From NCBI RefSeq assembly GCF_001886815.1, contig NZ_CP018099.1, forward strand, positions 1,238,501-1,302,500: a DNA stretch of 64,000 bases. The letters are read 5' to 3'. Shown one piece after another: positions 1 to 64,000 of the stretch. Every line of letters starts with the position of its first letter. The first letter of the stretch is position 1. The notes under the pieces are model-generated. The model searched no databases and had not been told where the DNA came from. It saw only the letters and a list, made by a program, of their open reading frames with translations. Both the position numbers and the translations under genes were made by a program. Source of the stretch: Caldithrix abyssi DSM 13497. GTDB taxonomy: Bacteria > Calditrichota > Calditrichia > Calditrichales > Calditrichaceae.

Positions 1-16
1 GTAAAAGTTTACAATA

Positions 17-80
17 GCCCTCACCCCCTTTCCCCCTCTCCCGATTTTCGGGAGAGGGGGAACTAAAGGGGGTGAGGGAA
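17..80. repeat. C-rich intergenic hairpin element (family R3)
   Basis: This stretch begins TAGCCCTCACCCCC and ends GGGGGTGAGGG, with an inner hairpin CCCCCTCTCCCGA/TTCGGGAGAGGGGG, so the whole element can fold on itself. Related pieces lie at 16656-16680, 16771-16811 and 16934-16987. In inverted orientation at 35720-35777 the similarity extends into the flank AAAAGTTTACAATAG seen here at 3-17. It is a dispersed repeat and could act as a bidirectional terminator or a processed hairpin; neither role is shown. Confidence 0.75.
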
Positions 81-326
81 AGAAAAAACTTTATAAAAAT
101 ACATTTTCTTTGACTTTTGGGACAGCCCTCGGGCGTAAATTGTGGCGACTTGCTTAGTTTTCGTCTTACATGTTGAGATACATTTCTATTTTTTCTTTTC
201 GATCCTGGCGTTCCCTTTTAAGCTAACGCTGGACAGAGGGTGTTGCGTGAAAAAATCTTTGTGCGCTTTGGTGCTTCTATGCGCTCTTGGATTATTATCT
301 AAAAAAATCTCCCGCTTTAAAAAAAG
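81..326. other. intergenic region without a recognised gene
   Basis: Between the hairpin repeat and the efflux promoter there is AT-rich sequence. The small open frames here (for example the plus-strand frame at 142-330) have no ribosome-binding site and give low-complexity hydrophobic peptides that I do not recognise. I see no RNA gene. Confidence 0.5.
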
Positions 327-355
327 TTGACAAGTACGATTTAATAAATTATTTT
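327..355 (+). promoter_or_regulatory. sigma70-type promoter of the RND efflux operon
   Basis: A consensus -35 TTGACA (327-332) is separated by exactly 17 nt from TATTTT (350-355). The only downstream gene cluster on this strand is the efflux operon starting at 508, giving a leader of about 145 nt. A palindrome directly follows the -10 box. Confidence 0.65.
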
Positions 356-375
356 GTTAGTGAACAATCACTAAC
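356..375. promoter_or_regulatory. palindromic candidate operator, probably for a TetR-type repressor
   Basis: The 20-nt sequence GTTAGTGAACAATCACTAAC has perfect 8-bp arms (GTTAGTGA/TCACTAAC) around a 4-nt centre. It begins at the base after the -10 box, so it would cover the transcription start. Size, symmetry and position fit operators of TetR-family regulators that repress RND efflux operons, and such a regulator is encoded at the end of this cluster (6117-6713). Binding is inferred. Confidence 0.55.
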
Positions 376-507
376 TGAATTGTTTGAGCAGGAGGGCGGA
401 TGCTCGGATGACAGCAGGTCGCTAAAGTTCAGCGGAAGAATTTTGTCGTCCGGCAAAGACCTCCTCGTAAAGGCAAATCAAATTAACGATTATACTTAGG
501 AGAACTT

Positions 508-1860
508 ATGAAACATTTTAAACGAGCGGTCTGGCAACTGATGATGATCATTCTGCCAGGGATTCTGGGCGGTTCCTTGCTGGCGCAAAACAACGTGCGC
601 ACCATGACGCTCTCGCAGGCGCTGGATGTAGCCCTGCAAAAAAACCCTGTGCTGCGGGCGAGCGACTGGCAAAAAGTAGCGGCCCGCAAAAAGGTGTGGG
701 AAGCCCGTAGCGGCTTTTTACCGCGAATCAATTTAGTCGGCACCTACACGCGCTATCAGGAGCCCATGATTATCACGCCCATTCACAAAGTGGGGCAATT
801 CCCACCGCTGGACGACAAAATTTTCAATTCTCAGTTCCAGGTTCAACTTCCCATTTTTAACGGCGGAAGGACGCTGGCAGCCCACAAGGCGGCTAAAGCA
901 GGCCTCGCCGAAAGCGGCGCGCAGGGAGAATTCGTCAAAGTTAGAGTGATTCAAAACATGGCTAACATTTTCCTGCAGGCAAAGGAAGTCAGCGATAAGC
1001 GCCATCTTATTGCGCAACGGCTACGAATGCTGCGCCAGCGGCATCGTGAGCTCTCACTGCTTCAACGCGAGGGACGGGTATCTGAAGCAGACTTTGCTCT
1101 GATGAACGCGTCCTTGCAGAGCGCTATTTCGGACAGTCTGGAGCTGGAATCGGCATGGCGTCAATTAAGCGTGCGGCTGGGGCAGGTTATGGGCGTAAAG
1201 CAGCCCGTTGTTCCCGACGTATCGGATTTATCCGGCGCACAAACCCCGCTTATGCAAATGGAGCTTCTGCCAGACACCACCAACCTTGCGGAACGCATGC
1301 AAGGTCCGGAAATCAAAAAAGCAAAAGCGCAACTTATGCGCGCTTCGGCCATGAAGTCTCTGGCCAAACGCAGCTTTCTTCCGGAAATCAGCGGTTTTTA
1401 TGTGTACAATTACAATTCCAGCGCCAACGAATGGGACCCGATAGGCGAGTGGGCGGTTGGCGTGACCATGCGCTTTCCTCTGTTTGACGGAGGGCGTCGC
1501 ATTGCCAATGTGGGCGCTGCCAGCGCATCCGAAAAAGCGGCCGCAGCCAGTCTGGATAATACGGTGCTGGAACAAAAAGCCTCGCTGGAAATCGCCTTTA
1601 TGCAATGGAAAACAGCGCGTCAACGACGTCAATTTTTAACTTTAGCCGTAGAAAGCAAACAAAAGTATGTGGAGGCAAACCGCAAACTTTATAAAGAAGG
1701 GCGTATTCCCTTAAGCGAACTGCTTACCCAGGAGACCGAATTGTTAGCCCTTCAAATTCAGGAAAAAGAACTGCGCTATGCTGAACAAAAAGCGCTCCTG
1801 GATTACCACGCTTTGCTCGGTAATCTCAACACAGAAAAAGTCAAGAAAATTTTACAATAA
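508..1860 (+). CDS. TolC-family outer-membrane efflux protein
   Basis: 450 residues, preceded by AGGAGA five bases before ATG. The N-terminus has a basic start and hydrophobic core ending near LLAQ, typical of a Sec signal peptide. The rest is the two-repeat OEP fold: long Ala/Gln/Leu-rich helices (about 60-240 and 270-440) and short beta motifs such as the PIFNGG turn near 115 and PLFDGG near 325, the duplicated strand-turn hallmark of TolC/OprM proteins. It should form the outer-membrane channel for the adaptor and RND pump encoded directly downstream (11-nt gap). Substrate cannot be told. First gene of the operon. Confidence 0.9.
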   Translation: MKHFKRAVWQLMMIILPGILGGSLLAQNNVRTMTLSQALDVALQKNPVLRASDWQKVAARKKVWEARSGFLPRINLVGTYTRYQEPMIITPIHKVGQFPPLDDKIFNSQFQVQLPIFNGGRTLAAHKAAKAGLAESGAQGEFVKVRVIQNMANIFLQAKEVSDKRHLIAQRLRMLRQRHRELSLLQREGRVSEADFALMNASLQSAISDSLELESAWRQLSVRLGQVMGVKQPVVPDVSDLSGAQTPLMQMELLPDTTNLAERMQGPEIKKAKAQLMRASAMKSLAKRSFLPEISGFYVYNYNSSANEWDPIGEWAVGVTMRFPLFDGGRRIANVGAASASEKAAAASLDNTVLEQKASLEIAFMQWKTARQRRQFLTLAVESKQKYVEANRKLYKEGRIPLSELLTQETELLALQIQEKELRYAEQKALLDYHALLGNLNTEKVKKILQ

Positions 1861-1871
1861 AGGAGTTCGCA

Positions 1872-2924
1872 ATGAAAATGGTTAAAATAAAACTCTTTAT
1901 CGTATTTATCCTTTCAACACTCATTTTTTTGCAGAGTTGTAATAATAAAAAGGATAAGGCGGCTGAGATCAAACCCGTGGCCGTGCGTGTGGTAAAGCCG
2001 CAAATAACCACGTTGCAGGAAAAAATATCCTACGTCGGCACAATTCAGGCCTATCGGGAAGTGAAAATTATTTCCCGCGTGCCGGGCACCATTCTTTCCT
2101 TGCCAGCGGCAGAAGGAACCCGCGTTAAAAAAGGAGAGGTCGTGGCCCGTATTTACGCGCCGGAACTGGAAGCCACTGTGCAACGCCTGCAGGCAGAGGT
2201 GGATTACTGGACACGCCGCTACGAAGCAGACCAGCGCCTGGAAGCGGAAAATGCCATTCCCCCCGAGCAGGTAGCCATGTCTCGACGGGCCTATTTGAGC
2301 GCCAAAGCATCGCTTGAGGGCGCGCAGTCTAACCTTGATAAGACGATCGAAAGGTCGCCCTTTGATGGAGAAGTATTAAGATGGATGGTCGATCCCGGTC
2401 AACCGGTGATGCCCGGTCAACCAATCCTGATTTTAGGCGACAACAACACGGAAGTTCAGGTGGAAGTTATTGAAGAAGAATTAAAACGCGGTTTGCAAAC
2501 AGGAACCCCGGTCGTACTGCACAAAAAAGACGGAACTTCGGTGCAATCCGCGGTGCGAGAGATCGCCCCCCTAGCCAGTGGAATATCCAGAACATTTATC
2601 GTCAGGATTGCCGTTCCTCCATCTTTACGCAACGAATGGCGCAAGGGAGAATCGGTAAAACTGGGTTTTATTCTTAAATCTGTTTCCAATGCCGTTGCCG
2701 TACCCATCGAAGCCATTGCCGACCGCGATGTAAAACCGCATATTTTTCTGGTTCGTGATGACAAAGCCTACCGGCAGGACGTGCGGCCTGGCATTCAGCA
2801 GGGCAACCTGGTGCAGGTGGATTTTCCATACAACGGTCAGGATCTGGTGGTCGTAACCAATCTTGAACTTCTTTCAGACGGAATTCCGGTATTTACCGTG
2901 CAAACAGGGGAGGCAGGCAAATGA
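1872..2924 (+). CDS. RND efflux periplasmic adaptor (HlyD/AcrA family lipoprotein)
   Basis: 350 residues with AAGGAG upstream. The N-terminal hydrophobic stretch ends at LQSC, a lipobox, so the protein is probably a lipid-anchored periplasmic adaptor like AcrA. Recognisable parts in order are an N-terminal barrel strand region, a biotinyl-lipoyl half (GTILSLPAAEGTRVKKGEVV, about 75-95), an alpha hairpin (about 100-150), the second lipoyl half (RSPFDGEVLRW) and C-terminal barrel domains. It bridges the inner-membrane pump and the TolC-like channel. Its stop overlaps the start of the pump gene by four bases (ATGA), indicating translational coupling. Confidence 0.92.
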   Translation: MKMVKIKLFIVFILSTLIFLQSCNNKKDKAAEIKPVAVRVVKPQITTLQEKISYVGTIQAYREVKIISRVPGTILSLPAAEGTRVKKGEVVARIYAPELEATVQRLQAEVDYWTRRYEADQRLEAENAIPPEQVAMSRRAYLSAKASLEGAQSNLDKTIERSPFDGEVLRWMVDPGQPVMPGQPILILGDNNTEVQVEVIEEELKRGLQTGTPVVLHKKDGTSVQSAVREIAPLASGISRTFIVRIAVPPSLRNEWRKGESVKLGFILKSVSNAVAVPIEAIADRDVKPHIFLVRDDKAYRQDVRPGIQQGNLVQVDFPYNGQDLVVVTNLELLSDGIPVFTVQTGEAGK

Positions 2925-5900
2925 CATTACCACGTTTTTCTTTACAAAACAAGTACACCATTTACGCCCTGTCCATTGCAGCGATAATTTTTGGCGTTCT
3001 GGCGTACATCAGTTTGCCTATTCAGTTGTTTCCGGATACCGCGCCGCCGCTGGTTAATGTGCTTACGCCTTATCCGGGCGCGGCTGCCAAGGATGTGGCA
3101 GACCTGGTTTCGGATCCCATTGAAACCGAATGCGCGGCGCTGGAGGGCGTACATAAAGTAACTTCCACCTCTCAGGATGGGCTGTCTCTGGTCAGCATTG
3201 AATTCAATTACGACCGGGATGTGGACATCGCCGCCGTGGATGTGCAAAACGCCATTTCCCGGATTCGTTCCAAATTGCCGCGTCAGATTGGCGAGCCGCA
3301 GGTGCTCAAATTTTCCACCAGCGATCGTCCCGTGCTAACCATGGGACTCACCGGAGAAAATCTGGTGGAAATCCGTCGCCTGGCAGAAGACATTCTGGCT
3401 CCGGAACTTCAGCGCGTTGCTGGTGTGGCGCTGGTGGATGTGTTTGGCGGGCATCAGCCAGAAATTTCAGTGCTGGTAGATCGCGACAAACTGGAAGCCT
3501 ACCGCCTGCGACTGCCCATGATCGTGAACGCCATTACCACGCACAACGTGAGTTTGCCCGCAGGGCAGATTCGCAGCGAAGGGCGGCAGTACAGCTTTAG
3601 GGTGGACGAACGAAGCCGAACACCGGAAGATATCCGCAATATCGTGCTCACCACGCCCATGGGGAAACGTATTCGCGTGGGCGATATCGCCACCGTTTCG
3701 GAAGGCAGCGCCGAAGACCTTTCGCGCTTTCACGTGAACGGCAAATCGGCCATCGCCATGCAGATCTTTAAACAGGACGACGCCAATACCGTTGATGTGG
3801 TAGAAAAGGCGCAGCAAAAATTCGCCGAGCTGCAAAAGCGCTACCCGCAGATCAAAATGATCGAAGCGGAGGAATCGGCCTCATTTACGCGCCAGGTGGT
3901 GAGCAATATGTTTGGCAGCGTGTGGCAGGCGTTGCTTCTGGCCGCCATTATCATCTTTTTGTTCTTATCCAGCTTTCAACGCGGACTGGTGGTAACCGTA
4001 TCTATGCCCATGTCTTTTTTACTCACCTTTGCCGGAATGAAATTTTTCGGTATTGAGGTCAATCTGGTAACCCTTACCGCCATCATCCTTTCGGTGGGCA
4101 TGGTGGTGGACGCTTCGGTGGTTATTTTAGAAAATATTACGCGCCGCTACCACGAAGACAAACTTTCGCCCAAAGAAGCGGCATTAGCCGGCGCCGAAGA
4201 AATCCAGTTCGCCGTGATTGCCGGAAACGCCACTACCCTGGTGGTACTGGTACCGCTGCTTTTTCTGTACGGTTTCATCGGCAAAACCTTCGGCCCTTTA
4301 GCCAGCACGCTGATTATCGCCTTTGTGGGGTCTTTGCTGGTATCGTTGACTTTGGTGCCGATTTTAACAGAACTGGTCACACGCGAAGGCGGAAAATTAG
4401 AAAAGCTTGCCATAAAGATTACCGCACCGTGGAATCGCGCCATGGAAAAGCTGCGCGGATTTTACATCGGACTTTTGACCCGCAGTTTAAAGGCGCGCTG
4501 GCTGGTTTTTGTTACCGCCATCGCTCTGTTCATCGTTGGTCTTGGCTTGCTGCGCTATCTGGGCATGGAATTGCTGCCCAAAATGGACGGAGGCACCAGC
4601 TTTGTCACCGTTGAAACGCCTTCGGGCTCTTCGCTGGATGAAACCGAAGCGGTGGTGCGGCAGGTAGAACAAATTATTATGCAAGAACCGGAAGTAGAAC
4701 GTATTTCTACGCAGATCGGTTTTGAACCTGGCATGCACTCCTTTGGCGGCGGCGGCGTACAGGGACCCACCAACGCCTTCATTTCCATTACATTAACGCC
4801 GCGTACCGAACGGGACGAGACCATCTGGCAAATCCAGGATCGAATCCGTCAGAAGCTGGCCAAAATACCTAATATTCAGAACTACGTGGTTCGGGAATCC
4901 GGTTCCACGGCCAAAGTAACCACGGCGGCGTCCATTGTGGTGAGCGTGCGCGGAGAAGATGAACTGGTTCTCAACAAATTGGGCGATCAGATTCTGGAAA
5001 TAGTAAGAGGCGTGCCCGGCGTGGTCAATCCTTATCGTAGCTGGCGCATGGATCAACGCAGCATTCTGCTTTCGGTGGATGAAGAGCGGGCGCGAGAATT
5101 AGGCCTGCCTCCGGCAGCGATTTCGCAGGAATTAACCCAGTCGCTGGACGGTATCAATGCCGGTATTTTACGCGGGCCGCTGGGCGAAGATACGCCCATA
5201 CGGGTTCGCTACAGCAAAGCATTCCGTGAAACAGAACAGGATGCGTATGCGGTGCGCGCCCTTTCCCCTGGCGATGGAAATATCTTTCCGGTAGGCGCCG
5301 TGGCAAGCGGCAGAGAAGTGAAGGTGCAGGGACTGGTTACGCGTGAAAACCTGGAGCCCACCCTGCAAATTCTGGCCCTGCATCAGGATCGCCCGCTGAA
5401 TTTTGTGACCGCCGATGTGGAAAAAGCCGTTGCGCAGATCGTTGCGCCGCAGGGCTACTCCATCCGGCTGGAAGGCGAGAACAAGGACATGGCAGAGTCG
5501 CGCGATGAATTGATGGGCGCCCTGGGGATTGCCGTCATCGCCATCTATTTGCTGCTGGTGGCGCAGTTTCGCTCATGGGTTCATCCCATTACGGTAATGA
5601 TGGCCATTCCTTTGAGTTTAATCGGCGTTTCCATTGCCCTGCTCATCGCCGGAAAGTCGGTTTCCATGCCGGTGATGGTAGGATTAATTCTATTAGTGGG
5701 AATTGTGGTGAACAACTCCATCATCTTAATCGACTTCATCCGCCAGAGACGAGAAGCCGGAGCAGAACGGCAGAAGGCCATTATTGACTCTGTTGCCACG
5801 CGTTTTCGGCCTATCATGATGACCTCGTTCTCCACGATTGTGGGGATGATTCCACTGGCGATGGAGTGGGCGCTGGGCGCAGAAAGATTCTCGCCACTGG

Positions 5901-6019
5901 CCATAGCCGTCATCGGCGGAATGACGGCCGCGACCTTTTTAACCATGCTGGTCATTCCGATTCTTTACGACACGTTTGACGAATTGGGCAACAAAATCAG
6001 AAATGTATCGTTGAAATAA
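2921..6019 (+). CDS. RND-family efflux permease (AcrB/HAE1-like)
   Basis: 1032 residues, the normal length for an AcrB-type proton-driven pump. The protein is internally duplicated: TM1 at about 12-30, a large periplasmic loop, TM2-6 (about 335-490), TM7 near 530, a second loop, and TM8-12 (about 860-1020). TM4 carries GMVVDASVVILEN, matching the conserved GxxxDxxxxxxEN motif with the proton-relay Asp, and TM10 has the matching GIVVNNSIILIDF. It forms the inner-membrane engine of the efflux system with the two upstream proteins. The family covers hydrophobic/amphiphilic drug exporters rather than heavy-metal pumps; exact cargo is unknown. Confidence 0.94.
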   Translation: MTLPRFSLQNKYTIYALSIAAIIFGVLAYISLPIQLFPDTAPPLVNVLTPYPGAAAKDVADLVSDPIETECAALEGVHKVTSTSQDGLSLVSIEFNYDRDVDIAAVDVQNAISRIRSKLPRQIGEPQVLKFSTSDRPVLTMGLTGENLVEIRRLAEDILAPELQRVAGVALVDVFGGHQPEISVLVDRDKLEAYRLRLPMIVNAITTHNVSLPAGQIRSEGRQYSFRVDERSRTPEDIRNIVLTTPMGKRIRVGDIATVSEGSAEDLSRFHVNGKSAIAMQIFKQDDANTVDVVEKAQQKFAELQKRYPQIKMIEAEESASFTRQVVSNMFGSVWQALLLAAIIIFLFLSSFQRGLVVTVSMPMSFLLTFAGMKFFGIEVNLVTLTAIILSVGMVVDASVVILENITRRYHEDKLSPKEAALAGAEEIQFAVIAGNATTLVVLVPLLFLYGFIGKTFGPLASTLIIAFVGSLLVSLTLVPILTELVTREGGKLEKLAIKITAPWNRAMEKLRGFYIGLLTRSLKARWLVFVTAIALFIVGLGLLRYLGMELLPKMDGGTSFVTVETPSGSSLDETEAVVRQVEQIIMQEPEVERISTQIGFEPGMHSFGGGGVQGPTNAFISITLTPRTERDETIWQIQDRIRQKLAKIPNIQNYVVRESGSTAKVTTAASIVVSVRGEDELVLNKLGDQILEIVRGVPGVVNPYRSWRMDQRSILLSVDEERARELGLPPAAISQELTQSLDGINAGILRGPLGEDTPIRVRYSKAFRETEQDAYAVRALSPGDGNIFPVGAVASGREVKVQGLVTRENLEPTLQILALHQDRPLNFVTADVEKAVAQIVAPQGYSIRLEGENKDMAESRDELMGALGIAVIAIYLLLVAQFRSWVHPITVMMAIPLSLIGVSIALLIAGKSVSMPVMVGLILLVGIVVNNSIILIDFIRQRREAGAERQKAIIDSVATRFRPIMMTSFSTIVGMIPLAMEWALGAERFSPLAIAVIGGMTAATFLTMLVIPILYDTFDELGNKIRNVSLK

Positions 6020-6034
6020 TCTAAATAGAAGAAC

Positions 6035-6078
6035 TTCCAGGCTCCGCCCTAAAATCTGCTTTTGTCCGGAGCCTGGAA
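6035..6078 (+). terminator. hairpin terminator after the RND operon
   Basis: The arms TTCCAGGCTCCG (6035-6046) and CGGAGCCTGGAA (6067-6078) pair perfectly over 12 bp around a 20-nt loop and are followed by TTTTAATT. It lies 16 nt after the pump stop codon and separates the pump genes from the regulator gene, so the regulator may be expressed by read-through or from its own start. Confidence 0.65.
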
Positions 6079-6116
6079 TTTTAATTGTAAAATCAATAAA
6101 AATGAGGAGCTAAAAA

Positions 6117-6713
6117 ATTTCAAGGGTTAGCACAGAAATTCGGCAGGAACAAATCGTTAGCGAAGCAATAAAAATTATTCATCAAAAGGGTTACTCAGGC
6201 CTTTCCATTCGGGAGTTGGCCGGTAAAGTTGGGATTTCTGAGCCGGCCATTTACCGCCACTTTCGCAGCAAAGAAGAAATCATCCTGAGAATTCTGGAAC
6301 GCATGAATCGTTTTGGCGATTTGCTCCGCCAGGAATTAAACAAACTCCCCGATGCCCGGAGTAAAATCAAAAAGTTGGTAGAAATGCACCTTGAATTTCT
6401 GGAAGCCAACCGGGAAATGACCTCGGTGATTTTTTCGGAAGAAATTTTCGAGCCGCGCGAAGGCATCCAGCAGAAAGTGCGGGAAATTATCCGCAGCCGC
6501 CGTGAATTTTTAGACCAACTCCTGGAAGTGGCTCGCCAGAATAAAGAAGTGGTGGATGTTCCCGCACAGGAGTTGAGCATCGTTATTCTGGGATATCTTC
6601 GTATGACGGTGCTGGAATGGCGCACGGCGAATTTTAGTTTCTCATTGCAAGATAGAGGGCAGCGGATTATTGAAACACTGGATAAAATTATTTTTATTAA
6701 AGATGTAAGTTGA
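6117..6713 (+). CDS. TetR/AcrR-family transcriptional regulator, apparent ATT start
   Basis: A first conventional start (TTG, 6216) would leave 165 residues and cut away half of the DNA-binding domain. The same frame continues upstream without a stop to 6114 and encodes the missing part: SRVSTEIRQEQIVSEAIKII, then the helix-turn-helix SIRELAGKVGISEPAIYRHF. The in-frame stop TAA at 6111 and the ribosome site GAGGAG at 6104-6109 leave ATT at 6117 as the best-spaced start (7 nt), giving 198 residues, the normal TetR length. The C-terminal half is the helical ligand/dimer domain. It probably represses the efflux operon through the palindrome at 356-375. Alternatives are a sequencing error at the start codon or a leaderless shorter form. 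Confidence 0.8.
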   Translation: MSRVSTEIRQEQIVSEAIKIIHQKGYSGLSIRELAGKVGISEPAIYRHFRSKEEIILRILERMNRFGDLLRQELNKLPDARSKIKKLVEMHLEFLEANREMTSVIFSEEIFEPREGIQQKVREIIRSRREFLDQLLEVARQNKEVVDVPAQELSIVILGYLRMTVLEWRTANFSFSLQDRGQRIIETLDKIIFIKDVS

Positions 6714-6765
6714 GTTCCCTCTAAAAAGCGTGACTTGTCATTTCGAACCCGACCAGGAGGGGGAG

Positions 6766-6953
6766 AAGTTTAAGAGTTTAGTGGTTTAGAAGTTTAGAGG
6801 TTTAGTGGTGGTTTTTGAACCTTGTTTAATAGGATTACCTCGATTTTTTTCGTTTCAGAAATTTCATTCTCAATTTTAAGGCCAAATCTTTTAAACGAAA
6901 AAAGCAAATCATGAATATTCTGAAATCAAGTAAGTCACGGTTTAAAATTCAAA
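6766..6953 (+). repeat. dispersed ~180-bp intergenic repeat R1, copy 1
   Basis: The copy starts with a GTTTAGAGGTTTAGTGG-type T/G-rich stretch, then TTGAACCTTGTTTAATAGG, ATTACCTCGATTTTTTTCG, a TTTCATTCTCAATTTTAAGG block and AAAGCAAATCATGA, and ends AAAATTCAAAG. The same order of blocks occurs at 21739-21932 (same orientation) and inverted at 16423-16625 and 29160-29331. It does not encode a protein. Confidence 0.8.
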
Positions 6954-6982
6954 GGTCACTGGCCTGGCGGGATGGGGTCAGC

Positions 6983-7093
6983 CCGTAGTAGGGGCGAAGG
7001 ATTTCCATCAGTATTCTTTCATGGGAAGGTTTTATTTGTACCCATTCTTTCATTCCAGTCATGCACTGTTAAGGAAATCCTTCGCCCTTACGG
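6983..7093. repeat. ~110-bp element with long terminal inverted arms
   Basis: The left arm (6983-7006) contains GGGCGAAGGATTTCC and the right arm (7073-7093) contains its exact complement GGAAATCCTTCGCCC; with one small insertion the pairing extends out to CCGTA/TACGG. The 66-nt interior has no coding sense. It resembles a small MITE-like or hairpin repeat in the gap between the regulator and the antiporter gene. Confidence 0.6.
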
Positions 7094-7101
7094 TTGAAGA
7101 G

Positions 7102-7183
7102 TTACCGATCTGTCACGACGCAGCGCTGAGAATGCCTTCCAGTGAAAAAAGGCCGCTGACCGTGAAAACGATCAGCCTTTCCC
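7102..7183 (-). repeat. ~85-bp intergenic repeat R2, copy a
   Basis: Read on the minus strand it runs AAAGGCTGATCGTTTTCACG, GTCAGCGGCC, CACTGGAAGGCATTCTCAGC, GCTGCGTCGTGAC. It is nearly identical to the copy at 16811-16894, and the first block is shared with 16680-16770 and 16985-17072. Confidence 0.75.
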
Positions 7184-7376
7184 CTCTTTAAAAAAAGAGA
7201 AGGAGAGTAAATTGCGCCGATTTGCTTAACTTTTCTCTCAAAATAATTTGTTTTATCTTCTTCTGCGATTATTGGCGTAATCTGCGAGAAAATTACTTTG
7301 CGCGCGTTGCAGTTGATTTTTTACCTCCAAAACCAACCCTAACGAAGTTTTTGTTTGTCCCTTTTCTGTCTTATAA

Positions 7377-7405
7377 TTGAACACTATGCATTTTTTTGTT
7401 ATAAT
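7377..7405 (+). promoter_or_regulatory. candidate promoter for the Kef-type antiporter gene
   Basis: TTGAAC (7377-7382) and TATAAT (7400-7405) are spaced by exactly 17 nt, 141 nt upstream of the start codon at 7546. An additional TATAAT lies at 7372-7377 but lacks a well-spaced -35. Confidence 0.55.
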
Positions 7406-7545
7406 GATTCGAAAATATTTAAAGAAATGATTTTTAGCGAAAGCATGGTCAAAAAAAATTGTAGTGTTATTGTACGAGGCAATCAAACGTACGAGCATGT
7501 TTTTATTTTAGACCTTTCAAAATCAACAAAAAGGTAAATGAGAAA

Positions 7546-9543
7546 ATGGAAATACCGCTGCTCACCGACATCGTCATTATTTTCGGGATAGCAATTGCCG
7601 TTCTTTTTATCTTTCACCGACTTCGTTTGCCGGCCATTGTGGGCTTCCTTCTCACGGGAATTGTCGCCGGGCCATACGGACTTGGGCTGATAAATGCTGT
7701 TCACGAAGTAGAAATCATCGCTGAAATCGGCGTGGTTTTATTGCTTTTTACCATAGGCATCGAGTTTTCGCTGGAACGCGTGTTGCAGATTAAAAAGACC
7801 GTTCTTTTGGGCGGTTCGCTTCAGGTATTTCTAACCTTTCTGGCTACTTTTTTCATTGCCAGTCATTTCGGTCAAACTCTTGGCGTGGCGGTTTTTATCG
7901 GATTTTTAGTAGCGTTAAGCAGCACGGTAATTGTGCTTAAATTGATCCAGGAAAGAGGCGAGGTCGATAGTCCGCACGGGCGTACGACGCTTGGCATCCT
8001 GATCTTTCAGGACATCATCGTGGTGCCCATGCTTCTGATAACGCCTATTCTGGCCGGAATAACAGACAATTTAGGAGAATCCATCATTATTCTGCTGGCC
8101 AAAGGTGTGGGCCTTATCCTGCTGGTAATTATCTCCGCTAGATGGATAGTGCCCCATGTGTTGTATCAAATCACCAAAACACGCAATCCTGAACTTTTTC
8201 TGTTAAGTGTAATTGTAATCTGCCTTGGCATTGCATGGCTAACCTCAAAGGCTGGCCTCTCTCTTGCGCTGGGTGCGTTTTTAGCGGGCCTGATCATTTC
8301 TGAATCTGAGTACAGCCATCAGGCGCTGGGAAATATTCTTCCCTTTCGAGATGTTTTTACCACCTTCTTTTTTGTGTCCATTGGTATGATGCTTGACATC
8401 GGTTTTCTTTTTAAGGAGCCGCTATTTATTGTACTGATTGGAATAACCGTTTTGTTTTTAAAGGCCATCATTGCCGGAACGGTTACCATTTTACTGGGCT
8501 TTTCGCTGCGCACCGCCATATTGGTTGGCCTTGGCCTCAGCCAGATCGGCGAATTTTCTTTTATCCTGTCCAGAGCCGGCCTTGAACACGGTTTGCTGGC
8601 CGGCAACATTTATCAAACCTTTCTGGCAGTCTCTGTGCTTAGCATGGCGGCAACGCCGTTCATCATGATCGTAGCGCCCCGCCTAGCCGATTTTATCACG
8701 CGATTGCCGCTGCCCCAAAGATTGATCTCCGGCTTTTTGCCTGTTACAGAAACAGAAATTGTAGACAAGAAAGATCATCTTATTATCATTGGCTACGGAG
8801 TGAACGGGAAAAATGTGGCACGCGCCGCCAGGGTGGCCGGCATTCCTTATACCATTATCGAGATGAACCCGGAAACAGTAATGTGCGAACGAGCAAAGGG
8901 CGAATCGATATTTTACGGCGATGCAACGCATGAGGGCGTGCTCCAGCATACGAACATCAAGGAAGCAAGAATTGTAGTGGTTGCCATCAACGATCCCACG
9001 GCCACACGGCGCATTGTCGAATTGGCTCGCAGGCTGAATCCCAAGGTTCATTTGATCGTACGTACGCGTTATCTGCAGGAAATGAAACCACTTTACGAAT
9101 TAGGCGCCGACGAAGTGATCCCGGAAGAGTTTGAGACATCCGTGGAGATATTTACGCGCGTATTAACAAAATATCTTATTCCCAGAGATGAAATCGAACG
9201 GCTGGTGCATGAGGTACGGGCAGATGGCTACGAAATGTTTCGCAGCCTTTCCAGAACATCCGCTTCTATTTCCGATCTGAAACTTCAACTTCATGAGGTT
9301 AATATCAGCACATTTAAAATTCCGCCGGATTCGCCGTTGATCGGGAAAACGCTTGCCCAGATTGATTTGCGAAAGCGATATGGCGTTTCTGTGGTGGCCA
9401 TCCGTCGGGATTCGCAAATTTTATCCAATCCCGGCGCGGATATGCGTCTGCAGGCCAATGATGTGCTGTTTGTCCTTGGCTCCTGGGAACAAATAGCGGA
9501 AGCCTTTAACACGATTTCTTCTGCAAATCAGCGTAATAAATAA
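7546..9543 (+). CDS. Kef/CPA2-type cation:proton antiporter with TrkA-N and TrkA-C domains
   Basis: 665 residues. The first about 390 form a 12-13-helix Na+/H+ exchanger domain of the CPA2 family, including the conserved GxxLPxxxGFLLTGI-like N-terminal helix (RLPAIVGFLLTGIVAGPYG). A cytosolic RCK unit follows: a TrkA-N Rossmann domain from about 410 (IIIGYGVNGKNVARAA, glycine-rich GxGxxG loop, acidic residue in IIEMN) and a TrkA-C domain at about 575-655. This arrangement is that of KefB/KefC and of ligand-gated K+ or Na+ antiporters, so ion flux is probably controlled by a nucleotide or thiol ligand. It is followed on the same strand by nhaA but 451 nt away, with its own leader. Confidence 0.9.
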   Translation: MEIPLLTDIVIIFGIAIAVLFIFHRLRLPAIVGFLLTGIVAGPYGLGLINAVHEVEIIAEIGVVLLLFTIGIEFSLERVLQIKKTVLLGGSLQVFLTFLATFFIASHFGQTLGVAVFIGFLVALSSTVIVLKLIQERGEVDSPHGRTTLGILIFQDIIVVPMLLITPILAGITDNLGESIIILLAKGVGLILLVIISARWIVPHVLYQITKTRNPELFLLSVIVICLGIAWLTSKAGLSLALGAFLAGLIISESEYSHQALGNILPFRDVFTTFFFVSIGMMLDIGFLFKEPLFIVLIGITVLFLKAIIAGTVTILLGFSLRTAILVGLGLSQIGEFSFILSRAGLEHGLLAGNIYQTFLAVSVLSMAATPFIMIVAPRLADFITRLPLPQRLISGFLPVTETEIVDKKDHLIIIGYGVNGKNVARAARVAGIPYTIIEMNPETVMCERAKGESIFYGDATHEGVLQHTNIKEARIVVVAINDPTATRRIVELARRLNPKVHLIVRTRYLQEMKPLYELGADEVIPEEFETSVEIFTRVLTKYLIPRDEIERLVHEVRADGYEMFRSLSRTSASISDLKLQLHEVNISTFKIPPDSPLIGKTLAQIDLRKRYGVSVVAIRRDSQILSNPGADMRLQANDVLFVLGSWEQIAEAFNTISSANQRNK

Positions 9544-9743
9544 TTAAAAGATGGTATCATCGATCTCTGTTTGCTATCGTCGGTTTTGAGCTGATCTCCC
9601 TGGCAGCCACGCCAGCATTTACCACGTTCCTCCCGCAGCAAGCGTTTTTTTATTTTCTCCTTAAGCGCCGCAATGTCTTCCGGATTTATTACGCTTTTGG
9701 GCTTCAATGCCGCTGAACGTTCACGGTTGGGCATACGGAATAA
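9544..9743 (-). other. gap holding a doubtful antisense open frame
   Basis: A minus-strand frame (9528-9854) contains, from an ATG at 9734, a charged peptide with MPNRERSAALKPKSV, INPEDIAALKEKIKKRLL and a Cys-rich piece CWRGCQGD. Its codons look like those of nearby genes, but I see no ribosome-binding site, it runs 16 nt into the 3' end of the antiporter gene, and I do not recognise it. It may be a remnant of a lost gene. Confidence 0.25.
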
Positions 9744-9772
9744 TTGAAAAAAAACATTTTTTTTATTATACT
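9744..9772 (+). promoter_or_regulatory. candidate promoter for nhaA
   Basis: TTGAAA (9744-9749) and TATACT (9767-9772) are 17 nt apart. The start codon of nhaA is at 9995, which would give an AT-rich leader of about 215 nt with no recognised riboswitch. A closer promoter cannot be excluded. Confidence 0.45.
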
Positions 9773-9994
9773 GCATCAAACAAATACGGGAAATTGGTAG
9801 AATTTTTAGGCTGGAAATACAAAACAAAATGGCAAGAACATATTTTAAGCGCATGTCCCCCTTTAGACCACCAGACCCAAAATGCAGTGTTTTTTTATAT
9901 TAATTTCGATTACAAAATGTATGTTATGGTTTTTTTTGAGAATACATTTGTTTGATTAATGTGCATGTAAGTAAAAATAAAACAAGAGGTACTG

Positions 9995-11185
9995 ATGAAG
10001 AAAATAATTGAAGATTTCATCCAGAAAGAATCGTCCAGCGGCATTTTATTGATCATTGCTACGATTTTAGCGCTTATGATGAACAATTCGTTCATGTCCG
10101 GAGTGTATCAAACATTTTTACATATTCCCATAGAAGTGCGGATCAGTGCATTACATCTTGACAAAACACTTTTGCATTGGGTGAATGATGGTTTGATGGT
10201 CATTTTCTTCTTTTTAATTGGTCTTGAAGTAAAAAGAGAAACATTGGAAGGTCATTTATCGACCTTAAAACAGGCCGCTTTACCGGGAATTGCCGCTGTT
10301 GGCGGAATGGCCATCCCGGCAGTGATATATTTAGCATTTAACATTGGCGATCCCATTGCGGTTAACGGCTGGGCGGTTCCCTGTGCAACGGATATTGCTT
10401 TTGCCCTGGGCGTGCTTTCCTTGCTCGGGAAAAGAGTTCCCATATCATTAAAAATATTTTTACTGGCGCTGGCTATTATTGACGACCTGGGCGCCATTGT
10501 AATCATAGCTGTCTTTTATACTTCCCAGTTGTCCATGGCATCATTAGCGGTTGCCGGCGTGGCTCTGGCGGCATTGATTATTCTTAATTTACTGGGCGTC
10601 ACCAAAAAAACGCCTTACTTTCTTATTGGCGTAATATTATGGGTGGCTGTTCTTAAATCTGGCGTTCATGCAACCCTGGCCGGCGTAGCATTAGCCTTTA
10701 CAATCCCCTTGTACGGAAAAAGAAAAAATGAAAACGGCGAATTTGAGTCCCCTCTAAAAGAATTGGAACACAGCATCCATCCCTGGGTTGCGTTTTTCAT
10801 CCTGCCAGTATTTGCTTTTGTCAACGCCGGGGTAAACCTTTCCGGAATGTCAATCAATCAGATGTTTGGCCCGGTGCCTCTTGGAATTATGTTGGGCTTG
10901 TTTTTAGGTAAACAGCTTGGCGTTTTTGGATTTAGCTGGCTGGCCATCAAGTTAAAAGTGGCCAGGTTACCAGAACAGAGTAACTGGATGCAGTTGTATG
11001 GCGTTTCTATATTAACCGGCATTGGTTTTACCATGAGTTTGTTTATTCTTACCCTGGCCTTTGAGGATGATAGTCTCTTTCAATATACCGATAAACTGGC
11101 CATATTGTTAGGGTCTTTAATGTCCGGAGTGATTGGATACCTGGTTCTCAGGATTTTCAAACCCCATACCAACCAGACATCTTAA
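9995..11185 (+). CDS. nhaA: Na+/H+ antiporter NhaA
   Basis: 396 residues, close to the 388 of the E. coli protein, with AAGAGGT before ATG. Family signatures are clear: VNDGLMVIFFFLIGLEVKRE in TM2, the substrate-binding pair of Asp in LALAIIDDLGAIVIIA (TM5, the Asp163/Asp164 equivalent), PCATDIAFALGVLSLLG in TM4, and a C-terminal TM11 with GIGFTMSLFI. It exchanges two H+ for one Na+ and would serve sodium and pH homeostasis in a salty habitat. It is the second cation/proton antiporter in a row on this strand. Confidence 0.96.
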   Translation: MKKIIEDFIQKESSSGILLIIATILALMMNNSFMSGVYQTFLHIPIEVRISALHLDKTLLHWVNDGLMVIFFFLIGLEVKRETLEGHLSTLKQAALPGIAAVGGMAIPAVIYLAFNIGDPIAVNGWAVPCATDIAFALGVLSLLGKRVPISLKIFLLALAIIDDLGAIVIIAVFYTSQLSMASLAVAGVALAALIILNLLGVTKKTPYFLIGVILWVAVLKSGVHATLAGVALAFTIPLYGKRKNENGEFESPLKELEHSIHPWVAFFILPVFAFVNAGVNLSGMSINQMFGPVPLGIMLGLFLGKQLGVFGFSWLAIKLKVARLPEQSNWMQLYGVSILTGIGFTMSLFILTLAFEDDSLFQYTDKLAILLGSLMSGVIGYLVLRIFKPHTNQTS

Positions 11186-11203
11186 GCATTCTTAATTATT
11201 CTG

Positions 11204-11236
11204 CTGACGCGGGTGGGATGCGCCTGCCCGCGCCAG
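11204..11236. terminator. hairpin between convergent nhaA and esterase genes
   Basis: The arms CTGACGCGGG and CCCGCGCCAG pair except for one mismatch around a loop of about 13 nt, and short flanks (TTC/GAA) extend the stem. It lies in the 56-nt gap between two converging genes, so it could end transcription from both sides. The T-tracts are weak on both strands. Confidence 0.5.
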
Positions 11237-11241
11237 TGGAA

Positions 11242-12441
11242 TTATTTAATCAACAGCAGTTTGATGGATGAACGGTAGCCATCGGCCTCCATTCTGGCAA
11301 AATAAATACCGTTCGCCAGAGAAACCCCATTAAACGAAGTTACATAAGTGCCTGCGGAGAGTTTTTGGTCAACCAGAACCTGAATTTGCCGGCCCGACAA
11401 ATTGTAAACGGTCAATTTAACATGCGATGGTTTGGAAATGGAGTAGCGAATTTGGGTAAGCGGATTAAATGGATTGGGATAATTCTGATACAGTTTAAAA
11501 TTTCCGGTTACCATAGATTTTTCTTTAACTATAGAGGTGCCGCCATTGGCCGGATGCTCGAGGAAAAAAGCCCACATTAAATCATTGGCATTAATTTTTT
11601 CCGAAGGCGGATCGCCAAATATGCTTCCCTGCTGTCCGCCAGGCCAGGAGTGGCCGCCGTCATACGTTACGTAGCTGTGAATATCCGCATCATTATTACA
11701 CTGCGTCCAGACCTTAAACAGATACTCGCCCACTTCATGATACAGCGTGTCATTTTCGTTGGCGCATCCGTTTAGCGCTGACCATTCATTAAGGACGGAA
11801 TCTACTGGCGGATTATAATGATCAGAAGGTCCGCTGCCCACGCCGCCGTAATAGGGCACATCCTCATCGAGGTAAGAGTGAAAATGAATGATGGGCATGG
11901 GGCGCGTCGGATTCCACGGGCCTTCCAGAGTCATTGAAGCCGCTACCGGAGCAATGGCTGCCAGCTTCCAGGTTAGCTCAGCCGCCAGACGAAAGCTCAT
12001 CATGCCGCCATTAGAAAGTCCGGTTGCATAAACTCTGTCTTTATCAATACGGTAGCGCGCCAGCAACGTATCGATCAAAGCGGAAATAAATCGCACATCG
12101 TCGATGTGATTATCCATGGCGTATCCGCAGCACCAGCCGGCGTTCCATGTGCGGACGCCCAGCGGACTTTTTACGCCCTCCGGATAAACTACAATAAAGG
12201 GATTTGCAGCGGTGTCTGCTTTTTGACTGAGCTGGGTTGTGTTTTCCATATTATACGCATTGCCGTAACCGCCATGCAAGGCCAGGATAATCGAATAGAG
12301 CGTGTCCTGCCCGGAATCATACTGCGGAGGAAGATGGGTGAGAAAGGTGCGCCAGCGGTCGTCCACATAAATGGAATCGTATTGGGCGTGCGTCGCCCTG
12401 GCAATAAACAAAACCAGGATACTAATAAAAAAATATTTCAT
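11242..12441 (-). CDS. secreted PHB-depolymerase-like esterase with T9SS sorting domain
   Basis: 399 residues with an N-terminal signal peptide ending near ARATHA. The catalytic part (about 25-300) is an alpha/beta hydrolase of the polyhydroxybutyrate depolymerase/LpqC/feruloyl-esterase type: nucleophile in YATGLSNGGMM (G-x-S-x-G), acid in HFHSYLDEDVPY, and His in YDGGHSWPGG. The last about 80 residues contain NYPNPFNP and a beta-rich tail ending SSIKLLLIK, a T9SS type A sorting domain, so the enzyme is probably exported across the outer membrane. It likely cleaves an ester in a polymer (aromatic-ester polysaccharide or polyester); substrate is open. The neighbouring minus-strand gene carries the same kind of tail. 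Confidence 0.88.
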   Translation of the reverse strand: MKYFFISILVLFIARATHAQYDSIYVDDRWRTFLTHLPPQYDSGQDTLYSIILALHGGYGNAYNMENTTQLSQKADTAANPFIVVYPEGVKSPLGVRTWNAGWCCGYAMDNHIDDVRFISALIDTLLARYRIDKDRVYATGLSNGGMMSFRLAAELTWKLAAIAPVAASMTLEGPWNPTRPMPIIHFHSYLDEDVPYYGGVGSGPSDHYNPPVDSVLNEWSALNGCANENDTLYHEVGEYLFKVWTQCNNDADIHSYVTYDGGHSWPGGQQGSIFGDPPSEKINANDLMWAFFLEHPANGGTSIVKEKSMVTGNFKLYQNYPNPFNPLTQIRYSISKPSHVKLTVYNLSGRQIQVLVDQKLSAGTYVTSFNGVSLANGIYFARMEADGYRSSIKLLLIK

Positions 12442-12548
12442 GGCCCTTCCCTGATTATTTTTTTAACGAACCAGTCCGAAAATTTAAAAAACCGAAACGC
12501 GCCGCTTTTTAGTACAGCCCCTGCAGATATTCGCAGAAAAAGTCCGCG

Positions 12549-12644
12549 TTAATTTGCGCGATCTTCGAGAAAAAACTGTTCCACCGTTAGAGGCGGCAGA
12601 AACATTTCAGATCGCTCCTTTCTAATTTTTTCCATCTTAGCCAT
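12549..12644 (-). CDS. possible small ORF between two secreted-protein genes
   Basis: A 31-codon frame reads MAKMEKIRKERSEM then FLPPLTVEQFFLEDRAN. The inner ATG (12603-12605) is preceded by AAGGAG at good spacing, giving an 18-residue peptide. I do not recognise it; it could be a tiny peptide, a fragment of a lost gene or chance. The remaining 12442-12690 gap shows no other signal. Confidence 0.25.
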   Translation of the reverse strand: MAKMEKIRKERSEMFLPPLTVEQFFLEDRAN

Positions 12645-12690
12645 TTTTGATTTCCGCGCGGCGTTTTTTAATCTTCCAACTTCCCCTCTT

Positions 12691-15600
12691 TTATTTTAAC
12701 AGCAACATCTTTTTAATCGCCGTGTGTTTTCCGGCCTGCAGGCGGTAAACGTACATGCCCGTGCCCACCGGCTGATTTTGATCATTAAGGCCGTTCCATT
12801 GCGCCTGATGAACCGCGCCGCTGCTTAAAACCTGATCGTTGATTAAGGTGCGCACTTTTTGCCCCAGCATGTTGAAAATCTCCAGCCTAACCGGCGCCGG
12901 TTGATCGAGCGTAAAGACGACGGTGGTCGAAGGATTGAATGGATTGGGAAAATTGCCCAGCAGTTCAAATTTATTAGCCGTCAGCTCATCGCTCAGCGCA
13001 GAGACAGAATTATTGGACAGAATATTGTCGATGGCCCAGCCCCAGCCCGTGGTGTTGGCGTCGGCGTAAAGTTTAAAGCGGATGTAAACATTGGTGTTCA
13101 CCGGAAAATAATTGGTCAATGAGATATTGTGATTACGGTACATGGATTCGTCGCCGTCCGCGCCATTGTTGTAAGCGTTTTCCCAGGCAGGATCGTAGCG
13201 GCAATCGTACGGCTCTTCAATAATCGTCCAGTTGTCGCCGTCGTCGCTGGCTTCCACCGTAACGTAATCCCAGAAATTGTTGTCTCCGTAAACCGTTCCG
13301 GCGTCTCCCGGCTCAATGATGGCCACATCGTCGTAGCTAAAATAGGCGCCCGCTTTGATGGTAATCGGCGTGCCCAGGTAGGAATAGTAGGTCGTCTGGT
13401 CGGCATAGGGATGGGCGGAATGCAAAGCCGGAGTTGAAAAGCCCGTTACATCCTGAATCTGGAAATCGCCGAAAAAGGTGGAGGCGTAGTCGTCAAAATT
13501 CTCGTTCAGCGTGTCAACGGCCGCGTAAATATCGTTCGATTTTTGTTCGCTGGCGCTTCCGGCTCCGTTGCTAAATCCGATGACCTGAGCGGTTACCGTT
13601 TCCGGCGGATTGGTCTGGTACAGGCCAAAGGTATCGGCGCCGGCCGGCACCGTAAACAGGCGATCGACGATTTGATTATTTACAAACACCTGCACCGAAT
13701 CATAATCAGAATTGGCCACAAAGCGCACTTTGAGCATACCGGTATTGGGATTGGGCACCGTAATATCTTTTAAGGTTGGGGCCAGCGGCGGCAAGCCCTG
13801 CAGTTCGTCGCGGTGAACCGACCACACGCCGCGGCCATGGGTGGCGGCTACAATTTCCTGATTAACGATTTTCAGGCGTCGGATGGAAACTGCCGGCAAA
13901 CCATTGTTGGAATATTGCCAGCTGGCGCCATTGTCGTAAGAGATAAAAAGACCAATATCCGTGCCAATCCAGATTTCCGTGGTGTCAAAGGGCATGACCA
14001 GCACGGTAAACACCGGCACATCCGGCAGGTTGTTGGTGATATCTTCCCAGGTTTGCCCCAGATCGCGCGTGCGGTAGATTTTTCCGTAGCCAGAACTGCC
14101 GATGGTTAAATAAGCCGTACTATCCTGAGTGGGATGGGTTGAGATGCCCGCCAGATAGGCGTGGGGGCTTCCGGCCGGTTGATTAACCTGGGTAAAGCTT
14201 AAACCGCCGTCGGTGGAAACATTAATGTAAATGGTTGTGCTGCCGGTCCACACCACATTGGAGTTGGCCTGCGAAACAGCGATTTTAATTCTTGAATAGT
14301 TATTGTAATTCACCGCAACGTCGTACCAGTTGTTGCCGCCGTCGTCCGTCCACCACAATTTGTTATTGTCGCCGGCGGTAAACAGCTTATCCGAATTAGC
14401 AGGATCCATGGCCAGCGGCGTATGAAAAATCCCGCTTTGCGGCATGTTGTTGTTAATGGAAACAAAATTGTAGCCGCCATCGGTTGATTTGTAAATGCGC
14501 GTGTTGTACAACGTTCCGTACACAATGGAAGGCTCCGTTTTATTCCAGGCGCAGTCGAAGCCGTCGCCGCCGATTACGCGCGACCAGGCATCGCTGGCGA
14601 TGGCTTCATCCGGAGAGCGGTGCGTACCGTTATCCTGAGTGCCGCCGATAAAGGCATTTATGGAAGGATGACGATCGGCATCGTAATATTGCGTAACGTT
14701 GTAATTGTTGTCTTTACTTTCCCAGGAAACGCCCATATCCGGCGAATAAAACACGCCGCCATCGTTGCCGGAAATTATGGCAAAATTGGCGCTGCCGTCT
14801 GGAATGGTCACCAGCGCATGTTGATCGGCGTGAACATAGGGATACGCCGTCCCTGTGTACCAGTTGGTAATTTGGGTGGTGGTCATGGAGGCGCCGTTGA
14901 TTTCCACGTGATAGATATCAATGCCGCCCACAAAAACGATGTCAGGATCCAACGGGCTGACCACCAGTGCGTTATCGTACCAACCCTGTCCGCCCAGCCA
15001 GTTGGTGGAATTGCCGTAATTAAACCAGGTATTGCCCGCATCCGGAGAGCGGAAAAATCCCAGCAAACCGTAATTGTCATCCACCGGCGAGGCGTAAACA
15101 ATGTTGGTGTCGGTTGGTGCAATGGCCATTTCGATGCGGTTGTGATTGGTAATCTCCTCGCTCACATAATTCCAGGTGTAGCCGCCATCCGTAGATTTGT
15201 AGATGCCGGAGGAATTAACGGCGATAAACTGTGTATTCCAGCGTAAGGGATTGGCGATGATCTGCTGGACGCGTTGCCCATTGTTAAATGTTTCGCTCCA
15301 GGTCGATCCGCCGTCAGCGCTGCGGTACACGCCCTTGTTGGTGGCCACCGCCAGGTTGTCGGGATTATTGGGATCAACGATTAAGCGGTTCACATAGCGA
15401 AAGTTGTAATTGGATGCCGTGCTGGCCAGCTGCGTCCAGCTTTCTCCTCCGTCGGTCGATTTGAAGAGGCCGTCGCCGATAATGGCGTCGGAATTGTAAA
15501 AGCCTTCGCCGGTGCCGGCGTACAGGATGTTGGGTTGATTTTTACAGATGTCGATGGTCGTAACCGATAAAACGGGCAAATCGTCCGTAACGCAGCGCCA

Positions 15601-16059
15601 GCTTGCGCCGGCATCGTTGCTTTTCCAGATTCCGCCGCCAACCGAACCGGCCCACCAGGTGTTCACATCATTAGGATGAACAACCACAGAACGGGTTCTG
15701 CCGCCAAAATTGCCGGGGCCTCTTTCTACCCAATTTAAAGCGCTGGCCTTAAAAAGCGTATTTTGTCGGTTTTGCAGCGCTATTTTTTGCGCCCTGAAAC
15801 GCCAGCTTCCGGAATAGGAAAAGCCCTCGCCGATCACGGAACGCAGGGCGACTTCTTCTTCCATGGCTTCATCAGGCTTGTCCGGACGCGGATGCATCTT
15901 TTTCTGTTTTTTCTCTTCCAGAATAAGCGCGTTTAATCCCTGCGAGGTGTAAGCCGTAATTTGTTTTTTATGTTTTTGCGGCAGACGCGAATATGTCAGA
16001 ATACCTGCAATGGAAAAAATAATTAAGGCTATTAACATTAAAACCATTGATCTCTTCAT
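12691..16059 (-). CDS. large secreted BNR/Asp-box beta-propeller protein with T9SS sorting domain
   Basis: 1122 residues with an N-terminal hydrophobic segment (about 5-24) acting as signal peptide or anchor. Residues about 110-750 carry at least ten Asp-box motifs (STDGGESW, SADGGSTW, STDGGYTW, SPDAGNTW, SPDMGVSW, TDDGGNNW, STDGGLSF, TRDLGQTW, SYDNGASW), the signature of sialidase/VPS10/xyloglucanase-like beta-propellers. A linker with NENFDDY and a jelly-roll-like region with GWAIDNI (about 880-1030) follow, then NFPNPFNPST and a C-terminal tail AIKKMLLLK typical of T9SS substrates. Catalytic sialidase residues (the Arg triad) are not evident, so a binding or structural role is as likely as glycosidase activity. 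Probably cell-surface or secreted. Confidence 0.85.
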   Translation of the reverse strand: MKRSMVLMLIALIIFSIAGILTYSRLPQKHKKQITAYTSQGLNALILEEKKQKKMHPRPDKPDEAMEEEVALRSVIGEGFSYSGSWRFRAQKIALQNRQNTLFKASALNWVERGPGNFGGRTRSVVVHPNDVNTWWAGSVGGGIWKSNDAGASWRCVTDDLPVLSVTTIDICKNQPNILYAGTGEGFYNSDAIIGDGLFKSTDGGESWTQLASTASNYNFRYVNRLIVDPNNPDNLAVATNKGVYRSADGGSTWSETFNNGQRVQQIIANPLRWNTQFIAVNSSGIYKSTDGGYTWNYVSEEITNHNRIEMAIAPTDTNIVYASPVDDNYGLLGFFRSPDAGNTWFNYGNSTNWLGGQGWYDNALVVSPLDPDIVFVGGIDIYHVEINGASMTTTQITNWYTGTAYPYVHADQHALVTIPDGSANFAIISGNDGGVFYSPDMGVSWESKDNNYNVTQYYDADRHPSINAFIGGTQDNGTHRSPDEAIASDAWSRVIGGDGFDCAWNKTEPSIVYGTLYNTRIYKSTDGGYNFVSINNNMPQSGIFHTPLAMDPANSDKLFTAGDNNKLWWTDDGGNNWYDVAVNYNNYSRIKIAVSQANSNVVWTGSTTIYINVSTDGGLSFTQVNQPAGSPHAYLAGISTHPTQDSTAYLTIGSSGYGKIYRTRDLGQTWEDITNNLPDVPVFTVLVMPFDTTEIWIGTDIGLFISYDNGASWQYSNNGLPAVSIRRLKIVNQEIVAATHGRGVWSVHRDELQGLPPLAPTLKDITVPNPNTGMLKVRFVANSDYDSVQVFVNNQIVDRLFTVPAGADTFGLYQTNPPETVTAQVIGFSNGAGSASEQKSNDIYAAVDTLNENFDDYASTFFGDFQIQDVTGFSTPALHSAHPYADQTTYYSYLGTPITIKAGAYFSYDDVAIIEPGDAGTVYGDNNFWDYVTVEASDDGDNWTIIEEPYDCRYDPAWENAYNNGADGDESMYRNHNISLTNYFPVNTNVYIRFKLYADANTTGWGWAIDNILSNNSVSALSDELTANKFELLGNFPNPFNPSTTVVFTLDQPAPVRLEIFNMLGQKVRTLINDQVLSSGAVHQAQWNGLNDQNQPVGTGMYVYRLQAGKHTAIKKMLLLK

Positions 16060-16420
16060 GTTTCCTCCAGATTAACAAAAAAAATGATTAAAAAGCAAAC
16101 TACAGAATAAGATGTTTATTTTGCTTTATTTAAAATCACAAATCGTTTATTATTTTATCGTTTCTTTAATAAAACCCAAAGGTCAAAAGAAAAATTTCAG
16201 AGGGCGATGTTTAAAGTTAACACTGATCCGGCTGCTCGTTTTAAACCTGCCATTATTTGATTGAGCATGGTGGCCGTTTGTTCGGTGTACAACAAGCAAG
16301 ACGCCTTTTACCCCATTTTGCGGAAAATTTATAGAAAATAGATGAGTCTGCGTTAAAAAAAGAAAGATTTGCCATTTCACTCCAGCCCTGGCGGGAATTG
16401 GCAATGACAGGGAGGGTAGC
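16060..16420. other. AT-rich intergenic stretch upstream of the BNR gene
   Basis: This upstream region of the minus-strand BNR gene is AT-rich and has no convincing open frame, RNA gene or strong promoter match. A minus-strand frame at 16183-16437 has no ribosome site and reads as low-quality sequence. Confidence 0.4.
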
Positions 16421-16422
16421 AT

Positions 16423-16625
16423 TGAATTTTGAACCATGATTTACATGATTTCAGGATTTTCATGATTTGCTTTTTCCGTTTAAAAGATTTGTCCTTAAAA
16501 TTGAGCATGAAATTTCTCAAGCGAAAAGAATCGAGATAATCCTGTAATCCTATTACTCCAGGTTCAAAAACCACCTCTCAACCTCTAAACTTCTAAACCA
16601 CTAAACTCTTACACTCTTAACTCTT
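16423..16625 (-). repeat. dispersed ~180-bp intergenic repeat R1, copy 2 (inverted)
   Basis: It starts TTGAATTTTGAACCATGATT on the plus strand, includes TTTCAGGATTTTCATGATTT, TTGAGCATGAAATTTCTCAA, GATAATCCTGTAATCCTATT and finishes with CTCTAAACTTCTAAACCACT. Block order is the reverse complement of the copies at 6766-6953 and 21739-21932. Confidence 0.8.
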
Positions 16626-16679
16626 TCCCTCCAACGGTGGCAGGGATTTCCCGGAGTAGCCCTCACCCCCTTCAGGGGG

Positions 16680-16770
16680 AAGGCTGATCGTTTTCACGGC
16701 AGGCAGTCGGTCTTGATTTACCGAAGTATGGCAATCTCATTGCTGTTTGGTGACAGGCCGGTAACCATTT
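16680..16770 (+). repeat. ~85-bp intergenic repeat R2, copy b
   Basis: AAGGCTGATCGTTTTCACGG is followed by the variant body CAGGCAGTCGGTCTTGATTT, ACCGAAGTATGGCAATCTCA and GGTGACAGGCCGGTAACC. Its body matches copy d (16985-17072), not copies a and c. It is preceded by the C-rich R3 fragment TAGCCCTCACCCCCTTCAGG at 16657-16676. Confidence 0.75.
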
Positions 16771-16810
16771 ACCTCTTTAACTCTCCCAGAATAAAAGTCT
16801 GAGAGAGAGG

Positions 16811-16894
16811 GAAGGCTGATCGTTTTCACGGTCAGCGGCCTTTATTTTTCACTGGAAGTCATTCTCAGCGCTGCGTCCTGACGAGCCGGTGACC
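16811..16894 (+). repeat. ~85-bp intergenic repeat R2, copy c
   Basis: AAGGCTGATCGTTTTCACGG is followed by TCAGCGGCC, CACTGGAAGTCATTCTCAGC and GCTGCGTCCTGACGAGCCGG. The body matches copy a at 7102-7183 on the other strand. It follows a short hairpin CTCTCCCAGA/TCTGAGAGAG at 16781-16808. Confidence 0.75.
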
Positions 16895-16927
16895 ATCCAA
16901 CCATCCAACTATTCAACCATTCAACTA
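16891..16927 (+). repeat. short CCATCCAA/CATTCAAC tandem array
   Basis: About four imperfect 8-9-bp units of the type ACCATCCA/ACTATTCA. A similar array is at 17070-17106, after R2 copy d, so the array seems to be part of the composite repeat. Confidence 0.6.
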
Positions 16928-16933
16928 TGTTGT

Positions 16934-16987
16934 AGCCCTCACCCCCTGCGCCCCCTCTCCCAGAATAAAAATCTGGGAGAGGGGGAA
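16934..16987 (+). repeat. C-rich hairpin element R3, second full copy
   Basis: TAGCCCTCACCCCCTGCG leads into a hairpin CCCCCTCTCCCAGA/TCTGGGAGAGGGGG with a short loop and joins R2 copy d. It is related to the element at 17-80 at the window start. Confidence 0.7.
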
Positions 16988-17072
16988 GGCTGATCGTTTT
17001 CACGGCAGGCAGGCGGTCTTGATTTACCGAAGTATGGCAATCTCATCGCTGCCTGGTGACGGGCCGGTGACC
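16985..17072 (+). repeat. ~85-bp intergenic repeat R2, copy d
   Basis: AAGGCTGATCGTTTTCACGG is followed by CAGGCAGGCGGTCTTGATTT, ACCGAAGTATGGCAATCTCA and GGTGACGGGCCGGTGACC, nearly identical to copy b. An eight-base minisatellite follows at 17070-17106. Confidence 0.75.
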
Positions 17073-17124
17073 ATTCAACCATCAAACCATCCAACCATCC
17101 AACTATTTACGATCAGGGCAAGTT

Positions 17125-17472
17125 TTATTTAACGGGCGCGATGGGATCCTTCACCGGCGGCGGAACTTTTTCTAAAATGATTCGCAAATAGGCGGCGGAA
17201 TCGGGCTCGATCTTTACGCAGGGCACCACATGCTGCAAGTAACCGATTTTGGTAAAGATAACGCTATATTCGCCAACGGCCAGACTGTCGAACTGAAAGG
17301 CGCCGGTGGAATCGGTTTCCATGGTTAAGTTAGAGGGGATGAGTTTGACCTGTACATGGTTTACCGGTTTACCGCTGTAAAGCTCCCGTACAATTCCTTC
17401 TAATTTTCCGTTTTGGCCGAATACTAAAAACGGTAAAAGCGAGATAAAAAAGATGGAAATTAAAGCTTTCAT
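17125..17472 (-). CDS. small secreted carboxypeptidase-regulatory-like domain protein
   Basis: 115 residues with a signal peptide cut near LVFGQ. Residues about 22-105 form one carboxypeptidase-regulatory-like (CarboxypepD_reg/transthyretin-like) beta sandwich: LEGIVRELYSGKPVNHVQV, TDSTGAFQFDSLAVGEYSV and KIGYLQHVV are typical strands. The tail is Pro/Lys-rich (PPPVKDPIAPVK). Such single-domain proteins are exported and usually bind other envelope or surface components; no enzyme function is expected. It stands alone between repeat-filled gaps. Confidence 0.75.
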   Translation of the reverse strand: MKALISIFFISLLPFLVFGQNGKLEGIVRELYSGKPVNHVQVKLIPSNLTMETDSTGAFQFDSLAVGEYSVIFTKIGYLQHVVPCVKIEPDSAAYLRIILEKVPPPVKDPIAPVK

Positions 17473-17679
17473 GGCAACCCTCCCTTGCCCTATATTTTGG
17501 TTACGCTATTAAAATAATGAATAATAGAGAGAAAAGCATATTTTTCGGTAAAACGCGGGACGTTTTAAAAGAGCTCTGCAAAATGAAGCTACCACGAACG
17601 CTTCTCCTGAAACGAAGGAAAGCCGCCAAATTACAGTTCCTTACAGGATTTACTTCGAATCCAGTTTAAAAACACAGTT

Positions 17680-17728
17680 AAAAAAAAGCAGTGGGCGCAA
17701 AACGCCTGGTTTTTGTTTTGCGCCCACT
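17680..17728 (-). terminator. strong intrinsic terminator of the aminopeptidase P gene
   Basis: AGTGGGCGCAAAAC (17690-17703) pairs perfectly over 14 bp with GTTTTGCGCCCACT (17715-17728). On the minus strand the stem is followed by a run of eight T (17681-17688 as A on the plus strand). It lies 45 nt beyond the stop codon of the gene at 17773-19560. The rest of the 17473-17772 gap shows no other feature. Confidence 0.9.
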
Positions 17729-17772
17729 ACCTTGTTTCATGTTAAGCATAAAATATCGCGAATAAAAGAGCC

Positions 17773-19560
17773 TTACACCGGCTGTGTTTTTTCCTTCAAC
17801 CACTGACGTTCTTCTTTTTTCAAATAGGGCGCAAGTATGTCGTACACTTTTTTATGATAGGCGTTCAGATAGTCGATCTCTTCCCGGGTTAAAAGATTTA
17901 AATCCACCAGCTTCAGATCGATCGGGCAGTAGGTCAAATTTTCAAATTTTAGAAACGACCACTCTTCGCTCGATTTTTGCTCGTCCTTAACCACCACAAT
18001 CAGATTTTCAACGCGCATGCCGTATTCGCCGGCTTTGTAAAATCCCGGCTCATTGGAACAGACCATGCCTACTTCCAGCGGAACGCCTATGCCCCGATAA
18101 AAGGAGATGCCCTGGGGGCCTTCGTGCACGCTTAAAAAAGCGCCAACGCCATGGCCGGTGCCGTGTCCGTAATTCTGGCCGATCTCCCACAGCGCCTTGC
18201 GGGCCAGAGTGTCCAGTTGAATCCCCTGTGTGCCAACGGGAAAGGAAGCGATAGCCAGATCGATGTGACCTTTAAGGATGCGCGTAAAACGATCGCGCTG
18301 TTCTTCGGTGGGCTCGCCCAGGGCCAGCGTGCGCGTGATGTCGGTAGTGCCATCGAGATATTGCCCGCCGGAATCGATCAGGTAAATGCCCTCGGGTTTT
18401 AATTCCACGTCGGTCTCAGGCGAACAAGCGTAGTGCACGATGGCGCCGTGCTCCCCGTAGGCCGAAATGGTTTCGAAGCTCGGGCCCTGGTAGAGCGATT
18501 GTTCGGCGCGGAATTTCTCCAGCCTTTGCGCGGCGCTCATCTCTGTCACGCCGCCTTGCGGCACGTTCTCTTCCAGCCATTTTAAAAAGCGCACCATGGC
18601 CACCCCGTCGCGGATGTGACAGGCGCGCATGCCGGCCAGTTCTGTTTCATTTTTAATGGCCTTAAAAAGCGTAACCGGACTCTCTTCCAGGAAAAGCTCG
18701 CAGCGTTTCTGCAAGAGCATGGCCACCCAGTAGTTGACAGACGAGCCATCCAGCCAGACGCGCGTTTTACGACGGGCCAGTTTCAATAGACGTTTTTTGA
18801 AACTGTCGTAATGCCGGATTTTGGCCAGCCCTTTAAGATGTTTTTTTAGGGCGCGCGTGACCTTCTTTTTGTGTACAAATAATTCCGCTTCATCTTCGGT
18901 GATGACGGCATAAGCGATAACCACCGGATTGTAATCCACATCGCGCGAACGGATATTAAAGGTCCAGGCAATGGCGTCCAGTTGCGTTAACACATGGGTC
19001 TGGCAGCCTTTTTCCGCCATTTTCTGTCGGATGCGGGCCAGTTTACTTTCTACCGATTCACCGGCGTATTTGTCTTCCCAGACCATTATCGGGTCCTGAG
19101 GCATCTCGGGTTGATCTTCCCATAGGGCGTCCACCAGATTTTCTTCTAAAAACTTCATTTTGATTTTGCGCAAAGCGAGCTCTTTTTGCCACTGGCTGGC
19201 CTGCTGGTAACTGATGACGCGCGGATCAATCCCCACCGTCTGTCCTTCGTTCAATTCCTGTTTTAAAAAGGTAAGCATGTCCGGCGTTTCAGGAAGGCCA
19301 GCTTTGTACAGGTCGATGCCTGTGCCCTGCAGTTGCTGCTCGGCCTGTAAAAAGTAGCGGGAATCGGTCCACAGGCCGGCTTTTTTCATGGTCACAACAA
19401 CGTCCCCGGCCGATCCGTCGAAACCGCTGAGCCAGGCGCGTCGTTGCCACAGCGCCGGCACGTACTCGCTGGCGTGCGGATCGGTGCTTAAAACCACATA
19501 AGCGTCAATTTTGTTTTTACGCATCAGCTCGCGCAGCTTGTTAATACGCTCTTTTATCAT
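17773..19560 (-). CDS. Xaa-Pro aminopeptidase (aminopeptidase P, M24B family, long form)
   Basis: 595 residues, matching the three-domain, eukaryotic-XPNPEP1-like form rather than the about 440-residue E. coli PepP. Two creatinase-like N-terminal domains (about 1-300) precede the pita-bread catalytic domain. The dinuclear-metal ligands are visible: Asp in LIDSGGQYLDGTTDITRT (two Asp), His in GHGTGHGVGAF, and Glu in SNEPGFY and GMRVEN. It removes N-terminal residues ahead of proline in the cytoplasm. It has its own terminator at 17680-17728. The upstream gap (19561-19777) holds a 7-bp microsatellite. Confidence 0.93.
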   Translation of the reverse strand: MIKERINKLRELMRKNKIDAYVVLSTDPHASEYVPALWQRRAWLSGFDGSAGDVVVTMKKAGLWTDSRYFLQAEQQLQGTGIDLYKAGLPETPDMLTFLKQELNEGQTVGIDPRVISYQQASQWQKELALRKIKMKFLEENLVDALWEDQPEMPQDPIMVWEDKYAGESVESKLARIRQKMAEKGCQTHVLTQLDAIAWTFNIRSRDVDYNPVVIAYAVITEDEAELFVHKKKVTRALKKHLKGLAKIRHYDSFKKRLLKLARRKTRVWLDGSSVNYWVAMLLQKRCELFLEESPVTLFKAIKNETELAGMRACHIRDGVAMVRFLKWLEENVPQGGVTEMSAAQRLEKFRAEQSLYQGPSFETISAYGEHGAIVHYACSPETDVELKPEGIYLIDSGGQYLDGTTDITRTLALGEPTEEQRDRFTRILKGHIDLAIASFPVGTQGIQLDTLARKALWEIGQNYGHGTGHGVGAFLSVHEGPQGISFYRGIGVPLEVGMVCSNEPGFYKAGEYGMRVENLIVVVKDEQKSSEEWSFLKFENLTYCPIDLKLVDLNLLTREEIDYLNAYHKKVYDILAPYLKKEERQWLKEKTQPV

Positions 19561-19697
19561 CGCTTTCCCCTTCCAGATTTTGGGTCATTTTTTTATTGCT
19601 TGAATGGTTGTTCTCCCAAAAAGTTCAGGCCGCCATTTCGTCTGATCGCTCAACTTCGAGATCGCACTTAGCTTCCCGCTTTGGCCTCATAATTTTA

Positions 19698-19729
19698 AAT
19701 TCGTAATTCGTAATTCGTAATTCGTAATT
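19698..19729. repeat. 7-bp microsatellite AATTCGT x4
   Basis: Four exact tandem AATTCGT units (19698-19725) plus AATT. It is intergenic, between the aminopeptidase start and the stop of the outer-membrane protein gene. Copy number could vary by slippage. Confidence 0.8.
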
Positions 19730-19777
19730 TTTAATTGATCATCGTCCTTTTTGTGTCTGTTCAGACGCTCGGCCCGT

Positions 19778-21625
19778 TCAGTTCCACAACACCCAGCTCA
19801 GGCCAAAGCGCACACGGCGGTACAATTCCGGATAGCCCCTGATGATCTGATATTGTTCGCCCAGGGCGTTATCCATTTCCATAAAAAAGATGGCGTCTTT
19901 AATGGTTGCCGAAATTTTGTAATGGATCAACAGACGCTGCGGCCATTTTCCGCCTATTAGATAAAAACTTTCGGCGTAAGGCTGATAGGCTATTTTTTTG
20001 GATGGCCCGCTCCATTGTAATGTTCCGCTGGCTCTTATTAACACGCGATCTTGGTACCAGCGTCCGGCGTACCTGAGATGGGCAAAAGCGGAGTAATCCG
20101 GGCCAATTAATGTTCCGCCCAATCCGCTCTGCCCGCCGACGGTTAAGACAAATGGAAGATATTTAAAGCTTGCCCGCCCAAAAATGTAACTGAAATTCCT
20201 GTCCTGGCCATTGTAAAAACGTTTGCCGGAAAAGAGAATTTCATCATTGATGCGACGCCAGGTCAGCCCCAGGCGCGCGCTGCTCCAGGGAAATAATTTT
20301 AAACGGAGATCAACCGTTGAGTTAAAGTGGCGTTCCGCTTGCAGGCCCGGCAATCCGTTAAGGCCCTGGTACGTTAAAAATCGTTCATTAATGGTTGGAA
20401 AGCGCGCAAAGGACGCTCCCTGCCAGCCGACGCTCATCCTGTTATTTTTAAACTTAACGGCTAAAAGCGAGTTGGGCTGCAAAGCGTATCCCCACAATCC
20501 CTGCAATCCCAGACGCGCGCTTACATGCAGCAGGCTAAACAAAAAGGCGCGAGTTTGACCGGAAAAATCCGCCTCCGTGTCTGTGTATTTACGGCTGTAA
20601 GGACTACCCCAAGCTTTTACCTGCCTGAGTCCGCTTTTTAAAAAGAGGGGCAGTGGGCCAAGCTGAAGAGTTCTGGTTAAAGCCACGGAATAACGGTCGA
20701 AACGCAACCGCATGCGCAGGCCGTTCTCTGCAAAAACGTACTTGCGGCGCGAATTTTCAAAGCTGGCGTCGATTTGTCCGTTGACCTTCTGGCTGTCGTC
20801 CAGAAAAAACAGACGCGCCCTCAGGTTTTCGCGCACTTCATTGTAACGAAACCGTCCGTATTCGGTAGCGAAATAGTCCAGAAAGTTTACATTTTCACTG
20901 CTTTTATGGTAAAAAAAACGGAATAGCATTTTAGGGTTTAAAAGATGGATTAACTGGCCGCGGTAATGCATCCCCCGATAGTAATTCAACGCGTAATCGC
21001 GATTAACGCCGCCCAACTGCAGCGCTGTTTTAGAATTGAATTGTCGGGCAAAGGTGATATCGAGATCGGTGTAAGCAAAATCGCCTTCCCGGTACATGAT
21101 GCGCGTGTAAGGTTCTTCCTGCAAGATAAAACGGGACTGCAGGTAAATGGCAGGAAACGGCTCCGCCGTTTGAAAAGAGTAATTGCCATTCCCCGGCGCG
21201 GCAGCGACCCAGGCCAGCGCATCCGGGAAAACAAAACGCGTATTGTAGCGCCCATTCAACGGATCATTTAACAAAAAGTCGTTTTTAAAGTAAGACGTCT
21301 GTTCAGGCCACAGGTGCAAGGCCGATGCAAAGCGCGGCATGCCCATTTCCAGAAAATCGTAGATCTGAATTTCCGGATTGGTGCGGAACAGATCGCTCAC
21401 GCCCTGATAACCGATCGTCTCCAGCGCTTTAAAAGTAACGGCCTGGCTGGTGTCCGGCATCCCATCAAAAAGCGGGCGTACTTCCGTCAGGGTAACACGT
21501 TTCGCTTTCTTTTTCTTTTTAACCAGCGAGTCTGGTGTGACCTTAACGTCGGTGCTGTCAACTACCATTTGAGCAAACGTTAACGAAAAAAAGACGACTA
21601 CCAATAGCAGGGATTTTACTGACAA
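19778..21625 (-). CDS. putative outer-membrane beta-barrel protein (TonB-receptor/porin-like)
   Basis: 615 residues with a signal peptide ending near LTFAQ. After a Lys-rich linker (VKKKKKAKRV) comes a plug-like segment (about 65-150, with GVSDLFRTNPEIQIYD). The rest alternates hydrophobic and polar residues with aromatic girdles, and ends in RFGLSWVLWN, an aromatic terminal strand as in outer-membrane barrels. No TonB box is obvious and the plug is short, so a porin-like or family-specific barrel is possible. It stands alone; the 22-strand number is not counted. Its substrate is unknown. Confidence 0.65.
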   Translation of the reverse strand: MSVKSLLLVVVFFSLTFAQMVVDSTDVKVTPDSLVKKKKKAKRVTLTEVRPLFDGMPDTSQAVTFKALETIGYQGVSDLFRTNPEIQIYDFLEMGMPRFASALHLWPEQTSYFKNDFLLNDPLNGRYNTRFVFPDALAWVAAAPGNGNYSFQTAEPFPAIYLQSRFILQEEPYTRIMYREGDFAYTDLDITFARQFNSKTALQLGGVNRDYALNYYRGMHYRGQLIHLLNPKMLFRFFYHKSSENVNFLDYFATEYGRFRYNEVRENLRARLFFLDDSQKVNGQIDASFENSRRKYVFAENGLRMRLRFDRYSVALTRTLQLGPLPLFLKSGLRQVKAWGSPYSRKYTDTEADFSGQTRAFLFSLLHVSARLGLQGLWGYALQPNSLLAVKFKNNRMSVGWQGASFARFPTINERFLTYQGLNGLPGLQAERHFNSTVDLRLKLFPWSSARLGLTWRRINDEILFSGKRFYNGQDRNFSYIFGRASFKYLPFVLTVGGQSGLGGTLIGPDYSAFAHLRYAGRWYQDRVLIRASGTLQWSGPSKKIAYQPYAESFYLIGGKWPQRLLIHYKISATIKDAIFFMEMDNALGEQYQIIRGYPELYRRVRFGLSWVLWN

Positions 21626-21738
21626 TTTATCTTTAACCTTTCCCGTAGTGGTTTTGTCAACAAAAATAATTTCAGAATAAATTCAACAGGAATCAACCAG
21701 CAGGGCGATTTAATTGATGAAAACAATTTGGAGTGCAT

Positions 21739-21932
21739 GGAGGGGGGGAGAAGGTTTAGTGGTTTAGGGGTTTAGAAGTTTAGGGGGATCCTTGATTAAT
21801 AGGATTACAGGATTACCTCGATTTTTTTCGCTTGAGAAATTCCATGCTCAATTTTAAGGCCGAATTTTTTTAACGATAAAAGCAAATCATGGCAATCCTG
21901 AAATCAGGTAAATCGTGGTTCAAAGTTCAATG
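21739..21932 (+). repeat. dispersed ~180-bp intergenic repeat R1, copy 3
   Basis: The copy runs from AAGGTTTAGTGGTTTAGGGG through TTGATTAATAGGATTACAGG, ATTACCTCGATTTTTTTCGC, CATGCTCAATTTTAAGGCCG and GCAAATCATGGCAATCCTGA to GTGGTTCAAAGTTCAA. Orientation is that of copy 1. Confidence 0.8.
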
Positions 21933-22018
21933 GCCTGTTATTCCGAATTCGCCCATCTGGCTGGATCAGCTATTTATGTCAATGGGTGAAAGCGGGACTA
22001 CTCAATGAGCGGGATTAA

Positions 22019-22266
22019 TTGTTCCCTTCGGCTTCGCTCAGGGCAGGCCTTCGGCTTCACTCAGGGCAAGCCTTCGACTGCGCTCCCTTCGGCTTCGCTC
22101 AGGGAGCGGGAAGCCGGGAGTAAGGTTGCTGAGCGAAGTCGAAGCAACTGTTGATTGTGAAAGGACTCCCTTCGACTGCGCTCAGGGCAAGCCTTCGACT
22201 GCGCTCAGGGCAAGCCTTCGACTTCGCTCCCTTCGACTTCGCTCCCTTCGACTTCGCTCAGGGAGC
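22019..22266. repeat. array of CCTTCGACTTCGCTCAGGG-type units
   Basis: At least eight full or partial units of a 19-20-bp sequence (CCCTTCGACTTCGCTCAGGG with G/A and T/G variants) are packed head to tail, with one inverted unit (GCTGAGCGAAGTCGAAGC, about 22129-22146). Joints alternate between GCAAG and CCCTTCG, so whole and truncated units are mixed. The array lies about 85 nt upstream of the promoter of the methionine operon. Confidence 0.85.
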
Positions 22267-22349
22267 GATTAAGGGATTTTACTCAACGAGCGAGGTGTTT
22301 CCATTCTATTTTCGCATCGCTGCATTTTTATTCATTATTGCGAAATTAT

Positions 22350-22378
22350 TTGACAGAATAAAGTTCATCCCTTATATT
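22350..22378 (+). promoter_or_regulatory. promoter of the methionine operon
   Basis: A perfect -35 TTGACA (22350-22355), a 17-nt spacer and TATATT (22373-22378) lie about 47 nt before the first base-paired helix of the SAM riboswitch. Confidence 0.75.
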
Positions 22379-22425
22379 GTCCCCCAACATAAATGAAGCA
22401 ATTGTAATTTAATAATTACAGAACG

Positions 22426-22540
22426 CTTCTTATCCAGAAAGGTGGAGGGAACAGGCCCTGTGAAGCCTTAGCAACCTTTCCCGTTGAACCGCGGGAAAAG
22501 GTGCTAATTCCTGCCCCAACTTACGGGGAAAGATAAGAAG
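22426..22540 (+). promoter_or_regulatory. SAM-I (S-box) riboswitch
   Basis: The closing helix P1 is CTTCTTATC (22426-22434) with GATAAGAAG (22532-22540). Between them are the conserved S-box blocks in order: AGAAAGGTGGAGGGAACAGG, CCCTGTGAAGCC, TTAGCAACC, GGTGCTAATTCCTGCC and the P4-type hairpin CCCC..GGGG. Binding of S-adenosylmethionine should shut off the downstream metY-metX-aspartate kinase operon. The expression platform is the terminator at 22561-22598. Confidence 0.96.
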
Positions 22541-22560
22541 TGGGTTCAATGAAAAATTGA

Positions 22561-22598
22561 AGCCTCTTCGGGTCTTACCCCGCAGAGGCTTTTTTTTT
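22561..22598 (+). terminator. riboswitch-controlled intrinsic terminator
   Basis: AGCCTCTTCGGG and CCCCGCAGAGGCT form a GC-rich stem around a 5-nt loop, followed by a run of nine T. It lies 20 nt after the P1 helix of the SAM riboswitch, the usual place for the regulated terminator. Confidence 0.88.
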
Positions 22599-22630
22599 GG
22601 GGGGGACGATCTTCCCAATTGGAGTTAAAA

Positions 22631-24059
<1,429 letters not shown>

Positions 24060-24074
24060 TAAAGAGGAAACTAA

Positions 24075-25193
24075 ATGCTCAAAAGCAAGACAGAGATCAT
24101 TACCCTATTTGAGAGTAGCCGTCCGCTAACACTGGATTCGGGACACATGCTGCCGGCAGTGCAGGTAGCTTTTGAAACCTACGGCAGATTGAACGCCGCG
24201 GGCGACAACGCCATTCTGGTCTGTCACGCTCTCACCGGCGACGCGCACGCCGCCGGCATTACGCAGCTCGACGCGCAGACTCTGCAAAAAATTCCTCTCT
24301 ACCGTTCCAAAAAAGCGGATCAGCCCGGCTGGTGGGACGGCTTAATCGGCCCTGGTAAGGCGCTGGATACGAACCGCTACTTTGTGGTTTGCAGCAACAT
24401 CCTGGGCAGTTGTTACGGAACGACCGGCCCAATGTCTGTCAATCCGCAGAGCGGTCGTCCGTACGGCCCGGATTTTCCGGAAATCACCGTGCGCGACATG
24501 GTGAAGGTACAAAAGGCCCTGCTCGACGCGCTGGGCGTTAAAAGTCTGGTTACGGTCATCGGCGGTTCGTTGGGCGGCATGCAGGTTCTGGAATGGGCGT
24601 TGCTCTTTCCGCAAATGGTGCGATCGATCGTTCCCATTGCCACCGCGGCCGGTCACTCGGCCTGGGCCATCGGCTTTAACCATCTGGCGCGGCAGGCGGT
24701 GATGAACGATCCGCACTGGCAGGGCGGCCATTACCGCCGGCAGCCGGAGCGCGGCCTGGCTCTGGCCCGGCAGATCGGCATGATTTCCTACCGCACCGAT
24801 ATCTCTTTTCAACATCGTTTTGGCCGGGACAAAAGGAATGACGGAAAGGAGCCTGTTTTTCAGGTGGAAAGTTACCTTTCCTACCAGGGTGAAAAGCTGG
24901 TTAAGCGGTTTGACGCCAACAGCTTTGTGCTTTTAACCAGGGCGCTGGATAGCCATGATGTGGGGCGCGATCGCGGTGGTATTGAACAGGCTTTGCACAG
25001 CATTTGCTGTCCCGCGCTGTGTGTGGGCATCGACAGCGATATTCTTTATCCGGCGCGCGAGCAACAGGAAATTGCCCGGCAAATTCCGCAGGCGCTTTAC
25101 CGCGAAATCAAATCGCCCGACGGGCACGACGCCTTTTTAATTGAATATGATCAGCTCAATGCCATGGTCAGGAAATTTTTAGCTTCAAAATAA
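24075..25193 (+). CDS. metX: homoserine O-acetyltransferase
   Basis: 372 residues, 15 nt after metY. It has the alpha/beta-hydrolase fold of MetX: nucleophile Ser in VIGGSLGGMQVLEW (about residue 165), acid in CVGIDSDILYP and His in SPDGHDAF. The segment NILGSCYGTTGP is also characteristic. It transfers an acetyl group from acetyl-CoA to L-homoserine, feeding metY. A succinyl-transfer variant exists in this fold; pairing with MetY does not decide the acyl group, but acetyl is the usual one. Confidence 0.93.
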   Translation: MLKSKTEIITLFESSRPLTLDSGHMLPAVQVAFETYGRLNAAGDNAILVCHALTGDAHAAGITQLDAQTLQKIPLYRSKKADQPGWWDGLIGPGKALDTNRYFVVCSNILGSCYGTTGPMSVNPQSGRPYGPDFPEITVRDMVKVQKALLDALGVKSLVTVIGGSLGGMQVLEWALLFPQMVRSIVPIATAAGHSAWAIGFNHLARQAVMNDPHWQGGHYRRQPERGLALARQIGMISYRTDISFQHRFGRDKRNDGKEPVFQVESYLSYQGEKLVKRFDANSFVLLTRALDSHDVGRDRGGIEQALHSICCPALCVGIDSDILYPAREQQEIARQIPQALYREIKSPDGHDAFLIEYDQLNAMVRKFLASK

Positions 25194-25208
25194 GGAGAGT
25201 TTGACGGT

Positions 25209-26579
25209 ATGATTATTATGAAGTTCGGCGGCAGTTCGATCAAAAATACGGAAGCCATGCGCCGGGTGGCCGGCATTGTGCAAAAGCGCCAGCAGCAACA
25301 ACCGCTTATCGTGCTTTCGGCGCTGGGCGGCGTAACCGATCAACTGATCCGGATGCACAACGCGGCGCTTGAGCAGCGCGATGAACAGATTGCAACGGAA
25401 ATATCCGCCTTGCAAAATCGCCACCGCGCCATGCTGAATGATTTGATCCCCGCCGGCGCCATCTACGACGAAGTGCATTATTTTTTAAACCATGAATTTA
25501 AAAGATTAAAAACGCTGCTGGACGCTGTAAAAGCCATCAAGGTGTTCAGTTCTGAGCTGTACAACAGCGTCATCGGGTTGGGCGAGATGCTTTCCACGCG
25601 GCTTTTCGAGGGCTATTTACGCGCGCGCGGTCTGTCGGCTGTGTGGCTGGATGTGCGTCCGGTGATGGTGGTGGAACAAAACGGCGAAGAGATAACGCCT
25701 CTGCTGGAGGAGATTGAAAAACAGGCGCGCGTCCGATTTGATCATCATTTACAAAATGGCATGCTGATTGTCACACAGGGCTTTCTGGCCACCACGCGAA
25801 ATGGCGCGCCCGCCACTTTGGGAAGGGACGGCTCCGATTACACGGCCTCTTTGTTAGGCGCGGCTTTAAAAGTAAAAGAGATTCAAATCTGGTCTGATGT
25901 GGACGGCATTTTAAGCGCCGATCCCACCATTATCAAAGAAGCGCAGCCGTTGCCATTTATGACTTTTGAAGAAGCCTGCGAGCTGGCCTATTTTGGAGCG
26001 CGTGTTTTGCATCCGGCAACCATTCAGCCGGCGTTAACCCACGGCATTCCGGTGCGCGTGCTTAACTCTCATTTTCCGGATGAGCCGGGAACGCTGATTG
26101 TGCCGGATTATGAAGAGACAAAGCACCAGGCCATTAAATCCATTGCTTACAAAGAAAACATCACCTTGTTGACCATCGAATCGTCCAGATTGCTCCTTTC
26201 GCCTAAAGCGATCGAGGACATTTTTGATATTTTGACCAGGCACGGCAAAAAGGTTTACGCGGTTACCAAATCGGCCACCAAACTGTCGGTAACCATTCAA
26301 AACAACGGCAACGACAATCGCTTTCTGGACGACTTAAAAAGATTTGGCCGGCTGACCGTTGAGCCGCGCAAAACCGTGGTTAGTGTGGTGGGCGAGGGCA
26401 TGAAGGCCAATCCGCTGCTCACCTGGCAGATCATCAAGATGTTGCATGAGGCGGGCATCAAAATTGAATTGATTTCTCAGTTCGCGCGACAGATTAGCAT
26501 GATGTTCATCATCGACGAGCAGGACATTCCGCGCACGGTGGAACTGATTCATGCTCGCCTGATCGCCGGGGGAGGATGA
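25209..26579 (+). CDS. lysC: aspartate kinase with ACT domain
   Basis: 456 residues starting MIIMKFGGSSI, the kinase signature; PATLGRDGSDYTASLLGA and the acidic catalytic region WSDVDGILSADP follow. The C-terminal about 150 residues hold two ACT-type folds (from LLTIESSRLL and VVSVVGEGM), the usual place of amino-acid feedback control. There is no homoserine dehydrogenase fusion. It catalyses the first step from aspartate to methionine, threonine and lysine. As third gene behind the SAM riboswitch it is probably the methionine-responsive isoenzyme. No hairpin terminator is obvious after it. Confidence 0.92.
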   Translation: MIIMKFGGSSIKNTEAMRRVAGIVQKRQQQQPLIVLSALGGVTDQLIRMHNAALEQRDEQIATEISALQNRHRAMLNDLIPAGAIYDEVHYFLNHEFKRLKTLLDAVKAIKVFSSELYNSVIGLGEMLSTRLFEGYLRARGLSAVWLDVRPVMVVEQNGEEITPLLEEIEKQARVRFDHHLQNGMLIVTQGFLATTRNGAPATLGRDGSDYTASLLGAALKVKEIQIWSDVDGILSADPTIIKEAQPLPFMTFEEACELAYFGARVLHPATIQPALTHGIPVRVLNSHFPDEPGTLIVPDYEETKHQAIKSIAYKENITLLTIESSRLLLSPKAIEDIFDILTRHGKKVYAVTKSATKLSVTIQNNGNDNRFLDDLKRFGRLTVEPRKTVVSVVGEGMKANPLLTWQIIKMLHEAGIKIELISQFARQISMMFIIDEQDIPRTVELIHARLIAGGG

Positions 26580-26756
26580 TTTTTAATTACGAATTATCAC
26601 GCGGAGCGGGAGGCTGTGCCCGAATTATGCCGCTGGATTGGTTGAATGGTTGAAAAGTTGCCGGCCTGTCATTCCTTTTCTTGCCTTTGCACGAAACTGG
26701 CCAGCGCAGAAATCACTTACACCGTTGGGAATAACTCCTGACAGGGTGCTGAGGGC

Positions 26757-26861
26757 AATTGAAATTAAACATTCTTTACGCACTTTGCGATTTCATTGTT
26801 CTCTCTGTGGTTGCTTAAATCGCTGCGGAAATGTTTTTGGCTGCGGCTGTGCTGCTTAAGC
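26757..26861 (-). repeat. ~105-bp intergenic repeat R4, copy 1
   Basis: Reverse-complemented, it reads GCCGCAGCCAAAAACATTTC, CGCAGCGATTTAAGCAACCA, CAGAGAGAAC, AAATCGCAAAGTGCG, TAAAGAATGTTTAATT. The same blocks occur on the plus strand at 35605-35722. The gap 26580-26756 before it contains no gene I can support. Confidence 0.75.
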
Positions 26862-26917
26862 TTAAGAGGGGATTTTTTCTGGCGCACGCTTTTGATCTTA
26901 AATTCAAAAATAAAAAG

Positions 26918-27001
26918 TGCGAGAAGGGGGACTTGAACCCCCACGCCCTTGCGGGCACCAGATCCTAAGTCTGGCGCGTCTGCCAATTCCGCCATCCTCG
27001 C
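26918..27001 (-). tRNA. tRNA-Leu, anticodon UAG
   Basis: On the minus strand an 84-nt class II tRNA folds: acceptor GCGAGGA/TTCTCGC with discriminator A, D-arm with GGCGGAATTGGCAGACGC, anticodon stem CCAGA/TCTGG around loop CTTAGGA (anticodon TAG), a long variable arm TGCCCGCAAGGGCG, and T-arm GGGGGTTCAAGTCCCCC. The G-rich D-loop and long variable arm are those of tRNA-Leu. The CCA end is not encoded. It reads CUN leucine codons. Confidence 0.97.
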
Positions 27002-27044
27002 AAAGCGTTGCTAATTTAATTTTTTTTGTGGCCTAAAGCAACTA

Positions 27045-27806
27045 TCATTTAGCGCGCCATCTGGAAACCATGCGGCACAATTCCTGTTCGCTGTCGGCAC
27101 GCAGTAAGCGGTGGTGTAAGATTGTCCGATCGTTTGCACGGTCGGCAATTTCCACCTGCGAGAGGATGCGCTGTCCGTAAACCGCTTCAGCGCGGTAGTT
27201 GACTTCAACTTCATGCAAAAACTGCTGCGTGCGAATTTCTTCTGGCACGGCTTCCAGCGCCCAGTCGATGTAAACCGCGCTGTTAACGTGGCGATTCATG
27301 TCCAGGTCGCTCAGGCGCACCTGGAATTCTTTTTCATGATGCGTTGTCTGCAGTTCGGGCAGGCGTTCAAAAGTGTCTTCCAGCGCCCGTCCTTTTTCCT
27401 GATTGGTGTATTCCGCCAGAAATTCCGGCAATCGCACGGCGCGTCTGGCCTTAAAATCGATCATCATCCATGAAGAGGTAGCCAGCGCAAGCACCTTGCC
27501 TTTTTCATCGAACATTTCAAAATCGCGCAGGGCGAACAGTCGTTCTTTAAGAGAAGGCCAGGTCTGCACCGTTACATACTGATTCCAGAAAGGATAGTGA
27601 AACACCCGCACGTGAAAACGGGAGAGCACCCAGGTTAATCCCATGCGGTCGAAATCCGTTTTGGATAATTTTAAAAATGCCGCATGGTTCGAAGCCGCCT
27701 CCTGCAGGTAGTTAAACAGGGTTTGAAACTTGGCCCGTCCGTTATGATCAACTTCGTAAGCCCGAACTTTAAATGTCTCTTCCCAGAACGGTCCTTGTTT
27801 TTCCAT
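27045..27806 (-). CDS. acyl-ACP thioesterase (FatA/FatB-like family)
   Basis: 253 residues forming two hot-dog domains (about 8-135 and 155-245), the normal bacterial length. The first has VDHNGRAKFQTLFNYLQEAAS and GLTWVLSRFHVRV; the second has RLSDLDMNRHVNSAVYIDW, matching the DxNxHVNN-type catalytic segment (Asn, His) of acyl-ACP thioesterases. It would release fatty acids from acyl carrier protein in the cytoplasm. It lies just 43 nt past tRNA-Leu on the same strand. Confidence 0.87.
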   Translation of the reverse strand: MEKQGPFWEETFKVRAYEVDHNGRAKFQTLFNYLQEAASNHAAFLKLSKTDFDRMGLTWVLSRFHVRVFHYPFWNQYVTVQTWPSLKERLFALRDFEMFDEKGKVLALATSSWMMIDFKARRAVRLPEFLAEYTNQEKGRALEDTFERLPELQTTHHEKEFQVRLSDLDMNRHVNSAVYIDWALEAVPEEIRTQQFLHEVEVNYRAEAVYGQRILSQVEIADRANDRTILHHRLLRADSEQELCRMVSRWRAK

Positions 27807-28133
27807 TATTCGCTTCCTTTGCTTTGTTTAAAAATTCAAAATTACGAAAATATTCTGCAATTTCAAATCGAAACAGTCCTATTTGAAATGTCGCCCAATA
27901 AGTGTTTGCTGAATATTATTTATAATTCACCAACTAAATCATGCTATTTCAAAAAGTTAGGCAAGTTTACCTCCCGCTTTCTTTGAAAATAGACTCACAG
28001 AGCATGGCGTGGGAATAAGGGGTGAATTTTTTGAAAACAAACCTTTATTATTCCACAAATATCAACGAATTAAAGTAACTTAATACATTAAGTTTAAGCT
28101 TTTGGGTGCAATTCAGGAAACACTCCCACTGTT
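27807..28133. other. AT-rich intergenic gap with an 18-nt palindrome
   Basis: No gene is seen. AACTTAATACATTAAGTT at 28077-28094 is a perfect 8-bp-arm palindrome with a two-base centre, placed downstream of the minus-strand DUF429 gene and therefore of unclear use. Confidence 0.45.
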
Positions 28134-28880
28134 TTACTCGGCGTTAGAGAGGCACACCACATTCATGCGCAAACCAAACGCATCGTGCAGCGGTGTTTCC
28201 GGCACAAAATAGCGTAATTTGCGCGGCGCCGCGGCACACACGGCCAGCGCCAGCGCATCCAGCAAATCATCGGGCTGCGCATTGGACAACCCCATCCGCT
28301 TTCGCCAGCGGATTAAGGTCGGCTGATCGATGCGTGCGCGCTTTTGCAGCAGGCGCAAACGTTCGGCCTGACCGACGGAAGTCTTTTTGGAAGAAGACAA
28401 CACCCGGCCGTCGTTCAGCCAGCGGAAACAGAGTTCGGGATGGCTTTCGTAAAAAAGATTTTGCAAGGAGGGATTCGTTCTTAAAAATTGATCCAGCTCT
28501 CTGATTTTTGGCGTTAGGTTCCAGGCCTGGATAGAAAGTTTTTTACCGCAAAGGGTCTGATTTATTTGGCAGGCCTGCGCGTAGGAGGCGGCGTAAACGG
28601 CTTTGCGGCATGGGACGGGAAAAATGGTGGATGCGCGTTTACCTAACAGAGCGCGCGCCAGAGAATCGCACAAACGCGGCTGGTCGGCGCTCAAACCAAA
28701 AGGCATATCGATAAACACATCGACGCCCGACGTTAACAGGCCGGGCATGTCTGCCAGCGAGCGCTGCAGCTCAAATTCAGGCCGGCCGTTTTGTTTAATC
28801 CTACAGACCAGCCAGCCGCCGCGGCAACCGTCAATGCCCATGCCGACGATGTCTTCCACAGCCTGCTTTTGCCCCGTCAT
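28134..28880 (-). CDS. DUF429 domain protein
   Basis: 248 residues. The N-terminal GMGIDGCRGGWLVCRI, the central VFIDMPFGL and the IFPVPCRKAVYAAS segments are the hallmarks of DUF429, a family with an RNase-H-like/actin-ATPase-like fold. Later parts include GLSNAQPDDLLDALALAVCA, a typical C-terminal Asp-Asp helix. A nuclease-like or nucleotide-dependent role has been suggested for the fold, but the reaction is unknown. It appears to be a single-gene unit. Confidence 0.8.
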   Translation of the reverse strand: MTGQKQAVEDIVGMGIDGCRGGWLVCRIKQNGRPEFELQRSLADMPGLLTSGVDVFIDMPFGLSADQPRLCDSLARALLGKRASTIFPVPCRKAVYAASYAQACQINQTLCGKKLSIQAWNLTPKIRELDQFLRTNPSLQNLFYESHPELCFRWLNDGRVLSSSKKTSVGQAERLRLLQKRARIDQPTLIRWRKRMGLSNAQPDDLLDALALAVCAAAPRKLRYFVPETPLHDAFGLRMNVVCLSNAE

Positions 28881-29159
28881 GTTTTAACTCCACTTCTTTT
28901 TTTACTGCAGCGCACAGCGTTTTGCAAAATGCGTCTCCAGCTCGTTTCACGACCCGCCCTGACGAGACGAAAAGGATGCAAACATCAAAAAAATCGCCCC
29001 CTGCGGCGCGGTCTTCGAAATGGCATTAAAATGTTCATTTTACAGAAAGATACGCATCGCGTGGCAAAAGGCCATATTATCCAGGCCTGGCTGTAATTTA
29101 AGAAAGAGCGCTATTTCTGGAGCTTGTTGTCACGGCGCCTTTATTATGTCAAGCTCCTT
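28881..29159. other. intergenic region without recognised feature
   Basis: Several overlapping plus-strand frames exist (for example 28791-29096) but they overlap the DUF429 gene and lack ribosome-binding sites. I see no RNA fold. It leads into repeat R1 copy 4. Confidence 0.4.
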
Positions 29160-29331
29160 CAGGATAGGACATTTCCATGATTTGCTTTTTCCGTTTAAAA
29201 GATTCGGCCTAAAAATGAGCATGAAATTTCTTAAGCGAAAAAAAAATCGAGGTAATCCTATTAAACAAGGTTCAAAAACAACCTCTAAACCTCCAAACCT
29301 CTAAACTTCTAAACCACTACACTCTTAACTC
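29160..29331 (-). repeat. dispersed ~180-bp intergenic repeat R1, copy 4 (inverted)
   Basis: On the plus strand it runs CAGGATAGGACATTTCCATG, TTTGCTTTTTCCGTTTAAAA, AATGAGCATGAAATTTCTTA, ATCGAGGTAATCCTATTAAA, CAAGGTTCAAAAACAACC and ends CTCTAAACTTCTAAACCACT. Same orientation as copy 2. The gap from 29332 to 29428 holds nothing further. Confidence 0.8.
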
Positions 29332-29428
29332 ATCGCTGACCTTTACACAAACTAATTACCTGTCACGCGTTACGCATTAATGAAATTTTTTGCACGCTAA
29401 AGCGGGCTCCCTTCCGAGTGTCATTTAC

Positions 29429-30487
29429 TTAAACGACGGCCGCTTCCAGCAGCGTCAGACGGCCGGCATCGGCATCCAGCCGCGCTTTAATGCCCAGCGG
29501 CATGGTGGGTTTATCTTTAATGTGTCCCAGCGAAAAACCAACGCACACCGGAAAATCAAAATCTTTAAAAATCATATCGATAACTTCTTCCACACTCAGG
29601 CTGCTGTTAAATCCCGGTTTATAATCCGCCGGTTTAACCGATGGCATGCGGTCAAAAATGACGCCTTTACATTGATCGAATATACCGGCCATTTTTAAAT
29701 GGGTAAGCATGCGATCCAGATCGTAGGGTTCTTCGCCAATTTCTTCGAAAAATAGGATGGCGTCCTGCGTTGTCGCCGCAAACGGCGTACCCAAAAGCGA
29801 TTGGAAGAGGGTCAGGTTGCCGCCGATCAAGCGTCCCTCCGTTACGCCGCCCCGGTATGTCCAGATGCGGTTACTGGTTTGCAGGTTGGCTTCGTAGGGG
29901 GCGTCTTCTATTTGGATGGGCGGCGCGGTCGTGGTAAATACGCGTTTCATATGGCGCGTGGTGTAATCTGTAAAAGTAGAAACGGCCACCGGACCATGAA
30001 AGGTTACCAGACCGGTCGCGGTGTGCATCCCTAACAACAGCGCAGTGATGTCGCTGTAACCGATGATAATCTTCGGATTTCTGGCAATCAGTTCATAATC
30101 CAGGTATGGTAAAAGCTGAGCGCTGCCGTAGCCTCCGCGAATGGCCATAATAGCCTTAACTTCATCGTCATTAAACATTTGATGTAAATCATCCACGCGC
30201 TCTTGAATGCTGCCGGCCAGATAGCCCCATTTTTTATCGATATTCCTGGCCAGCTTTACATTATATCCCAGATTTTTTAGCTTTTCGGTGGCTTCGATGA
30301 CGGTGCGATGAAATTCAAACAAAGGCGAAGCCGGCGTGATCAGGCCGATGGTATCTCCCTCGCGCAAGGCAGGCGGTTTTAAAATTTTCGCTGACGCTGA
30401 TTTTGATTCCTTTCTGGCGTAGGCGGTAAAAGGCAAAGCGCTTAACAAAAAGGCGGCGCTTTTAAGAAAATTTCTGCGGCTAAACAT
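29429..30487 (-). CDS. LD-carboxypeptidase (S66 family), probable Tat substrate
   Basis: 352 residues. The N-terminus MFSRRNFLKSAAFLLSALPF has a twin-arginine motif (SRRNFLK) and hydrophobic core, so a folded enzyme is probably sent to the periplasm. The S66 catalytic parts are present: nucleophile Ser in RGGYGSAQLLPYLDY, Glu in ILFFEEIGEEPYDLDRML and His in VGFSLGHIKDKP. LD-carboxypeptidases remove the terminal D-Ala from muropeptide tetrapeptides during murein recycling; MccF-type members of the family instead hydrolyse microcin-type conjugates. The Tat-signal form is less common than the cytosolic one. Confidence 0.88.
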   Translation of the reverse strand: MFSRRNFLKSAAFLLSALPFTAYARKESKSASAKILKPPALREGDTIGLITPASPLFEFHRTVIEATEKLKNLGYNVKLARNIDKKWGYLAGSIQERVDDLHQMFNDDEVKAIMAIRGGYGSAQLLPYLDYELIARNPKIIIGYSDITALLLGMHTATGLVTFHGPVAVSTFTDYTTRHMKRVFTTTAPPIQIEDAPYEANLQTSNRIWTYRGGVTEGRLIGGNLTLFQSLLGTPFAATTQDAILFFEEIGEEPYDLDRMLTHLKMAGIFDQCKGVIFDRMPSVKPADYKPGFNSSLSVEEVIDMIFKDFDFPVCVGFSLGHIKDKPTMPLGIKARLDADAGRLTLLEAAVV

Positions 30488-30633
30488 CCATTCCTCCTGA
30501 AAAATTATTTGCTAAAATAAAGATATTTCTTATTTTTTTCAAATAGAACGAAGATTTTTACTGTTCAGGCTATAAACGATTTGATCTTACGAATTGTGTC
30601 GAATGAATTAAAAAGAAAAATAAGGTGGGATAG

Positions 30634-31863
30634 ATGATTTTTCTGGCCCGGTATCAAAAAACAGCGTTGCAAATTGTATTAATCTTTGTCGCTATCGGTC
30701 TTTTGTGGCTCGTCCTGTTCAGTAATATTTTGCCGGAACTGACGGGCTTTAAACTGGCTCCTTCGCTGGTCTATTTTGTTTTTTTAATCCTGGCGGCCCT
30801 TTACCTTTACAAGGCCCTTAGTGTGCCGCTGGAAAAATCGGAACAGATATCCAGGGCGCTCAGCCACAACGAGCGAAAATACAGAACCCTGGTTGAAGAA
30901 ATTAACGAGGTGATTTTTGTAATTGATCAAATGGGACGGATTACTTACATCAGTCCTTCCATAACTCTTTTGACCGGCTTTACGCCGAACGAATTAATCG
31001 GCCGCCTGTTTGTGGAGTTTATTGACCCGCGAGATGAAGAGACTGTTTTTAAAGCGTTTAAAGAGCGGCTGCGCGGACAGGTTGCCCCCTTGCAATATCG
31101 CATCTTAAGCAAAGATGGTTCCAGCAGATGGGTGCGCAGTTTAAGCAAGCCCTACAAAAACGAGCAGGGGAATATTGGCGTTCGCGGCGTGTTAATGGAT
31201 ATTACCGATCTGGTAGAAAAAGATATGGCCTTAATTGAATCGGAAGCGCGCTGGCGGGCATTGGTGGAACAGGCGCCGGATTATATTATCACCACCGACC
31301 TGAAGGGCAAAATCGAATTTGTAAACCGTAGTTTTTTTAATGTGCCCGAAAAACAGATCATCGGACAGATGATTCATGATCTGGTTCCCACCACGCAAAT
31401 GAAAAGAGTTCAGGAAGCCATCGAAAAGGTAACGCAAAAAGGAGGTTTGCATCGCTTTGAAATCGAACTCAACGTGGAAGGCCAGAAACACTGGTACCTG
31501 GTGCGCACCGGCCCCATCAAAAAAAATGACGCCATTGTCGGTTTGACCTTTATTGCCACAGAGATCACACGCAATAAAAATTACGAACGTGAATTGGAAG
31601 AAGTTCAGGCCCACCTCCAGAAGCTGGTCAGCGAACGAACGTTGGAATTAAAATCTGCCAATCGAGAAATCAGAAGTCTGGACAGGTTGATCAATGAACA
31701 ACTGAAAGATTTCGAGACGCTGTTAATGAATTTTCTGGAAAAGGTTGATGCTTGCGCCGTCCAGAGCGCCACGTCCCATTTAAACGAAATTCGAGAAGAA
31801 GCGGAGAGAATAAAAAAACAGTTTGCTGGACTTTACCGGCAGTTAAAAGAACACGGACGGTGA
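30634..31863 (+). CDS. membrane PAS-domain sensor protein without an output domain
   Basis: 409 residues. Two transmembrane helices (about 10-30 and 43-62) enclose a short loop, followed by PAS domains at about 85-195 (LVEEINEVIFVIDQMGRITY, with a PAC tail) and about 205-315 (LVEQAPDYIITTDLKGKIEF). The last about 90 residues are a long coiled coil (LEEVQAHLQKLVSERTLELK onward). No kinase, cyclase or methyl-accepting domain follows, so it should signal by partner binding. The next gene on the strand encodes a PAS/ATPase/receiver protein (225 nt away, with its own possible promoter), a plausible partner. Confidence 0.8.
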   Translation: MIFLARYQKTALQIVLIFVAIGLLWLVLFSNILPELTGFKLAPSLVYFVFLILAALYLYKALSVPLEKSEQISRALSHNERKYRTLVEEINEVIFVIDQMGRITYISPSITLLTGFTPNELIGRLFVEFIDPRDEETVFKAFKERLRGQVAPLQYRILSKDGSSRWVRSLSKPYKNEQGNIGVRGVLMDITDLVEKDMALIESEARWRALVEQAPDYIITTDLKGKIEFVNRSFFNVPEKQIIGQMIHDLVPTTQMKRVQEAIEKVTQKGGLHRFEIELNVEGQKHWYLVRTGPIKKNDAIVGLTFIATEITRNKNYERELEEVQAHLQKLVSERTLELKSANREIRSLDRLINEQLKDFETLLMNFLEKVDACAVQSATSHLNEIREEAERIKKQFAGLYRQLKEHGR

Positions 31864-32034
31864 GGGAGGAAAAGGGAAAAACGAGTAAGCAGTAAAAACT
31901 AAAAAAAAGGCGAGAGGGGCGAATTGGGGCGATAAATAATGCTTTATCTCCCATGTCAGATTTTGCTCTTGTAAATTTTTATGCACAACGTTGCCCAATG
32001 CGCCGCAATTTTTTACACACGAAGAAGAATTTTT

Positions 32035-32064
32035 TTGCATTAAACTACACTAAATGCTTACAAT
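32035..32064 (+). promoter_or_regulatory. weak candidate promoter of the hybrid kinase gene
   Basis: TTGCAT (32035-32040) and TACAAT (32059-32064) are separated by 18 nt, 24 nt upstream of the start codon at 32089. Match is moderate. Confidence 0.35.
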
Positions 32065-32088
32065 TATCTAAACTTAAAAAGGTAAATT

Positions 32089-33636
32089 ATGAGCGCTAAG
32101 ATGAAACCACCGTTAGAAAGCGATTTAAGCCGCAAAATTCTGGAAAACACCGGCGATGCGCTGATCTGTTTTGATGAGCAAGGCGAAATCGTTTTTTGGA
32201 ATGCGGCTGCAACGGAAATGTTCGGTTATCGAAAAAAAGAAGCTGTTGGGCAAAAGATGCTGTTTCTGCTTTTTGAAGAAGAACAAAGAAGGCTTTTTGA
32301 GCAAAAGATCGATGAAGTTGAAAAAAACAAAGGCCCGCATTTAGCCCCAACCTTTGAGCTGCAGGTAGTCGGCATGCACGGAGAGCAAATTCCTGTAGAG
32401 GTGACGTTGAGTTCGTTTATCCATAAAGACGCGCGCTATTTTACCGCCCTTATGCGCGATATGCGTTCCAGGAAAAAGAGGGATGAACTGAAAAACCGGA
32501 CGCAGCAATTGCAAGCCCTGAGTAGATTGGCGGGCAAAATCGCCAGCGATTTTAACAACGTGCTTTCTGTGGTGCGCGGCTATGTTGAGTTAATGCGCAT
32601 TCAGATCGATGAACGCAATCCGTTTGCAAAGCAGATCGAAGCCATTCTAAAAACCATTGAACACGCCGAAAAACTGGACGAACAATTGATGACTTTTGCT
32701 CAGGAGCCCGGACAAACAACACAAAATGTCGATCTCGCCAGAGTTTATAGTTCATTAAAAGATCTACTTTTGAAATTGCTGGAGCCAGATATTTCGTTAA
32801 AAGAAGAGATCGAAACCGATTTGTGGACGGTGCGCGGAGACCCGCAAGCGTTAAAGCGAATGTTGCTGAATCTATTTGTAAATGCGCGCGAGGCCATGCC
32901 GGAAGGCGGTGAAATTCAATTTAAAATTCAGAATATCCGATTAAACGAGGCTGAAAAGGACGAGCGAGGAATTTCCGTCGGGAGCGATAGATTTCTGTTA
33001 ATACAAATCGCAGACACCGGCAGGGGCATGCCCGAAGAGGTGCAAAAGAAGATTTTTGAACCCTTTTTCACCACGGATGAAAGAGAGGAAAAGCGCGGCC
33101 TCGGGCTTTCCGTGGTTTACGGCATGGTGCAATCCATGAATGGCGTAATTCTTTGTGATAGTCAGGTCGGGCGGGGAACCACCTTTTCCATTTATCTGCC
33201 GGCCAGTGAAACGGATGAAGAAGCGATGGAAGAAAGAGCATTAGAATCGAACGGCGGAGAAGAGACCATTCTGGTGGTTGAAGATGTGCCTGAGGTGCAA
33301 TTGCTGCTGCTGGAATTGTTGCAGACCGTTGGCTACAAAACCATTGGCGTTTCCAGCTACCAGGAAGCAATGGATTATTACCGTGCGCATGGCGAAGAAA
33401 TCGACTTGATCATCAGCGATGTGGTGTTGCCCGATCAATACGGAACGGAATTAATTCGGAAGTTTCTGGAGGAGAGGTCGGATTTGAAATACATTCTGAT
33501 TTCCGGTTATGCCGACCAGCTGGATATTGAAAAAAACAAGATGCTATTTCAGGGCCATTTTTTACAAAAACCGTTTCACCCAAGCACTTTATTACAAATG
33601 GTGCGCGAAATGCTGGACGAGGATAGAGCGGATTAA
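32089..33636 (+). CDS. PAS-histidine-kinase-like-receiver protein with Ser in place of the H-box His
   Basis: 515 residues: PAS (about 12-130, ALICFDEQGEIVFWNAA), dimerization/H-box region (about 140-205), HATPase_c (about 240-372: NLFVNAREAMPEGG, DTGRGMPEE, GLGLSVVYGMVQ) and a C-terminal receiver (about 388-510) with Asp in IISDVVLPD and Lys in LQKPF. In kinases of this type the H-box reads AGGIAHDFNN; here it reads AGKIASDFNN and codon AGC at 32545-32547 encodes Ser153. No other His stands in that helix. It may therefore lack autophosphorylation and act as a phosphatase, an allosteric scaffold or a receiver fed by another kinase. Confidence 0.9.
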   Translation: MSAKMKPPLESDLSRKILENTGDALICFDEQGEIVFWNAAATEMFGYRKKEAVGQKMLFLLFEEEQRRLFEQKIDEVEKNKGPHLAPTFELQVVGMHGEQIPVEVTLSSFIHKDARYFTALMRDMRSRKKRDELKNRTQQLQALSRLAGKIASDFNNVLSVVRGYVELMRIQIDERNPFAKQIEAILKTIEHAEKLDEQLMTFAQEPGQTTQNVDLARVYSSLKDLLLKLLEPDISLKEEIETDLWTVRGDPQALKRMLLNLFVNAREAMPEGGEIQFKIQNIRLNEAEKDERGISVGSDRFLLIQIADTGRGMPEEVQKKIFEPFFTTDEREEKRGLGLSVVYGMVQSMNGVILCDSQVGRGTTFSIYLPASETDEEAMEERALESNGGEETILVVEDVPEVQLLLLELLQTVGYKTIGVSSYQEAMDYYRAHGEEIDLIISDVVLPDQYGTELIRKFLEERSDLKYILISGYADQLDIEKNKMLFQGHFLQKPFHPSTLLQMVREMLDEDRAD

Positions 33637-33653
33637 TAAGGAAGTCGGTCGTT

Positions 33654-34634
33654 TTGAATAAGCTTTTTAAAATTTTGCTCTGGATGGTCATTTTGTTGGG
33701 CGGTTTAACCATTCCCTTATTCATTGGCGAAGGCCCCTTTTCATTTAAAGAAATGTTTAGCTCGCCGCAGACCATTAACAGCCAGATTATTTTGAGCGTC
33801 CGTTTGCCGCGTATTTTCTTTGCTTTTTTAGTCGGCGCCTCGTTATCGTTGGTGGGGGCCGTTTTTCAGGTGTTACTAAGAAATGAACTGGCCACCCCTT
33901 ATACGCTTGGCATCTCTTCAGGCGGAGCGCTGGGCGCTGTGCTGGCCATTAAAGCCGGTCTGGTGATCCAGCTATTTGCTTTTTCATCCACCGTGATTTT
34001 TTCGATAGCGGGCAGTTTGCTGACCGTGGGACTGATCTATTTTATTGCCCGTGAACGGCAGGAAATTTCAACGCTTACCTTACTTTTAGCCGGGGTAACC
34101 ATCGGCTTGTTTTTTTCTTCGTTAATTCTCTTTATCCACTATCTGGCCGATTTTACCGAAACCTATCGAATGATTCGCTGGCTGATGGGCGCGCTGGATG
34201 TTGTGGGCTGGAAATATCCGCTAACGGTTTTTACGATTCTTGCGCCGGTTTTTGTCTATCTTTATTACCACGCCATCGATTTCAACCTGCTGCTTTCGGG
34301 TAACGAAATGGCCAAAGCGCGCGGCGTGAATGTACGGAGCTTACAAAAATGGTCTTTCATCGTCTCCTCTTTCCTGGTGGGAGCCTGCGTTTCCATGGCC
34401 GGGCCCATCGGCTTTGTCGGTTTAATTGTTCCGCACATTATGCGCCTTTTGGTGGGCGCCGATCATCGTGTTTTGCTGCCTCATGCCCTTGTAGGCGGCG
34501 GATTGTTTCTGGTGTGGTGCGATACCATAGCGCGCAGCATTATCGCCCCTGCAGAGCTGCCCGTGGGCGTTGTAACATCTCTGCTTGGCGCGCCGTTTTT
34601 TATCTATTTGCTGATCAAATACAAAGTGGGTTGA
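33654..34634 (+). CDS. FecCD-type ABC transporter permease (iron/cobalamin type), orphan
   Basis: 326 residues beginning at TTG (MNKLFKILLW), 17 nt after the previous gene. The protein has the multi-helix FecCD fold with LVGASLSLVGAVFQVLLRNELATPYTLGISSGGALGA near the N-terminus (the BtuC/FhuB consensus) and GFVGLIVPHIMRLLVGADHR, the cytoplasmic coupling loop. It should move siderophore- or corrinoid-type cargo with an ATPase and binding protein, neither of which is seen in this window. Its stop abuts the stop of the opposite-strand gene. Confidence 0.9.
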   Translation: MNKLFKILLWMVILLGGLTIPLFIGEGPFSFKEMFSSPQTINSQIILSVRLPRIFFAFLVGASLSLVGAVFQVLLRNELATPYTLGISSGGALGAVLAIKAGLVIQLFAFSSTVIFSIAGSLLTVGLIYFIARERQEISTLTLLLAGVTIGLFFSSLILFIHYLADFTETYRMIRWLMGALDVVGWKYPLTVFTILAPVFVYLYYHAIDFNLLLSGNEMAKARGVNVRSLQKWSFIVSSFLVGACVSMAGPIGFVGLIVPHIMRLLVGADHRVLLPHALVGGGLFLVWCDTIARSIIAPAELPVGVVTSLLGAPFFIYLLIKYKVG

Positions 34635-34637
34635 TCA
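34632..34637. other. abutting stop codons of convergent genes
   Basis: The permease stop TGA (34632-34634) and the reverse stop TCA (34635-34637) touch to form TGATCA, leaving no space for a terminator between the two genes. Transcripts therefore must overlap into the opposite gene. Confidence 0.9.
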
Positions 34638-35495
34638 GGAAGAAGGCGGCCCGCAACGATCGAATGCGTAATCTTCACCGTAAGCGTCTTCCACGTAATA
34701 AAGACGACATTTTTTACTATCCAGCGAGCGGACGATGATTTCCGTTTTTTCAAAAGGATATTCATAGGTGGCCGAGGCCTTGCGGGCCATGTTTAATAAT
34801 TTATTGCGGCTTATGTCCTCTGGCGCAAAAATATAAAGTTTAACCGCCGATTCATTCAATTTAAGTCCGTACAAAATACCCACCGGCAGAACAGGCAAAG
34901 GGATATCGCTAATTTCCAGGCCCTTAAAGGTGTAAGTTTTAACGGGTTTACGGCTATTGGGTTTTATCAGATGAACGGTTACGGTTCCGTGGTACACTTT
35001 TTTCTGATAGGCGCGGGCAATGCGTTTAATGATGGAATAGGGTTTGGAAGTTTTTCCGTCGGCAAACTGCAGGTAAATAACGCGGTATGGCTTGTTTTTA
35101 TCGATAAAAAGCTGCGCCGAAAAACGGGGCATAATCGAATCGTTAAAAGCAGTGGCCATAAGCGTTTTACTTAAATTTCGCGGCCCCACCAGGTTGCTGC
35201 GTACCCACCCTTTTAGACCGCTTTCCGTGATCACATGGTACCAGCCGTTGCGGTTTTCAAGGATTCGAAGCGCTTCGCCATCTTGCAGGGTGGCTTTAAT
35301 GCTTGATGTAAAAGCCGGCCCCTGACGCAAAGAAACGGATTCTTTGACCACATAGGCTTCAATGCCAAAGGCGGGGCGCGAAATATCGCGATGCTCTGCC
35401 GGCTCCTCAACTTTTTTAACCGCAGATGGCATGCAGGCGCTTAAAAAATATAAGAAAGTCAGAAATAAAGAGAAAAATGCGAATTGCTTTATCAT
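34635..35495 (-). CDS. SH3-domain lipoprotein
   Basis: 286 residues. The hydrophobic N-terminus ends at FLSAC, a lipobox, so it is probably an envelope lipoprotein. An SH3_3-like domain spans about 50-110 (VKESVSLRQGPAFTSSIKATL, GEALRILENRNGWYHVITES, GLKGWVRSNLV). The remaining part (about 115-286) is a mixed alpha/beta domain with no clear family. Bacterial SH3 domains of this type often bind cell-wall or peptide ligands. Convergent with the FecCD permease. Confidence 0.78.
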   Translation of the reverse strand: MIKQFAFFSLFLTFLYFLSACMPSAVKKVEEPAEHRDISRPAFGIEAYVVKESVSLRQGPAFTSSIKATLQDGEALRILENRNGWYHVITESGLKGWVRSNLVGPRNLSKTLMATAFNDSIMPRFSAQLFIDKNKPYRVIYLQFADGKTSKPYSIIKRIARAYQKKVYHGTVTVHLIKPNSRKPVKTYTFKGLEISDIPLPVLPVGILYGLKLNESAVKLYIFAPEDISRNKLLNMARKASATYEYPFEKTEIIVRSLDSKKCRLYYVEDAYGEDYAFDRCGPPSS

Positions 35496-35604
35496 TGTGT
35501 CGTCTTTCTTTTTTTACCTTTGTATGAATGAATTTGAATGAAACGGAAAGTTAATTAAAAAAATTACAGTTTGCAAAAGCATGAATTTTAAAAAAAATAT
35601 CGCG

Positions 35605-35722
35605 CAAAGCCGCAACCAAAAACATTTCCGCGAGGATTTATGCAACCACAGAGCGCACAGCGCACAGAGAAGTCGCAAAGGGCGCAAAGAATGTTTAAAT
35701 TAAAAATAGTTCCAATTGCCTT
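35605..35722 (+). repeat. ~105-bp intergenic repeat R4, copy 2
   Basis: Blocks AAGCCGCAACCAAAAACATT, TCCGCGAGGATTTATGCAAC, CACAGAGCGCACAGCGCACA, GTCGCAAAGGGCGCAAAG and AATGTTTAAATT repeat the minus-strand copy at 26757-26861, with a short internal duplication (GCGCACA). It runs directly into the R3 copy at 35720-35777. Confidence 0.75.
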
Positions 35723-35777
35723 TTCCCGAAAAGCGGGAGTGGGGGCAGGGGGTGAGGGCTATTGTAAACTTTTCCTT
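35720..35777 (-). repeat. C-rich element R3, inverted copy next to R4
   Basis: CTTTTCCCGAAAAGCGGGAG, TGGGGGCAGGGGGTGAGGGC, TATTGTAAACTTTTCC is the reverse complement of the window start (3-60), including the non-palindromic flank. It overlaps the 3' end of the TPR gene by 2 bases and may supply its terminator hairpin. Confidence 0.75.
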
Positions 35778-36102
35778 ATTTATTTGATTTTTCTAAGGGA
35801 GAAAGCGATTTCGCAATTTCCATCTCTTTTTCCGCCTGTTCAATTAACCCTTTTTGCACATATAATCTGGCTAACGCAAAATGCGCTTTTGCGTCTTTAG
35901 ATGCAAGCGAAAGCCACGTGTTCACAACGTTTAAAGCTTTCTCTATTTCTCCCATGCGGTTCAGCGCTTCGCAAAGGGCGCTGTAAGCCGGAATAAAATG
36001 ATCGTCAATTTCAAGCGCTTTATTAAAATAGAAGCAAGCTTTTTCGTAATCTTTTTGCGCAAAGTATTGGAATCCAAGTTTGAGCAATGCCCTGGCATCC
36101 AT
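35776..36102 (-). CDS. small tetratricopeptide-repeat protein
   Basis: 108 residues made of about three TPR units: LKLGFQYFAQKDYEKACFYF, KALEIDDHFIPAYSALCEAL, NVVNTWLSLASKDAKAHFAL and a final partial one. No signal peptide. TPR arrays bind protein partners; the partner is unknown. It is divergent from argR, sharing a 213-nt AT-rich gap. Confidence 0.8.
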   Translation of the reverse strand: MDARALLKLGFQYFAQKDYEKACFYFNKALEIDDHFIPAYSALCEALNRMGEIEKALNVVNTWLSLASKDAKAHFALARLYVQKGLIEQAEKEMEIAKSLSPLEKSNK

Positions 36103-36315
36103 TAGAACTTCTCCGAATAATTTTAATTATGGTATATAACGTAAACAGGAATAAAAATAATTTCTTTATCAAAAAATTCATACGTAAAAACCGCAATAAG
36201 CGTTAATCTATTAAAAACATTTGGATTAATAATTAAAAATTTCTAATTTTATTCAAGCTTTAATTATAAAGGTATTTAAAGCGGGAAAGTTTTATTAACA
36301 AATAAAGGACGTCTT

Positions 36316-36762
36316 ATGCCCAATAAAATTTTACGTCAGGCTAAAATTAAAGAAATTGTATCCACGCAAGTGGTTTCCAGTCAGGAAGACCTCCTGGAAA
36401 AATTACGAGCAGAGGGGTTTGAAGTAACTCAGGCGACGCTGTCCAGAGATTTGCATGAGATGAACATCATACGTATTCCTCATGGCGACGGCTACAAATA
36501 CATTTTGCATCAGGCGGAGAACTCCCAGGCCATTGCGCAAATAATCGGCATGGAAATTGTAAATGTATTACACAATGAGCACATGATTGTGGTTAAAACC
36601 ATGCCCGGACGCGCGCAGGGCGTTGCCGTATATTTCGATCGCCTGAGCGACAGCCACATTCTTGGAACGGTTGCCGGCGATGACACGATTTTTGTCGTGC
36701 CGGACACGGTGAAAAATATCCCGCAAATCGTGGAGCGAATCAGGGAAATCATGGTGCGCTAA
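36316..36762 (+). CDS. argR: arginine repressor ArgR
   Basis: 148 residues (usual 150-156). The N-terminal winged helix has VVSSQEDLLEKLRAEGFEVTQATLSRDLHEMNIIR, where TQATLSRDL is the recognition helix. The C-terminal hexamerization and arginine-binding domain ends with GTVAGDDTIFVVPDT, whose GDDT motif binds arginine. It would control arginine genes in response to arginine, but none are in this window. The AT-rich upstream gap could contain its own operator, which I could not identify confidently. Confidence 0.95.
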   Translation: MPNKILRQAKIKEIVSTQVVSSQEDLLEKLRAEGFEVTQATLSRDLHEMNIIRIPHGDGYKYILHQAENSQAIAQIIGMEIVNVLHNEHMIVVKTMPGRAQGVAVYFDRLSDSHILGTVAGDDTIFVVPDTVKNIPQIVERIREIMVR

Positions 36763-36799
36763 AAGGCGTTTACAGGTTCGGAAGTGGGAACGAGAGTGG

Positions 36800-39424
36800 A
36801 TGAAAAAAAGCGGACAGGGGGAGTTGTTGGCAACCCATGATTTAGAAAAGACGTTGTTTTCTAAAATATTACCGGCTGTTTTAAAGCCGGGCAGGTATAT
36901 AGGGCATGAAATAAACATCGTACAAAAAGATGCGCAAACGGTCAAAAGCAGAATTGTTCTGGCTTTTCCTGATGTTTATGAGATAGGCATGTCTTACACA
37001 GGGTTCCAGTTGTTATATCACATTTTAAACCAACAGCCACACATCTGGGCCGAACGTGTTTTTGCGCCCTGGCCCGATATGGAAGAACAGTTGCGCCGGC
37101 ATAAAATTCCCCTGTACAGCCTGGAGTCCTTTACGCCATTAAATGAATTCGATGTTATCGGCTTTACATTGCAGTATGAGTTGACCTATACCAATATTCT
37201 GAACATGCTCGATCTTGGCCATGTTCCGGTGCTGTCAAAAGACCGTACGGAAAGCGATCCCTTTGTGATTGCCGGCGGACCCTGCAGTTGCAATCCGGAA
37301 CCCATGGTCGATTTTATCGACGCCTTTTTGATTGGCGATGGCGAGGAAGCCGGAATCGAAATTCTGAATGTTATTCAGGCAGGAAAAGCAGAAGGGAAAA
37401 AACGCGAAGAAATTCTGTTCGATCTTGCTCAGGTCTGGGGCGTTTATGTACCGCAGTTTTATGAGGCAAAATATGATGCCCGGCAAAAGTTCGTGGGCAT
37501 CCGGCCCAAAAAAGATGGCGTTCCCCCTGTTGTGCGCACGCGGATAGCCGCTAACTTAAAGCCGGAACATTATCCCACGCGTCCTATTGTTCCTTTGATT
37601 GAAGTCACGCATGATCGTCTGGCGGTGGAGGTCATGCGCGGTTGCACCGAAGGATGTCGCTATTGCAACGCCGGCATGATTTATCGACCGGTGCGCGAAC
37701 GAAAGGTCGAAGATATTCTTCAGCAAATAAAAGAGGGACTGGATCATACCGGCTACAATGAGGTCTCTTTTTTATCGCTTTCCATCTCCGATTATTCCCA
37801 TCTGGAACGCCTGATGGTTGAAAGTCGGCAGGAGCTCGATAGCGAGGTAAATGTTTCGTTTCCCTCCATGCGTCTGGACAGTTTTAATGAAACGATTGCG
37901 GAATTCGTGGCGCAGGTGCGCAAATCCGGATTTACTTTTGCGCCCGAAGCCGGCAGTCAGCGCCTGAGAAACGTTATTAATAAAAATATTTCAGAGGAAG
38001 ATTTGTTTAAATCGGTTGAGATTGCCTTACAAAACGGATGGCGGCTCATTAAATTTTATTTTATGATCGGTTTGCCAACCGAAACGGATGAAGACGTTCT
38101 GGCTATTGCCGACCTGCTAAAGCGACTGGCGCGGATGAGCAAACCGTATGGTCGAATTCAATTTAACGTTTCGATCTCTCCTTTTTCGCCCAAGGCGCAC
38201 ACGCCTTTTCAATGGGAACGTCAAAACACCATAGAAGAAATCTGGCGAAAAGTCGATTTATTGAAAGCCCCTTTAAGAGGAGAACGGCGTGTAAAATTAA
38301 GCTGGCGCGATCCTAAAATTTCATTTTTAGAGGGCATTCTGGGACGCGCCGATCGAAAGATGGCCGGGGTCATCTACGAAGTCTGGAAAAACGGCGGTAA
38401 ATTTGACGGCTGGGCCGAGTATTTTAACTTTGAATTGTGGTCCGATATTTTGAATAAATACGGTTATGATCAGGATGAACTCATCGCCGAAATTCCGGAG
38501 TCTTCTCCACTGCCCTGGGATCACATTGACAAAGGGGTGACCAAGCGATTTTTACAAAAAGAACGGCATAAAGCTTATCAGGAAAAGAACAGTCCGGATT
38601 GCAAAACCGATCATTGCCTGGCCTGTGGTTTGCAGCGCAAGGGGATTTTTGCCGAACTGGTCGATTGCTACAAAAAAGAGTCCGGTACAACACAGGAAAC
38701 GGACATCCGGAGGAATAAAACGAAAAAGGAAGTCGGACAGCCAGAGTCGTCTTCTGCAACCGTCAAATACCGGGTTCAGTTTACCAAAGAGGGGTACGCT
38801 TCGTTTTTATCGCATCTGGATATGTTGCGAATTTTTGAACGCGCCTTCAGACGCGCTAAAATTGAGGTCGCTTATTCCGAAGGCTTCAATCCGCGTCCTA
38901 AAATTTCTTTTGCGCAACCGCTGGCCCTGGGGGTTCAGAGTGTGGCGGAATATTTTGATGTGGAAATTAAAGGCGGCTTTGACGGCCGACTCGCCGAAAA
39001 ATTGAATCCCCTTTTGCCCGAGGGATTAAAAATCGTCCATGCCCATCAAATTCATGAAAAGGTGCGCTCATTGTCAGAAGCGATCGATATAACCGAATAT
39101 GAAATTGTGGTGCTGGATCAAAACGTCGATCTGGCCGAAGTGGATCGCAGATTGCGCAAAATGCGACGCGCCGTTTCGATTGTTATGCAAAAACGCGTGA
39201 AAGGCCAGTTGAAGCCGGTCAATGTACGTCCTTATGTGGATGAAATACGCCGCCGGGGAAAGCGCATCCTCATCAAAGTGAGAACAATTGAACGGCGATC
39301 GTTGCGCATAAATGATTTTGCGCGTTTAATTTTTCCCAATAACGAAGCCATTAAAATTATTCGCCGCAAACAATTAATTCGCGCCGGTAATATTGAAAAA
39401 ACGCCTCTGGAAATTCTTAAATAA
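36800..39424 (+). CDS. fused B12-binding-like/radical SAM protein with DUF2344 domain
   Basis: 874 residues. The first about 640 residues are a TIGR03960-type radical SAM protein: a B12-binding-like N-terminal region (FPDVYEIGMSYTGFQLLYHI) and the cluster ligands in MRGCTEGCRYCNAGMI (Cx3Cx2C, about residues 282-289). The last about 220 residues (from YRVQFTKEGYASFLSHLDML) are DUF2344/TIGR03936. The two are separate neighbouring genes in some bacteria and fused here. The reaction is not known, but the placement before RNase G and L21/L27 is a widely conserved order, which suggests a role linked to RNA or ribosome maturation. Confidence 0.9.
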   Translation: MKKSGQGELLATHDLEKTLFSKILPAVLKPGRYIGHEINIVQKDAQTVKSRIVLAFPDVYEIGMSYTGFQLLYHILNQQPHIWAERVFAPWPDMEEQLRRHKIPLYSLESFTPLNEFDVIGFTLQYELTYTNILNMLDLGHVPVLSKDRTESDPFVIAGGPCSCNPEPMVDFIDAFLIGDGEEAGIEILNVIQAGKAEGKKREEILFDLAQVWGVYVPQFYEAKYDARQKFVGIRPKKDGVPPVVRTRIAANLKPEHYPTRPIVPLIEVTHDRLAVEVMRGCTEGCRYCNAGMIYRPVRERKVEDILQQIKEGLDHTGYNEVSFLSLSISDYSHLERLMVESRQELDSEVNVSFPSMRLDSFNETIAEFVAQVRKSGFTFAPEAGSQRLRNVINKNISEEDLFKSVEIALQNGWRLIKFYFMIGLPTETDEDVLAIADLLKRLARMSKPYGRIQFNVSISPFSPKAHTPFQWERQNTIEEIWRKVDLLKAPLRGERRVKLSWRDPKISFLEGILGRADRKMAGVIYEVWKNGGKFDGWAEYFNFELWSDILNKYGYDQDELIAEIPESSPLPWDHIDKGVTKRFLQKERHKAYQEKNSPDCKTDHCLACGLQRKGIFAELVDCYKKESGTTQETDIRRNKTKKEVGQPESSSATVKYRVQFTKEGYASFLSHLDMLRIFERAFRRAKIEVAYSEGFNPRPKISFAQPLALGVQSVAEYFDVEIKGGFDGRLAEKLNPLLPEGLKIVHAHQIHEKVRSLSEAIDITEYEIVVLDQNVDLAEVDRRLRKMRRAVSIVMQKRVKGQLKPVNVRPYVDEIRRRGKRILIKVRTIERRSLRINDFARLIFPNNEAIKIIRRKQLIRAGNIEKTPLEILK

Positions 39425-39503
39425 AATCAGGCAATCTCGACCTCTGAAATAGCGTATTCTTGTAACGGATGTAACGGAGATTGACAAAAACAGGACTAAA
39501 ACG

Positions 39504-41030
39504 ATGACTAAAGAGATTATTATTAATGCAACCAATGAAGAAACGCGTATTGCCATTTTAGAAGATGGCAAGCTCGTTGAATTGTTTGTAGAGCGTCCCG
39601 AATACGAACGCATGGTTGGCGATATTTACAAAGGGCGCGTCAGCCGTGTGTTGCCGGGAATGCAAGCAGCCTTTATTGATATTGGGCACGAACAAAACGC
39701 TTTTTTACACTTCCAGGACTTTGACGCATCGTACCTGGATTATTTTGTTGATTATGAAGATGAAGAACATGTTGACAAAGATCACTACCAGACCGAACGA
39801 CGCTTCGATGTTTATCGCGATTTGAAAAAGAATCAGGACATCCTGGTTCAGATTATTAAAGAACCGATCGGAACCAAGGGGTGCCGCGTCACCACAGGCA
39901 TTGCGCTGCCCGGTCGCTTTCTGGTGTTAATTCCGGGTAAAAAACACATCGGCGTTTCACGGAAAATACAGAACCCAAAAGAACGCCGACGATTAAAAGA
40001 AATTGCGCGGCAGATTATGCCGCCCAATTTCGGGCTGATCATCCGTACGGTGGCCGAGGGAAAATCAGATAAAATTATTCGCAAAGATTTAAATAATTTG
40101 TTAGATACCTGGCACAAAATCGAACGAAAAATCAAACGCCAGAAGGCGCCGACCCTCTTGTACAAAGATATGGGTATGGCCTCCAGCGTTATTCGCGATC
40201 TCTTCACCTCTGATGTGGATCGCGTGGTGGTCGATTCCCGCAAATTAATGCGCGAATTATCGGCCTACATCAAAGATGTGGCGCCGCACTTAAAGGAAAA
40301 AATTAGCTACTACAAGGGCACCCTGCCGATTTTTGATTATTACAATATCGAAAAAGAAATCGAAAAGATGGAAAATAGCAAGGTGTGGTTGCGCAACGGC
40401 GCCTACATTGTCATTGAACAAACCGAAGCGCTGGTTTCCATAGACGTAAACAGCGGTAAATTCATCGGTTCTCGTGACCATGAGAGCAATTCGTTAAAGA
40501 TTAATATGGAGGCGGCGCGCGAAATCGCCCGTCAGGCCCGCTTGCGCGATCTGGGCGGAATTATTGTTATCGATTTTATCGATATGAACGAAGAAGAGAA
40601 CCGCAAAAAACTGTACAATGAATTGCGAAAAGAATTTGCCAAAGACCGCTCCATTACGAAAATCCAGGAGATCAGTCGCTTCGGATTGATCGAGATGACG
40701 CGACAGCGCGTTCGTCCGCCGGTGTTGTTCAACCTAAAAGATCAGTGTCCGGTGTGCCAGGGGACGGGAATGGTGCCCACCGTGCATGCAGTGGTCGGTA
40801 ATATAGAGCGATGGATTCAACGCTACAGGGCAACGCATGGCGACCGGCGTTTTACCATCCATGTAACGCCCGAAGTGTACCGCTACATGAAAAAGGGAAC
40901 CTACAATCCGCTTTTAAAATTGATGTGGAAATATTGGGTAAAAATTAAACTGGTGGAAGACGACACGTTAACGCTGGGGACGTTCAAGGTTTTTGACAAA
41001 GACGATAAGAATCCGTTAAATATCGATTGA
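39504..41030 (+). CDS. rng: ribonuclease G (Rne/Rng family)
   Basis: 508 residues, close to E. coli RNase G (489). The S1 RNA-binding domain is at about 38-125 (YKGRVSRVLPGMQAAFIDIG). The catalytic region has metal-binding Asp residues in ALVSIDVNSGKF and GGIIVIDFIDMNEEEN, and the Zn-link motif CPVCQGTG (about 415-422) that joins subunits. It cleaves single-stranded AU-rich RNA endonucleolytically, maturing 16S rRNA 5' ends and decaying mRNA. It lacks the long disordered degradosome tail of RNase E. Likely cotranscribed with the radical SAM gene upstream (79-nt gap). Confidence 0.95.
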   Translation: MTKEIIINATNEETRIAILEDGKLVELFVERPEYERMVGDIYKGRVSRVLPGMQAAFIDIGHEQNAFLHFQDFDASYLDYFVDYEDEEHVDKDHYQTERRFDVYRDLKKNQDILVQIIKEPIGTKGCRVTTGIALPGRFLVLIPGKKHIGVSRKIQNPKERRRLKEIARQIMPPNFGLIIRTVAEGKSDKIIRKDLNNLLDTWHKIERKIKRQKAPTLLYKDMGMASSVIRDLFTSDVDRVVVDSRKLMRELSAYIKDVAPHLKEKISYYKGTLPIFDYYNIEKEIEKMENSKVWLRNGAYIVIEQTEALVSIDVNSGKFIGSRDHESNSLKINMEAAREIARQARLRDLGGIIVIDFIDMNEEENRKKLYNELRKEFAKDRSITKIQEISRFGLIEMTRQRVRPPVLFNLKDQCPVCQGTGMVPTVHAVVGNIERWIQRYRATHGDRRFTIHVTPEVYRYMKKGTYNPLLKLMWKYWVKIKLVEDDTLTLGTFKVFDKDDKNPLNID

Positions 41031-41040
41031 AAAAAAGGGT

Positions 41041-41069
41041 TTGACAATTCACTGAATGTTGATTAAATT
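41041..41069 (+). promoter_or_regulatory. promoter of the rplU-rpmA operon
   Basis: TTGACA (41041-41046), a 17-nt spacer and TAAATT (41064-41069) start 11 nt after the rng stop and 50 nt before the L21 start codon at 41119. The same -10 hexamer and spacing recur upstream of rplM. Confidence 0.65.
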
Positions 41070-41118
41070 AAATGCTCAATTTTTCAGATTAGTAAATTTA
41101 TTCTAATAGGAGAACAGG

Positions 41119-41496
41119 ATGTACGCTGTTGTGGAAATAGCAGGTAAACAATTCAGAGTAATGCCTGATCAAAAAATCAAGGTACCTTTATTGCATGTTG
41201 AACCGGGTCAAAAAGTAGATTTTGATAAAGTATTGTTCTATACAGATGATAAAGGCACGCCCCACATAGGCGCTCCGATTGTGGAAAAGATGAAGGTCGT
41301 TGCCACCGTTGTGGAACACGGGCGTGATAAAAAAGTGATCGTTTTTAAGAAAAAACGACGTAAAGGGTATCGGTTAAAAAAAGGCCATCGCCAACATTAC
41401 ACGGTTCTGCATATCGAGAAAATTGCCAAAACACGCGCCACGCGCGCCAAAAAAGCAGAAACCAAAGAAGTTGAAGGCGAGGCAAAGGAGGCATAA
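41119..41496 (+). CDS. rplU: 50S ribosomal protein L21 (bL21)
   Basis: 125 residues beginning MYAVVEIAGKQFRVMPDQKI, the standard L21 start, with RRKGYRLKKGHRQHYT near residue 90. Length is about 20 residues over E. coli because of a charged Lys/Glu/Ala-rich C-terminal tail (AKKAETKEVEGEAKEA). It binds 23S rRNA in the large subunit. rpmA follows without a gap. Confidence 0.96.
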   Translation: MYAVVEIAGKQFRVMPDQKIKVPLLHVEPGQKVDFDKVLFYTDDKGTPHIGAPIVEKMKVVATVVEHGRDKKVIVFKKKRRKGYRLKKGHRQHYTVLHIEKIAKTRATRAKKAETKEVEGEAKEA

Positions 41497-41760
41497 ATGG
41501 CACATAAAAAAGGTGTAGGTAGTTCGCGCAACGGACGTGAGAGCGAGTCCAAACGTCTTGGCGTTAAGGCGTTTGGCGGTCAATTCGTAACGGCTGGTTC
41601 GATTATTGTGCGTCAGCGGGGAACCAAAATTCATCCCGGTGAAAATGTGGGCCGCGGCGGCGACGATACATTGTTTGCTAAAATAGACGGCATTGTTAAG
41701 TTTGAACGCAAAGATCGCACCAGAAAAAGAGTCAGCGTCTATCCGGCAGATGTTAATTAG
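41497..41760 (+). CDS. rpmA: 50S ribosomal protein L27 (bL27)
   Basis: 87 residues, [20 protein letters not shown], the universally conserved N-terminus that reaches toward the peptidyl-transferase centre, and [20 protein letters not shown]. It starts with the conserved form and no cleavable N-terminal extension as in Firmicutes. Adjoins rplU directly. Confidence 0.97.
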
Positions 41761-41793
41761 CCGGTTTAATATAAATAAACATGGAGGCCTTCC

Positions 41794-41982
41794 ATGAATA
41801 AGAACGTTGGCGGAATCGACCGCTGGATCAGGATTGTTTTGGGAATCGTCCTGATTGCGCTGGTTTTCGTCGGTCCGCAAATCAAATGGGGCTGGATTGG
41901 GTTGGTCCCGCTGCTGACAGGAATTGTGGGATTTTGTCCCGCCTACTTGCCGTTTAAGTTCAGTACGCACAAAGAGTCTTGA
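41794..41982 (+). CDS. DUF2892 (YgaP-like) small membrane protein
   Basis: 62 residues: MNKNVGGIDRWIRIVLGIVL begins like DUF2892 proteins, with two helices (about 14-28 and 32-52) and the family Cys in GFCPAYLPFK. Function is unknown; family members are often near sulfur-transfer or respiratory genes. A clear terminator follows. Confidence 0.85.
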   Translation: MNKNVGGIDRWIRIVLGIVLIALVFVGPQIKWGWIGLVPLLTGIVGFCPAYLPFKFSTHKES

Positions 41983-42000
41983 CCTCTGGTATCTATTAAA

Positions 42001-42028
42001 AAATGCAGGCCTTGCCTGCATTTTTTTT
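42001..42028 (+). terminator. intrinsic terminator after rplU-rpmA-DUF2892
   Basis: AAATGCAGGC and GCCTGCATTT make a 10-bp stem with a 3-nt loop, followed by a run of eight T. It is 19 nt after the DUF2892 stop. Confidence 0.92.
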
Positions 42029-42088
42029 ATGCGAAAAATTGTATTTAATCAATAGAAACCGGCATGCATAAAATGGATGGAGTGTGCA

Positions 42089-42967
42089 ATGAAGTTTAAA
42101 GTACCATGGATGGTATTGGTGGTGTGGGGGCTGGTTGCGTTTTGCAATGGGCAAAACAAGGCGCTTTTTGAGCATTTAAAAAAGGTTGAAAAAAAACAAA
42201 AAAATTACAACAAATTGCAGCCAGGGTGGAATCTCAATCTATCCAGTACCTTAACGGTTACGCAAACCGCTTATCACCAGTGGGCGGCAGGTGGATCCAA
42301 CGTTCTGGTGTGGGTTGCCGGGATCGACGGCACGGCCATTCTGGACACGGTAAACTGGAACTGGGCCAATGAATCGAAAATTCTGTTCGGTAAGGCCAGG
42401 CAAAATGGCGAGCCGGCGCGTAAAACCGACGATTTAATCGATCTGGAATCGGTACTAACTTACAAAAAGAAAGAGTTCTTAAATCCCTACATTTCTTTGA
42501 ATTTAAGAACACAAATGGCGCCTGGCTATAAATATGAAGCAGAACGGCGCATTAAAATTTCCGATTTTTTTGACCCGGCTTATTTTACCAGCGGCGTGGG
42601 CGTGGGATATTCGCCCAAAAAAACCTTCAGAACCAGAATCGGTTTGGCGGCTCAAACCACCTTTGCGCATCAATTTACGCAATATGCCAAAGACAAAAAA
42701 TGGAATGTGGAATCGGGCATACAGTGGGTTACCCATGCCGAGAGAAGGTTCTGGGAAAAATTATTGATTCGTTCACGGTTGAACATGTTCTCTTCCTTCG
42801 AAAAATTTGAATACGGCAATATTTTCTGGGATACTTTAGTCCAGGCTTCCATAACCAAATATATTATTGTCAATATTCAAACGCTGGTGCTCTATGATGC
42901 AAAAGTTTCGAAGAAAACGCAGTTAAAAGAAGTGCTCAGCATAGGGATAAAATATACTTTTATTTAA
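42089..42967 (+). CDS. DUF3078 outer-membrane-associated protein
   Basis: 292 residues from ATG at 42089, chosen over the earlier ATG at 42077 because GGAG lies at 42079-42082. A signal peptide (MKFKVPWMVLVVWGLVAFCN) precedes a DUF3078-type domain: WNLNLSSTLTVTQTAYHQWA, SGVGVGYSPKKTFRTRIGLA, and terminal amphipathic strands ending IGIKYTFI. The pattern is of a small beta-barrel at the outer membrane. This family is found mostly in Bacteroidota and related phyla; its function is not known. It sits between two ribosomal operons. Confidence 0.8.
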   Translation: MKFKVPWMVLVVWGLVAFCNGQNKALFEHLKKVEKKQKNYNKLQPGWNLNLSSTLTVTQTAYHQWAAGGSNVLVWVAGIDGTAILDTVNWNWANESKILFGKARQNGEPARKTDDLIDLESVLTYKKKEFLNPYISLNLRTQMAPGYKYEAERRIKISDFFDPAYFTSGVGVGYSPKKTFRTRIGLAAQTTFAHQFTQYAKDKKWNVESGIQWVTHAERRFWEKLLIRSRLNMFSSFEKFEYGNIFWDTLVQASITKYIIVNIQTLVLYDAKVSKKTQLKEVLSIGIKYTFI

Positions 42968-43011
42968 CTTTATTTCTTCGTATATTATTTATCTCGATAA
43001 TCACAAAAAAT

Positions 43012-43040
43012 TTGACTATCGAATACATAAGCTTTAAATT
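43012..43040 (+). promoter_or_regulatory. promoter of the rplM-rpsI operon
   Basis: TTGACT (43012-43017) with a 17-nt spacer before TAAATT (43035-43040), 37 nt upstream of the L13 start. Very similar to the rplU promoter (same -10 hexamer and spacing). Confidence 0.6.
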
Positions 43041-43077
43041 TGCCGTTTCGTTTTGATTTAAAATTTGGAGGAACGTC

Positions 43078-43518
43078 TTGAAAACCTATATAGCGAAAGA
43101 GCAGGAAATTCAAGATTCTAAGCGCTGGTACGTGGTTGATGCCGAAGGAAAAGTATTGGGTCGTTTAGCCAGTCAGATCGCCACCATTTTGCGTGGCAAA
43201 CATAAACCGATTTATTCTCCCCATCAAGATGCCGGGGATTTTGTGGTTGTAATTAACGCCGAAAAGGTTCGTTTGACCGGCAATAAGATGCAGCAAAAGG
43301 TTTACTTTCGTCACTCTGGCTATATCGGCGGCGCAAAGTACACGCCGATTAGTTTGATGCTTAAAACGCATCCGGAGCGCGTGATTGAATTTGCTGTCAA
43401 AAGAATGTTGCCGAAAAATGCACTGGGACGCAAAATGTTCAAAAAGCTAAAAGTGTACGCCGGCCCCGAGCATCCGCATCAAGCGCAAAAACCTGAAGTT
43501 TTAGAATTGAATGCTTAA
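43078..43518 (+). CDS. rplM: 50S ribosomal protein L13 (uL13)
   Basis: 146 residues, close to the E. coli 142. It begins at TTG (GGAGG lies 10 nt before) with [20 protein letters not shown] and contains [15 protein letters not shown] and the conserved [20 protein letters not shown]. It binds 23S rRNA early in large-subunit assembly. Paired with rpsI, as in most bacteria. Confidence 0.96.
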
Positions 43519-43538
43519 ATCGTAAGGAGCAGTTTTAA

Positions 43539-43928
43539 ATGGAAGTATATGTTGCAACCGGAAGAAGGAAAGAAGCAGTTGCACGTGTCAGGATGAAACC
43601 TGGCAGCGGTAAGTTTGTTATTAACGGTCGTGAAGGCTTGTTAGAATATTTTAAGCGTGAAACCCTGTTAATGGATATTGAGCAGCCGCTTATTTTAACA
43701 GAAACCGATGGAAAATTCGATTTTTTTATTCGTGTGAATGGCGGCGGATTAACGGGCCAGGCAGGCGCGGTAAGGTTGGGCATTGCCCGGGCGTTAGTCG
43801 CCTATAGTGAAGATTTTAGACCCGCGTTGCGCAAGGCCGGTTTTCTTACACGCGATCCTCGTAAGGTGGAGCGTAAAAAATACGGTCTGGCAAAAGCCAG
43901 AAAACGCTTCCAGTTCTCTAAGCGTTAA
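43539..43928 (+). CDS. rpsI: 30S ribosomal protein S9 (uS9)
   Basis: 129 residues: [20 protein letters not shown] at the start and the C-terminal Lys/Arg tail ending KRFQFSKR that reaches the P-site tRNA. 20 nt after rplM, and read with it. Confidence 0.97.
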
Positions 43929-44044
43929 AATTTATTTATTAAATTCACACACCATTCGTTTCCTTTCCGGGTGTCTGTCTGTTTCGACGGATTGGGAAGG
44001 TTATAGGGTGGTGGAGGTTTAACCCAAAGTCTTAGGAGATTTTT

Positions 44045-44878
44045 ATGTCATCAGTAACTCTCGAACAGCTTTTAGCTGCAGGCGTCCATTTTGGACATTT
44101 AACCCGTCGTTGGAATCCCAAAATGAAGCCATACATCTTTATGGCTAAAAACGGGATTCATATCATTGACCTTAAAAAGACGCAAAAGGCCTTAGACCGC
44201 GCCCTTGATGTGGTGCGTCAGGTGGTAAGCGAAGGCTATGAAGTCTTGTTTGTTGGAACCAAACCGCAGGCCAAAGACATCATCGTCTCCGAAGCCGAGC
44301 GTTGCGGAATGTTTTATGTTACGCATCGCTGGTTGGGCGGAATGTTAACCAATTTTGCGACCATTAAAAAGTCGATTAAGCATTATAAAAATCTTGAAAA
44401 GATGAGCACCGACGGCACGTATGAAAAGATTTCCAAAAAAGAACGGTTGATGATCGACCGGGAAAAGGAAAAACTATATCGCGTGCTGGGTGGTATTCTT
44501 GAAATGAAGCGCTTACCCGGCTTGGTGTTTATTGTTGATATTAATAAAGAACACATTGCTGTTCGCGAAGCGAAAAAGATGAATATTCCGGTTGTGGCTC
44601 TGGTAGATACGAATGTGGATCCTACGATTGTCGATTACCCCATTCCGGCCAATGATGATGCCGCTAAGAGCATCAGTTTGATTACCAGTAAAATCGCGGA
44701 TGCAATTATTGAAGCAAAACAAAAATATCAAGATCAGAAGGCATTGGAAGAAGCTGCGAAAAAAGAAAAGGTAGAGAAAAAACCAGAAGAGAAAAAGCGA
44801 GCGCCAAAACCTAAAAAAGAAGCAGCCCCCAAAGCCAAGAAAGAAGAAAATGAAAAAGTGGTAGAGGAGTCGAAATAA
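44045..44878 (+). CDS. rpsB: 30S ribosomal protein S2 (uS2)
   Basis: 277 residues; the core (about 1-230) has [36 protein letters not shown] and [11 protein letters not shown], all standard. A C-terminal low-complexity tail (about 232-277) is rich in Lys, Glu, Ala and Pro and resembles the extension of L21. An untranslated leader of 116 nt from rpsI to rpsB holds a possible hairpin (ACACC..GGGTGT) but no clear promoter. Its last base is shared with the EF-Ts start codon. Confidence 0.95.
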
Positions 44879-45474
44879 TGGCAGAAATTACTGCAGCGAT
44901 GGTAAAAGAACTGCGCGATAAAACCGGCGCAGGTATGATGGATTGTAAAAAAGCTTTACAGGAAGCAGAAGGCGATTTTGAAAAAGCCGTAGAATTATTA
45001 CGTAAAAAAGGCATTGCCAAAGCGGCAAAACGAGCGGAACGCGAAGCAAACGAAGGCGTGGTAACCGCTTACATTCATCCCGGCAGCAAATTAGGCGTGC
45101 TGGTTGAAGTAAATTGCGAAACCGATTTTGTGGCCAAAACGGATGATTTTCAGGCCTTTGCCAAAAATATTGCCATGCATATCGCAGCCAGTAATCCGCT
45201 GGCCATCAGCCGTGAAGAGTTGGATCAGGAAACGCTCGAAAAAGAAAAGCAGCTCTATCGCGAGCAGGCGCTGGAATCGGGCAAACCTGAAAATATTGTG
45301 GATAGAATTGTCGAAGGACGCATGGAAAAATACTTTAGCGAAGTTTGTCTGCTGGAACAACCTTACGTTAAAGACCCGGATAAAACCGTTAAAGACCTTT
45401 TGACCGAAACGATCGCCAAGGTTGGTGAAAACATCAATATTAAAAGATTTGCTCGTTTTCGTATTGGGGAATAA
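44878..45474 (+). CDS. tsf: elongation factor Ts
   Basis: 198 residues. It opens with [20 protein letters not shown], the signature of the N-terminal EF-Tu-binding domain, and has [12 protein letters not shown] at the core. The shorter length is normal for the Thermus-like form that lacks the second core subdomain of the E. coli protein, not a truncation. It exchanges GDP for GTP on EF-Tu. The ATG overlaps the rpsB stop by one base (TAATG). Confidence 0.96.
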
Positions 45475-45480
45475 TTAAAT

Positions 45481-46206
45481 ATGGGTAGTTCCCCCGCCGT
45501 TCAATTTAAAAGAATACTGCTAAAATTAAGCGGAGAGTCCTTAGCCGGAGATGCCAAAGTTGGCATCTCCGCTTCTCATCTAAAATACTTTGCGGATGAA
45601 GTAAAGGCTGTGGTTGAGCTGGGGGTTCAGGTAGCCCTGGTGATTGGCGGCGGTAACATATTCCGCGGTATTTCTTCTCAAAATTTTAATCTGGCCCGCG
45701 TCGAAGCCGATAAAATGGGCATGCTGGCCACTGTAATTAACGCACTCGCCTTAAAAAGCGCATTTCAGCAACAGAATCTTCCAGCAACCGTTTTATCTGC
45801 TGTCAATATTGGTACTTTTGTAGAGCCCTTTTCCAATGAGCGTGCCATTCAACATTTAGAGGCCGGCCGGGTTGTGTTGCTGGCCGGTGGAACGGGCAAT
45901 CCTTTTTTTACTACCGATACTGCCGGCGTGCTTCGTGCAATCGAAATAGGCGCGGAAATCATTCTGAAAGGCACGCGCGTGGATGGCGTTTACAATGCCG
46001 ACCCTGAAAAATTCGAAGATGCTATTTTGTTCGATCGGTTATCCTACATGGAGGTAGTCCGCCGTAATTTAAAGGTAATGGATACCACGGCGATTACACT
46101 GGCCATGGAAAATAAACTGCCAATAATTGTTTTTAATTTCAATAAATCTGGTAACCTGAAAAGAGTTGTTTTAGGTGAGCCAGTAGGTACAAAAGTACAG
46201 GGGTGA
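45481..46206 (+). CDS. pyrH: UMP kinase (PyrH)
   Basis: 241 residues of the amino-acid-kinase fold: KRILLKLSGESLAGD at the N-terminus, VALVIGGGNIFRG (nucleotide loop) and VLLAGGTGNPFFTTDTAG (UMP site). It converts UMP to UDP with ATP in pyrimidine synthesis. Codons 23-30 lie inside a 24-nt near-perfect DNA palindrome (45547-45570). 6 nt after tsf; typical order tsf-pyrH-frr. Confidence 0.96.
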   Translation: MGSSPAVQFKRILLKLSGESLAGDAKVGISASHLKYFADEVKAVVELGVQVALVIGGGNIFRGISSQNFNLARVEADKMGMLATVINALALKSAFQQQNLPATVLSAVNIGTFVEPFSNERAIQHLEAGRVVLLAGGTGNPFFTTDTAGVLRAIEIGAEIILKGTRVDGVYNADPEKFEDAILFDRLSYMEVVRRNLKVMDTTAITLAMENKLPIIVFNFNKSGNLKRVVLGEPVGTKVQG

Positions 46207-46212
46207 TTTATT

Positions 46213-46773
46213 ATGGATGCCAAAGAAATTATTAAAGATGCAAAACGGCGCATGAACGGCGCGCTTAACGCCTTACGCGATGAACTGGTTAAAATCAGAA
46301 CCGGTCGGGCCACACCGAATTTGTTAGACGGCATAAAAGTCGAATATTACGGACAGAAGGTCCCTTTGAATCAGGTAGCCACGGTAACCGCTCCTGAACC
46401 AAGGCTCATTGTCATTCAGCCCTGGGAAAAGAAAATGGTTGCCGAAATCGAAAGAGAAATTTTAAAAGCCGACCTGGGATTTAATCCCAATAACGATGGT
46501 ACGGTTATCCGAATTCCCATCCCGCCTCTGAGCGAGGAACGTCGTAAAGATCTGGTCAAATTGGTGCATAAATTTGCGGAAGACGCCCGGATCGCAGTGC
46601 GCAACGTGCGCAGAGATGCCAATGATCAACTGAAAAAATTAGAAAAAGACCATCAAATTAGTGAAGATGAATTAAGTGTTTATCTGGATGATGTACAGGA
46701 TTTGACGGACGATCACATTAAAAAAATAGATGAAATGATGAAAGAAAAAGAAGCAGAAATCCTGAAGGTTTAG
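46213..46773 (+). CDS. frr: ribosome recycling factor
   Basis: 186 residues (E. coli 185). It has the long coiled helices and signature GRATPNLLDGIKVEYYGQKVPL and IPIPPLSEERRKDLVKL. It splits post-termination ribosomes with EF-G. It closes the translation block and is followed by a hairpin terminator. Confidence 0.97.
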   Translation: MDAKEIIKDAKRRMNGALNALRDELVKIRTGRATPNLLDGIKVEYYGQKVPLNQVATVTAPEPRLIVIQPWEKKMVAEIEREILKADLGFNPNNDGTVIRIPIPPLSEERRKDLVKLVHKFAEDARIAVRNVRRDANDQLKKLEKDHQISEDELSVYLDDVQDLTDDHIKKIDEMMKEKEAEILKV

Positions 46774-46777
46774 GGAG

Positions 46778-46802
46778 TTTGGGGAGCGCAAAGCTCCCCA
46801 AA
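46778..46802 (+). terminator. hairpin after frr
   Basis: TTTGGGGAGC and GCTCCCCAAA form a perfect 10-bp stem with a 5-nt loop, five nt after the frr stop. It lacks a strong T-tract, so it may rely on Rho or act as a stabilising 3' end. Confidence 0.7.
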
Positions 46803-46995
46803 CATCTATTTCATCACCCCATATTTATGTGCTTGCCAAAAAAACCTAAAAGTAAATAAAATTTTTCCGACTATAAAAAAAAATAAAATAATGTTAAGCT
46901 GAAAAGATAAAATTGACGCTTAACACAGTTTTTTCGATGCCAGTTTTGTATAATGCTGGTGGAATTTTAAAAATGGAATTTACGTTTAATCTGAA

Positions 46996-47967
46996 GTGAA
47001 AAATATGCAAAGACCTCCTGAAAAAAATACTTTGATTGTCGGATGGAATGTTGAGGCCGTTCAGCTTTATGACAGACTCCTTGAAACGCCCGCTCTGGGT
47101 TATAATGTCAGGGGGTTCATCCGTCCCGCCGGCAATGATCGCCGAAGGCATTATAAAAATGTTCCCGTCGTTGGCGATCTGGAGAATTTTAGCGAGTGCG
47201 TTAAAAAGTATAAAATCAGCGAAGCGCTCATTGTCCTTTCGCCTTCGGAAAAGACATATCTTCCACAAATCATCGATCTTTGTACTAAAAATAATGTTGA
47301 ATATTCGATCGTTTCCGATGCCTACGAAGAAGATTACGACCATGTTGTTCGCCATATTATTCGCGTTGTGCTAAAACCAAGGGAATTTGGTTTTAGAAGA
47401 ATTTTTGATATTTTAATTTCTGTCACCTTACTCATTTTACTATTTCCGCTGTTTATTATTACGGCTATTGCCATCAAACTGGATTCTCCCGGGCCGCTTT
47501 TCTATTCTCAGCAAAGGTTGGGTAAGGACGGAAAAATATTTAAGGTTTACAAATTCAGATCCATGGTGCAGGATGCGGAGAAGTTGACCGGCCCGGTGTG
47601 GGCTGGTAAGGAAGACCCTCGAATAACGCGTGTGGGACGCATTTTAAGAAAAACGCGCATTGATGAACTGCCCCAATTAATGAACGTTCTGTTGGGCGAT
47701 ATGAGCTTTATCGGCCCCCGACCGGAACGTCCTTTTTTTGCGCAGCAGTTCAAAAAACAAATTCCCTTTTATATGGCTCGTTTAAAAACCAAGCCGGGCA
47801 TTACCGGGCTGGCCCAGGTAACCGTGGGCTATGATGAAACCATTGAAGACGTTAAAGAAAAGATAAAGAAAGACATCGAATATATTGAAAATAAAGATTC
47901 GTTGCTTTTGAATTTAAAAATACTCCTCAAGACGATCGCGGTTGTTTTAAAAGGCGAAGGCCAATAA
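46996..47967 (+). CDS. polyprenyl-phosphate sugar-phosphate transferase (short form), priming EPS synthesis
   Basis: 323 residues from GTG (an ATG three codons later is also possible). Residues about 10-105 are a CoA-binding/Rossmann-like domain (NTLIVGWNVEAVQLYDRL). One hydrophobic helix (about 139-163) leads into the catalytic bacterial sugar transferase domain: DSPGPLFYSQQRLGKDG, VYKFRSM, RIDELPQLMNVLLGDMSFIG, PRPE and GITGLAQV. It would transfer a sugar-1-phosphate to undecaprenyl phosphate and start the repeat unit. The usual four N-terminal membrane helices of WcaJ-type enzymes are missing. It precedes the export genes by 177 nt. Confidence 0.92.
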   Translation: MKNMQRPPEKNTLIVGWNVEAVQLYDRLLETPALGYNVRGFIRPAGNDRRRHYKNVPVVGDLENFSECVKKYKISEALIVLSPSEKTYLPQIIDLCTKNNVEYSIVSDAYEEDYDHVVRHIIRVVLKPREFGFRRIFDILISVTLLILLFPLFIITAIAIKLDSPGPLFYSQQRLGKDGKIFKVYKFRSMVQDAEKLTGPVWAGKEDPRITRVGRILRKTRIDELPQLMNVLLGDMSFIGPRPERPFFAQQFKKQIPFYMARLKTKPGITGLAQVTVGYDETIEDVKEKIKKDIEYIENKDSLLLNLKILLKTIAVVLKGEGQ

Positions 47968-48023
47968 CAATAAAAATTATTAATAATTTTCTGATTTTAG
48001 ACGACTTTATTTAATGATGTGTC

Positions 48024-48036
48024 GCACAAATTGTGC
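48024..48036. promoter_or_regulatory. small palindrome upstream of the STAS gene
   Basis: GCACAAATTGTGC has 6-bp arms around a single centre base; a weaker inverted repeat (GCAT TTTTA ATGC) follows at 48048-48060. They lie about 110 nt before the start codon at 48145 and might be a regulator site. Function unproven. Confidence 0.3.
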
Positions 48037-48144
48037 ACATTGTGGATGCATTTTTAATGCGGTTTTGAGAAGAAGAGGGAATTTTTGTAGATTACAGGCG
48101 TTCGCTGTAATTGACGTGGCGGAGCTATAAACAAAGGTGATAAT

Positions 48145-48948
48145 ATGGAAAAATTACAAATTGATTCAAAATTTGCTGATCAAAGCGGTGAAATTATGGT
48201 CGTCGAATTAGGCGGCCACGTTGATCAGTCTAATAGTTATCAATTAGAACGGCTGTTTGATAACATAATAGAAAGCGGATGCTATCGAGTAATCGTAGAT
48301 TTTAGCAAAGTGTACTATATGAGCAGCGCCGGCTGGGGCGTGTTTGTTGGCGAGATTAAACGCTTCAGGGATCGTGGCGGCGATATCAAGCTGGCCAATA
48401 TGAATCCCGATATTTACGAAGTCTATCAAATGTTGGAATTTTATCATATTTTAGATGATTATCCTTCTGTGGAAGCCGCCGCCGCCGCCTTTAAAAAAGA
48501 TCAGGAAGAGATCGATCTGGTGATTGATGAAATCGAAGAGGGAGAAAGCGAAGAAGCGGCAGCCGCTTCTCCGGAAACGCCAGAGCAAGAAGAGAGCGTA
48601 GAAGAAATTGATCTGGAAGAAATTGTGGCCGACAGTGCAGAAACAAAAGACAAAGAAAAAAGCGAGACTACGCCGATTTCGTCAACCGATTTCGGCAAAG
48701 AAGCGGTGCACGATTTTGTGCCTACCTCTTTGCATACAGATGTTAAACTGGCCGATTTACCGCTTCCTGAAAAAATTAAACGCGTAATCGCTCAAAATCC
48801 GTTGATCGGAATATGGGGAATCAGAAAAATCTTGCGTCATGAACATTTTGGCCGTACCAAAGTTGGCATATTTAAATTATATAAGATTTTGCGCGATTTG
48901 GATCTAGATACCAAAGCCAAACGTTATCGATTTTATAGGTCATGTTAA
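48145..48948 (+). CDS. STAS-domain protein with C-terminal helix-turn-helix-like domain
   Basis: 267 residues behind AAGGTGAT. The N-terminal about 115 residues are a STAS (anti-sigma factor antagonist) domain: VVELGGHVDQSNSYQLERLF, and YMSSAGWGV with the Ser-Ser position phosphorylated in SpoIIAA-like proteins. An acidic, Glu-rich linker (about 120-175) leads to a basic C-terminal domain (about 210-267): LPEKIKRVIAQNPLIGIWGI, RKILRHEHFGRTKVGIFKLY, YKILRDLDLDTKAKRYRF. This last part resembles the N-terminal HTH of some transposase or integrase proteins, without catalytic domain. A regulatory switch that links phosphorylation to DNA or partner binding for the EPS locus is possible. Confidence 0.75.
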   Translation: MEKLQIDSKFADQSGEIMVVELGGHVDQSNSYQLERLFDNIIESGCYRVIVDFSKVYYMSSAGWGVFVGEIKRFRDRGGDIKLANMNPDIYEVYQMLEFYHILDDYPSVEAAAAAFKKDQEEIDLVIDEIEEGESEEAAAASPETPEQEESVEEIDLEEIVADSAETKDKEKSETTPISSTDFGKEAVHDFVPTSLHTDVKLADLPLPEKIKRVIAQNPLIGIWGIRKILRHEHFGRTKVGIFKLYKILRDLDLDTKAKRYRFYRSC

Positions 48949-48964
48949 AAAGATAGGTGCTTTT

Positions 48965-49657
48965 ATGCGTACACTAATATCGCTTACATTTTTTATCTTT
49001 TTTATGGGAATGAGCTCGCTAAGTCACGCTCAGGATACGCAGTTAAACTTTTTCACTGATCCTGAGTGGGAAAAGTATCCTTTTAAGCCGGGCGATGGAT
49101 TGATGATTTCCACCTTACCGGATACCACTTCCTTTATTAACGGCGTTTATCCCATCGATGACCGTGGTTTTGCTGAACTGCCCATGATCGGTAAGGTTAA
49201 CGTTTCTAAAATGACCGTACATCAATTGGTCGCTTTTTTGAGAAAAAATTATGAAAGCTATTTGAGATTCCCCAATATTTACGTTAAACCATTGGCCAGA
49301 GTGAGCCTGTTAGGTGGTTTTACCAGACCGGGGCTTTACTATGTTGACGTTAATAGTTCGTTGTGGGACCTGATTTACATGGCCGGCGGAACTTTGACAG
49401 AGGATGGTATTTATGAAATGCACTGGCAAAGAAACGAGAAAGAACGCTCCGGCGACCTGACCGGGTTTTTTGAGAGCGGTATCTCCTTAAAAAAGATGGG
49501 CTTTAAATCCGGCGATATATTCTGGACGCCCTCGCCGACTCGCAGAACGTTCTGGGACAAAGTAAGAGATGTAATGCCCATTTTGACCTTTGCTACAACG
49601 GTCTGGGCCATCTATAATACGTACCAGCGAGACATTTTAATTTTACGAAGCAGATGA
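48965..49657 (+). CDS. polysaccharide export protein (Wza-like, Poly_export/SLBB)
   Basis: 230 residues with a signal peptide ending near SLSHAQ. Residues about 35-105 form the Poly_export domain (FKPGDGLMISTLPDTTSFIN, DRGFAELPMIGKVNVSKMTV), followed by one SLBB-like domain (RVSLLGGFTRPGLYYVDVNS). A membrane-spanning helix near 200-220 (MPILTFATTVWAIYNTY) closes the protein, which is shorter than E. coli Wza (379). It would form or dock an outer-membrane or periplasmic channel for the polymer together with the following BY-kinase. Confidence 0.87.
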   Translation: MRTLISLTFFIFFMGMSSLSHAQDTQLNFFTDPEWEKYPFKPGDGLMISTLPDTTSFINGVYPIDDRGFAELPMIGKVNVSKMTVHQLVAFLRKNYESYLRFPNIYVKPLARVSLLGGFTRPGLYYVDVNSSLWDLIYMAGGTLTEDGIYEMHWQRNEKERSGDLTGFFESGISLKKMGFKSGDIFWTPSPTRRTFWDKVRDVMPILTFATTVWAIYNTYQRDILILRSR

Positions 49658-49681
49658 AAGGTTTAAGAAGGATTACATATT

Positions 49682-52018
49682 ATGAATAACCAAAAAAAAT
49701 CAACGGATTTAAATCTCACCGATTCCAAAATGGATTGGCAGCATTACATCAAATTGTTCAAACGTAAAAAGTGGTTAATGCTGCTTTTATTTATTTTCGG
49801 TTTTTTGTTTAGCGCCGCCTTTCTTTATAAAATCAGTCCGCGTCCCGTTTACCAGACACAGGCCCTCCTGCAATTTCAGGATACCAGGTCCTTAAACGAG
49901 CTGGATTCGAGAAGACGGCCAGATTTTGAAAGCAAGCTTGGCATTTTGATGAGCCGTAAGTTCCTCGGAAAGATCGTTGACGATTTAAGTCTGGTGGTGC
50001 GCTTTAGCGGAGTGGACCGCTATGAAGCGGTGGACAGCGTCTTTTTACATCCCAATTATTTAAAGGGCCGTTTTGTCCTTAAAAAACAGGGCAATAAATT
50101 ACTGCTTTTTTACACCAGCCAGGACCATTCCATCGAAGATAAAAAAGTACTGGAAGTCGATTATCCGGAAGACCGATTGATCGTTTATGGCGGGGTGGGC
50201 TTAAAGCTAAAAGACCGCTACTGGCAGCAGCATGACAAACTGATTTACACGGTAAATTCACGGCCCAGAGCGATTGAAAGTCTTTTAAGCTCTTTGGGCT
50301 ATCAATTTAAAAACCGGGCCAGAACCCTGCTGGTTTTAACCCTTAAAGGGGAAGACCGTTATTTAATTACCGCCACCCTAAATAAAATTGTGGATTACTT
50401 TGTTCAGGAAAATTTAAATCTGAAAAAGTACCAGACGCGTGAAGTATTGAGCGTGCTGGAAGAGCAATTACAAACCGCCAAGGTAGAATTAGACCGGGCG
50501 GCTCAGGAGCTCAAGCAATTTAGAGAAAAAAATCCATGGGTGGGCTTAACGCCGGATGCCACGGGCGCCATTAGCAGTGTTTCCGCTCTGGAATCGCAAA
50601 AATCGCAACTTGTAAACTTAAAAAATGAGCTGCAAAGCTTAATCAATCGCCTGCAGGCCAAAAGCGGGGAAGAGCGTTATTCGATTTTAAACGAGATCAT
50701 CTCCTTTCTGGGAGCGCAGGACGCGCCAACCGCTCCGGCATTGGCTTCCGAGTTTACAACCTTAACCACCGATCGCAGCCGTTTACTCGCTTCCTACGCC
50801 CCCTCCCATCCCTATGTTAAGGAAAATACCAAAAAACTAAATGAACTGGAAAAGAAGGTTCTATTAACCGCGCAAAATATGATTAACGCCTGGAACAAAC
50901 AAATCAATGACTTAGAACAAAAAATTGTGGAAAACACCAACAAGATCAAACGATTGCCGGCCAAAGAATTGAAGCTGGCGGAATTGGAACGCCAACGAGC
51001 GGTTACGGATGAAATTTATTCCTCTTTGCTTGTGCGCTATAACCAGGCTAAAATAGCTGATGCGGTTGAAGTGGGTGATGTGGTTGTGCTCGATCGCGCC
51101 GTGGTACCGCTGCGCATCAGCCAGTTTAAAACCTATTTTAAAATCATGCTCATCGGTTTAGTTGTAGGCCTGGGCCTGAGCGTGGTGGTAGTGATTGTTA
51201 TCGACTTTTTCGATAAAACGGTACGCAGCGCGGAAGAGCTGGAAAAAGCCATACCGATTAAGGTGATTGGTAAAATCCCGGTTATTAAAACAGAAAAAGA
51301 GATCGTTGACGTCAAGTTTGACGACGCGGTGCGTATCGATCCCAAGCTGGTAACGGCGGACTATTCGCCAACTCCGGTAGGCGAGGCCTATCGCAGTTTG
51401 CGCACGCAGTTGCTATTCAATTCAGATAAAAAGTTGCGCTCAGTTTTTATCACTTCGCTTAATCCGGATGAAGGAAAATCACTCAATGCGGGTAACCTGG
51501 CCATCACCTTTGCCCAACAAAAGTTACCCACCATTTTACTGGATGCGGATTTAAGGCGCGGTGTGCTACACAATTCTTTTGCCTGTAAAAAGAAACCGGG
51601 TTTTTCGGACTTTTTGTACAGCAATGCCGATATTACGGACGAAAACGTACGCAAGATTATTCAAACCACGCATATTCCGAACCTGTACTTGATCAGCAGC
51701 GGCGTGCCCATTCCCAATCCTTCGGAACTTTTAGGCAGCACACGCGCCCAGGAATTGATCCGATTTCTGTCGCATCGTTTTGGCTTTGTTATAATTGATA
51801 CACCGCCGCTGGCGGTCGCTTCGGATGCGGTTATTGTCTCGCGCTATGTGGATGGCGGACTGCTGGTGGTGCGCGCCGGAAAATCCAATATTGTGCAGCT
51901 TAAATCTAAAATCGAAGAGTATCAGGATCTCAGAAAGAATCTGGTCGGAATCGTTTTGAATTTTGCTAAAGAAGACATGGATCATAAAAAATATCGCTAC
52001 ACCTATTACAATTATTAA
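49682..52018 (+). CDS. Wzc-like chain-length/BY-kinase for polysaccharide export
   Basis: 778 residues. A Wzz domain (about 15-460) has its first TM helix near residue 34-53, a long periplasmic coiled coil, and the second TM at about 480-502. The cytosolic BY-kinase part (about 560-778) shows Walker A SLNPDEGKSLNAGN, Walker A' ILLDADLRRG and Walker B FVIIDTPP. The C-terminal end KKYRYTYYNY carries five Tyr in ten residues, the autophosphorylation cluster. It controls chain length and export of the Wzx/Wzy polymer. Confidence 0.94.
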   Translation: MNNQKKSTDLNLTDSKMDWQHYIKLFKRKKWLMLLLFIFGFLFSAAFLYKISPRPVYQTQALLQFQDTRSLNELDSRRRPDFESKLGILMSRKFLGKIVDDLSLVVRFSGVDRYEAVDSVFLHPNYLKGRFVLKKQGNKLLLFYTSQDHSIEDKKVLEVDYPEDRLIVYGGVGLKLKDRYWQQHDKLIYTVNSRPRAIESLLSSLGYQFKNRARTLLVLTLKGEDRYLITATLNKIVDYFVQENLNLKKYQTREVLSVLEEQLQTAKVELDRAAQELKQFREKNPWVGLTPDATGAISSVSALESQKSQLVNLKNELQSLINRLQAKSGEERYSILNEIISFLGAQDAPTAPALASEFTTLTTDRSRLLASYAPSHPYVKENTKKLNELEKKVLLTAQNMINAWNKQINDLEQKIVENTNKIKRLPAKELKLAELERQRAVTDEIYSSLLVRYNQAKIADAVEVGDVVVLDRAVVPLRISQFKTYFKIMLIGLVVGLGLSVVVVIVIDFFDKTVRSAEELEKAIPIKVIGKIPVIKTEKEIVDVKFDDAVRIDPKLVTADYSPTPVGEAYRSLRTQLLFNSDKKLRSVFITSLNPDEGKSLNAGNLAITFAQQKLPTILLDADLRRGVLHNSFACKKKPGFSDFLYSNADITDENVRKIIQTTHIPNLYLISSGVPIPNPSELLGSTRAQELIRFLSHRFGFVIIDTPPLAVASDAVIVSRYVDGGLLVVRAGKSNIVQLKSKIEEYQDLRKNLVGIVLNFAKEDMDHKKYRYTYYNY

Positions 52019-52054
52019 AAATTAGATTATCGTTTGCTAATTACAATTTTAATT

Positions 52055-52089
52055 AAATGGGGATTTGGTTTAGAATCGAATCCCCATTT
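52055..52089 (+). terminator. hairpin terminator between export and decoration genes
   Basis: AAATGGGGATT and AATCCCCATTT pair perfectly over 11 bp around a 13-nt loop and run into TTTTAAT. It is 36 nt after the BY-kinase stop, so the downstream transferase genes may have their own promoter or depend on read-through. Confidence 0.7.
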
Positions 52090-52111
52090 TAATAAATAGA
52101 GAAAGTTTCCC

Positions 52112-53146
52112 ATGAAAGTAGCCGCACTTACACCGTCCAGATATGAAGCGTGGGATGCCTTTGTAGATTATCATCCCTCCGGCAGGATCTATCAAAAGAC
52201 CGTCTGGAAAGCCATTTTTGAGCAGGCTTTTGGCAGAAAAACGCTCTACTATTATGCAGAAGATGAGGCGGGCGAGATTCAAGGTGTTTTACCGCTGGTT
52301 CATTTTCATACCTTTATCGCCGGCAAACAGTTGATCAGCCTGCCGTATGTTAATTATGGCGGGCCCATCTTTAAACATGAGCTGGCCGCTGAGCTTTTGA
52401 TGACTAAGATGCGGGAACTGCTGGAAGCTACAAATTCCGATGTCGTGGAAATCAGATATGATCAGCCACAGGCCTTTGATCTGCCTGTTAAAGAAAATAA
52501 GGTGACCTTTTACCTCAGTCTGCCCGATTCGGCCGATGACCTGCTAAAAAGCTTTAAAGCCAAGGTGCGCAGTCAGATTAAGCGGCCGACTAAAGAAGGA
52601 ATGTATGCTCAAATTGGCCACATTAATTTATTGAACGATTTTTACCATGTCTTTTGCCGGAATATGCGCCATCTGGGCACGCCGGTTTATTCTAAAAAGA
52701 TCTTTCAGGTCATTCTGAACTCGCTGCCCGAGCAGACGCATATTGTGGTGGTTTATTCAAAAGACGGTTTGCCGGTTGCGGCGGCCTTTTTAATGGGCTA
52801 CAAACAGACCATGGAGATCCCATGGGCCTCTTCGTTGCGCAAATACAATCGCTACAGCCCCAATATGTTGCTGTATTGGGAGGCGCTTAAACTGGCAATC
52901 GAAAAAGGGTATAAAATTTTTGATTTTGGTCGGGGAACGCGAGAAGGCGGCACCTATCGTTTTAAAAAACAGTGGGGCGGAGACGAAATCCAGCTTTACT
53001 GGTATTATTTGCTGGGGCCGAACGGGCAATTGCCCCAGGTGAATAAAGAAAATCCAAAATTTGAACGGGCCATTAAAATCTGGCAAAAACTACCTTTGTG
53101 GTTTACCAACCTGGCCGGCCCACCGATTGTTAGAAACATACCATAA
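52112..53146 (+). CDS. FemAB-like (GNAT-fold) transferase
   Basis: 344 residues. The sequence fits the peptidoglycan-bridge/FemAB group in the GNAT superfamily: FVDYHPSGRIYQKTVWKAIF at the start, QGVLPLVHFHTFIAGKQLIS, and the second GNAT half with VVYSKDGLPVAAAFLMGYKQ and FGRGTREGGTYRFKKQWGGD near the end. FemAB proteins use aminoacyl-tRNA and similar enzymes of EPS loci use acyl donors; the donor here is unknown. First gene of the decoration subcluster. Confidence 0.8.
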   Translation: MKVAALTPSRYEAWDAFVDYHPSGRIYQKTVWKAIFEQAFGRKTLYYYAEDEAGEIQGVLPLVHFHTFIAGKQLISLPYVNYGGPIFKHELAAELLMTKMRELLEATNSDVVEIRYDQPQAFDLPVKENKVTFYLSLPDSADDLLKSFKAKVRSQIKRPTKEGMYAQIGHINLLNDFYHVFCRNMRHLGTPVYSKKIFQVILNSLPEQTHIVVVYSKDGLPVAAAFLMGYKQTMEIPWASSLRKYNRYSPNMLLYWEALKLAIEKGYKIFDFGRGTREGGTYRFKKQWGGDEIQLYWYYLLGPNGQLPQVNKENPKFERAIKIWQKLPLWFTNLAGPPIVRNIP

Positions 53147-53160
53147 CGTTGAAGGGAACG

Positions 53161-54279
53161 ATGAATTTAATCCAATACCACTTTAATGAATTAGATAAAC
53201 TAAAAAGCAAATGGGCAGAACTTCATGCAAAAAGCGACGCTTCCAATCCTTTTACCTCATTTGAATGGATTAATATCTGGCTTGGCCATTTTTTAAATGA
53301 TGAAAGTGCCTGTCAGGTGCATGTTGTTTTAGATGACCGCGAAGAAGTTGTGGGCATCATTCCCCTTGTTAATATCCACGAAAAGCACACCGGCGTAACA
53401 TTCAAAGGTTTAAGCTTTGCAGCCAATTCGCATTCGTTTCGCACGCGCCTGCTTGTTTTGCCCGAAAAAAAGCAAGAAATCATTAAGTTCTGGCTGGAAG
53501 CAGTTTGTCAAAATCAATACTTTGATTATTTGCGATTTAAAGAGTTTTTATATGATGAAACGGTCGTAAATATTCTAAAAGACAAAAAGCTGAGGTTCAG
53601 CCTGGAAGAGCCAAAACAGCCGCCATATCTGGATTTAGAAGGAGATTGGGAAAGCTATTTCGGCGGGTTGCGGGGCCACTTCCGGCGCAACTTACGGCGA
53701 CGATTACGCAATGCAGAAAAGGAATATGGCAAGATTGAATATCGTGTGTTCGACGGCAGCGACGAAGAACTGGATGCCTTTGTACTACAAGGCCTGAAGC
53801 TGGAGGCCAGTGGATGGAAGGGGAAGCAGGGTTCGGCCATTTTAAAATCGCAAACCGTAAAAGATTTTTATTTTGATGTGGCGCACAATTTTTTTAAACG
53901 GGGTTTGTTGCATCTCGGCGGCCTTTATTTCGGAGAACGGCTGGTGGCCTTTAATTTCTCCATTATTTATGATCAGGTCTTTTACCTGTTAAAGGTGGCC
54001 TACGACGAATCGGTGGCAAAATTTTCGCCAGGGCAAATTATGACCTATCTTTTACTGAAGCGCTTATTTGAGCAAAAGCTAAAACGCTTCGACTTTTTAG
54101 GCCCTGCCATGCCCTGGAAGCTGGAATGGACCGGGCAGTTTAATCAACATTCCACTTTGTATATCTATGGAAATACCTTTAAAGGTTCTTATCTTTACAC
54201 CTTAAACAGCAAGCTGCTGCCCGCTTTAAGGAAGATCGAATTCTTAAAAAAATTAAAACAGAAGATTATAAAGCGATGA
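53161..54279 (+). CDS. GNAT acyltransferase of CelD/BcsL type
   Basis: 372 residues from ATG at 53161, chosen over a TTG at 53149 because GAAGGG lies just before the ATG. Motifs NPFTSFEWINIWLGHF, EEVVGIIPLVNI and HFRRNLRRRLRNAEKEYG are typical of the CelD/BcsL-like acetyltransferases of polysaccharide loci. It would acylate a sugar or amino-sugar in the cytoplasm. The next gene overlaps its last codon by four bases (ATGA), so they are translationally coupled. Confidence 0.82.
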   Translation: MNLIQYHFNELDKLKSKWAELHAKSDASNPFTSFEWINIWLGHFLNDESACQVHVVLDDREEVVGIIPLVNIHEKHTGVTFKGLSFAANSHSFRTRLLVLPEKKQEIIKFWLEAVCQNQYFDYLRFKEFLYDETVVNILKDKKLRFSLEEPKQPPYLDLEGDWESYFGGLRGHFRRNLRRRLRNAEKEYGKIEYRVFDGSDEELDAFVLQGLKLEASGWKGKQGSAILKSQTVKDFYFDVAHNFFKRGLLHLGGLYFGERLVAFNFSIIYDQVFYLLKVAYDESVAKFSPGQIMTYLLLKRLFEQKLKRFDFLGPAMPWKLEWTGQFNQHSTLYIYGNTFKGSYLYTLNSKLLPALRKIEFLKKLKQKIIKR

Positions 54280-55406
54280 AATACATACCATCACTGCAGG
54301 CCATCAGTCCGTTTTATTTTATTAAACCTTCGGCCAGGGTTTTTGAGCGCTATTATCCTTTCGACCATTCCGGGCTGCACCTTTTCTATTTTGCCCGTAA
54401 TGGCATTTATTTTTTGGGCAAATATCTAAAATCAAAAGGCATCAACCGCATCCTTTTTCCGGCCTATAACCACGGTAATGAAATCAGGGCATTGCTGGCC
54501 TCCGGCTTAAAATTGGAATATTACAATATTCACGCCAGCGCTGAAATTGATTTTGAGCATCTGGAGCGGCAGTTAAAAGACGGAGACTTTCGTGTTTTAT
54601 ATTTTATCCATTATGTGGGCATTGCCCAGAATCTGGAAAAAATTATTGAATTGAAAGAAAAGTACGACTTAATTCTGATTGAAGATAATGCGCTGGGCCT
54701 GTTCTCGGAATACAGAGGACGGCCGCTGGGAAGTTTTGGCGATTTTGGAATATTTTGTTTTTACAAAACGTTGCCTATTCCCAACGGCGGCGGGCTGGTC
54801 ATAAACAACGATTCGTTGCGCTTTCCGATCGAAACCGTACCGCCGCAGCTTTTGTCCACCATTAGTCGCAGCGCCGGCTTATTCTTCAACTGGCTCGATT
54901 TAAGATTTAACGGATTGGGGCGAAAATTACAGGCGGCCAAAAGCAAGTTGTCTTCTGTGGCAGATAAAATGGAAGTGGAGCGCGTGCCGGTGCTGGATAC
55001 GGGCTTTGCTGTGGATAAAGCTGCCTGGGGCATTTCGAAGCTTTCCCGATATTTAATCAATAGAATTTCGGTGGAAAACGTTATCAAAAAAAGACGAGAA
55101 AATTTCAACTTTATGTTAAAACATATTCCTGAAAAATATCATCTTTTTTCAGAATTGCCCGATGGCGCCGTGCCCTGGTTCTTTCCGGTTAAAATAAAAA
55201 ATAGAGAGCCGGTCTTCCAGGAGCTGACCAGGCGAGGCGTTGACTGCGCTCGCTTCTGGCGGCATTTTCATCCGGATATTCCGGCCGAACGTTTTCCGGA
55301 AATAAAAACCCTGCGAGATACCGTTTTAGAATTACCAATACATCAGGATTTAACGGATAAACATTTGAAGTTTGTCTGCGATCAGTTTAATCAAATAGCG
55401 AAGTGA
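54276..55406 (+). CDS. DegT/DnrJ-type PLP-dependent aminotransferase
   Basis: 376 residues of fold-type I. The PLP-binding acid is in LILIEDNALGLFSEYRG and the active-site Lys in IFCFYKTLPIPNGGG, the order expected of DegT-family sugar aminotransferases. The C-terminal small domain ends IHQDLTDKHLKFVCDQFNQI. It should convert a nucleotide-linked keto-sugar to the amino-sugar. This fits the following acyltransferases that could acylate the new amine. Overlaps the previous gene by four bases. Confidence 0.87.
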   Translation: MKYIPSLQAISPFYFIKPSARVFERYYPFDHSGLHLFYFARNGIYFLGKYLKSKGINRILFPAYNHGNEIRALLASGLKLEYYNIHASAEIDFEHLERQLKDGDFRVLYFIHYVGIAQNLEKIIELKEKYDLILIEDNALGLFSEYRGRPLGSFGDFGIFCFYKTLPIPNGGGLVINNDSLRFPIETVPPQLLSTISRSAGLFFNWLDLRFNGLGRKLQAAKSKLSSVADKMEVERVPVLDTGFAVDKAAWGISKLSRYLINRISVENVIKKRRENFNFMLKHIPEKYHLFSELPDGAVPWFFPVKIKNREPVFQELTRRGVDCARFWRHFHPDIPAERFPEIKTLRDTVLELPIHQDLTDKHLKFVCDQFNQIAK

Positions 55407-55407
55407 A

Positions 55408-56556
55408 ATGGATGTAATTTTTTTCTGGAGCAGTGTACTTATCCTGGGATATATTTACCTGGGATACCCTTTAATACTTTTTATTCTGTCCAGGATTATA
55501 AACAAACCGTTAAAAGCGGATGAAAATAATTTGCCCACCGTGGCTCTGGTGATTTCGGCTTTTAATGAAGAGGCCGTCATTAAAGAAAAGATCGAAAACA
55601 CGCTTGGGCTGGATTACCCGCCGCACAAATTACAAATCTGGGTCGTTTCAGATGCTTCAACCGACCACACCGATGAAGTGGTGCGCTCATTTGTCAATGA
55701 CCGCGTGCATTTGCTGCGCATGGAAGAGCGCAGCGGCAAGACCTCCGGCATTACGCGCGTCATGCAAAAAATCGAGAGCGAAATTGTGGTGTTTTCTGAT
55801 GCCAATTCCATGTATGATAAAAAGGCTATTCGGGAGCTGGTCAAATACTTCGCCGATCCGAAAATCGGTTATGTGGTGGGGCACGCGCGTTATTATGACA
55901 ATGGTGAAACCGCCGGTTCGCAGGAAGAGGTGTACTGGTCGCTGGAGATCAAAATGAAAATCAACGAATCGAAAATCGGATCGGTGGTGGGCGGCGACGG
56001 CGCCATTTATGCCATTCGTAAAGATCTTTTTAAACCGCTTGCCCCGGACGACATCAATGATTTTGTGAATCCCATTCAGATTGTTTTGCAGGGTTTTCGG
56101 GGCGTGTTCAATCCTTACGCCGTCTGCTACGAAGAAGCCGCGCCGTCTTTTTTTAAAGAGTACTGGCGTAAAAGACGAATCGTTAACCGCAGCTGGCGCG
56201 GTTTGTGGAAAAATGTTGCGGTTCTAAATCCCTTTAAAACCGGTATTTTTGCCTGGGAAATTTTTAGCCACAAACTTTTACGCTGGCTGGGAGGTCTGTT
56301 TGTTATTACTAGTTTTGCAAGCAATGCGCTCATTGTTAATAAATCGGGATTCTACGCCGTTACAATGACCCTGCATGTCCTTTTTCACCTGGCGGCTTTT
56401 GCAGGGTTTTTCAGAGACAGAAAAGGGAAAGATTCGGCGGGCATCATTAAATTTATCTTTTATTTCGATATGGTGAACTGGGCTTCGCTGCAGGGCATCT
56501 GGGATGCATTCCGCGGCAAGACCTACACCACCTGGAAAACGATTCGGCAGGAGTAA
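55408..56556 (+). CDS. membrane-anchored GT2 glycosyltransferase
   Basis: 382 residues starting with a TM helix (about 4-24). The GT-A domain follows: VALVISAFNEEAVIKEKIEN, WVVSDASTDHTDEVVRSF, and VVFSDANSMYDKKAIRELVK (metal-binding Asp). An acceptor-site segment WRKRRIVNRSWRGLWKNV resembles the QxxRW motif of processive GT2 enzymes, and two TM helices near the C-terminus hold it in the membrane. It builds one glycosidic bond of the repeat unit or a polymer. Confidence 0.9.
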   Translation: MDVIFFWSSVLILGYIYLGYPLILFILSRIINKPLKADENNLPTVALVISAFNEEAVIKEKIENTLGLDYPPHKLQIWVVSDASTDHTDEVVRSFVNDRVHLLRMEERSGKTSGITRVMQKIESEIVVFSDANSMYDKKAIRELVKYFADPKIGYVVGHARYYDNGETAGSQEEVYWSLEIKMKINESKIGSVVGGDGAIYAIRKDLFKPLAPDDINDFVNPIQIVLQGFRGVFNPYAVCYEEAAPSFFKEYWRKRRIVNRSWRGLWKNVAVLNPFKTGIFAWEIFSHKLLRWLGGLFVITSFASNALIVNKSGFYAVTMTLHVLFHLAAFAGFFRDRKGKDSAGIIKFIFYFDMVNWASLQGIWDAFRGKTYTTWKTIRQE

Positions 56557-57621
56557 GTGATGAGTTACACGGTAAAAGTAGCTGATCTGGAAAAAGACAA
56601 ACCAACCATTGTGGCCATTCTGGAACGAAATCGCACGCGTACCGATACCGACTACAGCAAACGCTTTGATTGGATCTATCTGAACAATCCGTTTGGGAAA
56701 GCCAAAGCGTGGATTATCTATAACGATAAAACCGGCGATGCGATTGGCTTTACGGGCGTTTTTCCACGGCCGGTTTTTGTGGAAGGGAAGGAATATCTGG
56801 CCTGGAACTGCGGCGATTTTTCCATTGATCAAAAATACCGCACCCTGGGCGTAGCGCTCAAATTAAGACGTGAGGCCAAAAAGGGCGTTGATTCCGGAGA
56901 AGTCGCTTTGTTGTATGCCCATCCCAACAAAAGGATGGAAGTCATTCACTTCCGTGTTGGTCACCAAAAAATAAGTGAGATGCGCCGTTTTGCGCTTCCG
57001 CTCAAATTTGACCGCTATCTCCGGCAAAAAATTTCCAGCAACGCCCTTGCTGCCGCCCTGGCCCTGCCGCTGAATTTTGGTATGAAGTTGAAGTTTGCTC
57101 TTAAACGATCCGCTAAGGTCGCCGGTCAGATAAAAGCGCAGATCGAATGCAGCGATCAACACGAACAATTATTCGAGCAAATGAAGGCTCAGTTTAAGGT
57201 AATCGGCGTTAGAAATTGCCAATACCTCAAATGGAAATTTGCCGATCATCCTAACTTTAAGTATCAACAATTCGATTGTTTTGAAAACAATCGGCTGAAA
57301 GGCACGATTTTTTTTACGATTAAAGAAGAGACGGTGCATATTATTGACGTACTGATCCCAAATTATCGTGAGATGCTTGTGCCCCTGTTCCTGGAGTTTA
57401 TCAAACAGGTTTACAAAACAAAATCAGGACAAACGCTCTCCTTTATTTTGCAAAAAGATAATCCGATTATTCCTTTATTGAAAAGCATAGGATTCAAGGA
57501 GCGGGATGATGCCACATCGTCGGTTATCGCTTACGCAAACGAAAGTATGAACGAAAAATTAGCAAAAACCATATTACAGGGTTCCAACTGGTACATGACC
57601 GTTGGCGACAGAGATGCATAA
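56557..57621 (+). CDS. GNAT-family N-acyltransferase
   Basis: 354 residues (GTG at 56557 followed by ATG at 56560; CAGGAG at 56548-56553 fits the ATG). The acyl-CoA-binding part is seen in CGDFSIDQKYRTLGVALKLRREAKK with the conserved R/Q-x-x-G-x-A loop, and a second, degenerate GNAT half spans about 205-340 (FKVIGVRNCQYLKWKFADHP). It is probably an acyl-transfer enzyme for sugar amines. Its ACP neighbour suggests an ACP-bound donor. Confidence 0.8.
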   Translation: MMSYTVKVADLEKDKPTIVAILERNRTRTDTDYSKRFDWIYLNNPFGKAKAWIIYNDKTGDAIGFTGVFPRPVFVEGKEYLAWNCGDFSIDQKYRTLGVALKLRREAKKGVDSGEVALLYAHPNKRMEVIHFRVGHQKISEMRRFALPLKFDRYLRQKISSNALAAALALPLNFGMKLKFALKRSAKVAGQIKAQIECSDQHEQLFEQMKAQFKVIGVRNCQYLKWKFADHPNFKYQQFDCFENNRLKGTIFFTIKEETVHIIDVLIPNYREMLVPLFLEFIKQVYKTKSGQTLSFILQKDNPIIPLLKSIGFKERDDATSSVIAYANESMNEKLAKTILQGSNWYMTVGDRDA

Positions 57622-57643
57622 TCAAACAAAGGAGGTTAAGGAT

Positions 57644-57889
57644 ATGGAAATGCATCAGGAAATCATAAACTTTTTATATGACGAGTCCTTAAAAGATGAA
57701 TTTGAAGGATTGGATTATGATGACTCCTTGCTGGAACTGGGCATTATCGATTCGGTCAAGATGCTGGATTTGATTGGTTTTATTGAAGAAAAGTATCAGA
57801 TAAAAGTGGATGACGACGATTTGTATCCGGAAAATTTTGACAGCATAAACGCCATTGTGAACTATATTAAATCAAAAAAAGCAGAATAA
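57644..57889 (+). CDS. acyl carrier protein of the polysaccharide locus
   Basis: 81 residues from ATG at 57644 with GGAGG at 57631-57635, 8 nt before it; an earlier TTG in frame (57602) overlaps the preceding gene and is unlikely. The phosphopantetheine Ser is Ser37 in LLELGIIDSVKMLDLIGFIE, which keeps the DS motif. The protein is acidic and small like dedicated ACPs of amino-acid or acyl activation. It lies between two GNAT genes, so it is likely to present an acyl or aminoacyl group to them. No adenylation enzyme was seen nearby. Confidence 0.88.
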   Translation: MEMHQEIINFLYDESLKDEFEGLDYDDSLLELGIIDSVKMLDLIGFIEEKYQIKVDDDDLYPENFDSINAIVNYIKSKKAE

Positions 57890-57910
57890 CTGCGGGGCGG
57901 GAATTTTAAT

Positions 57911-58582
57911 ATGATCAAAGAAGATTTAAAACGCATTAAAGATGAATTCGGAATGCATGGTGTGTTCCATGCCCTGGAATACAGTTTGATCAACAAAATT
58001 AGTTTTTACAAAGAACTGCAGGGTATGATTGTCACCATGCAGACCCTGAATCCGAAGTATCTGCAAGGCAATCCCAATTACGAGCACCGATTTTTAAGCG
58101 CGGATGAAGTGAAAAAATACGCCGCCGATCCTGAAACGCAGCTGACCGAGAAATTTCTGGAGCGCGCTTTTAAAAAGGGCGACCGCTGTTTTGCCATCCT
58201 GGATGGCGATTTTCTGGCCAGTTATGGCTGGTATTCAACCCAGCCCACGCCCATCAATCAGGATCTTGTTTTATATTTTGACCCGCAGTGGGTGTACATG
58301 TACAAAGGTTACACCCATCCTCGCTACAGAGGACAGCGGTTGCATGCCGTTGGCATGGCCAAAGCCCTAAAAGCGGTGACCGGCGAGGGCTTTAAAGGGC
58401 TGATCTCTTATGTGGAAACCAATAACTTTGCTTCCCTGCGTTCGGTGTACCGCATGGGGTATGTGAACATCGGCAGAGTTAAAATTTTTAGAATCATGGG
58501 CAAATACAGAATCCAGAGCGATAAAGAGTGCGCTCAATACCATTTTACGGTGCGTCCCATTACCAACGAGCAAAGGGGTTAA
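57911..58582 (+). CDS. GNAT-family acetyltransferase
   Basis: 223 residues. The acetyl-CoA site region is visible in YMYKGYTHPRYRGQRLHAVGMAKALKAV, matching the R/Q-x-x-G-x-A/G loop (YRGQRLHAVG), and the C-terminal strand-helix GFKGLISYVETNNFASLRSVYRMGY matches the fourth motif. The first 60 residues are an uncommon helical extension. Likely part of the acyl decoration pathway. Confidence 0.82.
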   Translation: MIKEDLKRIKDEFGMHGVFHALEYSLINKISFYKELQGMIVTMQTLNPKYLQGNPNYEHRFLSADEVKKYAADPETQLTEKFLERAFKKGDRCFAILDGDFLASYGWYSTQPTPINQDLVLYFDPQWVYMYKGYTHPRYRGQRLHAVGMAKALKAVTGEGFKGLISYVETNNFASLRSVYRMGYVNIGRVKIFRIMGKYRIQSDKECAQYHFTVRPITNEQRG

Positions 58583-58588
58583 TGACGC

Positions 58589-60073
58589 TTGGCTAAGGAT
58601 CTAAAAGAAAAAACCAAAGTTGCGGTTTTCTGGAATATTTTTAACATCCTTTTTTCCAAAACTTCGCGCCTGATCACTTCCATTATCTTAGCGCGTATTC
58701 TGTTTCCGGAGGACTTTGGACTTTACGGCCTGACGCTCATTGTAATTCGTTTTGGCCGTCGGCTAACCAATTTTGGTTTTTCCACCGTACTCATTCAAAA
58801 GAAAGAGATCGACAGGTCGGAAATAGATACGGTTTTTACGGCCAGTTTTGTTATTAATTTGACCGTATTTCTGGTTTTGTTTTTCGGCGCGCCTTATTTT
58901 TCTCAGTTCGTGCGCAGTCCTCAGGTAACGCAATTGATAAAGGTTATTTCTTTAACCTTTATCTTGAATACGTTTATAATGGTGGCCGAGAGCTTATTAA
59001 AGAGAGACCTGAATTTTAAAGGGATTTCCATTGCGCGTTCGGCGCGGTCTGTTTTCAGTTATTCCACGGCCATTGTCCTGGCCATTTTAGATTTTGGCGT
59101 TTGGAGCCTTATTTTAGGCGAGGTGTTTTCTGTTGTAGTTAATATGATCCTGGTTCTGATCTATGCCCGATTTGTTCCCCGCATCTACTTTAAATTTTCC
59201 ATATTTAAAAATCTTTATTCCTATGGCATGCGCGTTTCCTTTGTTCAATATCTGGATTATTTCATCAACAACATCGACTACCTGTTAATCGGCCGCTTCC
59301 TGGGGACCGAAGCGCTGGGTTATTATGAACGCGCTTTTAATTTAATGGATATGACGCGTCGGCAAATCGGCAGGTCTATGAACGAGGCCTTGTTTTCTGC
59401 CTTCTCGCGCATTAAAGAGGACGGCCAGCGAGTGGTCAAAAATTTAAAGCAGGTTTTAAGCTACACCTCGTTGGTGGCCTATCCCATTTTAATCGGTTTG
59501 ATCTTTCTGGCTCCGTCGCTGGTGTACAACATGTATGGCCCCAAATGGCTGCATACCATTATTCCGCTCCAGATTATGTGCGTCTCCGGTCTGGTAAAAA
59601 CCATTGGTTCTACCTTTTTCCCGGTGATCTTTGCGCTGGACTTCATTAACCAGCGGATAAAGGCGCAGGTCGTTTATCTGGTCTTGTTAGGCGGATCGAT
59701 TTTGCTTTTTATCCCTTATGGAATAAATGGCGTGGCCGTGGCGGTGGTGCTTTCTTCGATTGTTTACACCCTTTTAATCGTCAGAATTATGATAAAAAGA
59801 CTGCCGTTTACTGTAAGCGATTTATGGCAAACGCAAAAAGCGCCTTTCCTTTACGGAATTTTTCAGGTGGTTTTTAACCTGGCTGCGTTGAGATTTGCTT
59901 TGCCCTATTTTGACATTAAAAGTATTCCCATGTTTTTTATCCTTTCCGCCGCTTCGTTGGCGGCCCTGGGCACGGCCCATCTTATTTTTCGGGAATCGGC
60001 CTATAAAAATTTGTTGTCGGAGTTTTCCACACTTTTCCAAAAATTTTCCGCTGCAAAAAAGAAGTCGGTTTAA
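58589..60073 (+). CDS. Wzx-type polysaccharide flippase
   Basis: 494 residues starting at TTG (MAKDLKEKTKVAVFWNIFNI). There are about 12-14 predicted membrane helices with the Polysacc_synt (MATE/MOP) pattern: FSKTSRLITSIILARILFPE and DFGLYGLTLIVIRFGRRL at the start, and GRFLGTEALGYYERAFNLMD and VSFVQYLDYFINNIDYLLIG in the middle. It moves the lipid-linked repeat unit across the inner membrane. Sits directly after the GNAT gene and directly before the LarA-like gene. Confidence 0.94.
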   Translation: MAKDLKEKTKVAVFWNIFNILFSKTSRLITSIILARILFPEDFGLYGLTLIVIRFGRRLTNFGFSTVLIQKKEIDRSEIDTVFTASFVINLTVFLVLFFGAPYFSQFVRSPQVTQLIKVISLTFILNTFIMVAESLLKRDLNFKGISIARSARSVFSYSTAIVLAILDFGVWSLILGEVFSVVVNMILVLIYARFVPRIYFKFSIFKNLYSYGMRVSFVQYLDYFINNIDYLLIGRFLGTEALGYYERAFNLMDMTRRQIGRSMNEALFSAFSRIKEDGQRVVKNLKQVLSYTSLVAYPILIGLIFLAPSLVYNMYGPKWLHTIIPLQIMCVSGLVKTIGSTFFPVIFALDFINQRIKAQVVYLVLLGGSILLFIPYGINGVAVAVVLSSIVYTLLIVRIMIKRLPFTVSDLWQTQKAPFLYGIFQVVFNLAALRFALPYFDIKSIPMFFILSAASLAALGTAHLIFRESAYKNLLSEFSTLFQKFSAAKKKSV

Positions 60074-61291
60074 ATGATGCGTACCATTCACATACCCTGG
60101 GCGGCCTGGTTTGATGAATCCAGATTGGAGTTGGAGCTGCCGCCGGATTCAATCATAGATTTTTATTCTTTGTCCGATGCGCCGCCGCTGAGCGAAGAAC
60201 ACTTCCGCTTAAAGACCAAAGACCTTTGCAAACTGGTTAAAAAAAAGAACCCCACCAACATCCTGATTGTGGTGGATGATTTGACGCGGCCTGTTATTCT
60301 GGAGCCTTTGTTAAAGACGCTGGTGGACGAACTGCATTCCTGTGGGTTTAAAACAGATCAGATAAGGTTTTTGATCGGGCTTGGCGCGCACCATCCGCTG
60401 AGTAAAGAGAGCGCTGCTAAAAAATTGGGCAGGCAGATTGTTGAAAACTACCGGTGGATCAACCACGATCCGCAGGAAACAGAACCCACCGGCCTGCAGT
60501 GGGGCAAAACCGAATTCCGTTTGAATAAGCATTATTTACAAGCGGATTTTCGCGTGGTGATTAGCGGATTAACGCCCCACAGTTTTGCCGGTTTTAGCGG
60601 CGGGGCTAAAATGCTTATTCCGGGAATTTCAGACTTAGGGATCATTACCAAAACGCACAAATCGGTTTTGATGGGCTTTATGGGCAAATTAGGAGAAGTG
60701 GAGAAAAATCGTTTCCGCCATGTTATCGAAGAGATGGTGGCGCAGGTGGGAATCGATTTCTTCATTGGCGTGGTGATTAACGGCAATCGAACCATTGCCG
60801 ACATCTTTTGCGGCGATTTTAAAGAAGCGCATCGACAGGCGGCGCTCAAAGCCAGGCAATTATATACTACCGAAGCGATGTCCAACGCGCCTTATGATCT
60901 TTTGATTTTAAACGCCTATCCCAAAGATACGGAATTGCTGCAGGCAGAAAATGCCTTTATCCCTTTAAAATCTGCCGACGGAACGTTGTTAAAGGAAGAG
61001 GGAATGGTGCTGGTGACTTCGGCCTGTTCCGAAGGTCTGGGATACCACGGTTTGTTTGGCCCTGGCGGATTGTTGTACCGTAAGCCCCGGCCTTTACGTT
61101 TTTTAAAAGGGCGTCAATTTTTATTTTATTCCCCTAATATTACGCCCGAAGAGTTCAAAACCATTTTCTTTGAAGACTATCCGTTTTTTTCTGATGAAAA
61201 GGCGTTATTCAATTATCTTAAAAAAAACTTGCCGGAGCGCGCTCGCGTGGGCGTGTTCCCCTTTGCCAGTTTACAATTAGTGAGGCCTTAG
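60074..61291 (+). CDS. LarA-like protein (lactate racemase / nickel-pincer epimerase superfamily)
   Basis: 405 residues, somewhat shorter than LarA (about 424). Superfamily residues are visible by eye: DDLTRPVI (TRP Arg), GLGAHHPLS (His), TPHSFAGFSGGAKMLIPGIS (His and the Lys that binds the pincer cofactor in LarA) and the His in KTHKS. The segment corresponding to LarA's QAVKG reads QAENAF, so a Lys known in lactate racemase seems lost, which suggests another 2-hydroxyacid or sugar-acid-like substrate. No LarB, LarC or LarE cofactor genes are in the window. It starts at the base after the flippase stop; the next gene starts three bases after its own. Placement in an EPS locus is unusual. Confidence 0.8.
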   Translation: MMRTIHIPWAAWFDESRLELELPPDSIIDFYSLSDAPPLSEEHFRLKTKDLCKLVKKKNPTNILIVVDDLTRPVILEPLLKTLVDELHSCGFKTDQIRFLIGLGAHHPLSKESAAKKLGRQIVENYRWINHDPQETEPTGLQWGKTEFRLNKHYLQADFRVVISGLTPHSFAGFSGGAKMLIPGISDLGIITKTHKSVLMGFMGKLGEVEKNRFRHVIEEMVAQVGIDFFIGVVINGNRTIADIFCGDFKEAHRQAALKARQLYTTEAMSNAPYDLLILNAYPKDTELLQAENAFIPLKSADGTLLKEEGMVLVTSACSEGLGYHGLFGPGGLLYRKPRPLRFLKGRQFLFYSPNITPEEFKTIFFEDYPFFSDEKALFNYLKKNLPERARVGVFPFASLQLVRP

Positions 61292-61294
61292 CCC

Positions 61295-62569
61295 ATGCCA
61301 GCTACAGCTATTATCTTCATGATTCTTTATGTTACCGGCTTGATTTTGACCTTTCGGCATCCCTATTTTGGAATTGCCACCTATATTTTTGAATGGCATA
61401 ACCATCCGCCCTACATGTGGTGGGGAGACCATCTGCCAGACCTGCGCTGGTCTTTTCTGGTTTCGGTGATTACGTTAATCAGCCTGATTATTAATCACCG
61501 GAAATTAAAGCCGCTGCATGGCGCCAGTTACAAATTGATTTTTTGGCTGGTTGCCTTTACTCTGTGGATGTATTTTATCAGCGCGTTTTATGCGGTGGAG
61601 CCAAAAGAGAGTTTTCGGAAAGCAGAGATATTTTACAAACTCACCATTCAGATTTTTTTGATGATGTACATCATCCGCGAGCCCAGGCATTTTCGCTTTA
61701 TCATCTGGGTTTTGCTGTTAGGAGTGGCCAATTTTGGACGCATTGCCTTTGAACGTGGTTCGAACCGATACCTGGGCGTCATCGCGCCCAATTCAACCGA
61801 AGAAAATGCCATCTCTGCGCACGTGGCTGCCATGCTGCCTTTTTTTGGACTCTATTTTTTAATCGGCAAAAACTGGGAAAAAGTTATTACTCTGCTTTCG
61901 GTGCCCTTTTTGATCAACCTGATTATTCTGGCTAACTCCCGCGCTACTTTTGTGGCCGTTCTGGTCATCGGGCTTCTGGCTGTTATCTGGATTAAGGGCA
62001 AGCTGCGCTGGCGTGTGGTTCTGGCGCTGATAGGAGGCGCCATACTGGTCTTTAGCCTGTCCAACGAACAGTTCTGGGAAAGGCAAAGCACGATTGATGA
62101 ATATCACGAATCAGGCTCCCGGCTTCATTTGTGGCGCGGGGCCATTGAAATGTGGAAAGATCATCCCATGGGCCTTGGAGGAGAAGGCTATCAGGCGCTG
62201 GTAATGGACTATGTGCCTGAATTAAGAGAGATCATGGAAGAAAAGGGCACAAAAACGGTACATAACACCTTTTTGTTGGTTTTAGTGGAATGGGGCTTTG
62301 TGGGCATCATTTTATTTTTTGGCCTTTTAATTCATACGTTTGTCATTCTGGGCAAAATTAGGAGAGACCGCCTGAAAGCGCCGGGCTACAGGTATTATGT
62401 GGACGCCATGGCCATCCAGATGGGGCTTATCGGTATTCTGGTGGCCGGCATCTTTCACAACCGGTTGTACTCGGAGGTTATTTACTGGTTCAGCGCCTTT
62501 GCCGTGGCCCTTAGAAATATTCAGGTAAATGAAATTTATGAAAATGCGCAATTAAGCGAAGAAGTTTAA
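61295..62569 (+). CDS. O-antigen ligase/polymerase-like membrane protein (Wzy_C)
   Basis: 424 residues with about ten membrane helices. The N-terminal FEWHNHPPYMWWGDHLPDLR and the long periplasmic loop with ESGSRLHLWRGAIEMWKDHP and GLGGEGYQALVMDYVP, closing with TVHNTFLLVLVEWGFVG, are the signature of Wzy_C ligase/polymerase proteins (catalytic Arg/His region). It polymerises or ligates the repeat unit in the periplasm. It resembles the putative O-glycosylation ligases of exosortase-linked loci. No exosortase is seen in this window. Confidence 0.87.
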   Translation: MPATAIIFMILYVTGLILTFRHPYFGIATYIFEWHNHPPYMWWGDHLPDLRWSFLVSVITLISLIINHRKLKPLHGASYKLIFWLVAFTLWMYFISAFYAVEPKESFRKAEIFYKLTIQIFLMMYIIREPRHFRFIIWVLLLGVANFGRIAFERGSNRYLGVIAPNSTEENAISAHVAAMLPFFGLYFLIGKNWEKVITLLSVPFLINLIILANSRATFVAVLVIGLLAVIWIKGKLRWRVVLALIGGAILVFSLSNEQFWERQSTIDEYHESGSRLHLWRGAIEMWKDHPMGLGGEGYQALVMDYVPELREIMEEKGTKTVHNTFLLVLVEWGFVGIILFFGLLIHTFVILGKIRRDRLKAPGYRYYVDAMAIQMGLIGILVAGIFHNRLYSEVIYWFSAFAVALRNIQVNEIYENAQLSEEV

Positions 62570-62589
62570 TCTTTGTTAAAGGTTTAATA

Positions 62590-63963
62590 ATGAGCCATAA
62601 GAAAAATATATTGTTTTTAACGACCAACTTTCCCCCCAATCCGTCGGTCGGCACCAGGCGGGTGGCTAAAATCTTAAAATACATGGATCATTCGCGGTTT
62701 AATTTTTTTGTTTTAACCTTAAAGGAAGAATATTACAACCGGGAACTGGGAGAACGCATGGGGAATCAGGATAAGATTCCCGCATCCGTTAAGGTTTTTA
62801 GAACGGATAAAAGCGATTTAACGCGCATTTTTACTTTTGCCAAGCAAAAATTAGGACATTTTTTAAAAAAGCGAAAAACCAATAAAGCCTCTCCGGCAAA
62901 AAAAGAGAAAAAGACAGAAAGCGCCGGCAACGGGCAAGCGAGCGGATGGAAAGCGGTATTGATCGATAAACTCCGGAGCTTTTTCTTCGCCTTTTTTGAA
63001 TTCCCCGATAAATACATTGGCTGGCTGCCCCACGCCGTTGCCCAGGGCGCGCGCATCATTAAACATGAAAAAATCGATATCATTTTAACCACGGCTCCGC
63101 CGCATTCACTGTTTTTGATCGCCCTTATTCTAAAAAAAATAACGCACAAAAAATTGGTGCTCGATTTTCGCGATCCGTGGGCCATCTCGCGCTGGGACCG
63201 GGGAAATATTTTCCGCTACGGGATGGAGCGCCTGGTAGAAAAATTATGCGTGCAGGGGGCAGATCAGTTATTTTTTGTTACGCCTAAAATGCGCGACGAA
63301 TATTTAAAGTTGTACCCCGGTGAAAAAAAAGAAAAGTTTCAGCTTTTTTACAATGGCTTTGATCCCGACGATTTTCAGGTTGAAGTAGAAGAAGATGAAC
63401 GCGACGTCCGGGGGCCTTTTCGCTTTGTTCATCTGGGCACGCTTTACAAACGGCGAAATCCGGAAACCCTGTTTATGGCCATCAAAAATCTGCACGAACA
63501 AAAACAAATTTCTCCCGGAAAGGTGAGATTTGAGTTTATCGGCAGCGTGGTGTCTGAATTGCAATTTATCTTTAAAAAAGTAAAAGAATTACAGATAGAA
63601 GATTACGTTACCTTTAAACCGCCTGTTAGCTTTCAGGAAAGCATCCGAACCATGTTCCAGGCCGATGCGCTTTTGTTAATTCAGCCGGAAACCGATTTGC
63701 AGATTCCCGCGAAAATGTTTGAATATATTTACATCGGCAAACCCATTCTGGCCATTGCCGAAGAGAACAGCGCAACGCATCAGTTATTGCAGGAAGCCAA
63801 CGCGGGTATTCTGGCGCCTTCTAATGATATTGAAAAGATAGGGCAGGCCGTTTTGACAATTTTAAGGGAAGAAACTTCTTTTAAACCGCGCGCCGAGTAC
63901 GTGGCCCTGTTTAATTACCAGAAATACGCTAAAAAATTTGAAAGAATATTAGATGGTCTCTAA
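62590..63963 (+). CDS. GT4-family glycosyltransferase
   Basis: 457 residues of the GT-B fold: KNILFLTTNFPPNPSVGTRR (first Rossmann loop), DIILTTAPPHSLFLIALI, LVLDFRDPWAISRWDRGN and the C-terminal GTLYKRRNPETLFMAI, LIQPETDLQIPAKMFEYIYI with the E-x7-E motif region and GKPILAIAE. The segment KKRKTNKASPAKKEKKTESA (about 95-115) is a Lys-rich insert typical of membrane-interaction loops. It adds one sugar from a nucleotide donor. Its end overlaps the start of the next gene by 11 bases. Confidence 0.9.
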   Translation: MSHKKNILFLTTNFPPNPSVGTRRVAKILKYMDHSRFNFFVLTLKEEYYNRELGERMGNQDKIPASVKVFRTDKSDLTRIFTFAKQKLGHFLKKRKTNKASPAKKEKKTESAGNGQASGWKAVLIDKLRSFFFAFFEFPDKYIGWLPHAVAQGARIIKHEKIDIILTTAPPHSLFLIALILKKITHKKLVLDFRDPWAISRWDRGNIFRYGMERLVEKLCVQGADQLFFVTPKMRDEYLKLYPGEKKEKFQLFYNGFDPDDFQVEVEEDERDVRGPFRFVHLGTLYKRRNPETLFMAIKNLHEQKQISPGKVRFEFIGSVVSELQFIFKKVKELQIEDYVTFKPPVSFQESIRTMFQADALLLIQPETDLQIPAKMFEYIYIGKPILAIAEENSATHQLLQEANAGILAPSNDIEKIGQAVLTILREETSFKPRAEYVALFNYQKYAKKFERILDGL

Positions 63964-64000
63964 AAAAATCAAAGTCGCACATCTGATTAATTATCTTTCG
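63953..64000 (+). CDS. start of another glycosyltransferase, cut by the window edge
   Basis: From ATG at 63953 the frame reads MVSKKIKVAHLINYLS and runs off the right end. The opening KVAHLINYLS is how many GT4-family glycosyltransferases begin. It overlaps the preceding gene by 11 nt, so it belongs to the same operon. Partial sequence, so family is uncertain. Confidence 0.6.
   Translation, partial: MVSKKIKVAHLINYLS

Follow-up and report, generated by a model that had tools for sequence, protein, structure and literature searches.

What does a hybrid histidine kinase do when the residue expected to accept the phosphate is no longer a histidine? The question is raised by an open reading frame of Caldithrix abyssi lying in the stretch of DNA analysed here (the window, 64 kb), which belongs to a genome of one contig of 4,978,541 bases. 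A preliminary description of the frame had reported a hybrid kinase with Ser at this site and with all ATPase motifs and the receiver Asp/Lys intact, and had proposed two roles for it: a phosphatase, or a receiver that accepts phosphate from another kinase. The relevant features are the following (window coordinates, strand, basis in brackets).

30634–31863, plus strand: PAS-PAS protein with two TM helices and a C-terminal helical hairpin, no CA domain (Pfam, model)
32089–33636, plus strand: gene for the putative pseudo-hybrid histidine kinase, PAS-DHp-CA-REC, 515 aa (ORF, Pfam, predicted model)
32125–32472, plus strand: PAS domain, residues 13–128 (Pfam, alignment)
32488–32718, plus strand: DHp domain, residues 134–210, with predicted helices 126–172 and 178–203 (alignment, model)
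32545–32547, plus strand: codon AGC of Ser153, at the expected place of the phospho-accepting His (sequence)
32557–32559, plus strand: Asn157, the Asn of the E/DxxN phosphatase motif, kept (alignment)
32731–33216, plus strand: CA (HATPase_c) domain, residues 215–376, N and G1 boxes retained (Pfam, alignment)
33091–33096, plus strand: loss in the G2 box, Lys335-Arg336 in place of Gly-Thr/Ser, the GLGL after it intact (alignment)
33262–33621, plus strand: receiver domain, residues 392–511, with D399, D444, S472 and K494 (Pfam, alignment)
33654–34634, plus strand: FecCD permease, probably BtuC, 17 bp downstream of the kinase gene (PF01032)

Residue losses in the kinase core

The frame starts with ATG and comprises 515 codons. 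Pfam recognizes PAS, HATPase_c (7e-23) and Response_reg domains in its product, in which a single PAS and no TM helices are seen. Codon 153 is indeed AGC (32545–32547) and places Ser within LAGKIASDFNN; the product is hereafter called the Ser153 protein. The HisKA profile gives its DHp fragment 22.4 bits, below the cut-off of 26.9, while the same fragment of the His-bearing orthologue from genome G003 obtains 33.8 bits and the whole orthologue from the sister genome, G002, 37.7 bits.

The ATPase motifs are not all intact as had been described: the N box (N261, N265) and the G1 box (D309-G311-G313) are there, but the G2 box is broken. The column of its first Gly and the one after it read K335-R336 in the Ser153 protein and K-K in the sister orthologue. 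Among 69 comparison kinases (79 seeds, merged to 71 by removal of duplicates, minus the Ser153 protein and its G002 orthologue), the first column is Gly in 68 and Glu in one, and the next is Thr or Ser in all 69. The G2 Gly is intact in the G003 orthologue. The damage extends beyond these motifs. Of the 51 DHp-CA columns conserved in at least 90% of the 69 other sequences, the near-invariant residue is lost at 13 in the Ser153 protein and at 14 in the G002 orthologue. No comparison kinase loses more than 10 (median 1), and the G003 orthologue, one of them, loses 5. The core is nevertheless full-length and keeps the core nucleotide-contact residues; N261, N265, D309, G311, G313, G337, G339, D154 and N157 are all retained.

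Two hallmarks of a canonical hybrid histidine kinase, the phospho-His and a whole G2 box, are thus absent. Use of ATP by the Ser153 protein appears doubtful because the G2 box is damaged. The earlier proposal that the protein could not autophosphorylate by the usual route is well supported by the missing His and by the broken G2 box, which had escaped notice. As far as sequence can tell, assignment to the pseudo-histidine kinases, with the kinase fold present and the phospho-His missing in more than one lineage, is well documented.

Retention of the N box, the G1 box and GLGL would suit one half of a heterodimer, in which the CA domain would act in trans, phosphorylating a partner kinase on its His, or the DHp domain would stimulate another kinase. 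A precedent exists in Corynebacterium glutamicum, where the ChrS pseudokinase is reported to raise HrrS-dependent signalling and native ChrS and HrrS to heterodimerise (PMC9491836). However, the G2 Gly-Thr is gone from both His-less orthologues and no partner kinase was identified, making this explanation very unlikely.

His-less kinases are uncommon, yet of a kind already known. A published count gives 722 of 76,471 HisKA domains without His, about 0.9% (PMC12632262), and another source a rate of about 1% (PMC5361649). In our data, 127 of 137 aligned matches covered the H site and yielded 107 distinct H-box peptides after duplicate merging: 105 have His, one Ser and one Arg, both exceptions falling in the orthologous group described here. 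The genome of C. abyssi itself contributes 53 peptides with His and this one with Ser, with a single count wherever 15-residue H-box stretches were identical in a genome group, so that true paralogues may be merged, and with coverage of matches that include the H-box region and of DHp types within the reach of the profile. One in 54 is unsurprising by count, because the published rate is 0.9% or about 1%.

Orthologues within the genus and the order of the locus

Syntenic orthologues are present in two of the three other genomes of the genus, G002 and G003. The codon at the H site is AGC (Ser) in C. abyssi, CGT (Arg) in G002 and CAT (His) in G003, and Ser is accordingly not fixed among close homologues. 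The presence of His in close relatives had been put forward as a sign of a sequencing error, and here the outcome is mixed: the nearest relative has Arg, the next nearest has His. The site has therefore changed in this branch. As the codons stand, a slip of sequencing at Ser153 is unlikely. An error of sequencing or assembly would have had to alter at least two positions, the distance of AGC from any His codon; it would leave the Arg of the sister genome and the linked losses elsewhere in the kinase core unaccounted for, and as an explanation of the locus it is hardly credible.

The orthologue from G003 (L058, 6936–8915) carries an extra N-terminal receiver and reads REC-PAS-DHp-CA-REC; about 1 kb lacking a long ORF precedes it. 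A remnant of such a receiver was looked for upstream of the C. abyssi frame and none was found. In the fourth genome of the genus, G001, the kinase gene is absent and the permease gene comes 91 bp after the PAS gene. As far as the contigs reach, the common order is a peptidase, the PAS membrane protein, the kinase, the FecCD permease and an SH3 protein. We take the peptidase to be of the S66 type. The G002 locus is spread over two contigs, and the PAS gene and the kinase cannot be seen side by side there.

No orthologue was found outside the genus, either among 40 relatives or among the 15 genomes of the family (C. abyssi included), and the pseudo-hybrid kinase group appears by sequence to be genus-restricted. 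Seven loci recovered by a scan of genome contigs were considered as wider orthologues; none proved orthologous, the best being 37% identical over the core. The orthologues score 452–516 bits and the best of the remaining matches 288, and His is found in every row where the site was read. In a DHp-CA tree of 71 sequences, the Ser153 protein and its G002 counterpart group with SH-aLRT support of 99, and the G003 protein joins them at 97. The tip branches of the two His-less cores are long, 0.83 and 0.91, versus 0.015–0.26 in the other tight pairs of C. abyssi and sister sequences.

Uneven constraint on receiver and kinase core

The receiver Asp and Lys were described as intact, and this is borne out: E398/D399, D444, S472 and K494 are all in place, D399, D444 and K494 being invariant across an alignment of 32 sequences. 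With D444 present, the protein lacks the mark of a pseudo-receiver, the absence of the Asp. The receiver also differs from the remainder of the protein in its rate of change. Between the Ser153 protein and the G002 orthologue, identity is 23% in PAS, the fastest-changing part, 53% in DHp, 49% in CA and 77% in the receiver. Against G003 the figures are 38%, 47%, 43% and 57.5%, taken from a separate domain comparison, this pair being absent from the list of reciprocal pairs. Neighbouring genes of C. abyssi and G002 encode products that are 65.5% (PAS protein), 80% (permease), 76% (peptidase) and 54% (SH3 protein) identical.

Taken over the whole kinase core, the two His-less orthologues are 52% identical, compared with 77% for their receivers, a difference of +25.6 points. 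This is the excess of one orthologous pair set against seven controls, namely the other reciprocal hybrid-kinase pairs of C. abyssi and G002, for which receiver minus core is -14.2, -14.1, -7.4, -6.7, +2.5, +3.7 and +4.3. For pairs between other genomes the difference lies between -20.7 and +5.8, with the exception of one partial sequence, the G000–G003 control L002/L108, which gives +16.8 over only 82 core columns. When the His-bearing orthologue is one of the pair, the difference is about +11 to +14. Conversion of the receiver sequence between genes was considered as a cause and is argued against by equal synonymous divergence: third positions of the Ser153 and G002 genes are 39% identical in the receiver and 42% in the core, and 10 of 32 and 18 of 42 shared four-fold sites, respectively, are identical. 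Since synonymous sites are equally diverged, it is the protein sequence of the receiver that is kept, and on these comparisons ordinary constraint is seen in the receiver alone, consistent with purifying selection.

The same comparisons bear on decay of the gene, by which a hybrid kinase that lost its job would be drifting towards disappearance. Absence from one member of the genus, where the PAS protein and permease genes are adjacent, points in this direction, as do the fast change of kinase core and PAS and the unfixed H site, with Ser or Arg. On the other hand, the frame is full-length in two lineages, the receiver remains 77% identical despite highly diverged synonymous sites, and the core, still 52% identical, keeps N261, N265, D309, G311, G313, G337 and G339. 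Decay is unlikely to be the explanation.

Likely role and parallels in other systems

The AlphaFold2 model of the Ser153 protein (mean pLDDT 80.4, pTM 0.45) contains PAS, two DHp helices, CA and receiver; residues 333–338, with the altered G2 residues inside, have pLDDT below 50. Its top fold match is the DHp-CA structure of CckA, 5idj (Z 23.6, rmsd 17.1, 215 aligned), and it also matches CckA 5idm (Z 22.9, rmsd 5.9, 174 aligned) and DivL 4q20 (Z 20.5, rmsd 1.7, 144 aligned). As modelled, the histidine kinase fold is kept, although a common fold shows no function.

The best-studied parallel is DivL of Caulobacter crescentus, described as having neither kinase nor phosphatase activity (PMC4211667); its kinase fold is reported to have come to sense a response regulator in the phosphorylated state (PMC4211667, PMC5361649). 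Like the Ser153 protein, DivL combines PAS with a DHp-CA fold and has a residue other than His at the phosphorylation site (PMC4211667). Its structure 4q20 ranks near the top of the structural matches to the model, and its sequence match (1.9e-13) is significant but weaker. In DivL, by contrast, the site holds a conserved Tyr, or Ala in one homologue, there are several PAS domains, and the architecture described for it includes no receiver; the present orthologues have one PAS, Ser or Arg at the site and an intact C-terminal receiver. Ser at the site, the single PAS and the receiver rule out an orthologue of DivL. By analogy, the mechanism could in principle be DivL-like, though with the receiver on the same chain. 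CckA, the Caulobacter hybrid kinase, shares the order PAS-DHp-CA-REC (PMC9981736), and 5idj, named only "histidine kinase" in the sequence-match listing, is the top match by sequence as well as by fold. CckA differs from the Ser153 protein in possessing the phospho-His, a second PAS domain and two TM helices.

Among the ethylene receptors of plants, members of subfamily II carry receivers. They resemble the Ser153 protein in having a degenerate histidine kinase domain within a phosphorelay-type protein (PMC4730734), and in RcsD of enterobacteria a functional HPt is reported alongside what is called a pseudo-histidine kinase domain (PMC3762810). Both have other sensor domains and come from other lineages, and RcsD has an HPt instead of a receiver. 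The ChrS pseudokinase mentioned above is kinase-dead and still shapes signalling through another kinase; it differs in being a laboratory-evolved frameshift of the CA domain, with the conserved His present, in a protein that is not a hybrid (PMC9491836).

The phosphatase role first proposed is possible but the weaker of the two. In this case, the DHp domain with Asn157 would dephosphorylate its own receiver or a separate response regulator. Both His-less orthologues retain D154 and also N157, the Thr/Asn four residues past the His position; for phosphatase activity HisKA proteins are reported to need this Thr/Asn, not the acidic residue (PMC3510030), and the conserved His to contribute without being essential (PMC12632262). 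However, both residues are invariant in 32 of 32 aligned kinases and are no special sign; the protein has no H-box His by which phosphate could pass back from its receiver; and reported participation of His in the phosphatase reaction (PMC7005713) speaks against full activity. DivL is without phosphatase activity in the account cited (PMC4211667), and published frequencies argue against this as the general role of pseudo-kinases (PMC12632262). A phosphatase alone is thus a rather unlikely answer.

Of the two proposed roles we favour the acceptor, in view of the receiver alone being under ordinary constraint. The Ser153 protein is probably a retired kinase, a pseudo-hybrid histidine kinase confined to the genus, with some other protein loading or reading its receiver; we prefer such a scaffold because the His is missing, the G2 box is damaged, and the receiver is complete and conserved. 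The ancestor would have been a working PAS-HisKA-HATPase-REC kinase, as suggested by the relative at the same locus in which the His and the G2 Gly survive and a further receiver stands at the N-terminus. That receiver is missing from C. abyssi and its sister, as are the phospho-accepting His and the first G2 Gly; their kinase core has evolved quickly, while purifying selection of the ordinary kind has continued to act on the C-terminal receiver. Unable, presumably, to phosphorylate itself, the protein would have Asp444 loaded or unloaded by another kinase or phosphotransfer protein, or its state read by a partner, and a dimeric PAS-DHp-CA scaffold might hand that state on. Several observations count against this reading: no partner kinase or phosphotransfer protein was identified; the gene is dispensable in one of the four members of the genus (G001); and the excess of the receiver is that of one orthologous pair, with +16.8 in the partial control and about +11 to +14 in the pair with the His-bearing orthologue.

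The neighbouring genes offer candidate targets. The PAS protein has no kinase or output domain and is itself genus-restricted, found in 4 of the 15 family genomes, that is, in all four genomes of the genus; in C. abyssi, G001 and G003 its gene lies beside the FecCD permease region. The model places its C-terminal hairpin in helices 317–377 and 381–406, and PAS proteins head its Foldseek list. A second His-less kinase was considered for it and rejected, with HisKA reaching only 13.5 bits (E 0.076) for the copy from G003 and unlisted for the C. abyssi copy. The permease stands alone in the genome in matching PF01032 strongly, at 292 bits; two others reach 39 and 35. The only Peripla_BP_2 protein is encoded away from it, downstream of a cobalamin riboswitch and of a TonB-dependent-receptor-like gene, the latter named by eye and from PMC5317091. 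For C. abyssi, that source reports an arrangement of this very kind, a riboswitch 292 nt upstream of btuB/btuF (Cabys_4039-4041), with btuC separate (Cabys_1071). From this layout and a position a quarter of the way along the contig, the permease is probably BtuC; its gene is far from its binding protein and riboswitch. By position, 17 bp upstream of the permease gene, the kinase may be linked to vitamin B12. No cobalamin riboswitch was found in the 64-kb window or at the orthologous loci, a scan for promoters and terminators returned no more than in shuffles, and titles and abstract openings of literature on signalling in Caldithrix held nothing on this gene. Elsewhere in the window, a SAM riboswitch (RF00162) lies at 22427–22539 on the plus strand (90.6 bits), and a t44 RNA family match at 43928–44023 (44.8 bits) barely exceeds the gathering score of 44.

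Tentatively, the flow of signal may even be reversed, with the former kinase taking its input from another kinase through the receiver and passing it to the membrane PAS protein or the B12 permease system. If true, the reversal would be caught in the making, with a presumed working His kinase, Arg and Ser forms that strongly keep the receiver alone, and complete loss at one locus. Histidine pseudokinases have received little study, although the His is missing from about 0.9% of HisKA domains (PMC12632262). The series of His, Arg, Ser and absent forms in one genus, together with the matched His-bearing orthologue, is a natural series, and the clean contrast in constraint between core and receiver makes the purpose of a His-less hybrid kinase directly testable. 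It is this series and the preserved receiver, not the mere absence of the His, that give the locus its interest.

Follow-up and report, generated by a model that had tools for sequence, protein, structure and literature searches.

The window considered here (the whole stretch of DNA that was analysed, 64 kb of the Caldithrix abyssi genome) contains a polysaccharide operon in which an intact open reading frame of 405 amino acids occupies positions 60074–61291 of the forward strand. The TAA stop codon of the upstream flippase gene ends at 60073 and is followed immediately by ATGATG, so that there is no gap between the two genes, and the TAG stop codon ending at 61291 is separated by only 3 nt from the ATG, at 61295, of the downstream Wzy/O-ligase gene. 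The stop and start codons therefore agree with the tight packing described in an earlier, sequence-only reading of this DNA. Its assignment of the gene to a Wzx/Wzy polysaccharide locus also stands, and homologues recur in such loci of related genomes. The genes of the operon are as follows.

48965–49657, + strand: export protein (named from sequence; kept in relatives)
49682–52018, + strand: Wzc-like chain-length regulator (named from sequence; kept in relatives)
52112–53146, + strand: FemAB family protein, XrtA/PEP-CTERM-associated (TIGR03019, 338.4 bits, over the cut-off of 260)
53149–54279, + strand: Acetyltransf_6 GNAT protein (PF13480, 100.2 bits)
54276–55406, + strand: DegT-type sugar aminotransferase homologue (PF01041, 66.9 bits)
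55408–56556, + strand: GT2 glycosyltransferase (PF00535, 78.1 bits)
56557–57621, + strand: p354, putative tandem-GNAT acyltransferase of 354 aa (model pLDDT 91.4)
57644–57889, + strand: acyl carrier protein (ACP), with the phosphopantetheine Ser in GIIDSVKM (PF00550, 1.1e-7)
57911–58582, + strand: GNAT acyltransferase of 223 aa (PF00583, 1.8e-5)
58589–60073, + strand: Wzx-type flippase (PF13440, 261.6 bits)
60074–61291, + strand: LarA homologue of the ACP-associated clade (D69, R72, H106, H169, K179, H195 and Q290 kept; N293 for K298)
61295–62569, + strand: Wzy_C polymerase/O-ligase family (PF04932, 76.4 bits; TIGR03097, 133.5 bits, under the cut-off of 188)
62590–63963, + strand: GT4-kind glycosyltransferase (named from sequence; kept 3' of Wzy in relatives)

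The start of the ACP gene at 57644 was picked from relatives, the longest open reading frame beginning at 57602. The model of p354 matches N-myristoyltransferase and Eis-type tandem GNATs (Z about 22), and the protein is probably an acyltransferase. The locus holds both an ACP and acyltransferase genes, as an ACP-dependent acyl-group branch needs.

The product of 60074–61291 belongs to the LarA superfamily, as had been proposed from the sequence. It matches Lar_N (PF09861) with 118 bits against a Pfam cut-off of 23.3, and an AlphaFold2 model built from 16 sequences (mean pLDDT 88.8) superimposes on holo LarA (8ezf) with a Z score of 37.1 and an rmsd of 2.8 over 381 residues. All 12 structures with Z above 20 in this comparison (VIA-align) are LarA-type, and the following one scores 6.2; the nearest solved structures by sequence are MAR2, LarA and I. 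pallida LarA. Because the model fits 8ezf and orthologues occur in two phyla, a chance match is ruled out. None of the curated racemase models reaches its cut-off: NF033504 gives 166 of 460 bits, NF052593 gives 207 of 500 and NF052595 gives 186 of 462. This is the one LarA homologue in the C. abyssi genome.

Residues were mapped by alignment with LarA, MAR2 and I. pallida LarA, and the motifs picked out in the sequence-only reading proved to be the correct ones. The Arg of TRP is R72 (LarA R75), the first His of GAHHP is H106 (H108), the His of TPHSFAG is H169 (H174), the Lys of GGAK is K179 (K184) and the His of THK is H195 (H200); D69 (D72) and Q290 (Q295) are also kept. Thus the positions that bind the nickel-pincer nucleotide, NPN (R72, K179 and H195, the same in 19 members of the clade described below) and the catalytic ones (D69, H106 and H169) are all present, with no loss of the cofactor Lys or His in a proper alignment, and D69, R72, H106, H169, K179 and H195 are unvarying in 19 clade proteins. 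Among five full-length members of the Caldithrix family, 36% of columns are invariant, and the chance that all seven given sites would be invariant if they were average sites is about 0.0008, a figure that says only that the cofactor and catalytic site is still under selection.

The sole cofactor or catalytic position lost is that of K298. Where LarA has QAVKG the C. abyssi protein reads QAENA, which places N293 at this position and L289 in place of Y294, and the column is Asn or Thr throughout the clade wherever it is present (the G001 protein ends early at a contig edge). The altered substrate pocket that had been read from this segment is accordingly upheld. The substrate carboxylate is bound in LarA by K298, an Arg, a Gln and two His (PMC11851776), and K298 is also listed as catalytic (PMC7583248). 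With K298 lost and both His kept, the clade would thus be expected to bind the acid group in another way.

In a tree, the clade members cluster together and separately from LarA and MAR2 (support 99/99). It was found in 16 of 40 Calditrichota genomes (15 besides C. abyssi) and in 7 of 82 genomes of a second phylum, and in all 23 readable loci, across both phyla, an ACP gene lies near the LarA homologue. The ACP gene is immediately upstream in 18 of them (G005, G015–G020, G024, G028 twice, G029, G034, G041, G117, G124, G125, G127 and G129) and one or two genes upstream in the other five (C. abyssi, G000, with G001, G003, G008 and G009); the G040 locus, which ends at a contig edge, falls outside the readable set. 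In most loci the tandem GNAT gene comes before the ACP gene; L094 is an exception, and no tandem GNAT gene was seen in L154 or L155. The genes around the ACP–LarA pair differ between the two phyla. A tie of the LarA homologue to the flippase was rejected, since the constant neighbour is the ACP gene; indeed, wzx is directly upstream only in the genus Caldithrix and in G008, and lies elsewhere in the other loci. It follows from this limited adjacency that ACP-linked acyl groups are the better place to look for the substrate. The ACP, which the sequence-only reading had missed along with the tandem GNAT, would thus seem a better clue to the substrate than closeness to the flippase.

Two other features of related loci were noted. 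In G020 (L084, 6841–8093) the Wzy gene is present as two overlapping open reading frames beside an intact LarA gene, reflecting a frameshift or an assembly error. Downstream of the window, L096 encodes, in the same locus, two proteins apparently of the heparinase type, at 3303–5573 (called by its place and its likeness to L081:15319–17565, which matches Hepar_II_III) and at 7953–10469 (called from a weak HepB match).

An ACP-dependent branch would also call for an enzyme that loads the acid. With a threshold of E <1e-170, an AMP-dependent ligase is present in 14 of the 16 Calditrichota genomes with the clade versus 5 of the 24 without it (Fisher p = 6e-5, which ignores kinship and is not a formal probability). 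The ligase resembles TIGR03098, although it scores under that model's cut-off; it adjoins the FemAB gene in the neighbouring family f2, and the ACP/LarA genes in L013, L095, L151 and L154–L156. A candidate acid–ACP ligase is present in the C. abyssi genome at C1:358798–360318, outside the operon, and is 56% identical to the ligase in f2 loci. Additionally, ligase–ACP pairs occur in polysaccharide loci that have no gene of the LarA clade (L115, L117 and L119, from G004, G036 and G012), with an asparagine-synthase-type gene upstream (profile-scanned in L115). The ligase/ACP module therefore exists without LarA.

These observations suggest a model in which the protein acts as a LarA-type 2-hydroxy-acid epimerase in a branch of exopolysaccharide synthesis where acylation depends on an ACP, whatever the source of its cofactor, and we put this at even chances. 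The AMP-dependent ligase would load an organic acid onto the small ACP, and the LarA homologue would invert the alpha-carbon of the 2-hydroxyacyl group, presumably by hydride transfer; this could happen on the ACP thioester or earlier, while the acid is still free. Transfer to an amino sugar would then fall to the tandem GNAT (56557–57621) and/or the GNAT and FemAB proteins, after which Wzx and Wzy would export and polymerise the decorated unit. Since the ACP is constant, the tandem GNAT usual and the ligase co-occurring, the most likely role of the LarA homologue is to determine which stereoisomer of a 2-hydroxyacyl group, either free or carried by the ACP, goes on to an amino sugar of the exopolysaccharide; an amino sugar is suggested as acceptor by the DegT-type aminotransferase gene in the operon. 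Three things count against this model: the position of the ligase outside the operon in C. abyssi, the fact that loss of K298 does not single out a thioester substrate, and the gene content described next.

The C. abyssi genome is a single contig of 4.98 Mb and is 100% complete, yet neither larC nor larE was found in it, nor larB even at E 10. The PP-loop matches were all assigned to other enzymes, which we take to be NadE (two), ArgG, GuaA, MnmA, TilS and QueC. A hidden LarE among them was rejected because each match, when read, looks like another enzyme, and the state of the assembly rules out incompleteness as the cause of the absence. It is unlikely that LarB or LarC was overlooked, since the same searches find them in 12–14 sister genomes, two of them in the same family. 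All three genes are absent also from five family-mates that carry the clade gene (G001, G003, G005, G008 and G009; 93, 95, 97, 95 and 72% complete). So far as the known cofactor route is concerned, this gene content, which the sequence-only reading had itself named as grounds for refutation, contradicts the nickel-pincer dependence proposed there for C. abyssi, whereas the other elements of that reading (a LarA-superfamily protein, the polysaccharide setting, the residues and the pocket) have stood.

The situation differs elsewhere in the phylum. In f2, larB, larC and larE are all present in five of six genomes. G015–G017 have larB, larC and larE (in G015 larC, larE and larB lie together) and no PF09861 protein other than the clade member, which makes use of NPN plausible there. 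Across the phylum the three cofactor genes track each other (p < 2e-8) but the clade gene does not track them (p 0.3–0.5).

Two readings of the cofactor thus remain, namely that the Caldithrix family obtains NPN from a source outside the known route, or that the protein works there without it. The second could mean that the pathway is as proposed above but that, in this family, the protein uses another nucleotide or metal, or serves as an ACP-binding or structural protein. The retention of gene and operon in all six genomes without larB, larC and larE, together with the independence of the clade gene from these genes, is consistent with such an arrangement. However, some loss of cofactor-contact and catalytic residues would then be expected, and these are unchanged in this family, including the tether Lys and the nickel-ligand His; we regard it as rather unlikely. 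The proposition that the clade inverts an ACP-bound acyl group for polysaccharide decoration and, in one family, manages this where the known nickel-pincer biosynthesis is absent, through another cofactor route or with a different LarA cofactor, we judge unlikely.

Several features of these genes were noted in the 40 Calditrichota genomes (G000–G039). larB, larC and larE are jointly absent from 16 of the 28 genomes with any PF09861 protein; among those at least 90% complete, eight lack the three genes versus eight that have them. The genomes lacking them include some with GntE-like proteins (L070–L074) that have all catalytic residues and K298. Conversely, G025 and G026 have larB, larC and larE and no PF09861 protein, and another NPN user may exist there. 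The LarB model gave zero matches in G000 and most genomes of family f1, not even PurE-type ones, which it does give for control genomes and other families; G000 and most f1 genomes may lack PurE or have a divergent form of it.

Whether the group inverted is bound to the ACP bears on a further alternative, in which a sugar acid or hydroxy acid is inverted in free form for the polymer precursor pool and closeness to the ACP gene reflects no more than a shared operon. LarA enzymes of known activity do use free acids (PMC7583248, PMC11770544). Distant relatives of the clade (L018–L024, about 29–33% identity) have as neighbours, in the cases inspected, aldehyde dehydrogenase, an IlvD/EDD-type dehydratase of the sugar-acid type, or oligopeptide transporters, and a search by ORF and motif saw no ACP neighbour. 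The K298 position is Asn in six of these seven proteins and Leu in one, so loss of K298 was rejected as proof of a thioester substrate. Against the alternative, the ACP gene is constant in two phyla despite differing surroundings, and the clade has basic residues of its own. Seven basic positions are conserved only in the ACP clade (K193, K205, R213, R239, R336, R342 and K345, of which R336, R342 and K345 fall outside the stretch covered by the three partial PDB sequences used for comparison) but, by the same rule, only one acidic position; they may fit the docking of an acidic ACP, although this is only suggestive. The overall pI of the clade was rejected as a sign of ACP binding, since it ranges from 5.0 to 9.3 with no clear shift. 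Inversion of a free acid for the precursor pool therefore seems to us quite unlikely. Since the distant relatives mostly have larC (six of seven genomes) and had already lost the Lys, the ancestor of the ACP clade may have been an acid epimerase that used NPN and that lost this residue before the partnership with the ACP arose.

Finally, that an ordinary lactate or malate racemase lies by chance in a polysaccharide locus is very improbable, for although the best curated models are the malate racemase LarAH6 (207 bits) and LarAH5 (186 bits), these scores are far under the cut-offs of 500 and 462 bits, K298 is lost, and the clade keeps to polysaccharide loci in two phyla with a conserved gene block.

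A literature search for LarA combined with ACP or polysaccharide found nothing relevant. If the LarA homologue is indeed part of ACP-linked polysaccharide decoration, the family would extend to biosynthesis and possibly to thioesters. The ACP-linked locus thus hints at a new job for the LarA family, and at an unexplained cofactor supply: an invariant cofactor site in genomes without larB, larC and larE raises the question of whether there is a second supply of the nickel pincer or a LarA that works without it.

In the literature consulted, the LarA enzymes whose activity is known act on free 2-hydroxy acids, which they invert, and they depend on NPN made by LarB, LarE and LarC. The C. abyssi protein resembles LarA of L. 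plantarum and I. pallida and the malate racemase MAR2 over the whole fold (Z 31–37) and has the equivalents of D72, R75, H108, H174, K184, H200 and Q295. It differs from them in having Asn for K298, Leu for Y294 and Ser-Phe after the second His, and in being encoded in an ACP-linked polysaccharide locus of a genome without larB, larC and larE. LarAH groups of unknown function that lack K298 or H174 have been described (PMC7583248); the C. abyssi clade likewise lacks the K298 equivalent but keeps both catalytic His. The presence of larB, larC and larE without LarA has been reported for cyanobacteria (PMC11796402), and C. abyssi, with a LarA homologue and none of the three genes, is the mirror image of this. 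In function, the proposed branch can be likened to that of V. cholerae O1, in whose polysaccharide the amino sugar perosamine bears a 2-hydroxyacyl group, 3-deoxy-L-glycero-tetronate; acylation with tetronate there requires a gene that encodes a putative ATP-binding domain, and no LarA-type epimerase is described in that system (PMC3441752). As regards their associated genes, which alone were compared, XrtA/exosortase-associated polysaccharide loci are also similar: the FemAB protein exceeds the TIGR03019 cut-off, the TIGR03097 match and the TIGR03098-like ligase fall below theirs, and ligase–ACP pairs occur in related genomes. What sets the C. abyssi type of locus apart from these is the addition of a LarA gene to the ACP block.
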